This document shows, one piece after another, positions 1 through 64,000 of a DNA stretch of 64,000 bases. Made by a program: the position numbers and the translations under genes. Each line of letters begins with the position of its first letter. Position 1 is the stretch's first letter. The notes beneath the pieces were generated by a model that worked only from the letters and a program-made list of their open reading frames with translations, was not told the DNA's origin and ran no database searches. The stretch comes from Annona cherimola (taxonomy: Eukaryota > Streptophyta > Magnoliopsida > Magnoliales > Annonaceae). The DNA lies in the NCBI GenBank assembly GCA_030490835.1, contig CM059971.1, positions 38,922,012 to 38,986,011 on the forward strand, in the 5' to 3' direction.

Positions 1-1248
1 ACTCAGTGGGTTGGGCTTGAGGTGGTGCTGGTAAGGCTTGTTGGGTTTGATATGAAGGATGGTTCAGTGGTTTTCTAAGGAAACCAGGTGGCTTATTATT
101 TTGAGCATAATTTTAGGTGTTTGACTGGTTTGTCCAAGAGAAATTGGGGTGGTTCCTCCATCCAGGGTTGTAAGTGTTTGAGTACGGGTTACTATGAGTG
201 CGTATCTCATACTGGTTGTTGATTACATTGGCTTGCTCGCCTGTGGTGTCCTGTATGGCAAAACTACACTCAGATGTGTAGTGTGAAGCTCCACAGATCT
301 CACATGAAATGTGCCGAGAAGAAGATACATTCTTATCCGTGGGTTCCTATTTCTTCTGCTGTAAAATTTGATCAATTTTAGCATAAAGAGAATTTAGAGA
401 CTCGATATCATATACATTACCTCTTCGAGAGGGTCCTCGGACGTCGCCATATTGAGAATCATAAAGCGCCAAGTCATCGAGAAGCTCGAGAGCCTCCTCG
501 TCAGTGAGTCTCATGAATCAGCCACCAGCGGCTGAATTGACGGCGCTTCGGCTAGGTCGATCGAGTCCATTGAAAAAGTTTTTAATAATATCACCCTGCG
601 AGATGCCATGATGTGGACACTTGCACTGCAGATCTTTCATTCTCTCCTATGTATCATATAAGGTTTCCCCATCTTTTCGGACAAACTAATTGATCTCGTC
701 TCTGATTTTCCTGGTTTTATTGGGTGGAAAGAATTTTTCCAGGAAAGCAGTAGAGAGCTCGTCCCATGTGTTGAAAGTATCGGGCGGCATAGAATAGAAC
801 CACTCGCTTGCCCTGCTGCGAAGAGAAAATGGGAAAAGTTGCAGACGGATTACCTCATGTGGGATATTTTGCACTCTGATCGTGCTGTACAATTGTAGGA
901 ACTTAGTGATGTGAACGGTTGGGTTTTCAGAGGGTAGTCCTGCAAATTGGTCTTGTTGAACCATCCGGATGAGTCCGGGATTTAGTTCGAAATTTCTTCC
1001 ATCGATCTCTGGTTCAACTATGCATGATCGGAATCCATGAGGGTTCAGACGGTTCCGATCACTAAGAGTTACCCTTCTTGGAGGAGCATTGTTCTTAGCC
1101 TGGCCTTCCTCCTGCTCTTGATGTGGTGGGTTTGGATTGTTGTATTCTGTCATGGTGTCTTCAATATTTTGTTGTTGTTTATACTCAAGAATTCTTCTCC
1201 TAAAAGAACGTTCAATTTCAGGGTCTTCAGCAAAGAGTTTTTCAGCTA
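1..1248 (-). pseudogene. gag: Athila-like Ty3/gypsy gag, decayed and cut by the window edge
   Basis: Capsid and nucleocapsid polyprotein of an LTR retrotransposon. Reading leftwards, one frame runs from about 1248 to position 1. The first usable ATG is at 1153, but recognisable residues (DPEIERSFRR) lie upstream of it, so the true start may be further up or lost. The central capsid domain has the Athila/Tat hallmarks QFAGLPSENP, LFPFSLRSRASEWF and AFLEKFFPPNKTRK. Near 265-303 is a zinc knuckle, CEIC..SH....C, of the CX2CX3HX4C type. The WRNHPNFSW-type segment follows at about 130-160. There are five in-frame stops below 690 and no frameshift. Most can be explained as C-to-T or G-to-A changes. 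Identity as retroviral-type gag of the Athila lineage is secure; protease and RT would lie beyond the left edge. Confidence 0.9.
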
Positions 1249-1401
1249 GTTATTTTGCAAAGCTTTGAGTACGTGGGTGCATACAAAGATTCACTAGCTA
1301 ATGCAGAGATAAGAAGAAAATAAAAAAAAAGAAAAGAACAGAGACAAAAAAGAAGAGAACAAAGAAAGTATTCAAAAACAAAACTTAAAGTAATGCCGAA
1401 C
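1249..1401 (-). other. Leader between primer site and gag of the minus Athila-like element
   Basis: Noncoding leader. It is pyrimidine-rich on the minus strand (purine-rich on the plus strand, 1309-1370). No other feature seen. Confidence 0.6.
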
Positions 1402-1419
1402 TCCCCGGCAGCGGCGCCA
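1402..1419 (-). other. Primer binding site, tRNA-Asp type
   Basis: On the minus strand this reads TGGCGCCGCTGCCGGGGA, complementary to the 3' end of plant tRNA-Asp with one mismatch. It lies 7 bases from the LTR end at 1427. tRNA-Asp priming is typical of Athila/Tat elements and fixes the element's orientation. Confidence 0.9.
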
Positions 1420-2404
1420 AAATACTTGTTCACAATCTCACCGCAATTGCACGGGTCGTAGATTGTAGTATATAAAATATCGATCCACAGGGAATTCGGG
1501 ACTAAAAATTTTGCTTTTAAACACTTTCTCGTCGGATTTAATGGATTAGAAAAGTTGAAAGAGGATGTAGTAAATTAAATGGAAAAGACATAGGAAATTA
1601 GGAAGAGAAATAAAATAGAAATTAGAATGATTTGAGAAAATGAGAGTGTGAGTATCTAGGGTCTAGGATTTCACATGCGTCTTTTGCAACGGGTAGTGGT
1701 ATAATTATTTACTCTGGATATTGTTTGTTAAAGGAGAACAAACCCTAATTTATCCTTGCACCTTCTCTCGAAACCTACAAGGCGTATTCTAATTTTCTTA
1801 ACCACCAATTCTCATGGGATTAAGTTAATTAGAATCCATTAAGTTCTGTGGCTTGTTCATGGAATTCCTCAAGGTCATCATGCCTATTCTCATGGTCTTA
1901 GGTTTCTAGGTTTAATATCTTGATTATCGTACATTAGATTTCCACCTCTCGGTTCCATCACATAATATATGGAATTACGCTAAAGTACGGGCCAATGTAC
2001 AAAGCAAGTGTTAAAATCATAATATATTAAATTAACAACAATATCCATCATAAATAAATTAACATCCACACCACGCTATATTGTACGAATGCTACATCCT
2101 AAACCCTAGATTAAGGGTTTAGCCCAGCATGTTCAAGTCCAATAGAGAATTAACATAAATCTCATCTTAAACAAGACAATAAAAACAAAGAAAAGAAAAG
2201 CTTATTGGTTTGTAGCTCCGATGATGTGTCGGTCGCCCCACGCAACTCGTCGGTTCTCCTCTCTCCTGTGCTCTCCACCTCTCTCTCTATCTCCCTTTCT
2301 CTCTCTGAAAAATGGCCTTCAACCTCCTCCTTCGGAACCCCAATAGGGTACTTATACACCCCTTGAAACAAGCCAGCCGTTCGCAATCGTACGCAATTTT
2401 GTGT

Positions 2405-2755
2405 ATTGGCGCCGAGGCGCCAACTTGCTGGAAACCTGCTGATTGAGTGTGTTCGTAACTTGCTTGAAGGTGGGGAAATGGCGCTGGGGCGCCCCTGTCT
2501 GGCGCCTAGGTGCCAACTCTCTGAATGATTTGCGGCTTGAAAAATCCTCCTGGAACACCTATATGACCATGCCATGGCTCCTAGGCGCTAACTCCCTGGA
2601 AGCAATTCTACCTTGTGATCCCCAAAACCCTTTCGGACTTTTCAGCATGTTGGTGAAGTGGCGCCTAAGTGCCAACTCTCTGGAAGCAGACTGAAATGTG
2701 GTGTTGGAGATTCTGGCATGGGCTTGTAGGGTGGCGCCTAGGCGCCGACACCCTT
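2405..2755. repeat. GGCGCC palindrome modules inside the Athila-like LTR
   Basis: About five GC-rich modules of the form GGCGCC-TAGG-CGCC, perfect or degraded, often followed by AACTCTCTGG, are spaced at irregular 40-110 base intervals (near 2408, 2490, 2503, 2580, 2660 and 2732). The perfect form is a 14-base palindrome. They create accidental ORFs with a recurring RLGANSLEA-like peptide that I do not regard as a gene. Confidence 0.8.
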
Positions 2756-2843
2756 GCTTGCTTTGGTTTCTCTTTTCTTCCATCCATTGAGCTCTTAAGT
2801 GTTCCCTATTTCTTCTTGTCCGAATTCCCTTAGACAAAAGAAT

Positions 2844-4605
2844 TGTAACACCCCATTCCAAGAATTACTCAAGAACTAGTCAAGGGGTACTACATAATCT
2901 AAGAAAAATTCGGCAGCATCTCCCCATAACATACAAGGGGTAATATGGAATACATGACCTGATATTCATAACATTTCCATCTGTAACATTCAATCCTATT
3001 TATATACTTGCATCTTCATATAATAAGAACATTCATATAGAAGGAAATCATTAAATATTTTCCTTACACATCAAACAGATATAATAGTCATACATATGTG
3101 CATCAACAAGGATTATAATCCAATCTGAAATACCAAATACATTATAGTTGTCAATGCGAATCCGCCTAAATAATTGTCTACATATATGATTATCAAAAAG
3201 AGCACAAATCTAAAAGAACTGAAATCAACATATTGTGCTAAGGTCTCTCATTTTGATCTTCAACTTGTCCCATCCTTAAGTTCCCCTTCTGACCTGCGAT
3301 CTAAAAGCACAATAACAAATGATATGAGTCTAAATAGACCCAGTAAGTAGATAGTGGTTAGCACAAAGTGGAAATAAGCATAATGATGGATACTCATATA
3401 GTGATGAAGCTAATACACATGGGTCCAATACCCACTCCCAAGATCGTATGCATATAACCATACACACAAATTGACCAACACAACCAATCATCTACTCATG
3501 TCCATCAAGGGCCATGAACAACCCTCTCCTCATGTAAATCAGGGGCCATGAACAACCCTTACAACCAACTATTTGAGATAACACATCATACATAACAGAC
3601 AATGAAACACGTCGCAAACCACACATACAACATAAACACAATTCAGATTCAACACATAAATCTGTCACACAAGCATTTTATCAAACACATGAAAGGTGCG
3701 AAATGAAAGAACCTTAAATTCATACTCTCGATTGGGCAATTCAATTCACGTCACATTCCAACAATATAAAAACTGCTAAGAAGTCTTTTACATCACAGAA
3801 ATCGCGCATTCAAAGTAAATTTCCCATGAACCCTAACTGTTATGAACTCTACGCCTAATACCATGGAGTCGTTAGAAGCTATACATTCCCTCTAGCCTCA
3901 CATCGTGTTTAACATAAGATTTCATCACTAAATCGAGAAGGGGCGACATCTACTTACCTTGACCGTGATCCCTCCCAAGACAGCGACCCTAGATGTGGAC
4001 TGCAGAAATTCAGAGCCTTGGAGCTTCCTGGACTCGGATCTATGACCTTCAAGGTAGTTGGTATAGTTTCCCTCAAGAGATCACGGGTGGTTCGAACTGA
4101 GTGGAAGAGAAAGTAGAAGAGGAGCGAAGAACTAGAAGAGGAGGAGAAGAGAACGCGGTCGGGCGCGAAATGGGAATGAAGCCCTAGAGCGCGGGCCGCT
4201 TATGTTAATAGAATCCATTGAGTCGGGTCAGGGCATGGGTCGGGTCCAGTCGCAATTAGTAATTTAATTTCCCGCTCCTACAACTTAATAATTAAAAATT
4301 TCTCTGGGGGCGCTGCCCCTTGACCCCCGCGACCTGACCAGTCAGGTCGAACCCCGTACTTACTCTGCGAAGGGAAAAATAGTTATAGTGTTTAACAATG
4401 ACACACTAATCATACACATTTAAATTTATACTTAGTGTGCTAAGATCATAATACATGCATATATGCACTATATGTTCCCTAGATACTATATTCATATATG
4501 TTATGCATCCATTAACATCATAAACTCCTAGTGGCATGTTCATAAGTTATCTCATAAATAGAGAAGGGTTATAATGAAAATAAAATAAAATACCTGGTCC
4601 TTACA
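2844..4605 (-). mobile_element. Solo LTR (Ty3/gypsy-type), 1762 bp
   Basis: Bounded by TGTAACACCCC at the left and GGTCCTTACA at the right, with imperfect terminal inversion, and flanked by an exact 5-bp duplication AGAAT (2839-2843 and 4606-4610). No gag or pol lies between the ends, so this is a solo LTR left by recombination. Minus orientation is inferred by analogy with the longer LTRs here, whose strand is fixed by element A. It belongs to a different family from LTRs A-G, although it shares a block resembling 'atgagt..aaa....ccagtaag'. Confidence 0.85.
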
Positions 4606-4610
4606 AGAAT

Positions 4611-4786
4611 GGAATGAAATTTCAAACCAAAAGATTATAAAAGTTATTAAATATCTTAAAATTCATGTTCAACACCTAATTGATGCAAAATCACATTTTA
4701 AACCAAATTTCATATTGAACTCAAATAATTCCCCATAAAATTGGTATAAAATGCCCACATAATATACTTTTAATTTTCAATTATCA
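4611..4786 (-). other. Outer part of the Athila-like LTR
   Basis: AT-rich continuation of the LTR after the solo LTR. It carries the presumed LTR start on the minus strand. No coding content. Confidence 0.65.
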
Positions 4787-5340
4787 GTAGGGCTCCTAGA
4801 GCTGAGGTCATACTAGATCCTCCACCTGACCCACGGCCGTTTCCACCCGTACCTACAAATGAGTTTAATGCTAGAGAGCTTTAGGCCTTCTGGGATCAGA
4901 TACCTGCTCCTACTCCCCTAGATCGTGGCCCATGGTACTGATTTGTCGATGGCTACGTACAGTTCCGATATGGAATGAGTTGGAAAAGAATAGATCAGAA
5001 GGAAATGGAATTTGTGAGAGAACGGAAATAGTATCACGCTCAAGGTGAGTGTGTAGTGGAAGAGCCTCCCTCACCTCGACCTGATGAGCATATACTAAGG
5101 GAGGTAGAAAGTGATGGTAGATCTATAGATATGGGGAGTGAAAATAATGACGATGACCCTATGGAGGAGTTCATCGAACTCGAAAGTGAAAGTGAGAATG
5201 ATAGTGAAAATGAAAACCTCCTCGACTAGTCCGATACCAGCACTATTACCGATGAGCATACACAGGTGCCACCTAATTGTACGTGTTACCTAAGGGGAAG
5301 AAAATATATGAGTTGGGTAAAGGCTTTCTTTATTTCTTGA
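4787..5340 (+). pseudogene. Decayed leader ORF upstream of element A gag, function unknown
   Basis: One reading frame from about 4791 to the stop at 5338 gives roughly 180 codons with four internal stops (near 4881, 4939, 5029 and 5227) and no frameshift. The N-terminal part is proline-rich (DPPPDPRPFPPVP). The middle is aromatic and charged (WDQIPAPTPLDRGPW, FRYGMSWKR). The C-terminal third is strongly acidic (SENNDDDPMEEFIELESESE). All four stops could come from CAG, CGA or TGG codons by transition. I do not recognise the family. It is cut at the left by the Athila-like LTR and ends about 300 bases before gag, in the same strand. It could be an extra leader ORF of element A or a fragment of an older insertion. 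Confidence 0.5.
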
Positions 5341-5644
5341 TATGTATATATTGTGATTTGGTAAAACTTTGGTTACAAGGTGGAATGTTTAATTATGGGA
5401 ATGTATCGATGCTTTTGATGTACATATAAAGTTATTATGTTTGAAAATCATGAATGTGTGAAAAGAATGGTTATGAAGGTTTATGTTGATAAATGATTAA
5501 GTATGACATGACTAGTATTGCACTATGATAAATGAAGTAGTTATGATGAACTAATCGAATGATGATGGTATATGAATGATATGATTAAACCTTAATCATA
5601 AATGAAAGTTGTGTTAAAGTGTTTTTGAACATAGCAAAAGCACC
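5341..5644 (+). other. Spacer between leader ORF and gag of element A
   Basis: AT-rich noncoding sequence with many short ATGs and stops. I see no primer-site match and no other feature. Confidence 0.5.
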
Positions 5645-6997
5645 ATGGTTAACACAAGAGCAAGAATTAGGCAGAACAAAGGAAAGGCAATAGCCGATGA
5701 TGAAATTCCAAGTCAGCATGAAGTAGGAGAAACTAGTAACAGGTCTAAGCGACCTGGATCGGAACCAAGAGGGCAGAACCTAAGGACTCGTCAATGACGA
5801 GAACACATAAGCCCGGAGAAGAACACTAAAAATGAGAATGAAATGAGACAAGCAAGAATGATCGAGGAAAGGGTAGTTGTGGCTGTAAAGGAGGCCATGC
5901 AGCAGACTACTCAAGAATAGGCGACCCAAGCTGCGGATATAATCCAAGGCTTATGAGAAAGGACTCAGCAAGCGTAGTTGGGAGGTAATGAAAGAGAAAG
6001 ACTCACACAAATGGCTAACCCTACCCCCACACTGGCACCAATGGGAGATGAGAATCATATATTGGAGGCAGACAGGAGAGCCATCAATGACTTTTTAGCT
6101 CAACGTCCTCCTAAATTCTTAGGCGAACCCAACCCCATGCAGGCTGAACAATGGATGACGGAGATCAAGAAATTGTTTAGAATATATCTGTGCAATGACA
6201 GGTAGAAGGTCTTATGTGCCACTCATTTGTTATCTAAAGATGCCCATGAGTGGTAGGATACCATGTTAATCACTATACCACACCCGGAGGAAGTGACTTG
6301 GCAAACCTTTGTCGAGGAGTTCAATAAAGAATACCTTCTAGTGGGACTTCAAAGTCAGAAGGTAATTGAATTTGAACGATTGTATCAAGGAAGAATGTCG
6401 GTCACTGAATATGCGATTAAGTTCAATGCCTTAGTGAGATATGTGCCATGGATCGCCAATGTGCCAGAAAATAAGGAACAAATGTTTCAATAAGGATCGA
6501 CGCCATATCTAAGAGAGAACCTTGCACCTTTGCTGATTAAGGACTATGCATTAAGTCTTGAGAGGGCAAGAGCATTAGAAGTAGAGGCATTGAGGACCCA
6601 AGAACTGAGACAAGGGCATAAATTATTCAGCTTAGGTGTTAAGGAAACAGAAATGGGGAAGGAAAAGAGTAAGAAAGGAGGAATGAGGAAGGGAAAAGGC
6701 ATCCCTAGAAAGAGAAACCCCTCATTGTGTAAGAAGTGCTAAAAGTGCCACTTAGGAGAATATTTGAAAGGATCAAACAAATGTCTTAAGTGAGGAACAG
6801 GGGAAGCAGAGGTTATTAAGTGTTTTGTTTGCAACCAAATAAGATATGTTGCCCCAAATTGTCTAAATAAAGCACAAATGACACAAGGGCGAGGAAGACC
6901 AGCCCAACCAAGGCTAACCACGACTACTAATCGACAGGGTACTTCTATAAACCCGGTGCACGTGCATGCGTTGACTCTTACTGAGTCACAGAAGTGA
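5645..6997 (+). pseudogene. gag: Element A gag (Tekay/Del-like chromovirus)
   Basis: Capsid/nucleocapsid polyprotein. The ATG at 5645 opens a frame that continues into protease without a shift but contains about ten in-frame stops. The capsid core is clear: FLGEPNPMQAEQWMTEI, then SKDAHEW, TWQTFVEEFNKEY, and MSVTEYAIKFNALVRYVP. The nucleocapsid is basic (GKEKSKKGGMRKGKGI). Its zinc knuckles are damaged: the first is split by a stop in CKKC-stop-KC, and the second, CFVCNQIRYVAPNC, has tyrosine where histidine is expected. Stops replace codons expected to be CAG, CAA, CGA or TGG. Non-functional. Confidence 0.9.
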
Positions 6998-7378
6998 GGA
7001 GAAAAGGTTGTTACAGGTATGGTTTATATTTTAGAAAATTCTACGGTAGTTTTGTTTGATTCTGGTGCTACCCACTCATTTATAGTCTGCCAATATGTAA
7101 CGACACATGCACTGCCTGTAGAGGAAACAAATAATATAATACATGTAGAATCCTCTGTGTACAGGTTAGCTATTAGCCAAGTATGTAAGTCATGTCTGAT
7201 TAGGATAGGGTCCATGATATTAGAAACAGACCTAATCTTGTTGCCAATGACAGAGTTTGATGTGATACTGGGAATGGATTGGCTAAGCCAATGGGGAGCC
7301 ACCATTGATTGCAAGAACAAAAAAGTGCAATTCAAAATAGCTTCAAATAAAGATATAGCTATTGACAAACTAAGATAG
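6998..7378 (+). pseudogene. Element A aspartic protease
   Basis: Retropepsin-like protease in the same frame as gag. The active-site motif DSGATHSFI is intact at about 7063-7089, and the second conserved block FDVILGMDWL is at about 7258-7287, the usual spacing in chromoviruses. A stop lies near 6995, just before the domain, and another ends it at 7376-7378. The catalytic Asp is present, but expression would need readthrough of many stops. Confidence 0.92.
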
Positions 7379-7408
7379 CCTGAGAATTCCACCATACTGA
7401 TATCATTT

Positions 7409-8446
7409 ATGAAGGCAACTATGATGGTCCGCCAACAATGTCAAGTTTATTTGGTATCAGTTAGTGTAAGGGAAGGAAAGAAAATGAAAATTGATCAAAT
7501 TCTGGCGGTAAAGGAATTTTCAGATGTGTTTATAGAAGAATTAACTGACCTTCCTCTGAAGAGGGAGATGGACATGATGATTGATGTTATACCGGGCACA
7601 ACCCCGTATCTAAGACTCCTTATCGAATGGCTCCAGCTGAGATAACTGAGTTGAAAATTCAAATTCAAGAGCTCCTAGATAAAGGTTTTATTTGACCCAG
7701 TGTACACCTTGGGGAGCTCCAGTATTATTTGTTCGGAAGAAAAATGGAAGTTTAAGACTTTGTATAGATTAGAGAAAACTAAATAGGGTCACAGTGAAGA
7801 ATCGATACCCTTTGCCACGGATTAATGATCTATTTGATCAACTAAAAGGTGCAACACCTTTCTTCAAGATAGATCTACAGTCAGGGTACCATAAATAGAG
7901 AATAAGTCCTACTGATGTTCTTAAGATAGCTTTTTGGACTAGATATGGGCATTAAAAAATTTTAATAATGACATTTGGACTTACAAATGCCCGTGCCGTA
8001 TTTATAGATCTGATGAACAAAGTGTTTCAGGATTATTTGGATCAATTTATTGTGGTATTTATCGTGACATCCTGATTTACTCAAGATCGGAGGAAGAACA
8101 TGAAATTCGTCTTCAAAGGGTATTGGAACGATTAAAGAAAGAGAAATTATATGCCAAGTTGAAGAAATGTGAATTTTGATTGAAACAAGTAGCATTTCTA
8201 GGGCATATAATATTGGAAAAGGGAATTCAGGTTGACCCTCAGAAAATTGAAGCAGTGCTCAAATGGCCAAGGCTAACAACTATTACGGAAATCAGGAGTT
8301 TTCTAGAGTTGGTAGGCTACTACCAAAGATTCATTGATGAATTTTCACAGTTATCCGCGCCACTGACACGGTTGACGTGAAAGAGAGTTAAATATGTATG
8401 ATCTGATGAATGCGAGAGCAGTTTTCAAAAGTTGAAGCAACGACTG
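7409..8446 (+). pseudogene. pol: Element A reverse transcriptase, first part, broken by insertion B
   Basis: Ty3/gypsy RT. It starts with the linker and [20 protein letters not shown] region (to 7620). Frameshifts near 7615 and 7705 then precede the RT core: WGAPVLFV (7712), LRLCID (7753), [17 protein letters not shown] (7805), [10 protein letters not shown] (7861) and TFGLTNA (7972). The catalytic box is wrecked: 8061-8068 is one base shorter than the codons expected for the second half of the YxDD motif, shifting the frame within the active site. The thumb and connection continue as LGHIILEKGIQVDPQKIEAV and FLELVGYYQRFI. The reading stops in KLKQRL at 8446, where solo LTR B enters; it resumes at 15388. 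Confidence 0.93.
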
Positions 8447-11400
8447 TGTGGTGCTGTAACCCGAGCGTCAAAACAGGAGCCTTACTCCGGGATCGTTTAT
8501 TGATAGGTAAATATGAACAAGATAGTTGTCCTGTCTCATGGCGGTATTTTAACATGCATATACATTTAACAACCACTCCATAGGAGTTTATCACATGGCA
8601 CTTAGTCATTTTTACACCAATTTGTCCATCTTGGCCATCATCAAGCCTAGATATACACATTCATCATTAATTTCCTACACATCATGTTCCATCATATAAC
8701 ATAAAATTTCATGACATTAATATCATGTTAAAGTGTACATTTATCGTCCATCATCATTTTTTTCAACAATTTGACATACACCAATCCATATCACACATCA
8801 ACAGTGTAAAATTTCATAAATTGCAAGAAGTTGCAAACATTCAATTTATAATACATTTCCCATCATATAGATGCATACACAGAGACATGATTTATATTTC
8901 TTTATTTAACCTGTGCTTCTCCTCTATAGTCATCCTTGCACCCGTCTTAGGGTTTGAAAAATAAATTGTGAGCATAAACTCAGTAAGCAAGCTGCATAGT
9001 TTTCAGGCAAAGTTTTCATTTGAATAAATGTCTTTGAAACCAACATCATACCCATTCATGGGTATATCATGAAATATGCAACGTCATACCCAACATGGGT
9101 ATATCATGAATAATGCTATGCATTATTATTATCATAAATATGAACATCATATGATGGTACGCTAGCTAAGCGACCATCCATCATCCTACTCTCATATCAG
9201 GGAAGGCGATGCCGTCCTTTGGCCTATTTTAGCGACTTGGTCACACTAGAGGGGGACAATTGGTCCGCTTACACCTCTAAAGTGGACCTAGTACCTTGTG
9301 CACCATGAACATAGACATAGATATGCTAGCATGATTTTCATGAATAAGCATTTGAGCAATAATTTCTCAATATCATTTAATAAAACATTGTATAAGTCTA
9401 TTTGCAAGAGTTATAGGGATGACTATCCTTAAATAATTTCAAAAGCAATTAAACATCTATTTGCAAGATAATTCAAAATATTTAAATAGAAATTTTCAAT
9501 ATAATTTCAATAATTTAAGAAAGCAAGTTTTCAAATTTTGCTTGTTTACCTGAATTCACTTCAGTTTTCTTCGTCAATTTTCTCTTTGACTTTGCCTATA
9601 CACATAAGAATGACATTGCATTCATAAACATAATTTCATATGCTTGCATATCATATAGTTTTCTAACCCACATGATTTCTATTACTTTCTTAACCCACTT
9701 GCTTTTCAACTTGGGTGTCAATTTACCAATTCACACATTGGTAGAACTTGCGCCTCCTTAGCACCCATTCCTTTCATTTCATCATTCATTTTTTTAATAC
9801 CTGCATTTTACGATAAACTTTCACAATCATTACATTTATTAATTTGACTTAACATATGGAAGTTTATTATCTTCCATTTATCATTTAACAGTCGTTATTT
9901 ACTTTTCTCACATTGGTGCTCATTTTACGCACTTATGAGTTAGGGCTACTAATTTCAATTTCAAATTTTTGAGATTTTAGAATTTTATCAAAACAGCCCT
10001 CTCTTTTCTTATTTTACCATATTTCTTTCCATTTTTCATTTTAGCAAATCATATTTGGTCATTTCCCATTCTTGCCTTCCATACTCTTCATGTGCACTCT
10101 CTTAGTTACACGTATATTACGTGTTATTCAAATTTATATATAACAGCACCTTGCCTTTCATTTTAGCTTAATTTAGACACTTAATTTGCACATAATTTAG
10201 GGTATAATCATAAGATTAGAATCTCTTAATTACATGGTTCCAAAACAGCAACTTTTCCATCATGCTTTACACATTGGACATCAATATCAATATGTGTCCC
10301 ATAAACAGATTTTTATATTTTTATTTTCAGCACTTGGACGTCCCCTTTTTTCTCTATATTTAGGGTATTTTACCCTCATAATTTTCCACATATCATGTTG
10401 TTTAAGTTATACATCAATTCCACCATAAATGAGTAAAATTTTATCAAGTTGTGAACTCCCTACTTCTGTGGCGCCCCGAACCGAGGCGTCCACTGGCCTT
10501 ACTCCGGGATCTTGTTGATTGGTAAGTGTGAATTAGGATTGTTGCCCTGATCACGCGGCGAGTACTTAATTCGATCTCGTCAAAATTTTCTTTTTCTTTT
10601 TCTTTCATCACATAAAGACACATACTTATCATCAAATCTCAATTATCATTGATAACATTCATACTTGTTTTTGTACAATACAGGTTATTTTAACCTGAAC
10701 ATTTTATACATACATAATTTGAAAACTCCTTATCATATATTCATGTCATACCATATATGGATCAGCATATCATAAAATTTTCTTCATACCTTCTTTTTCC
10801 TTTTCTTCTTGGCCTGTGCTGTACCTGTCTATGGTTTGAAAAGCAAAACGTGAGTCGAAACTCAGTAAGCAAGCGTTTTTTTTCATTTAAATGCATTTCT
10901 CTCATTCAATAGTAGACACTTATCAAGTGATCTACTATCAACCAGTGAAAACCTTTTCATAAAACCTTGCGTAAAACATATGCTTGCAAACTTAACATGT
11001 AAACCTCTTTTTCACGAAAATAAAACGTTTTCCATAAAACTTTCTTTCTCCAAGGACATTCTCATGTCCTTAAAACATATTTCATAAAACCTTTTTAAAA
11101 CAAGCATATGCATCATGCATAACGTTTCTGTCCGTCTGGTAGGTGACATTTACCAAGTGATCACCCTTTCCTCCTTAGGAGAGAAACCATCTCTATTGAT
11201 AACTCGCGAGCTAAGCAGTTATCCGTGTTCATCTCCCATTTCAGGGAGGGCGCCGCCGGCATTTCGCCTTTTGAAGCGACTTGGCCTATGTAGAGGGGGC
11301 CCATCTTGCAACCACGTCCGGTCTGCATATCCTCTACAGTAGACCTAGTACATAACTCATGTGCACATTCCTTTCTTCATATTCATATGCTAGCATGCTT

Positions 11401-14400
11401 TTTATAAAACTCCACAGACCCTAGTCTGTGACTTTTCCTTTTTAAAACTTGATGCTAGCATGTCATTTCAAAATAGTACAGACCTCGGCCTGTATTCCCT
11501 TTTCTATCTCTAACTTGATAACTCGGCATAGCCCAAGTTAACAAGTTAATAAAAATATTTTGTAAGGATGACCAACCTTAAATAATTTTAAAAACATTTA
11601 AATGGCACATTCTTAAAACATTTGAAATATTTGAGAAATAATAAATTTGAAACATTGCTAAAAAATGTTTATAAATCATTTTTGATCGGTAAAACAATTT
11701 TGAAAAACATTTTAATATTTGGAAACCAAAGACTTTGGAAACATTTTTCTTCTCGTTTCTAGATTTTTCATGAACAAAGGATGCATAATTCATTTTCTAT
11801 ATATATATATATCATATTCTTTGTCCACATAACACTTAAGTTTTTTCTATACGAAGATATGCTTGTATGATCCTTTGGTCATTTAAAAGAAAACTTCATT
11901 TAAATCGGTTATTGGTTGGCCTTCCTTAAATCCGTTTCAAAACATTTTAATAAATCATTTTAAATTCATTCGATAAAACAAAATATTATTTTGAAAATCA
12001 AAACTTTTCCTTTTCCATTATAATGCAACCATTTCCATCTTTCTCTTCATTTATAAGGATTTTCTTATGATAGAGCAATTCCCACATACCTCAACATTTC
12101 TTCTTACTTCCATATGAATTTGCTTATAATAAAGCAAATTTGACATATTCCATGGTTGCACTATATAAAAATCATTTTCAAAAGTTTGCTTGCTTACCTT
12201 TGCTTTGCTTTAATCCGACTCCTTTATCCTTTCCTTTCCTTTTCCTATACAAGTGAAAAGGATATACATACTTTATCAAGCATATTTTATATTTATTTAT
12301 GACCTTATTTTTCATCATAATTTTTTTTATAGAGGTTATCCTTAAAAATGCGTGATCATCATTTTCTTATATGGATTTTTATCCATAAATCCTTAAAAAA
12401 ATTCAATCCATTTATCCTCATAAAATATAAAAATAAATATAAAATTTTCTCCAAAAATCACGCTGTGGTTACTGTTCATGGGTTTCAAAAATTGACATTT
12501 TTTTCAAAAATAAAAATACCATGACATACCTTATGCCTAGTATATCATTGGACATTTCATACATTTTGAATTTATCATCATTTACTTGGCCAAAAAAATC
12601 ATTTTCTCCATATACTAAAAATCAACATAAATTCACTTAAGCATAATCCTTAATTCCAAAAATCATGAAATGAATATATCATTATTCCAACATCATATTT
12701 ATCATAATAATACATTCCAAATCATCTTTTATCAATTTTGGAGCATTATTTTCATATATCATATGTTATCTTCCCAAATACCCTATCTTCGCTCCAAATT
12801 TTTGATGTTTTCGCATAATTTCATTTAAACATTATATCTATACTTATTTTCTCATGCTTGGGGATTATCTAAGCATGGTTTTACCTTACTTAACATCCAA
12901 AAGAAATTTGGGTAGAAATCATTTACCCGAAGTGGAGATACGCCTCTTTTTCTCGCACTTTCTCTCTCCAACCTTCTATTCGTCAAGGCTAAAACGTGTG
13001 GGGATGGGAAATGAAGTTTCTCAAGTGATTTTTGAGCTGGGATGGCTGTGAATTTCGTTCTTGGGCTGCTCCTCTATTTATAGGGGTCCATTTTTCCATT
13101 ATTTGCAATTTACCCCCTCTAGCTTAGGGTGTAAAATGGCAAATGTGTTTTTTTCTAATTTCCAAAGGTGCCTTGAGCCAAGAGCAGCCACCCTAGGCCT
13201 GCTCCAGCCCCCCTATAGCAGCCCTAATTTTCTACCTATTTTTTGATTTTTTAAAATTAATTAAATTAAGCTAAATTAATCCTAGCCCTTGATTTAAGAT
13301 TTGGATGAATTTTGACCATTGATTTGGTCATGGTACCCCCCCTGCACGACCTGCCATGCTGCATTTGTATTTAATTTTATATTTTTTTAATTATTTACTT
13401 TATTAAAAAGTCAAAGTATATTTAATAAAAAGTTAAGTTACTTTTTCAACATCTATTTGACACTTCATCTTGGCCATTAATTTGTGAGTTTCATCACATC
13501 TTATACCATCCATCATGTTCATCATGTATTTTTAACCATCCATAAAAAATTTCATCTAATTCCGACACCCGGATTGCATTGTATGAATTTTTTTCTATTT
13601 TTCCACAAAAATCCAAATTTGGATTAAAATATCCAAAAGTAATACTATTTTGTCTTGTAGTGATTAATTCTCCTTTTGACTTTTTGTGATTAGGTTAATC
13701 AAGTGATTAACTCTTAATCACACATCTTAATCCACAATTACTATGCACGTTTACTATTCACGTGCGTCACATTCTTAATTGCATTATTTTAACCTCTATT
13801 ACATATTTGTAAAATATAACATATTTCATAAATTTTATTTATCATAAAATCAGTACAGGGATCTAGGGTTTACAACCCTAGGTTTACATGTGCTATTCTA
13901 GGATTGCGGGTTTCACAGTTTCACCCCTCTAAGGTCCATCAATCTTGCTCAGTTTAACATATATTAAACATGGAAATATTTAACATAATCCACACATATC
14001 ATATGTTCAAAATAACAACTTTAATTGAGAATTTGCAAAAATTTCAGCATGGTGCACTTAGGATAATCAACTCTAGATTCATATATAGCATTCTTGAAAG
14101 CTTGAATTAAATCTTTTCATTTGTTTAGCATTTAGTAACCCTATTAAGGGCTTCATAAATCATCATTTAGGGTTCATAAATGAATGAATTTATGACCCAT
14201 GAATTGTGCTAAAAAACTTGAAAATTAATAAACCAAACTTAGTTTAATACATACTTGAACTTGTGTGGTTTTGCTCCCACTTGTCAAGCTTGGTTTTTTC
14301 TCTTTCTTCTCCTCTTTATTCTCCTCTTTTTCTTCCATTTTCCCTCTCTTTTTTCCCTTACTTGGGAACGTCCCTTGTTAGAATTAGTTTTTTTTTCTTC

Positions 14401-15382
14401 ACATAATCTGTCCACTTATAAAAGGGACGTTAACAGCCTCTTTTCTCCACTTATATATGCTGTTTTCACCTTAATTTTCACCTCATTTTTTAGATTCATA
14501 AAATCCATAATTATCCCATTGAGTTGCTGGAATGTTTATCCTCATAATTTGCATTTTTACAGAATTTTTAATCATAAAATTTCTACCCAAAAAATCCCTT
14601 GGTCACGTCTCCTATAGCCACCCCCTTTTGGCATTTTGTGGCAACAAAAACTGCCCAAAATCCATCCATTAAACACCTCTGATTTTGTTGCCCTTTTTTT
14701 CACAATTTTTGAATTTTTGGATTAGCAAAAATGCCCCAAAATTCCACCTCATTTCCAAGCATTAAACCCATTGACTTTCCATTAATGAGATGTCACTTTT
14801 TGAAGACAAAAGTCAAAGAATTTTGTCCTTATGTGATTAAGCATTTTTCCATGGGATTATCTTAATCAAATCCAATCATATGATAAGACACTCATTTTAA
14901 CCATCCATGAAAAATTTCGTCTCCAAATTACCTTTCTAGTGTAAGTTATGGTCATTTGAAATTCTCTTGAATTTGGATGAAATCAGAAAATTATCACCTT
15001 AATTTAATCTAATTTATATAATCCATTTCATTCATGAGGTAGAGCACTTCAACGTGTGCTTACCCTTCAAATTTCACATCAATCCGCATTATAGACGTCA
15101 AGTTATGAATTTTCTAACAATAACCACATCAATCCCATAATTATTACATAATTATTGTCAATTAAATCATAATATATGAAATAATTAATCTTGTCATATT
15201 ATCATTTCTTATACCTCATTTGGTCTCTTTGAATACATTAACCCACATTGGGCTAAGGTGACTAATTTAATCACCTTACTAAATCAATGACTTTAATCTC
15301 AACCATTCAATTGGGTCATAAAATTAATCATAATTAAATGCCTAATTTACATGTATGGACCTCATTTGGTCTTGGTATCACA
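8447..15382 (-). mobile_element. Solo LTR B in element A pol, itself interrupted by solo LTR C
   Basis: Ends are TGTGGTGCTG at 8447 and GGTATCACA at 15382. Flanks are GACTG (8442-8446) and TACTG (15383-15387), a target duplication with one mismatch. Read on the minus strand, B starts TGTGATACC and matches the 3' LTR of element A over its whole first half: 15382-13918 pairs with A from 17323, and 10466-9950 pairs with A 18770-19264. So it is a solo LTR of the same family, inserted in the opposite direction. Without C its length is about 3.5 kb. 8447-10466 holds the 3' half of this LTR and no genes. Confidence 0.9.
10467..13917 (-). mobile_element. Solo LTR C nested in LTR B, 3451 bp
   Basis: Ends are TGTGGCGCCCC at 10467 and GGGTTTCACA at 13917. 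Flanks are ACTTC (10462-10466) and GTTTC (13918-13922), which differ by two transitions. The uninterrupted site in element A's 3' LTR (around 18745) reads, in reverse complement, agtttcaccc, supporting GTTTC as the original target. On the minus strand it starts TGTGAAACCC and is a diverged relative of solo LTR D. It holds no retrotransposon genes. ORFs inside it are low-complexity or match nothing known to me. Confidence 0.88.
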
Positions 15383-15387
15383 TACTG

Positions 15388-15830
15388 ATAGAGTCACCTA
15401 TTCAACCCTACCTGAAGGAAATGAAGGGTTTATGGTTTATAGCTATGCCTCAAGGAAAGGATTGAGATGCGTGTTTATGCAAAAAGAAAATGTGATAGCC
15501 TATGCATCTCGGCAACTGAAGCTTAATAAGGTAAGTTATCCTACTCATGACTTAGAATTGGAAGCAGTGGTGTTTGCCTTGAAAATTTGGAGACATTACT
15601 GTATGGTGCTAAGTATGAAATATACATAGAGCGTCAAGTATATTTTCACTCAAAAGGAGCTCAATATGAGACAACAACGATGCTTGAGCTATTAAAGGAT
15701 TATGATTTGAATATATTATACCATCCAAGTAAGGCAAATGTGGTAGCCGATGCATTGAGCAGAAATGCCAGCATAGCACACCTAATCAAGAAGGAAGAAG
15801 GATTGCTTCGAGAAATCAGATAATTGGAGT
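15388..15830 (+). pseudogene. pol: Element A RNase H
   Basis: Continuation of A pol directly after LTR B and its duplication. [13 protein letters not shown], then [27 protein letters not shown] matches the Ty3/gypsy RNase H. The first catalytic aspartate is replaced by tyrosine (codon TAT at 15443-15445). Then follow [21 protein letters not shown] and, after a frameshift near 15610, LELLKDYDLNILYHPSKANVVADALSR, which carries the late conserved Asp. A one-base slip near 15410 is also needed to join this to the RT. Inactive. Confidence 0.92.
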
Positions 15831-17283
15831 TGATTGTATGTCCACCTGGAATACAGGTAAGATTATCATAAATGCAGATACAATCCTCCTTATTTGAACA
15901 AATTAAGATGCACAACAGAATGATTCAGATCTGTAAAAGTATGTGGAGAAAATGAGGCAGAAAGGCCTAAATGAGTATGCTATTAATGAACACGATATGT
16001 ATTGGTACAAAGGTCGCCTTCGCATACTCAATTTAGCTGAATTGAAGGAGCAGATACTTAAGGAAGCTCATTTTTCTTCATTTTCTATATACCCAGGAAG
16101 CACCAAAATGTATTAAGATCTCAAGAAGAGATATTGGTGGAACAATATAAAAAGAAAAATCAGAAAATATGTGGCTAAGTGTTTGACATGTCAAAAGGTG
16201 AAAGTAGATCATCAGCGAACACCTGGAAAACTACAATCACTTGAAGTTCCTAAGTGGAAATGGTATGGTATTACAATGAATTTTATTGAAGGATTACCTA
16301 AAACTCAAGCTGAAAATGACTCTATATGGGTAATAGTGGATCGATTATCGAATGTTGCACATTTCTTACACATAAAGAGAAATTTTTCTGCAAAAACGCT
16401 AGCCAAGGTATACCATAAAGAGATTGTATGTCTCAATGGAGTGCCAAGTCAATAGTGTCCGATCGAGATACAACTTTCACATCTCAATTTTGGAAATGTT
16501 TGCACCAAACCCTAAGCACACTGTTTAAGTTTAGTACTGCATTTCATCCCCAAATTGATAGGCAAATAGACCGAGTGAATCAAATTATCGAGGATATGCT
16601 CCGGATGTGCACATTAGAGTTCGGAGGATCATGAGATGAATATGTATCGATGATTGAGTTTGCTTACAACAATAGCTACAAAGCAAGTATTTAGATGACC
16701 CCTTTTGAAGCATTGTATGGGCGAAGATGTCGAACCCCATAGCCCCAGACTTGTCCAAAAGAATGACAAACAAAGTGCAAGCGATACGCCAGTGTATAAG
16801 CACAGCCCAGAGTCGGCAGAAGAGTTACACCGATTGCAAGAGAAGGGATATAAATATCCAAATTGGTGAACATGTGTTTATAAATGTAACACCATACAAA
16901 GGAGTCACAAGGTTTGGAAAAAGGAGAAAACTGAATCCCAAGTATATAGGGCCATTTGAAGTATTGGAGAGAATTGAAAATTTGGCATACAGGATAGCCT
17001 TACCCCTAACCTTAGCCCTAGTACACAACGTGTTTCATATTTCTATGCTTAGGAAATATATCCCAGACCCTACCCATATCCTAGTAGCAGAAAATCTACC
17101 AATTCAAGATCATTTGAATTATGAGGAAAGATCAATTAAGATCTTCGATTGTAAAGTGCGAAAGCTTTGGAATCGAGAAATTGAGTATGTTAAGGTTCAA
17201 TGGAATCGATATTCCAAAAACGAAACCACCTGGGAATTATGAGAGGAAGTTTATAGTAAATACCCCCAACTGTTTGAAAAGTA
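15831..17283 (+). pseudogene. pol: Element A integrase with chromodomain-like C-terminus
   Basis: DDE integrase. The N-terminal HHCC zinc finger (16060-16200) has first His in EAHFSS, Tyr in place of the second His (SIYPGST), and both Cys in CLTCQKVK. In the core the first catalytic Asp is Asn (MNFIEGLP, codon 16279-16281), the second is kept (SDRDTTFTSQFW, about 16458), and the catalytic Glu is Asp (RQIDRVNQ, codon 16569-16571). After a frameshift near 16440 and stops near 16632 and 16692, the C-terminal module (16727-17242) has the GPFEVLERIENLAYRIALP block, HNVFHISMLRKY, and a chromodomain-like end (VKVQWNRYSKNETTWEL), typical of Tekay/Del chromoviruses. A TGA at 17240-17242 precedes the last residues, YSKYPQLFEK. 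Confidence 0.93.
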
Positions 17284-17309
17284 AACGGTTTTAGGACAAA
17301 ACTTTTTAT

Positions 17310-17322
17310 AAAGGGGGAGGAT
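17310..17322 (+). other. Polypurine tract of element A
   Basis: AAAGGGGGAGGAT immediately precedes the LTR start TGTGATACC, the expected plus-strand primer for an LTR retrotransposon. Confidence 0.9.
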
Positions 17323-19264
17323 TGTGATACCAAGAATATTTGAGATTCATATATGTAATTTAGACATTTAATTATTATTAATTACATGATTCAATTCGAT
17401 GAATGGGATTAGGGCAATTGATTAAGTAAGGTGATTAAGTTAATCACATTAACTTAATGTGGGTTAATATACACATAAAGACGAACCAAGGTATAGTAAA
17501 TGATGGTGTGGCCTGGTTAATTATTTCATTATTATGGTTAAGTTGATGATAATGATGGGATAAATTAGGTTATTGTTTGAAAATTCATAACTTGACGTCC
17601 ATAAGGCGAATTGACTTGAAATTTGAAAGGTAAGCACATGTTGATGTGCTCTACCTTATGAATGGAATGGATTATGTTAATTATAATTAGGGTGATAATT
17701 ATTTAATTTCATCAAAATCCCAGTGGCATTTTCAAATGCTCATAACTTGCAATCGAAAGGTCATTTTGAGATGAAATTTTTTATAGATGGCTAAAATGAG
17801 GTGACCAATCATATAGATGGCTTTGATTAAGCTAATTATCATGAGAAAATGTTGAACTACACATAGATTAAAATCATTGACTTTTACCATTAAAAAGCAT
17901 ATTTTCATTTAATGAAAAGTTAATGCTATTTAATGGTGCAATGGAGGTGTCCAAAGGAGTGAATTTTGGATAGTTTTTATAATTTTTAAAAATAAAAAAA
18001 TGCTACAAAAAGGTTGTATTGCAGGGACGGTTAAATGGCTTGGATTTGGGCAGCTTTTTGATGCCAAAAAATGCCAAAATAATGGGCAGCTATGGAAGTG
18101 ATTAAGGATCAGGTTGGGTAGATTTTTGTGTTTAAAATTTTTTTTACAAATGGAAATTACAGGGATAAGCATGTCAGCACCTTTAGAGGATCAATATGAA
18201 TTTAATTAACCTAGAAATGAAATGAAAAATGAGGGTTAAATACCTCATTATAAAAGGAGAGGAGAGGGCAGCCTTGCACGGTCATTTGGTGTACAGCAAG
18301 GTGAAAAACGTCCAGCAGGGTGGACGTCCCAAGAAAGAAGAAAAAGAAGAAGAAAAGGGAGAAACCAAGTTGAGCAAGAGGAGGCAAACCACGCATCACA
18401 AGTAGGTGCTTAAAACCAAATTTTGGTTTTGATAATTGCTGAATTTTCTAGCTCAATCAATGAGTCATAAATTTGATTTATTATGAACATTAAGTGATGA
18501 TTTATGAAGCCCTTGATAGGGTTATTGAATGTCAAATGAATTAGGAAATTCAATTCAAGCATTCAAGAAGGCTATTTATGAATTTAGGGTTGTTTACAAT
18601 AAGTGCACCATGTTGGAATTTTTATTAAATTCAGATTTATGTTACTATTTTGGGCATGTATTATGTATGGATTATGTGAATTGTTTCCATATTTAATTTA
18701 TGTTAAACCAAGCTTATATAGTGGACCTTAGAAGGGTGAAACTTGGGTTTGACAACTAGGTGAAAATTCCATTCATTTAGGATGGAAATGATGCATAACT
18801 CATGCAACATAATATTTTGGAAATTAAAAAGGTAAAATACCTAAATATGGAGCAAGAGAGGACGTCCAAAGGGTAAAATTGAAAATGTAAAAATCTATTT
18901 TATATGGCACATATGATGGGGATGTCCAAGGTGGAGAAAATGAGGAGAATAGTTGCTATTTTGAGCAATTTAATTGATGAGTTTTAGTTTGATGATTATA
19001 CCGTAATTAATGTGCAAATAAGTGCTTAAACTAAGCCAAAATAGAGAGGAAAATTTCTGTTTTATATGAACTTCCTTAACACATAATATACGTGTGATTA
19101 AAATAGTGAACATGAAGAGTATGGATGGTAAGAAGGGGGAACGATCATGTATAATTAGTTTAAGTGCAAAAATAAAAGGAAAATATGGAAAAATGAGAAA
19201 TATTAGGGCTATTTTGGAAGAATTTATGAAATCTCAAAATTTGGGATTGAAATTAGTAACCCTA
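17323..19264 (+). mobile_element. 3' LTR of element A, truncated
   Basis: Starts TGTGATACC after the purine tract. It is collinear with the reverse complement of LTR B up to about 19264 (shared landmark: acacgtaatatacgtgt-like at about 19080-19095), where similarity stops and a purine-rich block begins. About 1.5 kb of the LTR is missing. This LTR fixes the sense strand of the whole LTR A-G family. Confidence 0.88.
17587..17779 (+). repeat. Paired 38-base motif, two copies in LTR A
   Basis: Two copies (17587-17624 and 17742-17779) of ATAACTT, exactly 23 variable bases, then TGAAATTT. The same architecture is found in LTRs B, C, D and E (see findings). Confidence 0.75.
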
Positions 19265-21743
19265 ATTAAGAAAGAGGAGAGAGAAAGAGAAGTTAGAGAG
19301 AGAAGAAAAGAGAAAAGATAAGAAATTAGAGAGAGAGAGAGGAAAAGAAATTAGAAGGAGAAAAAGAAGAGAGAGAAAAGATTAGAAGAGTTGGAGAAAA
19401 AGAAAGGGAGACAAGAAGCTAAAATGAAAGAAATTATAATTAACTAACAACTTAATTAAAACTATTCTAAGAAAGCAATTAAAAGCTATGAAATTCAACT
19501 ATTAAAGTAGAAAAGAAAATTATATTAAATTTAATCTAAAAATTACGAAGTAGAAAATAAAGTAGTAAATCTAATCTAGGAATTAAAACTACAAATTAAA
19601 AATTAACAACTATAAAGCATTAAAAACTACAAAGTAGAAAATAAAATTTACATTACCCAAATATAAAGAGCAAATCTCCACTTAATGAAAATTTTATTGC
19701 TTGGCCCCACCTCCTTGCTAGGGGTCCCACCTCAAAGGAGAGGAGTGTTATTGGGTGCGTTGGGATGTGTAGAGGGCCCATGCTTTTATAGATGTGTGGT
19801 ACCCTCCTGGGAAGTCTTTGGAATCGATGTGGGATTCCTCATTTCTTTGCTAGAGTTGCTCTCCACACTACCTTCTGTTGGCTGCTTGGAAAATGCACAG
19901 CCGCTACTAATAGTGGATTCGATTGTCCATGGGTCTGAACTCTAAACTGCCGAAGGAGAGAATGAGAGAGGCGGTTGTAGCGGGTTTTGGTTTTAGAGCT
20001 TTGGAATGGAGATGTGTCGGCTACTGCTATTTTGTTTGATTATTGCTCGATGATGAGCTTGTATTGAGTAAGCGATTGAGAAGGGTTTCCATGGATTGCA
20101 TGTTTGATGAAGGTTCGGGGCGCGGGAGCTCTTCTTTCGGACTGCCGGGCTTGGAATCATGGCTCTTGAAAAATGGCTGCTAGGTGCTGCCCAAATGGTC
20201 CTTGTCTGTTTAGTCGTGATTCTTATTGGAATCCGTTGGCGCTGAGCTCGCCACTTGCCGGATTCAGGGATTGGATTAGAGGGCAGCCGTTAAATTGGGA
20301 TGGTTTTCTGGTGCTGGCTACCGTCTTCTGCTGTCGGTGGAGGGGAAAGTGGTTCATGGTTGTTATTGTTCGACTGCTTGGGTTGTGTAGATTGGTGCTC
20401 AGATTTCTACTATGGTGAGTGATTTGTGCTGATTTAGGAAGTAGCTGCTAAAATAGATGTGTCAAAATGGAATTCCAAGCATCCGGGATGCTTGGCATGA
20501 GCTATTATTAAATGGGTTTTTCAGGGTAGGTGCTGAAATTGCTGCTGTGGAATCGATGGAGGTGGGCAAGGGACGATCCGGTTGCAGTGGAAGAGGAGGC
20601 AATCGGAGCCGATGGTTGGATTTTCTAATTGGGGCTTTTGAAATTACTTTGAGGAAGAAGGGGGATGACTTGGAGAGAGGGAACGGTTGGAGCAGCTGGA
20701 AGGCAGCCATGGGTTGCCCGAAAATGGAAAATGCAGAGGTGGCAGATCTGTTTGGTTCTACTGGGCAATTTGCTTTGCTCTTACCTGATTTTGACTGGAG
20801 AAGATTTGCTTTGATTGGGAAGTTTGCCCGGTTATGGCTCGCTAGATCGGTATCCGCCGGTGGTGAAACAGAGAGGGGGCGGTGGCTCCTGACGAACAGC
20901 TGAAAGACGATCGCAGGCTAGTGGGTATGGGCAGCTTCTGTTTGATGGCTGGTTGTTCAAAGGGGGAAATAGGAGTGGCGATATGCAATGGGTTTTATGC
21001 CGTTAGTGTTTGAGAAGGGCTGGCACAGGGCACTGCCGGTTTGGGGAAAGAAGATTGTGCAATTGGAAAGGGGCTTTTCGGTTTTCTATTCTGTCGTAGC
21101 TTGGTCGGTTCTTCTCCATGGCTGTTGATTTTGGTGCGGCCAGTGGTGTGCTCTGTTCAGCTTGGTGCTTGACTTGTTGCGCTGCTTTAGATGGATAAAT
21201 TTGGAGAAGAAGAGGGCAACCATGGAAATCAATTTGGGGAGGATGGTGGAGCACCGAACTGGTGCTCCGGTTATGTATGCGAATCAATGTGCTTGCAGTG
21301 CTTTTAAATACAAATTTAAATATTGATTTCTGGATAAATAATTTCAATGACATCATAAATCATCTTAAATTAATTTTTTAGCTTCTTTTGAATTTACTTT
21401 ATTTTATCTAAAAATTATATGATAATCTATTTTGTTGCTTATCAAAATAGAATTTTAGTCATGTACAATTTTCTTAATTAAATTATTTTAAAATTTTGCC
21501 CAAATTATATTAATAGTCTAATACATATTTTAGCATTAAAATTTTCTAGGAGATTTAGTCATAATTTTATATTTTCAAAAATGTTGCAAAATAACCCGTT
21601 TTATAGCAAAATTAGAGATTTTATGAAAAATATAATTTTTACGAAATTTCACATAAAATCTGCATTTAATTAACATTTTATACTCAAAAAGTATGAATTT
21701 AATATGAAATTATATGAAGATTTTTAAACTTATCAAGCTATAA
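19265..21743. other. Unassigned block between LTR A and the Sirevirus fragment
   Basis: Three parts. 19265-19440 is a purine-rich GAGA tract. 19441-19680 is AT-rich with recurring short words (aaactac, aaagtagaaaa). 19681-21310 has balanced composition with non-homologous ORFs on both strands (20457-20903 plus, 21003-21356 minus). 21310-21743 is AT-rich again. I recognise no protein domain. Both borders cut into other elements (LTR A and the Sirevirus integrase), so this is probably an inserted or recombined element of unknown type; I cannot find matching ends or a duplication. Confidence 0.4.
19784..19835 (-). promoter_or_regulatory. snRNA-type USE plus TATA box on the minus strand
   Basis: On the minus strand ATCCCACATCG (19825-19835) fits the plant upstream sequence element RTCCCACATCG, followed after 34 bases by TATAAAA (19784-19790). 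That spacing matches plant Pol II snRNA promoters. No snRNA sequence follows, and such motifs also occur by chance or in plant transposons. Confidence 0.35.
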
Positions 21744-21992
21744 GTACAGCGTGTCATGTATTAAATCGTATTACCATAAGATCAATCTTGAAAAAGACCC
21801 CATATGAACTATGGAAGGGCAGAAAACCAAACATTTCATATTTCCATGTTTTTGGATGTACATGCTATATGTTGAATAATGAAAAAAAACTTGAAAAAAT
21901 TAGATGCCAAAAGCGATGAGGCAATATTCCTCGGTTATTCATCAAATAGCAAAGCATAAAGAGTCTTTAACAAAAGAAATCAAATAATAGAA
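21744..21992 (+). pseudogene. pol: Sirevirus (Ty1/copia) integrase C-terminal part
   Basis: Encodes STACHVLNR, KKTPYELWKGRKPN, YFHVFGCTCYMLN and, after a frameshift near 21897, LDAKSDEAIFLGYSSNSKA and VFNKRNQIIE, all standard in the copia integrase C-terminal domain. A stop lies near 21958 in place of a tyrosine. The left end is abrupt, so gag, protease and the integrase core are missing. The right end is cut by the element inserted at 21993. The frame continues at 31129 after one copy of the TAGAA duplication. Confidence 0.92.
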
Positions 21993-23464
21993 TGATAACT
22001 CTCGAAAATGCAAGTTATCATGGCCTATTTCCGACTAGTTTTGCATGTTAGTCCAAGAGAATGTGGTTAGTTTGCACCCATTTAGCTTAGTTGTCACTCA
22101 CTTTGTATTTTAGGAGCAATATGTAGTTTTTATGTATTTTTAGTTTAAAATAGGCATTTACAGTTCATTTATTTAGTTTTAGTGATTTTACAGGAAGGAT
22201 GGACAACTACAAGTGTGCGAGTGAGTCAAATGAAGAACCGAGCAGAGTGAAAAAGCAAGCAGGCTAGCAGATCTTCCAGCACCTCACACGGCAAAAAGCT
22301 TCCAGTGAGATGGCAACCAGGCACCCAGGCACCATCTTGGGGCGCCTAGGTGTCACTTCACTAGCATGCAGAGACATCTTGAAAAGTTTCTAAGTCAAGT
22401 AGCCTCCAGGGAGTTAGCACCCAAGCGCCACTGCGATCCGCACATGTGCGTTTCTGCACGTGTGTCATACGAACTAAGAGAATTAAATAGACACCTAGGG
22501 ATTCGTGCCAACAAAAGAGAGAGCTGATGGAGCAGCCACAAAGAGAAGAAAAAGGACTTCGTTTCCAGCGCATCCGAAGAAGAGATCCGATCTCATTGGT
22601 GGAAGCTCACGATATTCAGTTTTTCTTTTTCTCATTCTCTTTCCTTTTCTCTGTTTCTTGGAATACTTTCACTTTGTATGTAATGGGAGTTGATGCCATG
22701 TTCTTGAGCTAAACTTCCATAGATGGGAAGTTGAGATGAATTGGTATCTAACTATATTGTTTGGTTCTTTTCTGATTCAGAAATGAATATTTGATTTCTA
22801 TATGATTGTGCTGTGTCGATTTACCCTTATATATGTTGTCTAATGCTTTTTACAAGATTAGCTACCTTGTAAGATGATTTAATTGCAGAATTCATCCTTG
22901 GAAAAGGAAAATTCATGCCGGATCCATGTGTAGGGCATAGGTTTCTTCCTTTGTTAAGGGAAATTGTTTAATGGATAGGAATATACCATTAAACCCTATG
23001 TAGTCATGAACAAGTTATGTATCTATCAATTCCATTTCAATTAATTGCATGGGAATATAGCAATTGAGTGTTATGTAATTAGCTTTATATGTGTTGGAAG
23101 ATATATATAAAAATTATTGAACTGGGACTAGGAAATTCCTGCACAATCTAAAGAAAAGGAACCAATTCGATATAGTTTAGATTCAAGGATTCCTGACTAT
23201 CCCATCTGTCATCCCTATTTGATAATTCCTCTTTGGTATTCCAGTTATTCCGTTAAACTCTTCTCTATTTCTTTTACGTATTTTATATTTTCAACTTCAA
23301 TTATGAAATCCCTTTCTACTCACCGAAAGCAAATGAACTAATTAATAATCCTAGTTGGACCATATCCTCGTGGGAACGATACTCAACTCACTTTTTATTA
23401 CTTGATTGGCACGTATACTTGCATTAAAACGAGCATTTTAATTAGACATATATGCAGCTCGTCA
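21993..23464 (+). repeat. 5' LTR of the non-autonomous Athila-like element
   Basis: Near-identical to 29621-31123. Differences include point changes, a shorter AT run near 23105, and fewer GGCGCC modules near 22265-22430 (some appear deleted or mutated relative to the 3' LTR). Confidence 0.95.
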
Positions 23465-23470
23465 AGTTTT

Positions 23471-23488
23471 TGGCGCCGTTGCTGGGGA
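23471..23488 (+). other. Primer binding site, tRNA-Asp type
   Basis: TGGCGCCGTTGCTGGGGA, complementary to the tRNA-Asp 3' end with one mismatch (C to T at 23483), 6 bases after the LTR. Confidence 0.92.
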
Positions 23489-23630
23489 TATTCGGTGCTA
23501 ACTAATTATTGTTAGTTTGATTGTTTTCTTGTACAATTCTGTAATTATAGTTCGTTTTATAATTTTTTTAGTGTAGTATTTTCCAGTTGATTGCAATTGG
23601 ACTGGTTTTTGTAGGGCTCATTATTTTTGT

Positions 23631-25408
23631 ATGCGCCGAGGCAGGGTTGGTAAGGACATTATTATACCATTTGATTCGGAACTAGAAAGAACTTATCTGA
23701 GAAGACGTCGCAAGAGAAAAGAAGCTAGGAATCAACAACATACAATGGAGCGCATTGGGAATCAGGATGAGAATATTCATGCAGATCAACAGGGAAACCA
23801 AAGGGTTGAGGTTCCAATTCATCCACTACAAGATGATTTGGACCAACCTATTTGGGATCTCATTGAGTTTGGGCAAAATGCAGTCCAAACTAGCATTCAA
23901 CTCCTCCTGTTGACACCAACAATTTTGAGATTAAACCTGTAGAATTCCAAATGCTCCAATCTATTGGGCAGTTTGGAGGATTGTCTTCTGAAGATCCACA
24001 CCGCCACCTGCGCAATTTCTTACAAATCATGAACACTTTCAAGCAGAATGGAGTCTCCGACGAAGCAATGAGGCTACAGACTTTTCCATTTTCATTGAGG
24101 GATAGAGCTTTGGAGTGGCTGGATTCTTTGCCACTGAACTCTATCAGCACATGGAACGACTTGGCTTAGAAGTTTCTTGAGAAATACTTTCCTCCTGCCA
24201 AGTTAGCCAAACTCGAAATGGATATACTCTCATTCGAATAACATGGAGAAGAGACTCTATCGGAGGCGTGGGATTGATTCAAAGACTTGCTCCGAAAATG
24301 CCCACATCATGGAATTCAGCCATGGGTGCAAATCCAAATATTTTATAATGGTCTCCAGGATTCCACCCGTCATATGGTGGATTCGTCATCGAATGGTTCC
24401 CTGCTAAGGAAGAGCTATAGAGAATTGTACGCCCTACTGGAGAATATAGCAGCCAATACCTATCAATTGCCATTTGACAGAAGCCAAAGTGGGGTTTACT
24501 CTAATTGGATGCGGTCTCATCTATAAAGGCCCACACCGACGCTTTATCAAGGCAAATATAGAATTTATCAAGGCCTGCTAATGTCAATGTTGTAGGGGCT
24601 TCCACATTGCTGTCGTCATCAGCAGAATATTGTACGTGGTGTGGAGAATTCGGTCACCCCAGTGATCAATGTGCCTCCATCTGGAGTCCATTAATTACGT
24701 GGGCAACTTCCAGAGAAATCCAGCAAATCCTTATACAAGCAACTATAATTAGGGCTGGAGGAATCATCCCAATTTCTCGTGGAATAACCATGCTAGGCTC
24801 AATTAGCCACCAAGATTCTCATAGAAGCCATCTCAACAATAGCCAGGCGAACCAGTTCGAATCAACCCACCTCCTCGAGAAGGAAAGAAATCCGATCTGA
24901 AAAATTTATTCATGCAATTTACGCAATCCCAGATCACGACAAACAGGAACTTGGAAGCGCAAATCGGCTAACTTGCTTCAGCTCTAAACAACCGACCTTA
25001 AGGTGCACTAACGAGTGACATTGAACAGAATCCGAAAGGAAAAGGAAAGGAGCAAGTGCAAGTAGTTACATCGTCATTCAGACAGAAGCTGAAACTATAG
25101 CCGCTAGTCCTCCTATTCATCAGTCACAAGAGGCAGAGGAACCAGACACAAATCAAAATTAGCCAGACGATGAAACAGCCACTAACCAAAGGCCTCCTCC
25201 TCCATTTCCTCAAAGACTTGCAAAGAACAAGAAGGAGGGCCAGTTCAAGAAATTCCTGGAGATATTAAAACAACTGCATATAAATATACCTCTCATCGAA
25301 GCCTTGGAGCAGATGCCAAGTTATTCCAAATTCATGAAAGATATTCTATCGAAGAAAAGATGATTCACAGAATTTGAAATGGTGGCGTTAACAGAGTAGA
25401 CTAGTGCC
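23631..25408 (+). pseudogene. gag: gag of the non-autonomous Athila-like element
   Basis: Begins at the ATG at 23631 (MRRGRVGKDIII). After a frameshift near 23900 the capsid core reads [81 protein letters not shown] and SYRELYALLENIA, all standard for Athila/Tat gag. A zinc knuckle CTWCGEFGHPSDQC is intact at about 24634-24675. Frameshifts near 24530 and 24690 and several stops follow. The tail before protease (25180-25400) has PPFPQRLAKNKKEGQFKKF and ALEQMPSYSKFMKDILSKK, the usual Athila gag-protease linker. Confidence 0.93.
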
Positions 25409-26122
25409 ATGATGCAGAGAAAGCTTCCACCCAAGCTCAAGGATCCAGGGAGTTTTACTATCCCGTGTACAATCAGAAACCAGTACTTCGGGAGAGCTCT
25501 CTGTGATTTGGGAGCCAGTATAAATCTAATGCCCAAATCCATATTCAGAAAGCTGGGTATTGGGGAAGCTCGACCTACGACAGTCATGTTGCAACTGGCG
25601 GATCGGTCTATGACATATCCGGATGGTATTATTGAAGATGTTCTAGTCAAAGTAGACAAGTTCATCTTCCCAGTAGATTTCATTATTCTGGATTATGAAG
25701 AAGATCAGGATGTGCCAATTATCCTAGGTTGGCCTTTCCTTGCGACGGGCAATGCAATAATTGATGTACGAGCCGGAGAGTTAACCATGCGGGTGAAAAA
25801 TGAACAAGTCACATTTAGTGTGTTCAAGGCGATACAGAACCCGAATGCTCCAGAGGAATGTTTCATGATTGATATGGTTGATTCAGTGGTTCTAGGATCT
25901 TTTTCAACTGATAGTGAGGAGGACTCAAAGGAAATTATGTTGAAGGAAGGCTGCAAAATCGCTACAAGCATCGAGGAAGAGATATCTGTTTATGCAGAAG
26001 AACAATTCGCCCCTCAATTCATGCTTTAACAATTGGCCGAGCAAATGGAAAGCCAGGAAGTGAAAGAAGAAATTGATGAAGAAATAAAGGTTGATATAGT
26101 GGATAAAGTTGAAAATTAACAT
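25409..26122 (+). CDS. Athila-type aspartic protease region
   Basis: An open stretch of 206 codons from the ATG at 25409 to 26029, with a coding-like tail to the stop near 26117. The protease core is FGRALCDLGASINLMPKSIF at about 25477-25540. Leu replaces Ser/Thr after the catalytic Asp, which is normal in the Athila lineage. VDFIILDYEEDQDVPIILGWPF follows near 25675 with the second retropepsin block. The C-terminal part is acidic. It is the longest undamaged coding stretch in the window. It is probably the end of a gag-protease polyprotein rather than an independent gene, so the ATG is not a firm start. Confidence 0.88.
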
Positions 26123-27319
26123 CTTAACACGCCTCTAGTTTGTCTTCTTGAGTTTCAGGTGTAGCATGACTTAATTGATCAAAGCATAACCTTGGAAAGC
26201 AGCATCTTGAAGCCATCGTTATTTCAAGACTCTGAACAAATCTTCTGTAGTTTCTATGAAATTCAAGAAAAGAGGCTATCTGATCCAATTGAAAAGACTA
26301 AGAAGAGATCTGAACTTCCATGGTGCAACCTGCATAGAAGGAATTTCGATAAAGCAGGAATTGGTTAATCATAAGCAGGAACATCGGGCTGAGGACGTTA
26401 AACTTAGCGCTGAATGGGAGGCAACCCATTACTCATTTCCACTTCTTTTGATATGTAGGATTTTTATTTGGAGCTCAAGATCATGGATGTCATGCTAGGA
26501 AGAAGTTTGGGGGCCAAATTCAGAAAGGCGATTGAAGAACGGTGGCGCCGCGGCGCCCCAACATGGCGCCCCGGTGCCGTGATTAAGATCCCGAATTTTA
26601 CGGAGCGCATAAGTGGCGCCTAGGCACCGCAACATCTGTGCCCCGGCATCGAGTCGTGGACAGCGTAACCCAGATGAGTCATAAGAGTTCGGTTAGGGTT
26701 AAAACCCTAACCCCAAGCCCCGGTGCCGTTTTTCGTCTCCCTCTTCCTATTCAAGCCCAAGCAAGCAGATTCCACTCCATTCTAATTTCATTAAACTCCC
26801 ATTTCTTCCCTAATCTCATCTCCATTTCCTCATCATCATTTTCCATTTTATTTCCATCTTTTCCCCATTTCTAGATTCCACTAAAATCCACCCAAAATTA
26901 AGTATTTCCATCTCCAATCCTAAGCCCCATTCCTACCATACATTTCCTCTCCATTTCCCCTTCATTTTCCTCCCATTTTATCTCCCATTCTCTTCTCCAT
27001 TCCTGCCGGCGCCGGGTTTTCGAAGTCAGTCGATCGGCGCCTAGGCACCGCCCATCTGCGCCCCGGCGCCAGTGCAGACAGCCTGCAAGATTCCAAGTTT
27101 CCAAGCAAGCTAGTGGGTAACACCTCTTGATCCTTGATTGAATTGCTATTATTGATATATTGGATTCCTTGTGTGGGTCGAATGCAACAATTGGTGCGTT
27201 GGGATTGAGATTTGGTGATTGGAAGGGTGACTTAGAGTTTGGTTTGGAGTTGGCATGTTAATTGGTTGACATTGGTTGTGGATTGCCGTTTTGGTGAATT
27301 GTGTGTTCGTATTGGAGAT
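26123..27319 (+). other. Noncoding region replacing RT, RNase H and integrase
   Basis: No pol domain. Contains the conserved TGGGAGGCAACCCA block (26416-26429) often seen downstream of pol in Athila/Tat elements, a purine tract AAGTTTGGGGG at 26503-26513, GGCGCC modules (26543-26650 and 27007-27070), a pyrimidine-rich stretch (26780-27000), and a 5' leader for the next ORF. The short ORF at 26638-26874 is low complexity. Confidence 0.75.
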
Positions 27320-28430
27320 ATGGCCTCGTCATCTTATGCAAAGAGGAAGAAAATCCAAGACCCAGTCGATTTTGACGCAAACTTGCTTCATTTCAGCTCA
27401 GGCTTTTAAGCTGTATACGGACTCCTTGCAGAAACGACATTTGATTCCTGAGAGGGGGATAAAGATCGACTCATTCTCCGATGACTTCATAAATGACCTC
27501 AATGCCCGGGGTTGGCAAAAGTTTATAGCGCAACCACAGCCAGTTATTGTACCTGTGCTAAAGGAGTTCTACGCCAACACTGTGGAGCACGATCAGGGCA
27601 AGGTCAAGGTCCGCAGCAAGATAGTCTCGTCTCATCCCTAAGCAATCAACGCTTTCTACGAGATGCCTAATTTTGATCGCCCGAATTAATATGAGGCATT
27701 ATTGGAGGGAGAGGAAAGGGATATCAATGTTATCACCAGGGTCTACTGTGAACGGCCACCTACATGGAAGTCGACGAGAGGGCAACTAACATCTTTATAG
27801 CGCGGGGATCTACTCTATGATGGGAAGATATTATTCTACTTTGTCTCGGCCAGACTTATGCCGTCGACCCATGTGAGCGAGGTCACTATGGATAGAGTGC
27901 TTCTCCTACACGCTATCTACTCCGGTCTATCTATCAATGTGGGGAGGCTTCTATACAACCAGATATGCACTAATGCGAGGGCACCCCGAGGCAGCTACTG
28001 GTTTCCATCACTTATCACTGGGCTATGCAAACGAGCGGGAGTTCGATGGGAGGCAATAGAAGAAGTATTGAACTGTCAGGCCATCGTAGACGATCTATCA
28101 TTTCGCACACAGCCCCGAGTCCGAACCGCTGCAACTCATCCAACAGCACAACCACCTACTGCCTCCTCCTCTCAACCACCATCGACTAGTGAGAGGTTGA
28201 CCAACCTGGAGAACTTAATGGCAGCCCAAGCCCGGTTTCTGTAGCAATCTAATCGGGCTATGGAGGCACATTTTCGCAGGCTTATGAAGGAGCGGCACAT
28301 CGACATGAAGACCTTACCTCCATTCCCGTCGACACCTCCTGAGTTCTGGGCATGCTTCGGTCAGTCTTCACAGCAGCAGGGTGCAGAGAGCGAGCACGAT
28401 GACAACGACTCGACCGAATCTGACTCCTAA
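27320..28430 (+). pseudogene. Accessory ORF with 'putative plant transposon protein'-like domain
   Basis: From the ATG at 27320 (MASSSYAKRKKIQDP) to the TAA near 28428, about 370 codons after allowing frameshifts near 27405 and 27850 and stops near 27640, 27688 and 28243. The N-terminal half resembles the domain annotated in plants as putative plant transposon protein (PF20167, from memory): LIPERGIKIDSF, NARGWQKFIAQPQPV, LKEFYANTVEHDQGKV, and later PSTHVSEVTMDRVLLLHAIYS with INVGRLLYNQI. A Pro/Ser/Thr linker follows (PTAQPPTASSSQPPSTS), then a probable coiled coil (ERLTNLENLMAAQARFL) and an acidic end (ESEHDDNDSTESDS). Its place, between pol position and 3' LTR, is where Athila elements carry their env-like ORF. 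Function unknown. Confidence 0.8.
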
Positions 28431-29607
28431 GGGAGTTCCGGTTCTTTCTATTTAGTTTTTCATTTTGTATTTTTTTATGAGGTATCTATTAATATCATGC
28501 ATTGAGGACAATGCATCCCTCAAGTTTGGGGGTGTATACTTCTCGTTTATAAGTTTGTGTTTCATGTTTTGATTATATGTGTTAGATTGCATGTTATGTC
28601 AAACTCTACTCATGAAAATTATCTTGTTTCAATCCATTTTGATGAAAATGTGCAAGGTTGAGAAACATTTTAACTTGAAATTGATTTCATGAAAAATTGG
28701 TAAATCATGCTGAGGACTGTGTAAAGGAAAGTTGCAAGTGATATGTGAATGAATCGAGAGAATTTCATAGTACATTGTTCTAATTCAAGAACATGCTAAT
28801 CTTTTCAACTAAAATGATAAGAACCGAGTTAAAAAAATGTTAACCACGTACTTTAAGGGATTAAATGATCTCAGAGATGGTAAAATTTAACAAGTTTTTC
28901 TAATGGGATCTAAAATGGGTTAACTTGCATGTTCAGTATCCCTACCAAATTATCAGAATAATAAAATGGGGTGACTGACCTAAGATGAGTAACCGGTACT
29001 TGACATCAACAAATGTCAAGGTTCTTGTAAAAAGGCAAGAAAAAGTCACAGTAATAATGCTTTAAAAAAGGAACTCTCCCCAGATATCCTGAAATATGGT
29101 GAGGGGAGCCAAAAAATAAAATAAAATCAAACAAAAGATAAAAATAGCTCTCCAGATATCCTAAAATATGGTAAGGAGAGTCATGCAATAAGTTTGGGGA
29201 GGAAAGAATGAGCAGTTAGGCAAAATGGGATCCAGTGAATTACTATCATCTTCTTTGACCAGAAAATTATGCTTAAACTTTGTTTCACCTATTTTGTATT
29301 GATTTTCTAACCAGTTTCTTTTGATCAAGAGGAAGATTAGCAGGATTGAATTATTACTTTGTACTAGAGATACCGTCATTCACATGTAACTTGATTTGAG
29401 AATGAAAATGAAAACGCATGTCCTATGGTGAGAAATGGATGATTTCTTATGCAATATTTCATGTTAAGGTTGTTCTCTATCTTGTTGAATAGAGAAATGT
29501 GATGATTAGAAGCATAATTGGAATTAGGTTGAGTTGAAAATTTCATTTATTCATTCATTCATTCATTCATTGTGTTTTCATGTGTTGCTTGAGGACTAGC
29601 AATATTT
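28431..29607 (+). other. 3' noncoding region of the non-autonomous element
   Basis: AT-rich. Holds two extra purine tracts (28522-28532 and 29190-29200), a pair of similar hairpin-forming segments built on CCAGATATCCT...ATATGG (29077-29107 and 29151-29178), and an ATTC microsatellite at about 29546-29570. Confidence 0.7.
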
Positions 29608-29620
29608 AAGTTTGGGGGTG
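29608..29620 (+). other. Polypurine tract of the non-autonomous Athila-like element
   Basis: AAGTTTGGGGGTG directly abuts the 3' LTR start at 29621. Confidence 0.88.
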
Positions 29621-31123
29621 TGATAACTCGCGAAAATGCGAGTTATCATGGCCTATTTCCGACTAGTTTTGCATGTTAGTCTAAGAGAATGTGGTTAGTT
29701 TGCACCAATTTAGCTTAGTTGTCACTCACTTTGCATTTTAGGAGAAATATATAGTTTTTATGCATTTTTAGTATAAAAAAGACATTTATAGTTCATTTAT
29801 TTAGTTTTAGTGATTTTACAGGAAGGACGGACAACTATAACCGTACGAGTGAGTCAAATGAAGAACCGAGTAGAGTGAAGAAGCAAGCAGGCTGGCGCCT
29901 AGGCGCCAACCTACATGCCTTAGACAGATGTTCTAGCACCTCACACGGCAAAAACCTTCCAGTGAGATGGCGTCACCTAGGTGCCACTTCTCTAGCATGC
30001 GGAAACATCTCGAAAAGTTTTTAAGTCAAGCAGCCTCTAGGGAGTTGGCGCCCAGGCGCCGACTTGGGGCGCCCAGGCGCCATGGCGAATCCGCACATGT
30101 GCGTTTCTGCACGTGTGTCATACGAACTAAGAGAATTAAATAGACACCTAGGGATTCGTGCCAACAAAAGAGAGAGCCGACGAAGCACCTGCAAAGAGAA
30201 GAAAAAGGACTTCGTTTCCAGCGCATCCGAAGAAGAGATCCGATCTCATTGGTGGAAGCTCACGATATTCAGTTTTTCTTTTTCTCATTCTCTTTCCTTT
30301 TCTCTGTTTCTTGGAATACTTTCACTTTGTATGTAATGGGAGTTGATGCCATGTTCTTGAGCTAAACTTCCATAGATGGGAAGTTGAGATGAATTGGTAT
30401 CTAACTATATTGTTTGGTTCTTTTCTGATTCAGAAATGAATATTTGATTTCTATATGATTGTGCTGTGTCGATTTACCCTTATATATGTTGTCTAATGCT
30501 TTTTACAAGATTAGCTACCTTGTAAGATGATTTAATTGCAGAATTCATCCTTGGAAAAGGAAAATTCATGCCGGATCCATGTGTAGGGCATAGGTTTCTT
30601 CCTTTGTTAAGGGGAATTGTTTAATAGATAGGAATATACCGTTAAACCCTATGTAGTCATGAACAAGTTATGTATCTATCAATTCCATTTCAATTAATTG
30701 CTTGGGAACATAGCAATTGAGTGTTATGTAATTAACTTTATATGTGTTGGAAGATATATATATATATAAAGATTATTGAACTGGGACTAGGAAATTCCTG
30801 CACGATCTAAAGAAAATGAACCAATTCAATATGGTTTAGATTCAAGGATTCCCGACCATCCCATCTGTCATCCCCATTTGATAATTCCTCTTTGGTATTC
30901 CAATTATTCCGTTAAACTCTTCTCTATTTCTTTTACGTATTTTGTATTTTCAACTTCAATTATGAAATCCCTTTCTACTCACCGAAAGCAAATGAACTAA
31001 TTAATAATCCTAGTTGGGCCATATCCTGGTGGAAACAATACTCAACTCACTCTTTATTACTTGATCGGCACGTATACTTGCATTAAAATGAGCATTTTAA
31101 TTAGACATATATGCAACTCGTCA
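29621..31123 (+). repeat. 3' LTR of the non-autonomous Athila-like element
   Basis: 1503-bp copy of the 5' LTR. It keeps perfect GGCGCCTAGGCGCC (about 29894-29907) and CGCCCAGGCGCC modules (30049-30082) that are degraded or missing in the 5' copy. Confidence 0.95.
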
Positions 31124-31128
31124 TAGAA

Positions 31129-32935
31129 GAATCAATACATATTGTATTTGATGAATTTAACCAAAATCCCAAAAAGGAGGATGAGTTGAGTGATGCAGAT
31201 GAGGCATCAAGGAATCCAAAAGAGGAACAATTAGAACAACAAGGAGGACCCGAAACAAAACAAGAGAATTTCATGAAAGTGAAGGTAATAATTCCTATAA
31301 ACCTCCTACTGATTTAAAATTCAAAAATGATCTTCCAATTGAGCAAGTTATTGGCAATATCTATGAAGGAATAAAAACTAGAAGGTCAAGACATAATATC
31401 TGAGTAGAATTTGCCTTTGTGTCTAAAATTGAACCAAACTCCATTGATCAAGCTCTTAATGATGAAAATTGGATTGTTGCAATGCAAGAAGAGCTAAATC
31501 AATTTGAAAGAAATAATGTATGAAACCTAGTTCCTAGACCCAAGGATTGCAACAAATTAAACGAAAGTGGACTTATAGTAAGAAACAAAGCCAGATTAGT
31601 AGCCAAAAGATGTTCCCAAGAAGAGGAAATTGATTTTGAAGAATCCTATGCTCCTGTGGCTAGATTAGAGGCCATACGTATCCTACTGGCTTTTGCTTCT
31701 CACATGGATTTTAAATTGTTTCAAATGGATGTGAAAAGCGCATTTTTGAATGGTTACTTAAATGAGGAAGTATATGTTGAACAACCTCCTGGATAAGGAT
31801 CAATCAAAATTTGTTTTCAAATTAACAAAAGCATTATGTGGACTTAAACAAGTTCCAAGAGCTTGGTATGAAAGGTTAAGCAAGTTTTTGATTGATCATG
31901 ACTTTCGAAAAGGAAAGTTGATACAATATTATTTATCAAGTATAAGGATAAAAATATTTTAATTGTTCAAATTTATGTAGATGATATAATATTTGGTGCT
32001 ACTAACGAAACTCTGTGTCAAGAATTTTCTGAGATTATGCAGAGTGAATTTGAAATGAGCATGATGGAAGAGTTGAACTTCTTCCTTAGACTGCAAATTA
32101 AGCAACTAGCCAAAGGAATCTTTATAAACCAGTCCAAATACGTCAAAGAGATGTTGAAGAAGTTCGGAATGCAAAATAGCAAAGGAGCAAACATGCCAAT
32201 GAGTTCTACCATCAAGATCGACAATGATGAAAAAGGTAAATCTATCGAACAAAAACTATATAGAAGCATGATCGGATCCTTGTTATATTTGACTGCATCT
32301 AGACCGGACATTTTGTTTAGTGTTTCTATATGTTCAAGATTCCAATCATGTCCAAAAGAATCACTTCTAATATCTATAAAAAGAATTTTCAGATATTCGA
32401 TCAAAACAACTAATCTAGGGTTATGGTATCCAAATGGGTCAACATTTGATCTAATCAGCTACTCGGATGCAGATTTTTCCGGTTACAAAGTAGATAGAAA
32501 AAGTACTAGTGGCACATGTCAGTTTCTTAGAAACATGTTGGTTTCATGGTTTTCAAGAAAACAAACTAGTGTTGCTCTATCTACCGCAAAAGTCGAATAC
32601 ATTGCAGCCGGGAGTTGTTGTGCCCAACTACTTTGGATGAAATAACAACTTAACGATTATGGTATTGATTATCATAATATTCCAATTAGATGTGATAATA
32701 CTAGTGCTATTTGTTTGACTAAAAATCCTGTGTTGCATTCTAGAACAAAGCATATAGATGTAAGACATTATTTCATTAGGAAACATGTTGAAAATCATGA
32801 TATTTGTTTAGAGTATGTTAAAACTGATGACCAAATTGCTGATATTTTCACCAAACCATTGGCAAAGGAACCATTTTACAAGATTAGAAATGATATGGGT
32901 ATGATTGAAATTGATTATGAGCATAAATGATTAAT
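31129..32935 (+). pseudogene. pol: Sirevirus integrase end, reverse transcriptase and RNase H
   Basis: Resumes the copia frame (EESIHIVFDEFN). A charged linker and a frameshift near 31275 lead into RT: WIVAMQEELNQFERNNV (stop), then [21 protein letters not shown], missing the GTKWVFR segment, then [21 protein letters not shown] and [22 protein letters not shown]. After a stop and frameshifts near 31795 and 31955 the catalytic YVDDIIFGATN is intact (31974 on). 32037-32645 continues with LNFFLRLQIKQ, SMIGSLLYLTASRPDI and RNase H (SYSDADFSGYKVDRKSTSG, SRKQTSVALSTAKVEYIAA). After a stop at 32643, RNase H ends with SRTKHIDVRHYFIRKHVE, DQIADIFTKPL and a natural stop near 32928. The YVDDIIFGAT form is typical of the Sire/Maximus lineage. 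Confidence 0.93.
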
Positions 32936-34765
32936 CTAGATAGGGGGATGTGAAACCCCAACCTAAGTAGGATTCAATATATGTATTGAACATTTACATG
33001 TGATTTATAAGTGAATTTATTGAATTTTAAATAATTTTTGTGACTTTGCTAAACTATGGTAATTAGGGCTAAGGATTAGCAATGATGATGCGAGAGATCA
33101 TTATAAGCTGATATGGGACAAAGGGATTAAAGTGAATTGTTGGTGATTGAAATATACTAATTTATCATGGATAATGATTTTAAATTATTTAATATGAGTT
33201 ATGAGAATTTAAAAGGATAATTCTCAAGTTAGTGAAAAAAATACTAGAAAATTCATAACTCAACGCCTGTAAGGCGAATTCAAGTGAAATTTGACATGAA
33301 AGTTGATGACAATGGGCTTAGTATTATGTGATTATTGGGTTATGAAAATCCTTGATGAAATTAGTGAAATGATTTATTGATCATATTTCAAATCTAACCA
33401 TAACTTCAAACGGCTATAACTTGAGCTAGGAAAATCGGATTGAGATGAAATTTGAAACGGTTAAATGAAATTATGAGATTAACATTTTAAAAGGTTTATA
33501 TTAAGCATATTATATTAGAAAAATCTCTGAATTGGAAAAGGTGTATATGGTTGACTTTTACACCTCAATAGTACCATGCATTAATGACTTAGTGTACATG
33601 GAGTAAATGCAATTTTCAATGGACCAAATAGGTGTCAAATGCAGGCTCAATGCAGGGTATTTTATACATTAATATGTGTGGAAATTCTTTGAATATTTTT
33701 CTGGAATTAATGAGCTAAGGAGAGAGCTCAAACTAGCATAGCATGGTGACATGCATATGGATGTTCATGGGCTATTGCAGTTGTGTATTTTTTATTTACT
33801 TCTTAAAATAATTACTTTATCACAAGTATTGCCAAGATTGGAAATACTTTATATTAATGATTTTAAAGAGTTTGCTTACAAGTAGGCAAGCGAGCTTTCC
33901 AAAATATTGTTTCAAATGAATTTTATGAAATTTATGAACTTGCTTTAATAAGTTGGTTTCATAGTTGCTTACAAGATAAGCAAGTGAATTTTCAAGTATA
34001 ATGTTTATTTTCAAGTATAATGTTTATATTCAAGTATTAAAATTACTTGATAATGTTTATATTAATGATGTGGAGTATTGCTTATAGAGTAAGCAAGTTC
34101 AATTCTTGAAAATATGATGTGGGTTTTAAGATGGTTTTAATATAAGCAAGTTCATACAAGTGTGGTTTACAAAGAGTTTTATCTTGAAAGAGTTTGTCTC
34201 TTTCATAAAGTAATATTCAAAAACAAACCATGGAAATTCTATTTCCAAGGAGTTTTATTGAAAAATATAATTCTTTACAAAATGGTTTCTAGAAATAGAT
34301 AGATATTTTGAAATAGTTTCCGTTAAATGTCAGAAATTGAATTTGAAGATGCTTTACTCTGATGTTCTAAAATGATTTAAGGATGGTCAGTCCTACAAAA
34401 TGATTTGGTGGATTTTTATGTTTAAATAATGATCAAAAGATTATGCAAACTCCTCTATATATATAAGAGTAACAAGGAAGTGATGCGGACAAGACAGATA
34501 ACGCCATTACAGTGGATGGAAGAGAGTTGCATATGTTTTGCTCATAAAAATGTTATTAAGAAAAGTTTTGTCTCCGCGAGTTTTGAATTAGTTCAAAAGC
34601 TTCTTAAAATGAGAATTTCAAAAGTTGTTTAGCAAATCATTAAAGTTTTACAAAATATTGTCTTTTCAAATATTTCAAATGTTTGGTAAAATGGATTTAT
34701 TAAAATATTGCTAAACTCTTTAAGGGTGGTCATCCAAACATTAGGATTTAGAAATAGTTTACAAA

Positions 34766-34909
34766 AATATTTTATTTTCAAAATAATCACGCCTAGTTCT
34801 CAATTCGAGAAGGGCATAGTCTGCGGACAGAGTGGTTTAAAATATTTTATTTTCAAAACAATCATGCCCAGTTCTCAATTCGAGAAGGGCATAGTCTGCT
34901 GACTAAGTT
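34766..34909 (+). repeat. 75-bp tandem duplication in LTR D
   Basis: Two adjacent copies (34766-34840 and 34841-34909) sharing AATATTTTATTTTC, TTCTCAATTCGAGAAGGGC and CATAGTCTGC, with a few substitutions. Confidence 0.85.
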
Positions 34910-35388
34910 GGCTTTATACATATCAAGCTGAGGCTTAAAAAAGAGCACAGTCAAGTGACTGAGCTAAGTTTTGTGAAAATCATTGCTAGCATACGAGTGT
35001 GCGCAAAATGATGTAGTAGTCTCATGGTTGAGGCGGTTACGGACCAAAATGGTTGAAAACCAGAGCTCACCTCTACTTGTAGCCGAGTCGCTTAGGGAAG
35101 GCTGGAGGCTGGCGGTGCCCTCTCTGAAATGGGAGTAAGCTCATGAGCAGACGCCTGGCTCGCATGCTGTCTCATGAAAGGTTTCTTTCTTAGGGAAGGA
35201 TGATCACTTGTTAAGTGTCACCAATCTGAGGGTCAGAGACACAAATCTATATATTTTTGAAACATATATATGTTCCCTATGTTTTAAAAGTCCCAAAATG
35301 GGCAACTATTATGTTTAGTTTTAAATGGATTTGTGTTGGTTTTAAATGGATTTATGTTTAGTTTTCAGAAGATACCGAAAATATTTTA

Positions 35389-35695
35389 GGACATGAATAT
35401 GTCCGCCATGTCGGTTTAAAAGAGGTTTATATGGAAAAATATTTTTGGACATGAGAATGTCCGCATAGATAAAAGATTTCTATGCACATGTATTGCTTTT
35501 AAATAACTCTGAGTTGGGTTATAAAGAAATTTAACAGGATGATGTTTTGGGACAAGTAAATGTCCTCATGGGAAAAAAGGTTATAAGAAAAATGTTTTAG
35601 GACATACAATTGTCTTCATGTCATACGAAAAATATTTTTGGACATAGACATGTCCTCATGATAGATGAAAAATATTTTGGGACAAACAATTGTCC
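35389..35695 (+). repeat. Array of six GGACA-hairpin units in LTR D
   Basis: Six imperfect 16-base palindromes of the form GGACAn(6)TGTCC at 35389, 35447, 35550, 35600, 35640 and 35680. Each is followed by a CATG-like end and preceded by AAATATTTT. Unit 4 has a mutated right arm. Confidence 0.85.
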
Positions 35696-36336
35696 CCATG
35701 AAAAATGGTTTAGATGCATAGACATCACCTTTGAAAAACCTCGAAATGGGGACATGCACAAAGTTTTATGGGTGTATTATAAAGAAGATTTCTATAAAAG
35801 GTGTCTTCCTATTGGTAGTTGATCACTTGATAAGTGTCTCCTACCGAATGGGCAAGGGATGCATTTAAATGATAAAATGATGCTTGCTTACTGAGTTTAT
35901 CACTCACGTTTTGTTTTTCCAACCTTAGACAGGTTAAAGGCTTGAGGAAAGGAGCAAAGCTAAAAGGTATTGGTAGGTTTGAAGAATGAATGAAGGAATG
36001 TATTGCTTATAATGAAATGGGATTGATTATATATGATGTAAATAGATAAGTGATTATGTATAAAATTTTATGTGAATTTTTATTCATGAATACATATGCT
36101 ACCTACAATATGAAAGCAAAGATACTTGTACGATAAATTTTATGATGGTACGGATGAGTCCACTATGAATGATGACAAGTATATGCTTATATAATGAAAG
36201 GAAAGAAAAAAAATTTTGACGAGATCAAATTAAGAACCTATCGCGTGATCAGCGTAATAATCCCGATCACATTTACCAATCGAAAATAGATCTTGAGGTA
36301 AGGTTGTGACACTCGGGTCAAGGGCGCCACAGGGGA

Positions 36337-36480
36337 GCAAGTTAGAAAGAATACAAAATCCAAGTCGATAGAACCAAGTCGACTCTGATTTTCTTAAGTC
36401 GACTTCACCGAACTCGACTCCACAGGGGCGAAGTCGACTTCGGTTAGGGCTAAGTCGACTCCGGCGTGTTGATTGGACTA
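36337..36480 (+). repeat. AAGTCGACT palindrome cluster downstream of Sirevirus pol
   Basis: At least four AAGTCGACT words within about 110 bases. Two (36395-36404 and 36432-36441) are the perfect 10-base palindrome AAGTCGACTT. The same word recurs in both Sirevirus LTRs in the window. Confidence 0.8.
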
Positions 36481-36483
36481 CCC

Positions 36484-36885
36484 CGTGCCGGCCCCCTTTC
36501 TTCTCCCTCTTCTCTTCTTCTTCTCTTCTTTCTCTCTTTTTATTCCTCATCTCTCTCTTGCGCCGACTGCTCTCGATTTCGCTCTGTTTTCCTGTATCTC
36601 CTTCTCTATCTCGATTTTTCTCTCTCTCTCTTCTTCCCAGTTTCTCCCTCTGTTTCCCCATCTCTCTCACTCTCGGTTTCACCCTCTTGCTTTGACTCTC
36701 TCTCTATTTCTCTCTCCTGCTCTCATTCTCTATCTATTTCTCTCTCTTGCTCTCATTCTCTCTCTGTTTCTCTCTCATTCTCAAGTGCCAGTTCTATTTC
36801 TCACTCTTTCTCTCTCTCTCTCTCTCAGCTCAGTCTCCCATTTCCTCTCCTTCTCATTCTCTCTCACAGATTCCTCACTAACAAC
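36484..36885 (+). repeat. Pyrimidine-rich tract with CTCT microsatellites
   Basis: About 400 bases dominated by CTCT, TTCTC and TCCC repeats, ending 40 bases before the accessory ORF. Overlapping ORFs of Ser/Leu/Phe are low complexity and not genes. It may be the pyrimidine-rich leader of the ORF's transcript. Confidence 0.8.
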
Positions 36886-36924
36886 ACTTCACTGAAATCC
36901 TTTCAGAAATCATCCCCCAAATCA

Positions 36925-38570
36925 ATGGCACCCAAAGCCATATCTAAACTCGTCAAACTACCAGTTTCAAGACCATCCCAATCGAACACGGGCGAGGGAT
37001 TGCCACAACGGCAACGGACGCCATCCAAATGGATCTGAGAGGAGACAACTGCATCCGCAGGGCGACAGGTACGATTTCGGGAAGGTAATCCCTCTACATC
37101 CGCTCCCCGATATGAGAATTTAACTGAGGATTCAAGCAGTAGAACAGAATTGGCTGGAAACAACAGAGGAACATCCATACAGAAAGGGCAGGTTCTAAAA
37201 ATGTCTACTAATTATTTTAGAACCGAACGGCAGCATAGTCGGCTCTATAGGCATTTTTATGAATGCAAGATTTTCGTTCCAAAGATCATTGATTTCAAAT
37301 TTTTGAGTGAATATGAATTTAGGATTGAAGAGCTTCTAGATTTTCAAGGATGGACCAGGTTGTTGAAAGCAGACGACAGGATATATCCTAATCTAACCAG
37401 ATTATTTTACTACTTATGGGATCAGGAATATCTCAATACTTATGTAAAGGGAGTTGAAATAAATCTGGGAATTGGAAGTGGAACTAGCAAGAGCAATGCC
37501 CTTAGTCAGATTGCGAATATTTTGGAGGTGCCTAAAGATAATGACCCAATCCAAGAAGGGTTGTCACTTACACAGATGTACAACCAACTTACCAACAGCA
37601 ACAAGTACCACCCTGGCATCAAATTTCTCCACTATATGGACTTGTCTCTTAGGCTACGGGTCCTCGACTACTGAATGCCCATTGCATATATCCAAAGGAT
37701 GGAGGCCGTAATCAGTTGAACCCGCAGGAAGCTGAGATTTTGTGGAAAGTGGCTAATCGGGTCAAAGTTAGTCTACCAAGGCTGTTGTTGGAAGCTCTAG
37801 CGCATAAAAAGGAGAATCCACGAGGTGTTCTGCCAAATGGGACGTAGATTACAAAGATCATGGCTTATTTTGGTGTCGATTTGAATGGGCAACCGTTTGA
37901 GGTCCTGAAGCCAACAAATGCCATCAATCGGGCCCTCCTGACCCGGATGAAAATCAATTTAGAAGAATTCAGGGCCGAGAGGATACACGAGATGATGGGA
38001 CACGTAGAACAGCCAGTAGCAGCTAGTGGTCATCCTGAGGGGGAGGAGTTACCACATCCTGAGCCGGGTCCATCTCTGCCTCTAGCTCCTGCAGCTCCCG
38101 CGTCACCCCAATCACACGGGTCCTTCTCTCCACGTGGTTCTCATATTCCAGACCTGCATCCCCGATCTCCTGATCGATCTGCTTCCTCTCACGCCATTAT
38201 GGAATATCTTAGACAGATGGAAGACCGGATCACCCAACAGCTAGTATCCATCCACACGACGATGATGGAGATGCATAGTCGCCAAGATCGACTGGATCAA
38301 GAGATAAGGACAATCAAGTACCGACTAGCCTCCGAAAGCATTCGTGGCCACCCTGTCTCGAGCCTTCCCGAGATTGATCCCTATTATGGAGAGTCCATGA
38401 GAGCTGAACCCACCGTTCAGGCTCCATCCTCTCCATTCTCATCGGCCTGCATTCGACCCATTCCACCTACTTATTCTCCCTCCTATCCAATCACAGCTTT
38501 CCAATTTCACAAATCTCGTTTCCTCTATCTTCTTTTTGATTCATTGACAAAAAGGGGGAGAGAGGTTTGA
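36925..38570 (+). pseudogene. Sirevirus accessory (env-position) ORF, transposon-protein-like domain
   Basis: ATG at 36925 (MAPKAISKLVKLPVSRPSQ) to the TGA at 38568-38570, about 548 codons, broken by stops at 37036 and about 37845 and a frameshift near 37650. The conserved domain (37230-37650) reads HFYECKIFVPKIIDF, FRIEELLDFQGWTRLLKA, YPNLTRLFYYLWDQEYLNTY and VKGVEINL, the same layout as the accessory ORF of the Athila-like element (GW, then P-x-L, then FY, then V-x-V). Then come NPQEAEILWKVANRVKVSLP and IMAYFGVDLNG, a Pro/Ser/Ala linker (38040-38160), a probable coiled coil (MEYLRQMEDRITQQLVSIH, 38200-38330), and a Pro/Ser-rich tail. It sits between pol and the purine tracts, the env-like position of Sireviruses, but I see no clear membrane segment. 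Function unknown. Confidence 0.78.
38549..38565 (+). other. Upstream Sirevirus-type polypurine tract
   Basis: AAAAAGGGGGAGAGAGG overlapping the end of the accessory ORF. Sireviruses are known for multiple purine tracts before the 3' LTR. Confidence 0.75.
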
Positions 38571-38949
38571 GAGGGTTGAGTTAGGTTCTAGGTTGTCTTA
38601 GATTGGTTTTGTTGGGTTTGGGTAGCATGTATCATATAGGTCATTTTTTTAAAATCATATTGTATGCAATGATTGAATATATGACATGAATTTTTTTTCT
38701 ATTGGACAAACTATTGTGTTGAAATGCAATGTTGAATGATTGTATGACAATGGATATGTACTTGCCATGAACTTGTTTGAGAATGAAATATTTTTGCTTC
38801 ATTTGTACAAATTGTTAAAATGGAATGCAATGATATGCAATTCTTATGAAAACAAAACAACATGACTATTCTAAATGCCAAAACAAAATATGGCATATCC
38901 TTTATGAAAGAAAATAAAAGGTATACCTTAAATTGGTTTTGTCAATCAT
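38571..38949 (+). other. Noncoding region between Sirevirus purine tracts
   Basis: AT-rich with frequent ATGCAATG-like words. No genes seen. Confidence 0.7.
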
Positions 38950-38963
38950 CAAAAAGGGAAGAT
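38950..38963 (+). other. Main Sirevirus polypurine tract
   Basis: CAAAAAGGGAAGAT within the familiar CATCAAAAAGGG...GATTGTTGG context, immediately before the LTR start TGTTGG. Confidence 0.88.
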
Positions 38964-39975
38964 TGTTGGAATTCAAGGCAAATTAAGCACAATCCATGTT
39001 TTGATGATTAACAACTCAATTTGAGAATTAATTAGGTACTAATGAGTTTACTAAAAGTTTTCAAAGGTGAAAAACTCAAGTTTCAAAAGATAGTAGACCA
39101 AGTCACAGTCCCAAGTTGACTCAGCCATCGACTTAGGTGAAGTCGATTCCCAAGTCGATTCCAGAATCGACTTCAAATGCAATAAATGTTCCAGAGTTGA
39201 AATTGGGACTCGGAGACAGGTGAAGTCATAGTCGAAGTCGACTCCACTTGCGACTTAGGTGAAGTTGTAGACCCAAGTCGACTCCAGATTGCAACTCAGG
39301 TACAGCCATACAGAAGACTTCGAATCCTCAGAGTCAAGTCGCATTCCCAAGTCGACTCCACAATGCAACTTAGGTGAAGTCGAACCTTCCACTCTCTTGC
39401 ATTTAAGTTGATCTACAACAAGTTTAAGTGAAGAATTGTGTTTCAAGCTGTTGAAAGCTGCGTTGCTGAATCTCCTACTCTCTCTACAAGTTCTTCTACG
39501 CGCTACAAGCTACCAACATGAATCTTTAAAGTGTAGTTATTTCTTTTGTTGATTATCTGTGTTTGCCACTTAGTTTGATATTGGAAATCGAAACCAAGTG
39601 AAGGCAAAGTAGTGTTGTGATTGGAGTGAGACTCGTCACCTACTTGTGTTGTATTTGTATAAGCCCCCTAGAGATGGAATCTAGAAGAGAGTTGTTGCTC
39701 TAGTTGTATTCAAATCCAATAGTGGAACCCAAGTCACAACGGGTGTGAGCTTGGAAGAGTGGAGTAGGAAAAGTTGTCCGAACCACTGTAAACCTTTGTC
39801 TCTTGGTGTGGCTTGAATATTTGTGTTTTATTACTTTATTTCTCTCCATATTTCTATTTGTTTCATTAAGGGGATTAACTTCAAAACGGGGGAAATTTCT
39901 GTTTAAGCAAAGAATTTTGAAATACCCAATTCACCCCTTCCCTCTTGAGTAATTGCCATAAACTCGGGACCAACA
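38964..39975 (+). mobile_element. Sirevirus 3' LTR, 1012 bp
   Basis: TGTTGGAATT to GGGACCAACA, with perfect 6-base terminal inversion (TGTTGG/CCAACA). Contains AAGTCGACT palindromes (39090-39400), a single TAAGCCCCCTAGAG unit near 39660 that is triplicated in the Sirevirus LTR at the right edge, and the conserved CAATTCACCCC..CCTCTTG block near its end. The right flank CCTCG (39976) is pararetroviral sequence, so this Sirevirus inserted into the virus copy; its 5' LTR is not in the window. Confidence 0.93.
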
Positions 39976-41557
39976 CCTCGGCTATCCCACAGAGTTATAA
40001 CTTTGTATTTTATGTAGATAAATTTATTCTTAATCTAGATAAATAAGATATTGAAATTATAAAATCAAAACAACTCCCTTATCAAATCTCATCCGGAGAA
40101 AAGGGAGAAAAAACTATTCAAGTGATCACCACTTTATTACGTAGAAAATATTTTCCTAAAGATGAATGGTTTATATCTTATGCCCCTAGAAAAGATATTA
40201 ATTACTATGAAAGAATCATTTGCAGACTTATTCCATTTCTATAGAACATGTGACTAAACCACCAAAGGATGACTGAATTTTATACTCAAAATTACATATT
40301 AAAAGAATTATTCATTTAGAACAATGGTTTTCTCATAACCCCAATACACTATTCTCTTTTCCTGAGCCAGTTACTATTGCCGAAAGATCTAAGTTTAGAC
40401 CAACTATGATGAAATATAATTATTGAGACTATCAGGAGGCTTAGTAAAAAAATATTTTTCAAACAGAATTATTTCTTTTCTCACTCATGGTGGGTTAGAT
40501 TTATCTTAGAAAATCCAAACCAACCAATTCTAAATTGGTTTCTAGATAAATTTTGGGACTTATGAGGTTTCAATCCAGATATTATACTAGAAGATTTATT
40601 AAAAGTTCTCCCTCTTGAGATCTTATCTGATAACGTATTTGCCTTAATAAAATTTATAATAGAAGAAAATATCCCTTGGATTATTAGATGGGACTTTTCA
40701 TTTTATACTAAGCCTACCACTCAACCCTATATAACTTATTCTTCATATACAAAATGGTGGCCAAAATTCTCCTATGAAGATGTTGTTGGCAAAGGAGATA
40801 TATAAGACAACAAAAGGAAAAATTCAAAGTCGAATCCATTTTACAAATGCTAGGTCCGAAGCCACCAAAGACGCCCTCAAGATAGCCCTATCTCTTATTA
40901 AAGAAGATTTTTCAAACTATCAGAACAAGAACAACAGGAAAAAGCCTTTGAACTATTATTCTACAGCCAAGTCGACTCAGACTAAATGGATGTCTCGTCA
41001 TAATCTCTCTCTAATTGACAAGACTCCATTATCAAAAAGAAAGGCGAATCTTACTATTCAAGCAACTTTATTACTATTTCCAGATTCTGAAAGACAAAAG
41101 AACTATTCAGATATGCTAAACCAGATGCTTTATTAAAGATGTCTCTCATCGGGCAGCTCAACTCCATCCATATCTAGGACACGACAGCTAATTGAGAAGA
41201 CAGCGGAATTATACTCGCATCAAGTCCGCTCCGGACCTCAACCATTGTAAAATCCGTCCTCTATAAATAAGTGTGCTGAGTATTGTAAGGGCATCGAAGA
41301 GTCTTCGAGTCTTCTAAGTCTTTAAGAGTGTTTCAATATTTGCAAGAGTGTTAGCGTTGAGTAGTTCTCGAGAGCTCTCTTCATCTCTTATAAGCTTGAT
41401 GTCAATCTCTATGTAAGTTTTCCCAGCTTTATGTCTAATGTTCCTTTCTCTTATAGTGAATGGTTAGAATATAATATTTTTAGATTATTATTATGGCATG
41501 TTGATTATTTGATAAATCATAACGAAATTCTGTTAAAATAAAAACCCAATTGCCAGA
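39976..41557 (+). repeat. Left arm of a 1.6-kb inverted repeat of pararetrovirus sequence
   Basis: Reverse complement of 41854-43452 throughout, with scattered substitutions and small indels (for example about 14 bases missing near 40784). It holds the pararetroviral region after RNase H, the promoter, and the first bases of the first ORF, in plus orientation. The coding part is full of stops. Its longest open stretch is 40774-41136, which belongs to the C-terminal region of the polyprotein in a shifted frame and is not a separate gene. Confidence 0.93.
41262..41269 (+). promoter_or_regulatory. Pararetroviral TATA box, left arm
   Basis: TATAAATA within CCTCTATAAATAAGTG, the expected core promoter of a caulimovirid pregenomic RNA. 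Here it points rightwards toward the spacer. Confidence 0.7.
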
Positions 41558-41853
41558 TTGAATAAATAATAAATTTGTTCTTCTATTTTGTTAATTACAA
41601 ATTGAACTATTTTTAATGCTTGAACAGTTTCTCTATAAGTAATATAATCATGAGGATGGCGAGTATAATCATATTGTGAAATAATATAACATAACAGAAT
41701 TTGTTCTTATTTTAAATCTTTTAATCTTTTACTCAAATGTCTAATCTGAAATGGGAAAAACATAATTATTTTTCATCAGAAATATATCCACATTCTAATT
41801 CTACACAGAATAAAGTTTTGCAGATAATAATATGTGTAATACGATTTGAGTGT
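41558..41853 (-). pseudogene. Spacer of the inverted repeat: start of the pararetrovirus first ORF
   Basis: Unique loop of 296 bp. On the minus strand it continues the coding-like sequence that starts with an ATG near 41980 in the right arm. It reads into YDYTRHPHDYITYRETVQAL and KIVQFVINKIEEQIYYLF. Two or three stops interrupt it. This is probably the N-terminal half of the small first ORF; the C-terminal end of such an ORF lies at 52203-52328. Confidence 0.6.
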
Positions 41854-43452
41854 TCTGGCAATTGGGTTTTTATTTTAAACAGAATTTCATTATGATTTAT
41901 CAAATAATCAACATGTCATAATAACAATCTAAAAATATTATATTCTAACCATTCATTATAAGAGAAAGGAACTTCAGACATAATAGCTGGGAAAACTTAC
42001 ATAGAGATTGACATCAAGCTTACAGGAGATAAAGAGAGCTCATGAGAACTACTCAACACTAACACTCTTGCAAATATTGAAATACTCTTAAAGACTTAGA
42101 AGGCTCGAAGACTCTTCGATGCCCTTACAATACTCAAGACACTTATTTATAGAGTACAGATTTTACAATGGTTGAAGTCCAAAGCGGACTTGAAGCGAGT
42201 ATAATTCCGCTGTCTTCTCAATTGGGCGTCGTGTCCTAGATATGGATGGAGTCGAGCGGGCCGATGAGAGACATCTTTAATAAAGCATCTACTTTAGCAT
42301 CTCTAAATAGTTCTTTTGTCCTTCAGAATCTAGAAATAGTATTAAAGTTGCTTGAATAGTAAGATTCACCTTTCTTTTTTATAATGGAGACTCGTCAATT
42401 GGAGAGAGATTGTGATGAGATATCCATTTGGTCTGAGTCAACTCGGCTGTAGAATAATTGCTCAAAGGCTTTTGCCTGCTGTTCTTGTTCTAATAAATTT
42501 GAAAAATCTTCTTTAATAAGAGATAGGACTATCTTCAGGGCGTCTTTGGTGGCTTCGGACCTAGCTGGCATTTGTAAAATGGATTCGACTTTGAATTTTT
42601 CCTTTTGTTGTCTTATATATCTCCTTTGCCAATGGCATCTATCAACAATATCTTCATAAGAGAATTTTGTCTACCATTTTGTATATGAAGAATAAGTTAT
42701 ATAGGGTTGAGTGGTGGCTTAGTATAAAATGAAAAGTCCCATTTAATAATCCAAGGGATATTTTCTTCTATTATAAATTTTATTAAGGCAAATATGTTAT
42801 CAGATAAGATCTCAAGAGGGAGAACTTTCAATAAATCTTTTGCTATAATATATGGGTTGAAACCCCATAAGTCCTAAAATTTATCTAGAAACCAATTTGG
42901 AATTGGTTGGTTTGGATTTTCTAAGATAAATCTAACCCACCATGAGTGAGAAAAGAAATAATTCTGTCTGAAAAATATTTTTTGCCAAGCCTCCTAATAG
43001 TCCCAATAATTATATTTCATCATAGTTGGTCTAAACTTAGATCTTTCGGCAATAGTAACTGGCTCAGGAAAAGAGAATAGTGTATTGGGGTTATGAGAAA
43101 ACCATTGTTCTAAAGGAATAATTCTTTTAATATGTAATTTTGAGTATAAAATTCAGTCATCCTTTGGTCGTTTAGTCACATGTTCTGTAGAAATGGAATA
43201 AGTTTATAAAAGGATTCTTTCATAATAATTAATATTTTTCCAGGGGCATAAGATATAAACCATTCATCTTTAGAAAAATATTTTGTACATAATAAAGTGG
43301 TGATCTCTTGAATAGTTTTTTCTCCCTTTTCTCCGGATGAGATTTGATAAGGGAGTTGTTTTGATTTTATAATTTCAATATCTTGTTTATCTAGATTAAG
43401 AATAAATTTATCTGCATAAAATACAAAGTTATAAGTCTGTGGGATAGCGAGG
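41854..43452 (-). repeat. Right arm of the inverted repeat: end of polyprotein and promoter
   Basis: Continuous with the minus-strand polyprotein at 43453 onward, so this is the original orientation. Going left it holds a C-terminal region after RNase H (43450-42400; conserved-looking FISYAPGK, FRPTMMKYNYWDY, HSWWVRFILENPNQP, all broken by stops), an intergenic region with the promoter, and the start of the first ORF near 41980. Confidence 0.93.
42144..42151 (-). promoter_or_regulatory. Pararetroviral TATA box, right arm
   Basis: Minus-strand TATAAATA in ACTCTATAAATAAGTG. It points leftwards, convergent with the left-arm box 880 bases away. Confidence 0.7.
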
Positions 43453-45698
43453 ATGATGTTGTATCCCTTGGGCTCTTGGGAGGAGCAGTTGGCTGTGACA
43501 ACTGAAGGCTTTCCCTACAAGAATTCTCTAGACAAATAATCAAGAAGTGGATTATTTTTTCCTTTAATATATTCTATTTGGAAGTAGAAGGGAGATAAAA
43601 TAGCTTGCCATCGAGCAAACATGTGTTTTGATGCAAAATGTTTGACATCCTTTTGAATAATATCTTTAGGTACTTGACAATCTATCCTTAATAAAAATTC
43701 TTTATTTAATAAATCTCCTTAAAATTTAACAATCAATAAAACAATAGATAGCATTTCCTTTTAATTGTTGGATATTTTTGCCTTGTCTCATTCAATAATC
43801 CAAAAGTATATCTAACCAAATATTCTTTATTTTGGTCTTTTTGTTTTAATATACCTCCATATCCTATATCAAATGCGTCAGTTTCAACAATTTTGAATAA
43901 ATATGGATTAGCTAAATGCAAACATGGCAAATATTTAACTTTATTTTAATATTTTGTACTGTTTTAGTATGCTCATTTGTCCACGGAGGTAGATTTTTCT
44001 TTAATCTTTGTAATAATAATTTTCAATCCTGGGCTACCTTTTCATAAAATTCTGCAATATAATTTAAACATCCTAAAAATCTTTGTAATTATTTTTTATC
44101 CTTTATTTCATCAGTGAATTTCTTGACAAAAATTATAGCTCTATTTATAGGCTGGATAGTATTGTTCTTTATATTAAATCCTAAAAAAGATATTTCTATT
44201 TGGCATAATTTTATCTTTCTTTCAGATAAAACTAGCCTGTTACGATGAATTATATTTTTGAAAGTTTTTAAATATTTCCAATGTTGTTGAATAGAGTTTG
44301 AATATAGCAGTATATCATCAATATGAACTCCAAATAAGGATTAAATGCATCATTCACTATATTTTGAAATTCAAATGGTGCATTTTTTAATCCAAAGGGC
44401 ATAACATTCCATTCATAATGTCCAAAGGGTATAGTAAACATTGTTTTATATTTATCTTCTTCTGCTATTTGAATTTGCCAATATCCTGACTTTAAATCAA
44501 ATTTTAAAAATATTTTTGCTTTTATAATCCTTTGTAACAAATCTTTTTTATTTGGAAGAGGATATCTTATCTATTTGATAACTTTGTTTAGCGGTTTATA
44601 ATTTATTACTAGGCACAGAGCTCCTCTTTCTATTTCTGCTGCATTATTGACATAAAAGGCAGAGCAACTTCATGGCAACTTACTTGGTCTTATTAATTTT
44701 TTATCTAATAAAGTCTGAATTTTTTATTTGTAATATTTTAATAATTCTAAATTCATTTGTCTAGGCCTTGCTTTAGTTGGGATTTTATCTTTATTAAATT
44801 CTTCTATATATGGTAGTTTGACTATATCTTTCTTTCTATTCCAAAATGCATTAGGAAGTTCAGAACATACTTCTATGGTTAATTTTTTACAAAAAGCTTC
44901 TATAGATATTTTAAGTGGCCCTTGTATTTATCGTTTAATATGCTTAATAGTATTTTGTTCTTTTAAATAACATAAAAAATTCTTTTTATATAATAGAGTT
45001 TCTTTTAATTCTGCTAATAGTAACACTTCTGGAGGTTTTATGAATGAAAATATAATCTCTCTATTTTGAATTGTGGTACGTATTCCTTCATTTGTTACAG
45101 TGAAAAGTTTAATCATTTGCAAAAATGGGGTTCCTAGAATAATTTTTTGTTGCATATTTTTAATTAATATAAATGGGGTTTGAAAACATATGTTTTTATT
45201 ACAAATATGGGCTTTCGATAATTTATATTTAACAATCATATATGTGCCATCAACTGTAGCTATAGACGAGTTTGTCGTTACAAAATATTTATGAGGTATT
45301 ATTCCTTCTTTATATAGTTTAAATCTGCACCCGAATCTATTAAGGCTATTAATTCTATGGAAAAATCTTCAGGATAATCTATAATTTTTAAAGTAATTTT
45401 TTAATACCATTTTTTGGATATAATTTTCTGAGTTTGTTGATATAAAGTATGGAGTGATGATTCTAGATGGTCTAAGTTCTTTTCTATTTAGATGTTGCTC
45501 AAATTCTTCTTGGGTTTGTTCTTCATGTGTCTCATTTTCAATTAAGTTCTGTAATTCTAAAATTTGAATTCTATTTTTTAGTTCAGAGATTTTTGCTTTC
45601 ATTTTCTTTATTTCTTGATATAGTTCAGGAATAATTTGTGGCTTAGGTGCTCCTTTTAAATATTACTCTTGACATTTTATAATGTTGAATAATGAGGT
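43453..45698 (-). pseudogene. Pararetrovirus polyprotein: protease, RT and RNase H (Caulimoviridae)
   Basis: Replicative part of an endogenous pararetrovirus. From right to left: a coiled-coil-like charged segment (45369-45650, ISELKNRIQILELQNLIEN), an aspartic protease with DSGAD at 45323-45337 and IILGTPFLQ near 45140, then RT with KARPRQMN (44770), RGALCLVINYKPLNKV (44600), FDLKSGYWQIQI (44470) and MPFGLKNAPFEFQ (44380). The IDD catalytic residues are present near 44310, but a frameshift lies just before them. RNase H begins ETDAFDIGYGGIL (about 43870) and continues with frameshifts to about 43500. Stops and shifts make it inactive. The order protease-RT-RNase H with no integrase, plus the primer site at 52181, marks Caulimoviridae; I cannot fix the genus. 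Interrupted on the right by solo LTR E. Confidence 0.9.
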
Positions 45699-48600
45699 TG
45701 TGATACCCCAGCCCGAGCGTCACAATATTAGCCTTACTCCGGGACTATTATTGATTGGTAAACGTGATCAAGATTGTTGCCCTGTCATACTGCAAGATTT
45801 ATTGGATATTTATCCACTTAACCTTGACTCCTTAGGAGTTTATATCATTTAACATATTTCAATTTCCATCAAGTGCCCTTTTAGGCCATTATAACATCTG
45901 AATATATACATGTTATATCATAAAACTCATAATCAATCATAATACAATAATTCATACATTAGCATTTGTCCATAAAAAAATTTCTCCATTTAGAGCCATA
46001 TATCATGGAATATTTTTCATACAACATAAAAACATTCACATAAGTTCATCATACAACCATTCATTCACAAATCATATACAGGCATTCTTAAAAAAATTCA
46101 TCAATCTTAAAAGCTCAACCTGGGCTCCTTGCCTTGTGCTTCCTTTCACCTGTCTTTGTGTTTGGAAAACAAAATGTGAGTCGAAACTCAATAAGCAAGA
46201 TATAAGGTTTTAGGCAACATTTTACAGGTAATACATTTTCATTTAAAACATCTTGGAAAGAAAACATTATACTCTTTCGAGGGTATGTCATAAAAACATG
46301 CTCCTTGTACCTGTCATGGGTATATCATAAATAATGCAATGCATCATTTTTTAAACATGACATCATAGGATGGAAGTTAGCCAAGCAACTATCCGTCTCC
46401 AACGTCTCTCCCAATCCAGGGAGGCGCCGCCGGCGTGAAGCCTATCTTAGCGACTTGGCCGCACCAAAGGGGGACAATCGGTCCGCTTACACCTTTGAGG
46501 TGGACCTCATGCTTTGCGCACATGAACCTTTCATAAACATCATTTTTGACATGCTAGCATGATTTTTCATTCATAAATTCATGTTTCATCACTTATCATG
46601 AGAAATTGAGAAAGCATTGTACAAATCATTTGACATATTGGAAATATCATTTCAATACACATTGAGATAAAGGAATGGTCATCCTCAAACACCTTAGAAA
46701 GAATTTAAATTAATCATTTGCTAAACCATTCAAATAGTTAGAACATCATTAGCAAACATTTTATCATATTTTGATAAAATAAGAAGCATTTAGAAAATCA
46801 TTTGCTTACCTATTCCGCCTTCGCTTTCCGAATCAACTTTCTCTTTGCCTTTGCCTATACATAAGAATGACATTGTATTCATAAAACTTTCATTTGCTGG
46901 CATACACTTAGTTATCCGACCCATATTTCATTTCGTATACAACCAACTTGAATTCCAAGTCGGGTACGCATTCATAACACATACTTGTGCATCATATTCC
47001 ATATCATGTTCTAAACCCACATGTAGGTTATACATTCATACACAAAATAATCATTCATTTATCATCATATGGAGGTTCATACCTCCCATTTATCATTTTT
47101 CATCCATTTTTCACATTTCATACGTCGGTGCTCATTTTAAGCATATATTCGACATCTTAAGCTTCATATATTAATCTTAAATTTTTATATTATCATTAAT
47201 CATCAAAACAGCAACATAATCATGTATTTCACCATTATTTCATGCATTTCTGCATTTTAGCAAATCACATAAGTCATTCATCACTTGTCCATACATATCC
47301 TTCCATATACACTCATCTTATGACACATAACTTATAATTCAGCATGATTAAACCCTTTAATTAACATCTAATTTAGGGTTTATTTCTGGACTTTTAATCC
47401 ATTTATCATTGGGTTCCGAAACAGCAACTTTGGGACCCATTTTTCATCCTTTCAACACATCTTTTGATACTTAAATCAAAACAGATTTTTAATCCATTAA
47501 TTACAGCAATTATTTATGATTTTCTTAACCCAAATTTAGAGTAATATTACATATTTAAAATCCATAACTCGTTTGCTCCCAAAATAGAAACTTCCACACA
47601 TGTTTTGAGTACCTTTTGCACCTCTCTTTGGACATACCTTTGCATACCCTAAAAAATCAGATTTAGGGCATACCTTCCCAACATTTTTTGGCCATCCAAA
47701 GTACCCTAATCCTAGGGTATTTTACCCTCTAAAACATCCATAATTTAATTATTTACAAATCAGCAATATGTTATGCATGTAGGGTACCTATTTTAGTCCC
47801 ATTTTGGACGTCCCTTCATGCTCATAAAATCAGATTTAGGGCCATCTCTTCCACCCTATGTAGGACGTCCCAAGGGTCCTTAATTTAGGGTACTTTTCCC
47901 TATGATTCATCCATATATCATTTAGGTTAATCGTTGCATCATATTTAACATAAAAAGTGAAAAATCGGGTCAAATATGAAACCCTAAGTTCCATCCTTTC
48001 TAAAATCTTTAGCTTATGACCAAATCAACATATATAATTCATAAGAATATGAATCATGTCCTAATCATGATACTTAAATAAAACAGCAACTTAGCTTAGG
48101 GTTTTAAGAAAATTCAAGATAGGTTCTTTGCCTAAAATCAACCCTAGCTTCCAATTTCTCCCTCTTGAACCCTTGATTTCATACATATCATTCAATCCTC
48201 ATTCAATACCCAAATCAAGGGTATCATAAATCATCCTTGAAGGGTTCTTTATGAATCATATTCATGACCCATAATTAGAGGTAGAAAACTTGGGTTTAAA
48301 TGATTCAAAACTCAAAGTATACTTACTTGAATCCAAACTTTCCTCGCTTGAATCCCTTTCTTTCCTCCCCTTTTTCCTTCTCTCTTCTCTTTTTCTCCTC
48401 TTTTTCTCCTCCTTCCTTGCTGGTCTTGGGCACGTTCAAGGGCTACTCCCTTGAGATTTTTCTCCCCTTTGAATTTTACCCAAATGGACGTCCCTACCTT
48501 GCTCCATGTATATATATTTTTTGATATTTTTTAACCCCCTTGTGGGACCCATTTGCCACATCATGGATAGAGTAATTTATGTCCCACTTATCCATTTATG

Positions 48601-49658
48601 AGTTGGCACACTCACATCTAAGTAAAATGGCTAATTATCATATTTTTAAAATTCTAAATCTTAGCTCATAAGTGAGCTACTTAGCTCCTCACCCTTGGAC
48701 GTTCACATGGCTTCCCCTTGTGGCTTTGCTTGGCCACCAATTCAACATCCATTTATGTGCATTTACATCCCCCTCTCATTTAGCTTAGCTAGGTTTTGAC
48801 TTGAGTATATAAAAAATCAAAAAAATCCAAGTGCATGATCCCTTGGACGTCCACCATATGCCACCTCCATGGTCTCCTTGAGGCTAGCTCATTAGCCCCT
48901 TAACTCAAGCATTAATGCATGAGATTTATCATGAACTTTGTGATTTACAATAATTCACAAAAGCAAGTTAAAATATCCTTGGTTGACACCTCATATGGGG
49001 CATTAACTCAAGTCATTAAACCACTAGCTTTTTCATAAATGCTTGTTGCAAAAGCCAAAGTCACTTTGTCCTTTTGTGATTAAGCATATTTTCATGATAA
49101 TTAGCTTAATCCAACCCTTCCATAATATTCACCATATAGTTGTATCCGTTCATCTCAAATTTCGTCTCAAAACGACTTTTCTATCTTAAGTTATAATCAT
49201 TTGAAATTAACTTTTGGATTTGGGATGAAAATAAATAATTATCATCATAATCTCATCACAATTTCATTAATCTAATCCCTCCATAATATTGGGCACAAAA
49301 TTATGTGCTTACCTTTCAAATTTCATCTCCATCCGCCGTATAGGCGTCAAGTTATGAATTTTCTAGTATTTTCCAACTTAATTCCATAATTATCATTCTA
49401 ATTTCCATTAATCAAATCATGATAATTAAAATAATTATTCATGACACATTAGCATTTTCCAATCCTTACTAAGCCACTTTAGTCATATTGACTCACATTG
49501 GGCTACGACGATTAATCTTAATACCATTCTTAATCATAACCCTAATTGCAAAATATCATTAAATCATAAAATCATTTATAAATCAATCAAATCATACATT
49601 AGTCATAATTACAGGTCAAACGCATCTATATGAGCAGTATTTGGGTCTAGGTATTACA
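45699..49658 (-). mobile_element. Solo LTR E, 3960 bp, inside the pararetrovirus
   Basis: Ends are TGTGATACCCC at 45699 and GGTATTACA at 49658. Flanks are GAGGT (45694-45698) and AAGGC (49659-49663), which differ by two transitions, so the duplication is probable rather than proven. The viral polyprotein resumes beyond it. On the minus strand it has two 38-base paired motifs (49318-49355 and 49157-49194). It shares the 'cgtgagtcgaaactca' and 'gggggacaatcggtccgc' blocks with B, C, F and G. No retrotransposon genes. Confidence 0.88.
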
Positions 49659-49663
49659 AAGGC

Positions 49664-50700
49664 AAACTCTTTCATGGATGATACTTCTTCGAGAGAGATT
49701 TTTGATTGAAAATATTTAAACATTTGCTAAGAAGATCAGCTCGTTGTTGTGGATCTGAAACTTGGTTTATTAAGTCTAATAGAGTTTTGTCTATAGAGTT
49801 TAACATATTTATAGAATAATAATCTTAGTCAAAGGAAGTTTGATATTCATTGGGAGAATAAGAGCAGTTACATAGATGTTCCGATTCAGAGTCTGAAGAA
49901 TTTTAGTTTTGAATATAATTTAATCAGTCTTCATCTGTACTGTTAGTTTCGTCATTGGAAGTGGTAGCTAATTCTTTAAGTTTTTTAGTAATAACTTCTA
50001 GGCTTAAATCTCGTTTTGCTAAAAATTCTTTTACTTGTCTTTTATAACATTTAGAGGCATAGTGTCCTGTTTTTTCACATTTATAACATTTAATATCCTT
50101 TTTAGGTTTAAATTTTTTTTGTTTTTTTATGATATTTCTCATAAGTCTTACGTGAAGGTTTATTTGAATATGTGGGATGGGTATTATCTTGATAAGTATT
50201 TCTTTTATAAGACTTAGATTTAGGAATCTTGATTTTCTCATAAGATTCTTTAAAAATGGTAATTTCTCTATACCATACTGAGAGCAAAATTGAGAGAAGT
50301 CTTGAGATTTTAAGAAATGAGTTTCTTCTATTTTCTTTTGGTGACATAATTTTGTTCCTACAGATCTTACTTTTGAAAATAGAGTTCCCCAAGTATAATT
50401 TTCACATACTAGTTTTCCTCCGTTCTCTTGTTTTATTAACATTTTTACTTTATTTTCTATAACTGAAGGCAATCCTTGTAAAAAAATTTCTTTATATATA
50501 GGTTTGGATAAATCGTCTAATAATTGTACATCGGTTAGAAATACATCTTTATACCATTTAAAATTATATATTTGTTTACATCTTAATTTTAATAATCTTT
50601 CTCTAATAATTGATTGATAATCTTCTACTCTTCCTAGAAATTGATTAAATTCATTTATAGTTATTTTTCTTTCTTCTTCAAATTGTTGATCCACTTAGGA
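49664..50700 (-). pseudogene. Pararetrovirus coat-protein region with zinc knuckle
   Basis: An open stretch of 256 codons (50694-49924), followed in the same frame, after two stops, by an acidic Ser-rich tail (NSSDSESEH) and LIDQ-type sequence up to LTR E. It contains a lysine-rich segment and an intact zinc knuckle CYKCEKTGHYASKC (about 50082-50041), the nucleic-acid-binding signature of caulimovirid coat proteins. The upstream half (NEFNQFLGRVEDYQSIIRER, IFLQGLPSVIENKVK) fits a capsid core. The frame is open upstream apart from stops near 50698 and 50739, so this is part of the polyprotein and no true start is implied. Confidence 0.88.
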
Positions 50701-52057
50701 TGGTCTTTGATAATAATTTTTTCGTATTTTTCATATACATTCTTTGTAATAAGTTAACTGGATCTTCTCTTGATATACTTGGATTTTTTCAAAGAGTGTT
50801 TATATATACTTCTTTTCTTTATATTTTTGGACTATTTCTTCAAGTTTCTTTTTTAAATTAATCATATTTGGAGGAGAATATAATGTAGGAGTTTCAGTTC
50901 TTTGATCAGGTAATTCTTGTACAATGCTTAAAGGTTTTTTGAAAAATGATAAATTTGGCTTAACTGGTTTTTGTCCTTTAATAATTTCTGGTTCTATTAT
51001 CTTTTCTTTTCCTTTTCTTTTTTCTAATTGTTTTTCTATATTTATTAATTTATAATTTGAAAAATTACTTTGTTCAATTAATTGTGATAGATTTTTTAAG
51101 TGTACTGGTAGTTCTTTATAACTATATTTTTTATATGGTTCTTGAATTATAAGTCCATCTATTTCTTTGTTTGATCTATTAAGTCTTCTTTCAGGTTGGA
51201 TATCTGTTATGGGTGGAGTGGATGATGGTGAAGGGTTGGATGATTTAGAGGTTTTAAAGTGGATGTTTGTTATAACATATTTATAGAAAATAATACTTAG
51301 TTATCATACCATTGAAAGAAATGAATATTTTGTTCTATATGTATACAATATAAAAACCATTTCTTTATAATTATCTTTAATTCTGTTGAATTATATATTT
51401 TTTAAATTCATTCTCTTTTTTCTTTATTTTTTACAGACTTATATTCTTCTAATAATAAAGTTTTATTAAATTCGAATGTTGATTTTTCAATAATTTGATT
51501 AAGCTGAAAATTTGATTATGAGGGTTCAATCTCTGGCTTTGTAATATTTTGATCATTATTTAATGAAAATCTACTTGTGGAAGGAATGGAGGACATAGAT
51601 CTTCTTTCTAAGGTTGGTGATAAAGATTTTATGGTGATTTTAGGTGTTATAGGTTTTGAAATACTGAAAGAATTTCTTTTAAGAGATGGTTCAAAGTTAA
51701 GAATTATATTATTAGGATTTTCGGTAATTGCTTCAATTTTTTCTGAATTTTGTTCTAGAATTTCTAGTGATAAATCATTTTCTGATTTCCATTCTGTGGG
51801 CAAATTTACTTCTGACCATAAAATTCTTTTTGGTTCTATCTTTTTGTGGATAGGATTAGTAGCAAATGTTCCAATTTTATAAATTTTTTTATATGTACTT
51901 TGGATATTTTCCAATTTTGTATAGATTTTTCAATATTTTCATAGGCTCCTTCAGTCATATTTTGAATTTCATCTAACCTAACAGAATGAATTTCTGTATC
52001 AGTGGAAGAAAAAGATGATGATGTAGAAAACATTCTCTTGAGATTACTCATTTTCAC
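50701..52057 (-). pseudogene. Pararetrovirus polyprotein N-terminal region
   Basis: Starts MKMSNLKRMFSTSSSFSS at 52057 and shifts frame near 51880 to SSTYK-like sequence: NIQSTYKKIYKIGTFATN, RILWSEVNLPTEWKSEN, then a Ser/Pro-rich stretch to a stop at 51516. 51515-51303 is poorly open. A third open part (about 51300-50820) begins in HFKTSKSSNPSPSSTPP, has a charged region (KQLEKRKGKEKIIEPE) and LSIVQELPDQRTETPTLY, and runs on in the coat-protein frame after stops. By position this should cover movement-protein-like or coat N-terminal sequence, but I cannot identify the movement domain with confidence. Confidence 0.65.
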
Positions 52058-52180
52058 AGTTAACGACTTATACGTTATGGGAACCTTAACGCAATCTTAG
52101 CAACACGAGATATCAGCAATTTGCGTGACTTCGTGAATGTTGAGTTGTCTTAGAGAATAATTTTCGACATTTACCTTTTC

Positions 52181-52198
52181 AACTTGGCTCTAATACCA
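52181..52198 (-). other. Pararetrovirus primer binding site, tRNA-Met type
   Basis: Minus-strand TGGTATTAGAGCCAAGTT matches the complement of the initiator tRNA-Met 3' end (TGGTATCAGAGCCAGGTT-like) with two transitions. It lies about 125 bases upstream of the polyprotein ATG at 52057 and just after a short ORF's stop. Confidence 0.85.
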
Positions 52199-52202
52199 AT
52201 TC

Positions 52203-52328
52203 TCAACCTAGGAGAAATTTGATTCTTTTTTGCAATGTTGTTATAGCTTCTATGTCAAAACTCTTAGATCTTTCTAACCAAGTTGCTAGCCTAAGAGCAA
52301 ATGAACTTCCTTCTATTCTCAATTCTTA
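52203..52328 (-). pseudogene. End of the pararetrovirus first ORF
   Basis: About 40 open codons reading SSFALRLATWLERSKSF, then DIEAITTLQKRIKFLLG and a TGA at 52203-52205, five bases before the primer site. Similarity to viral sequence ends at the tandem duplication at 52331, so this marks the right border of the integrated virus. Assignment to the same ORF as 41558-41980 is inferred from genome order. Confidence 0.55.
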
Positions 52329-52330
52329 AT

Positions 52331-52720
52331 ATAAGAAAAGCTTTGAGAAAATGAAGTAACATTAATTGTGAAATATTTAATTAATTTATTTTTAATTTTA
52401 TAAAAATTATCTAAATTGTCATAAAATTAGCCTCTTTACATTAAGGTTTTTTGAAAAAGTGAGGTAATTTTTTCGAACAAAAAATTATAAACAGTGAAAT
52501 TTTAATAAAGATCAAATAGAAAAATATAAGAAAAGCTTTGAGAAAATGCGATAACATTCATTGTGAAATATATAATTAACTTATTTTTAATTTTATAAAA
52601 ATTATTTAAATTGTCATAAAATTAGCCTTTTTACTTTAAGGTTTTCTGAAAAAGTGAGGTAATTTTTTCAAACAAAAAATTATAAATAGTGAAATTGTAA
52701 TAAAGATCAATTTTGCAAAA
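52331..52720. repeat. 195-bp tandem duplication
   Basis: Two copies, 52331-52525 and 52526-about 52715, starting ATAAGAAAAGCTTTGAG and sharing TTGTCATAAAATTAGCC, differing at scattered sites. It starts right beside the viral border. Confidence 0.9.
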
Positions 52721-54775
52721 TTTTTAAAGCTAAAGGGTTAGTTTGACAAATTCAAATTTAATATTGATAATTTTTTTTCAAGTAATCTTTTATGAAAATT
52801 TAATATCTATAATTTTTATTCAAGAACCTAATTATTTTTGAAAAAGCCTTGAATCGAGGGGCTAATTTTATAAATATATTATTCAACAATAATGGTGCTT
52901 AATAAATAAATTTTAGAAATATAATTAAATAATAATAATAATAGAATATAATATAAACTATTGATATGCTTCCATACGCTGTGAAAATTATATTTGTGAT
53001 TTAACATTAATAAATATTTTTTCCTTTTTTAAGCACAAATTAAAAGAAAATAACAATAAATATTTAATTATTTGACATCTGCATCCAAAAAATATTTCTC
53101 GAACTTCCCTTACCACCTTTCATCATTTTCTTGACCACAGAATAGCACTACTTATGCATTATTTATTTTTCTAAATGTTTTCATAAAAAATATAGAAATG
53201 CAAAAAATTACTTCAAATATAAAAATTGGCAATTGCAACAACCCTAGGGTGTCCTAAACTTACCCCAACTATTGAAAATGATAACCCAAGCCCGTCATGC
53301 TTTTTATACGATTAGAGAGTCTTAAGCACCAAGTTTGTCTTTTCTCTTAATTTACTTAAGTGAATTTTGACCTATTTAATGGCATCAATTTTAAAATCCA
53401 ACTATAAAGATTGTAGATCATTAAGATATGGACCAAATCAAAATAGATAAATTTAGACTATTCGTTCGCTACAAAAACTACTTCCATCATAAGAATGTTT
53501 ATGTACATAGATCCATCATCACGTTTCGTGCAACCGGACTCTTTTACTTAGATAAACTCATTAATTGAGCTCATTCCATGATAAGCTAATACGCTCATCG
53601 ATTGGGCTAGTTAACTGAGCCCAAAGCTAACCAACTAAAGGTGACTCACTTGTTGTCAACCTCGGCACTGACTATTTGATCCTAACAGTCGACTATTCCC
53701 CACTTTTGATGGCTACAATGGTCAAATCTAGTCAAAATTATTTATTTTTCAAATTTTCAACTTCCTCATTTAAATCGAAGGCTTTTATTCAACTAGACCT
53801 CCTTCAAAATCCATCAAAAAAGTGGTCTAATAACTTATTTTAATCTATTTCATTACTTCATAACATAAACTTGGATCTCATTTTGAATTTTCTCATTTCT
53901 CTCATTTTTTGGATTCATAACATTTCTAGAAAAATGGCTCAAGACATTCTTTTGCATTCTTTGGCAATCTCAAACATTTTGAGAAGATATAAGAGCTCTT
54001 TTAATCATCATAAAAAATGGGTCATAACATTTGATAAGTCTAAATTTGGCTTAAGGCTCAACCAAACCAACTTCGAGATCCAAATCATCAAATATAATAG
54101 TTAAATAAACAAACATGAGTTTGACATAGAAAATAGTGACTTATGAATACAATATTATCTAAAAATCATGAATCCAATCAAGCAAAAATTCTACTATTTG
54201 GAGTTCTGAATACATGGAGTGGAAGATCTAGGAATAGGTGATTTTTTCTTGTTGTGAAAACTCCCTCTAAAAGGAGAGGTTCCTTTGAGAGGATTAGCCA
54301 GGTCAAACCCATTTCAAGAGATATTATGTTTCTTTTTTACATAGCTTGGCCTGAGATGACACAAACTTAGTTTCGATGGGAGATTCATAATCATTTCTAA
54401 TTAGATCTTTCATATGGTAATGTGTTTGTCTCTAATTAGTTGAGTGTTAAATGAGGGATGCCATGGGTAGTTTATGATAACTAAGCCACCTTCACATCCC
54501 ATAACTATCAGAGTCGTTATTAATGCAAGATAGTAATGTTTTGCTAGAGGGCTATGGCATGAATCAGCTTCGATGGCAAGAAGCTTAGTGGCTGTCTAGA
54601 TGACATAATGGTGCCAGTTTGGTCCTACTATGGTATAAATGGGGCTCAACTTCCATATTCGTGGGTATGTCCCATAATTGTTGATAAGTACGAGAGCTCT
54701 AGATGACTAGGGGAGTCCAGTTACCCCTCTAATGATGTCACTATGTCTTCAAAATCATTCGTCCCCTATCATTTG
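52721..54775. other. AT-rich unassigned sequence
   Basis: Poly-A/T runs, many stops in all frames, no recognisable domain. Short ORFs such as 53871-54104 look random. Probably old degraded DNA. Confidence 0.5.
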
Positions 54776-55082
54776 TGGAAATTGATTTCATGCACTAGGG
54801 TGCACTTAGCTTCAGTGCACCCGGGTGCATTTAACCTATTTTTTATATTTATTTTAAAAAAAAATTATAAGATTGTTAGTCTAAATGTATTTAACATGTG
54901 TATAAATTTTTATAATTTTTGAAGATTTTTAGATATTTTTTATTTTTTAAAATCAGTGGCATTTTCAGTAATTTAAAGATAATGATGTAGTAAAAAATTT
55001 TCAATAAAATATTAAGAAAATAGATATTTGCACCCGAGTGCACCGAAGCTAAGTGCACCTGGGTGCATGAAATCAGCTTCCA
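54776..55082. mobile_element. 307-bp MITE with long GTGCAC-rich terminal inverted repeats
   Basis: Begins TGGAAATTGATTTCATGCAC and ends in the reverse complement of a near match. The inverted repeats are about 58 bases (54776-54833 and 55025-55082). Each arm holds several GTGCACC words. The interior is AT-rich. Flanks TCATTTG (54769-54775) and TCATTTA (55083-55089) suggest a 7-8 bp target duplication. No coding capacity. Superfamily not certain. Confidence 0.8.
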
Positions 55083-56710
55083 TCATTTATACCCAACATA
55101 GGCAAGGTCTTCAAAATTGTTCAAGACGATGGTCTTTGCATGTCTTAGCTGAGGAGTCACTATGCACATCTTATTCCTATTGTTTTAAGATTGTATTAGT
55201 TGAGATCAAGTCATCGTGAGTATCTTTGCTTTGGTTATTCTTCGTCCATTTCTTCTTAGTGTTTTTGATATCGAACTGCAACTAATATTTGTTGCAACAT
55301 GGCTTGCTTATGCAACTTATCATGTTTTTTTGCTTCTTTTAATTGATGGTTTTTTTGAGTCGCATTAAGTGTGAATCCCCGCAATTAGTACTTATGGATT
55401 TCAAACAAACATGAGCTTTAATGGGCCTTTGAGCCCTTCCCTCCTTTTTTTGAAGGGCGCTTCATATTCTAAGGGTGTCAGTTCACACATCAGGGAAAGT
55501 CTTTTATTTAAAATTTCCTTGCTTTGTCGCTACTTCTACTACACATGGCTTCACCAAGTGATCCCGGATGATAACAAATTCTCCTCCATTGATCGCCACA
55601 AGGAGATCTTCTTGTCTATAAAAGCCTTTTTGATAAGCTTCCCATTGGTGTGCATCTTCTCATCTTCAATCGTGGATTAGATCTGTGAGAATATTTATTA
55701 TCATGTCTTCTTGTGCTTTGAAATGTAGTAACATTCATCTTGGTGAGGTGATGTTGCTTCTTTGTTATCGTTCAAGAGAAGATAATTATTTTTTTGAAGA
55801 AGAGAATATTCGATTGTTAGTGGTCATTCATTCTTGGCAAAAGATACTTGTTCACTTCAAGACATAATTTGAAGAGCTATCATTCATTCAAACTTGTAAT
55901 TGAAGCCTAATTCTATAAAGAAGGGAATGGAGATTGCTTGTAGTAGTCTGGAAGTCTTCTTGGACATTTTCGAGCTATGGAAGTGCTTACTAATCTGATG
56001 GTCATATTCCAATGTTTGCTTATATAGTGGTGCTTCCGCATGCACCTCTACATACTACTGACCCATTATTTGTTCCCCTATCCATCATATTGGGGGCTTT
56101 TTTTTTCTTCTCATTTTCTCAAAGATTTCTAGTTTCGCCTAAGTCCTCTTTCTAATGTATCTTTTCTCTTATTGTTTTCACTGCTTGTAATATAAGAGTG
56201 TTAGCCTATGATGTCCTTTGTAACTAAAGGATTATATTTGACTCTTTTATAATAAAACGAGTTTCTTCTTTCTCACTTTAGTGATTGTCATCTAGTGAAT
56301 TAAATGTTGATCCCTTGGCGACCTCCAACTGCTTAAGGATACTCCCTTGTCATCGAACTATTTTTATTACCCTATGAGAGAGTAATTAGGAGTTACTTAC
56401 CCTCGATTAAGAGGCAAAAATGTCAAGGAGCTAAGATGTTTATGATCGAGGCAACTTTTGCATTCTTACTACTTTTTTATGTGAAAGCAACTCATTATAT
56501 GCTTAGCTTGATGACTTTTATAAGAAGACAAGGAGTTGACTCATGTGTAATCCCTTGTGCCTTTTTTCCGCCATTGTGAAATCCTTTTGTTTTCCAAGAT
56601 TGGGTAAGATTCTCCTTTGTTACTAGGCTTTTTTATTTCTTTGGCTAAGTTTTTTAGATTCTCTTTGTTCAACTAAAGTTGTTGCTAGCTTGACTGGATA
56701 GGTAGGTTCA
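55083..56710. other. Unassigned sequence
   Basis: Intermediate composition. ORFs at 55411-55680 and 55685-55867 are open but match no family I know. No repeats or structural signals seen. Confidence 0.45.
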
Positions 56711-56945
56711 TCGTCCTTTTAGGGTCCATAGCCTGAAATAAGCGTTCAGACAATGATACCTTTAGTTTGAAGTCATTCTTTTAGTAGGCATTGCAATAAA
56801 TTTGTTTTAGGATGGCTTTGCAATAATTGAAGATGATCATTATGTGTATATAAAAAAGGATGAGTACAAATTTCTCATACTTTCATTGTATGTGGATGAT
56901 ACTTGACTTGTTGGAAATGACTTGGCTTTAATTAATACTACTAAA
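56711..56945 (+). pseudogene. Copia reverse transcriptase fragment, left part
   Basis: One frame reads SLKxAFRQxYLxFE with stops at expected Gln and Trp codons, then GFAIIEDDHYVYIKKDEYKFLILSLYVDDT, the copia RT active site with YVDD intact at about 56899-56910, then LVGNDLALINTTK. It is cut by the hAT-like element at 56946. Distinct from the Sirevirus and much older. Confidence 0.85.
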
Positions 56946-57779
56946 TAGGAGTGAAAATAAGATCAGGTCAACCTGTGACTCGTCTTGCCTCTCCTCAATT
57001 TTACAAAAGACCAGAGCAAAGATTTTGACTTGGTGGGATGTAGTGGGTCAAGATGTTAAACTTGTGTTTTAATTTTAATGGGTGGGCAAGTCAACCATAT
57101 CCCAACTTGCCCCACCCTATAAGGTGTAAATTATTTTTATAAATCATATGATTTATGTGAATGTTATTTTATTGGATAAGTATATTTAGCTTTATGACTT
57201 ATTAATATGAATATGATTTATGTTAACGTAAGTTTAACTTCATAACTTGTTTTTCTGGATAAATTTTTATTTCTTAATTGCATATATATTGTTCAAGTTA
57301 TCTCATTCCCATGATTTATCAATCAATAAAATATATTATCTACGTCAACTATATCTTACAAGAATGAATATTATTATTTTACAATTTTCAATTTTAATTT
57401 TAATTCAAAATTTTGCATCAATATCTTTTTTTTAAGGTTGATACAGTTATTTACCAAAGTTAAGTTGTAAATGAAATTATTTAAAAATTTTGCTTACTAA
57501 ATAGTAAAATATTAAAGCATTTGACATTTAAATTTACCATCGATATGAGTTTATATTAATATGTATATAAATCTTTGAACTTTGACACACTTTTTCAACC
57601 CAACTTATTATCCCAATACTGAGTTGAAACCGATTCGAAGTTTATCTTAAGACTTATTAAAGAAAAGTGAGGGTCAGATTGACATTTTTTCAACTTGGTA
57701 TAAAAAGTATGGTCAAATAGGATTTTTAAAATATAAGGTTAAGATTGGGCACACCCTAACCATCCTGATTTTCACCCTA
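56946..57779. mobile_element. 834-bp non-autonomous hAT-like element
   Basis: Starts TAGGAGTGAAAAT and ends ATTTTCACCCTA (terminal inverted repeats about 12-18 bases). Flanked by CTACTAAA (56938-56945) and CTAATGAA (57780-57787), an 8-base duplication matching 6 of 8. The TAGGG-like ends and 8-base duplication fit hAT. Removing it rejoins the copia RT reading. The 62-codon ORF inside is not a transposase. Confidence 0.82.
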
Positions 57780-57782
57780 CTA

Positions 57783-57840
57783 ATGAAAGGTGGTTGTCTC
57801 CCACATTTGAAATGAAGGACTTAGGACACAGATTATATAA
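57783..57840 (+). pseudogene. Copia reverse transcriptase fragment, right part
   Basis: ERWLSPTFEMKDLGHRLYK corresponds to the copia RT motif LSxxFEMKDLG that follows the YVDD box. Similarity fades after about 57840. Confidence 0.8.
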
Positions 57841-58837
57841 GGTACATCAAGTGTGATTAAATGACTTAAGAGTATTAATGAGAATCTAGAGTAATAGTAT
57901 TATGTTAGTATGATGATGACTTAATATAACACTCTTCTACAATACCCATATTTCTCATCGGGTCATATGTTTCATTATCTTATGTGAAGAGTGTTCAAAA
58001 AAATTATTAAATGAAATCCAAGGGCACGTTTGTTCTAATACATGTGTGGGTGGGATGGGTTAATGTCGGAGCTCGTTTTACAAAATAAATTATTATTCCA
58101 CTCAATAACCCTAAATTTCTAACTTTATCCTTATATTCTAATAAATTTTCTAATAAACTACCCTTTAACAAAACTATTTATTACAATTGTACCTTTAGCA
58201 TTTAAAATTTTTCTTTTTCACTTTCCACCTCATCCCATAATTCCGCCAAATTTCAACCTACCAAACATCACCCAATATTCTATGTGAATGAGTAGGAGAT
58301 ATAATATATCATGATATGTTCAATAAACATTGATTGTTTAGTTAATATTTTTTTGATAAAATCGTTTAGTTAATATTTGATTATAGAGCTTATTATATCC
58401 TATATGGTATGAACTTATATAAAACTATTTAAGGGCATGTTCATAGTTAGATTTTAGAATGGGATGTTATTGAGATTAAATCTTTTAATGACATTGAAAT
58501 GAAATCTTCCATTTCTTAATATACATTTACCCAATCTTAATACACTTTTTCCTGTTTCTAACACATTTTCATATCTAATTCTCATCTCATCATCATGCCA
58601 TCATCATTTTTTCTCAATTCTGAACAACTCATTTTATCTTATTTTATCCCAAGAAATGATAAGTTTATTTCAAAGTCCTTCTCTTCCAATTATATAAGAG
58701 TGGAAACGAAATAGGGAGTGCTCTCTCTTTTTCTCTCTAAATATTCTCTAAGGCATTATTTTTCTCTTGAGATTTTGTAATGTGGGTATGCGGTGGGAGA
58801 CTCTGGTAGCCATCCCACAATAAGGAGAATAGGCTTG
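57841..58837. other. Unassigned AT-rich sequence
   Basis: No domain, repeat or structural signal recognised. Confidence 0.5.
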
Positions 58838-61513
58838 TGTAGCGCCCTAGCCCGAGTGTCACATATTTAGTCTTACTCCAAGACCGTTATTGATTGGTAA
58901 ACGTGATCAGGATTGTTACGTTGTCACACGGTGGGTTTTATAGGATATTTATCCATTTAATCTTTACTCTTTAAGAGTTAATATTATCATACACATTTCC
59001 TTTTTCATTATTTTGCCCATCTAGGCCACTATAAGATCATAATAAACACATATTATATCATGAAAATTATATTCATTCATCATATAATAAAAGCATACCT
59101 TAACATTTGACTATAAAATTTTTCCATCCATAGATCACATATCGTTGCGTGAATCTCATACAATCATTAAGGCAGTTATATAAATCATTATACATCATTC
59201 ATCCATAAAATTATACACAGGCATTCATTATAATTTTCCTTCTTCGTCGTTTAACCTGTGCTCCACTGCCACGTCCATCCTTTCACCTGTTTTAGGGTTT
59301 AGAAAACAAAACGTGAGTCGAAACTCAAGAAGCAAGTTGTATGTTTTTCGGGCAATTCATTTTGCAGGCAACATTTTCATTTAAAACATCTTGGAAAGCA
59401 ACATTATACCCACTCATGGGTATATCATGAAAATATAATCCTTATACCCATCACAGGTACATCATAAATAATGCAATGCATTATCTTAAAACATGAACAT
59501 CATAGGATGGAAGCTAGCTGGCAACCATCCGCCTCCGTCTTCTCCCATCCCAGGGAGGGCACCGCTGGCCTTGGCCTATTTTAGCGACTCAGTCACACCA
59601 AAAGGGGACAATCGGTCCACTTATACCTTTGAAGTGGACCTAATGATTTGTGCACATGACTTATCATAAACATGATCTTTAACATGCTAGCATGATTTTT
59701 CATGCATAAACTCTTAAAGCATCATTTTTCATCAACATTTGTAAAGCATAGCATAAATCATTTATCACAATTGAAAATAGCATTTCAACACATATTGAAC
59801 TAAAGGAATGACCATCCTTAAACAACTTAGAAATAATTTCAACAATCATTTGCTAAATAATTCAAAACATTTAGAATATCATTAGCAAACATTTTATCAT
59901 ACTTTTGTGAAAACAAAAATCATTTAGAAAGTTGTTTGCTTACCTGTGTCATGTTAGCTTTCCATGTCAACTTTTTCTTTGTCTTTGCCTATGCACATAA
60001 GAATGACATCACAATCATATAATTCTCATTTGCTTGCATACAACTTAGTTTTCCAACTCATCAATCATTAACATACATAACCCACTTGGATTTCAAGTAG
60101 GGTATCATACATAGCACGTACTTGTGCATCATACCATTCATTCATTCCATACCATATTCTATACCCATATGTAGGGTAAACATTCATGCATATCATAATC
60201 ATTCATTAATCATCATACGGAGGTTCATTACCTCCCATTCATAATTTTTCACTTTTCATACATCGGTACTCACTTTAGGCACATACTTGACATCTTAGAC
60301 CTCATATATTAATCTCAAAATTTGAGATTAGGATTATTTATCAAAACAGTAATATAATCATGCATTTCATCATATATTCATGCATTTTTGCATTTTAACA
60401 AATCATATAAGCATTTATCATTTATCCATACGTATCATTTCATATATACCCATCTTACAACACATATGTTATGTGTTTCTTAAAATTATTCAAAACAGTA
60501 CCTTGCCTCCTAATTTAGCATGATTAAACTCCTTAATTATCACATCATTTAGGATATATTTATGGAATTTTAATCCATTAATCATAAGATTCCAAAACAG
60601 CAATTTTGGGACCCCTTTTTCACACTTTCAACATCCCTTTTGACACTTAAATCTTAACGAATTTTTAATTCATAAATTTCAGCAATTAATCATGCTTTTC
60701 TTAACCCAAATTTAGGATATTATCATATATTTAAAGTTCATAATTTGGTTGCTTACAAAACAGCAACTTCACATGCATGTAGCGTACCCTTGTTGCACCC
60801 CTCTTGGATGTCCCTATGTGTGCCCCTAAAAATCAAATTTAGGAAAAACCTTCCCATCCTATTTTGGAAGTCCAAAGTACCATCAATTTAGGGTACTTTA
60901 CCCTTTAAATCATCCAAAAATCATTTAGGCTAATTCATGCATCATACATATCATAAAAGGGTGAAAATCGGGTCAAGTTGTTAACCCTAAGTTCCATTCT
61001 TTTTAGGGTTCTTGTCTTATACCCAAATCAACATATATAATTTATAAAAGCATGAATCATAATCTAATCATGTTAACTAATTAAAACAGCAACTTTAAAA
61101 GAGGAATTAAGAAAATTCCATCTAGGTTATTAACCCATACTCATCTCTAACATCCAACTTAACCTCTTTAAACCATTGAATTCATTCATACCATTCAATC
61201 CTCATTCAATATCCTAATTAAGGGCATCATAAATCATCCTTTAAGGGTTCACTATGAATCATATTCATGACCTATAATTATAGGTAGGAAACTTGGAATT
61301 AAATGATTCAAAAACTCAATTTATACTTACTTGAATCTAAGAAAACTTGAATCCAAAATTTCCCAACTTGATTTTCCTCCTTTCTTCCTTCCTTTTCTCC
61401 TCTTTTTCCTTCTCTTTTCCCTTCTTCCTCTTCCCTCCTTGGACGTGCTTAGGGCTGCCCCTTAGGAGATTTTTCTCCTCCTTGAAATTTTTCCAAAAGT
61501 GGACCCCATGTAG
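58838..61513 (-). mobile_element. LTR F, 3' half visible, interrupted by LTR G
   Basis: Begins TGTAGCGCCC (end of the LTR on the sense strand). It is collinear with LTR E from 45699 to about 48510 (shared blocks: GATTGGTAAACGTGATCA, AAAACGTGAGTCGAAACTCA, TAGCATGATTTTTCAT). At 61513 it is cut by LTR G. The remainder would lie right of the window. Confidence 0.85.
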
Positions 61514-62094
61514 TGTGGCGCCCCCAACCTGAGCGTCACATCCTGAAACTTACTCTGAGATCGTTATTAACTGGTAAACGTGATCAGGATTGTTGCCCTG
61601 TCACACGTCGGGCTTATTGGATATTTATCCATTTATCCATTACTCTTTCGGAATTAGTTTCATGCTATTTTCCATCAAGTGTCCATTTAGTGCATTTTTG
61701 TCCTGATACACACATATTATTTCATAGATAATCATAGTTATTCATAACGTGCTCAACATCCCTTAAACACTTGTCCGTGAAGCATACGACATAACAATAC
61801 TCGTATATGAACATCAAGATAGCAATATCAAGTCATTTTACAACCCTTCACAGTAAGTGACACATAAAAGTAATCATAAAGTTTTACATTCTTCAATGTC
61901 CAATTTATACTCCTTTGTCACCTTCGTTCTTTCACCTGTCTATGGGTTTGGAAAACAAAACGTGAGTCGAAACTCAATAAGCAAGCTAAATATTTTTTAG
62001 GCAATTCATTTTACAAGCAAAATTTTTCATTTAAAACATCATGAAAAACAATATTATACCCCCTCGAGGGTATATCATGAAAACATGTTCCTTA
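61514..62094 (-). mobile_element. LTR G, partial, nested in LTR F
   Basis: Starts TGTGGCGCCC and repeats the first 600 bases of the E/F pattern, including AAAACGTGAGTCGAAACTCA near 61957. It stops at 62094 where a Sirevirus LTR begins. Confidence 0.85.
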
Positions 62095-62538
62095 TGTTGG
62101 AAACATGTGAAAAATAAGTCAAGTTTATGTTTTGATGATTAACAAACCAATTTGAGTAAGTATAAAAATGAAGAATATGAAGCATGGAAAGTTAAGTCGA
62201 TTTCCAAGTTGACTCAGGCATCGACTTAGACCAAGTCGATCCCCAAGTCGACTCCAGTAGCGACTTCAGCTCGTCATTTTCGTCCAGAGTTGAAAACGGG
62301 AAACCAAGCTACTGAAGTCGCAAACGAAGTCGACTCCGCATGCGACTTGGGTGAAGTCGCAGACCAAGTCGACTCCAGCTTCGACTCCAGTGCGGAACTT
62401 GCAGATCAAGATGATTCAATGATAAATTCAAGTGAAGATGAAGGCCAAGACAACTCAAACACTCAAATGAAGTCCAGAGCAAGCAAAGTTGCATATTTTC
62501 ATAGAGAATTGAGATCATACATTTGGACCTCTCTTATG
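62095..62538 (+). mobile_element. Sirevirus LTR H1, first 444 bp
   Basis: TGTTGGAAAC start, TTTTGATGATTAACAAACCA block shared with the LTR at 38964, then AAGTCGACT hairpin modules. Interrupted at 62539 by a second LTR start. Left flank CCTTA is the expected target duplication. Confidence 0.8.
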
Positions 62539-62679
62539 TGTTGGAAACAATGACTCAAAACAAAATTGACCAAAGTGTAAGTTTTGATGATTAACAAGAA
62601 CTAATTTGAGGTTAAAAAGAATACTAATAAGTTTGCCAAGTGTTTAAGGAAAGCAAAGAGACCAAGTCGATCACCAAGT

Positions 62680-63395
62680 CGACTCGGACTTCGACTTGGT
62701 ACGAAGTCGATACCCAAGTCGACTTCTCTAGGGACTTGGAATGGCCACAGGTGGACAGATTTGAAAATGGAAGGATTGACAGGTGAAGTCGCAAGTCAAG
62801 TCGACTCCACTTGCGACTTGGGTAGTCAAGTCGCAGACGAAGTCGACTTCGGAATCGACCTCAAACGACCAAAAGTGTCCAGCGCTGAAATCTGGTTCAC
62901 GAACATGGCGAAGTCGCAGACGAAGTCGACTCCATGTGCGACTTGGGCGAAGTCGCAGACCAAGTCGACTCCAACTTCGACTTCAGACTTGAAGTTTGTA
63001 TTTCCAAGCTTATCCAAAAGAATAATCAAATCCAAAAAGGATGCAAGGACCATTTTCAAGAACAACTCAAGGTTCTCGAAGATCAAAGCAAGGTTTCAAG
63101 ATCAACATCAAAACAAGTCTATCAAGTCAACCACAAGTTCTCAAGCTTATTCAAAAGAAAGAAAACCAAGGATGAAAAAGCAGATCAAAAGAAGCTCAAA
63201 GCATTTCCAGCAAAAGTCGAGTCAAGTCGCAAGTCAAGTCGACTTCAGGATCGACTTGAGTCGAAGTCCAAAGCCAAGTCGACCAAAGACTCAGACTTGG
63301 AATCTGGAAGAACTGGAGTCGCAGGCCAAGTCGACTCCAGGTGCGACTTGGAAGCCAAGTCGCAGGCCAAGTCGACTCCATCTTCGACTTGGAGT
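62680..63395 (+). repeat. AAGTCGACT palindrome and hairpin array
   Basis: Nine or more AAGTCGACT words, several flanked by CCAAGTCGCA on the left and TGCGACTTGG on the right, so each unit can fold into a 10-bp stem with a palindromic loop (clear at 63340-63395). GTCGAC gives a CpG in every unit. Confidence 0.88.
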
Positions 63396-63474
63396 ATAAC
63401 GTTCGAATTTTTGAACGTTGGAGTTCATTTATTGCGCGACAACCACTCCTACAACGTTCCAATCTTTCTCACTC

Positions 63475-63483
63475 TATAAAAAG
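63475..63483 (+). promoter_or_regulatory. TATA box of Sirevirus LTR H2
   Basis: TATAAAAAG about 80 bases after the palindrome array, in CACTCTATAAAAAGAC, the expected LTR core promoter. Confidence 0.65.
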
Positions 63484-63820
63484 ACATTCAAATGAACGTG
63501 AGAAAAAACAATACACACTACACTAAGGATCATAGAGAGAAAAGAAGTGCAAGAAAGACTTTCAAATTCCTTTTCTCCATATTTGAGTGATTCAAAGGAA
63601 GAAAGAGCTTCAAACTGCAAGTTGCTTCAACGATCATCATCCAAGCTGCCTTTGATTTCTTCCTCGAGCTCAATCTGCCTACACAAATCTGTAAAGTGTA
63701 GTTTCATTTATTTCATTGTCTTGTTGTATAAATCTTGATTTAGCTTGGGTAGCTAAGATCAAGTATATGCAAAGTAGGGTGTGATTGGAGTGAGACTCAT
63801 CACCTACTTGTGCAAGTGAT

Positions 63821-63970
63821 TGTATATGCCCCCTAGAGCTTTGAATCTAGAAGAGAGCAAGTGGCTCTAGTTGTATATGCCCCCTAGAGCTTTGAATCTA
63901 GAAGAGAGCAAGTGGCTCTAGTTGTTATGCCCCCTAGAGCTTTGAATCTAGAAGAGAGCGGTGACTCTAA
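63821..63970 (+). repeat. 51-bp tandem repeat, three copies, in Sirevirus LTR H2
   Basis: Unit TATGCCCCCTAGAGCTTTG...AGAAGAGAGCAAGTGGCTCTAG at 63821, 63872 and 63923. The third unit lacks two bases and diverges at its end. The LTR at 38964 has one unit. Confidence 0.92.
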
Positions 63971-64000
63971 GTGTATTCGTGGAATACATAGTGGAACCCA

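Follow-up and report, generated by a model that had tools for sequence, protein, structure and literature searches.

Inverted viral copies and facing promoters

The window, by which we mean the whole 64-kb stretch of DNA that was analysed, holds two inverted copies of an element that, by its sequence, is an endogenous caulimovirid. The left arm of the inverted repeat (39976-41557, plus strand) represents the 3' part of a truncated copy, made up of the ORF2-like region that follows RNase H, the promoter and the start of the leader. The right arm (41854-43452, minus strand) comprises the same viral region and is contiguous with the leader and with RNase H and reverse transcriptase sequence. A sequence-only reading of this DNA had described the arms as reverse complements, and this is borne out by self-blastn, which aligns 41854-43452 with 41557-39976 on the minus strand at 92.826% identity over 1603 columns with 10 gap openings. 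Pairwise alignment likewise gives 1578 ungapped columns, of which 93 are mismatches (67 transitions and 26 transversions), together with 10 gaps and a K2P distance of 0.062. Length and identity together exclude an inverted repeat by chance. Identity along the arm-versus-arm alignment ranges from 0.86 to 0.99 between bins, and gene conversion was looked at by these bins alone.

Each arm carries the TATA box TATAAATA. The left copy's box, at 41262-41269 on the plus strand, points right; the right copy's, at 42144-42151 on the minus strand (TATTTATA on the plus strand), points left. Both face the loop at 41558-41853, which confirms the convergent arrangement reported earlier. A genome search with the promoter piece found the virus in at least 43 places (a lower bound, from 115 candidates of which 40 were scored), which cluster into 37 loci at 5 kb. 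Of these 37, 20 were fetched and 19 entered the tree and the counts, with L026 left out for its short match; L029-L032 were scanned for self-inverted repeats only. When the 19 copies are aligned with the two arms, TATAAATA is identical in 20 of the 21 rows. It is the sole eight-base word of the left arm, among 357 with letters in all 21 rows, to be identical in 20 or more. The earlier assignment of the region to a pararetrovirus promoter is supported.

The right-hand provirus and its affinities

The right copy is a broken provirus of nearly genome length, lying on the minus strand from 52328 to 41561, and all of its pieces described here are on that strand. At its right end (52328-52331) viral similarity stops, with host tandem repeat beyond. 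Near this end is TGGTATTAGAGC (52187-52198), which resembles a tRNA-Met primer-binding site with 1 mismatch to the motif; matches with up to 2 mismatches number 2 in the 64-kb window against a chance mean of 3.6, and the argument for the site is its place and strand, not its rarity. At 51861-51863, comparison with other fetched loci reveals about 440-490 bp of extra sequence in L014, L018, L022, L026, L027 and L048, and about 110 bp in L028. The extra stretch in L014 and L018 falls within a movement-protein ORF (PF01107, E 7.6e-14 and 1.2e-20, respectively). The corresponding stretch is largely missing from the window copy, and its movement-protein gene is thus truncated at this point.

A coat protein piece with a zinc knuckle follows at 49924-50694 (PF22909, E 6.1e-06; PF00098, E 0.00039), both scores being just at the Pfam cut-offs (27 bits against 27 and 20.8 against 20.8). 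The provirus is then split by an insertion at 45699-49658 with LTR-like ends (TG...CA), to which sequence at 58837-62095 is related. Beyond it lie an open piece where the aspartic protease is expected (44928 to about 45368), which has no Pfam match with E up to 1, a reverse transcriptase piece (44268-44570; PF00078, E 2.9e-18) and RNase H-like pieces (43515-43945), with PF17919/PF17917 on 43733-43942 and no family above its cut-off on 43515-43715. Some 1.36 kb separate the end of the RNase H region (43515) from the TATA box, and none of the four open pieces scanned in this interval matches a Pfam family above its cut-off. This ORF2-like region is itself broken. The one piece of it that was searched has no relative in the protein database, nor has the coat protein piece (0 matches each). 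The genes of the right copy are broken by stops, deletion and insertion.

Searched against solved structures, the reverse transcriptase piece of a related copy (L012) matches best to 8r0s, an 'Enzymatic polyprotein' which we take to be the cauliflower mosaic virus enzyme (E 3.4e-43), with the Ty3 entry 7q5b at 1.9e-30. The same piece has 207 relatives at E <= 0.001, and the few named ones, among 120 matches listed, come from plants. In a search of IMG/VR contigs with the reverse transcriptase piece, seven stretches fit the pattern and none was confirmed.

By gene order the element appears most like a florendovirus, a comparison made with the published description of florendoviruses. As in the florendovirus elements of PMC4241990, movement protein, coat protein with zinc knuckle, reverse transcriptase and RNase H occur in that order. 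RNase H is followed, as in those elements, by an open region for which no relatives were found, a promoter and a candidate tRNA-Met-like site. Florendoviruses feature a second ORF of 45-58 kDa past RNase H that has no known relatives, and an aspartic protease between coat protein and reverse transcriptase; unlike them, the window copy has no protease detected by Pfam.

The host tandem repeat right at the provirus end consists of two 188-bp units (52328-52710) and also occurs on C3 near 55.21 Mb. An empty site was sought via this right-hand flank and not found, the C3 relatives near 55.21 Mb being the repeat.

The loop and the single join

The interval between the arms had been called a 296-bp unique loop. 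Unique it is within the window, but the same sequence lies beside the arm at 16 of the 20 fetched loci, no more than 35 bp away and in the same relative orientation as in the window's right copy; no match was found in the remaining loci, L019, L020, L026 and L028. In seven loci (L018, L010, L011, L013, L014, L017 and L022), the sequence continues about 80 bp past the loop into that of the other end of the window provirus (52327 and below). Given this shared place and orientation, and the seven loci that run on to the provirus's other end, the loop (41561-41853, minus strand) is leader sequence belonging to the right-hand copy. The left arm stops at 41557 and the viral match starts at 41561, which leaves a three-base filler (41558-41560) at the join. 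When the genome was searched with a 161-base query across this point, one of the 40 scored hits spanned it, namely the window itself, and the other 39 matched one side only. With the loop assigned to the right copy's leader, a filler of three bases and the window alone spanning the join among the scored hits, the structure is a single tail-to-tail junction, offset in length, rather than a pair of arms that flank a spacer.

A natural viral DNA end or poly(A) site as the point where the two arms stop was also considered and rejected, as the right copy runs past that point as leader.

Outer edges

The left arm abuts the 1012-bp LTR of a high-copy element (38964-39975, plus strand; TGTTGG...CCAACA). 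With a 200-base query across 39975/39976, the best 40 of 1861 candidates were scored. Thirty-two of these match the left side only, stopping at base 98-111, seven match only virus and one spans the edge. As this edge is an LTR end in the scored genome hits, the left copy is either cut by the LTR element or joined to it. At the thresholds of the self-comparison, no direct repeat of this LTR that could be the element's 5' LTR was found upstream within the window. A comparable edge occurs at L024:4300-5101, where about 3 bases lie between the end of another viral copy and the terminus of an LTR. This LTR shares 77% identity with the one next to the window's left arm, and the edge may reflect a chance insertion into virus or a chimeric integration.

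Inverted copies at other loci

Both orientations of the promoter piece occur within 5 kb at three of the 37 loci found, and all three pairs face inward. Looser clustering gives both orientations at 4 of 36 loci (10 kb) and 5 of 33 (30 kb), the added pairs facing outward. The promoter query favours tail-to-tail pairs, since other inverted pairs place their promoters further apart. One TATA box is degraded in each of the inward-facing loci on C4 and C5, and of the three only the window's keeps both.

On C4, L009 (G000 C4:50628000-50634000) is an older pair of copies of the same virus, fused tail to tail within the leader; its palindrome spans about 1.18 kb at 72% identity, and further viral matches lie within 20 kb. 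On C5, L011 (G000 C5:31758000-31765000) holds rearranged viral pieces in both orientations. On C7, L019 and L020 (G000 C7:72166315-, 72190744+) carry the same virus region in opposite orientation, 24 kb apart, with tree tips of 0.0013 and 0. Such near absence of divergence would fit an inverted duplication that is recent, or else an artefact of assembly.

Divergence and age of the arms

In the tree of 21 rows (the 19 other copies and the two arms), the arms group as sisters (100/97), and their tips measure 0.033 and 0.035. They share 93.8% identity, and none of the 19 other copies exceeds 88.8% identity to either arm. Over two ORF2-like stretches, the 35 differences between the arms fall 13/13/9 on codon positions 1/2/3. 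When either arm is set against 18 other copies, third positions account for 38-57% of the differences (comparisons required 20 differences, which left out L010 with 7). Fisher p values for this codon contrast run from 0.0026 to 0.22 and exceed 0.05 in 11 of 36 comparisons, which are not independent of one another. With three stretches the arm differences number 19/16/12 over the codon positions (p 0.46 for evenness). Where stops were seen they belong to one arm: in two stretches with an open right arm, 4 of 173 codons are stops in the left arm only. The arm differences thus lack the third-codon excess seen against the 18 other copies and look like decay after integration, in a test of modest size.

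Of the 98 left-right differences, 50 could not be polarised, and among the polarised changes of C-to-T type 2 of 14 lie in CG. Since, in addition, the CpG observed/expected ratios of the arms (0.56 and 0.47) are near the window's 0.55, there is no methylation signature.

Substitution rates in plants range from 7e-9 to 1.3e-8 per site per year, and in woody plants from 1.5e-9 to 2.5e-9. At a K2P of 0.062, the former rates would put the age of the pair at roughly 2.4 to 4.4 million years, and the slower woody-plant rates at roughly 12 to 21 million years.

Predicted transcripts

With RNA assumed to start about 30 nt after the TATA box, the left-hand transcript would begin near 41292, about 265 nt before the inner end of the arm. 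A stem started from the promoter is therefore about 265 bp long, not 1.6 kb, and the earlier proposal that either promoter would yield a long hairpin is not supported in that form; a stem of the full 1.6 kb would require transcription to begin outside the arms. In the predicted RNA 41292-42121 the last 266 arm bases form the stem, and the fold has an energy of -449 kcal/mol, versus a mean of -156 for 20 shuffles. Identical runs of at least 22 bases cover 136 of the 266 arm bases that follow the presumed start; for the whole arm the figure is 946 of 1582. AATAAA occurs on the path of the left-hand transcript at 41537, 41561, 41568 and 41809, all before the complementary arm, and once, at 41874, on that of the right-hand transcript. 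Self-comparison and predicted fold agree that inverted viral copies able to form a hairpin are present. The proposed hairpin or dsRNA mechanism would be possible on this model, with a shorter reach than was first suggested.

Relation to known systems

The sequence-only reading had also held that inverted endogenous pararetroviruses can feed small RNAs, for which PMC10377300 provides precedent: inverted, hairpin-prone endogenous caulimovirids giving 22-nt RNAs in tomato and soybean. In tomato hybrids, DCL2-dependent 22-nt RNAs derived from EPRVs are described in PMC9124383. Closest are the tomato TSAs (Valli et al., as reviewed in PMC10377300), which are likewise inverted endogenous caulimovirid copies able to give hairpin RNA. 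For the TSAs, however, both 22-nt small RNAs and silencing activity were measured, whereas the window locus is known from its sequence alone. Endogenous banana streak viruses, according to the same review, also combine inverted, rearranged viral fragments at one locus; some of their copies are replication-competent, whereas the genes of the window locus are broken. The inverted arrangement of an endogenous caulimovirid is thus of an already known kind. For convergent viral promoters in such an element, we found no description in titles and abstract openings, which does not imply absence from print.

Origin and functional state

We consider it quite probable that two near-identical viral copies were captured jointly, decayed neutrally and are now silent repeat DNA. 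A nearly genome-length right copy, on the minus strand, is opened in its leader; this leader end is joined tail to tail, through the three-base filler, to the tail of a shorter plus-strand copy. Most likely, end joining at a single chromosome break took up both near-identical viral DNA molecules together, after which both copies would have decayed neutrally. By position, an LTR element came to abut the outer edge of the left copy, and another LTR-like insertion split the right copy. The most likely functional state is silent repeat DNA, this silence being an assumption. Were the copies transcribed after all, RNAs initiated at the viral promoters would either fold into stems of about 265 bp or overlap one another as sense and antisense strands. 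They might then be processed through the 22-nt DCL2 pathway that other inverted endogenous caulimovirids are reported to feed. The inverted arrangement looks like integration debris, given inward-facing copies at two others of the 37 loci and arms that drift with no sign of selection. The locus clearly illustrates how an inverted pair of endogenous viruses can come from one join, selection not being needed. If small RNAs were found, hairpin RNA could be distinguished from the dsRNA of convergent transcripts by the variants specific to each arm and by the leader that separates the promoters.

A distinctly less probable origin is an inverted duplication, in which integration was accompanied or followed by copying of the right copy into the left arm, for instance by template switching in break repair. 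The arms are sisters and were seemingly near-identical when joined, as such a duplication would have them. Yet the left copy brings no host sequence from the surroundings of the right copy, and tandem arrays and multicopy rearrangements are frequent for such elements (PMC10377300). This counter-evidence is weak, and joint capture is hard to tell apart here from an inverted duplication at or soon after integration, as both leave the same trace.

Less likely still is that the locus is active, with its convergent viral promoters used, the RNA diced and resistance to related viruses inherited. Both TATA boxes are intact here, one being degraded at each of the two other convergent loci, the predicted fold is far below the shuffled mean, identical runs of at least 22 bases are extensive in the arms, and the tomato TSAs offer a precedent (PMC10377300). 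Against this, a promoter-started stem would reach only about 265 bp, left-hand transcripts meet four AATAAA signals ahead of the right arm, the arms drift without codon bias, and the same virus has inverted pieces at other loci too. More improbable again is a self-contained silencing cassette powered by the virus, in which facing promoters with intact TATA boxes give leader-overlapping RNAs and hairpins and, with no host promoter, confer heritable siRNA immunity.

Two independent insertions of different viruses in one place are very improbable: copies do lie close together at other loci, but the arms resemble each other (93.8%) well beyond any of the 19 other copies (88.8% at most) and differ without third-codon excess. 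Long inverted repeats pose a risk in assembly, but a hairpin chimera is rejected, as it would give near-identical arms, whereas here 93 of 1578 sites differ, with 10 gaps, and the right copy runs on into leader past the end of the left copy.

Other features of the window

Two direct repeats, 21993-23464 and 29621-31123, are 90% identical and resemble the paired LTRs of a retrotransposon that contains gag. Matches to the plant snoRNA snoR71 occur at 603-709 (plus strand, 61.6 bits) and at 24209-24315 (minus strand, 43.2 bits), the latter falling inside this retrotransposon-like region. A 307-bp sequence at 54776-55082 is its own reverse complement at 69% identity, like a fold-back transposon.
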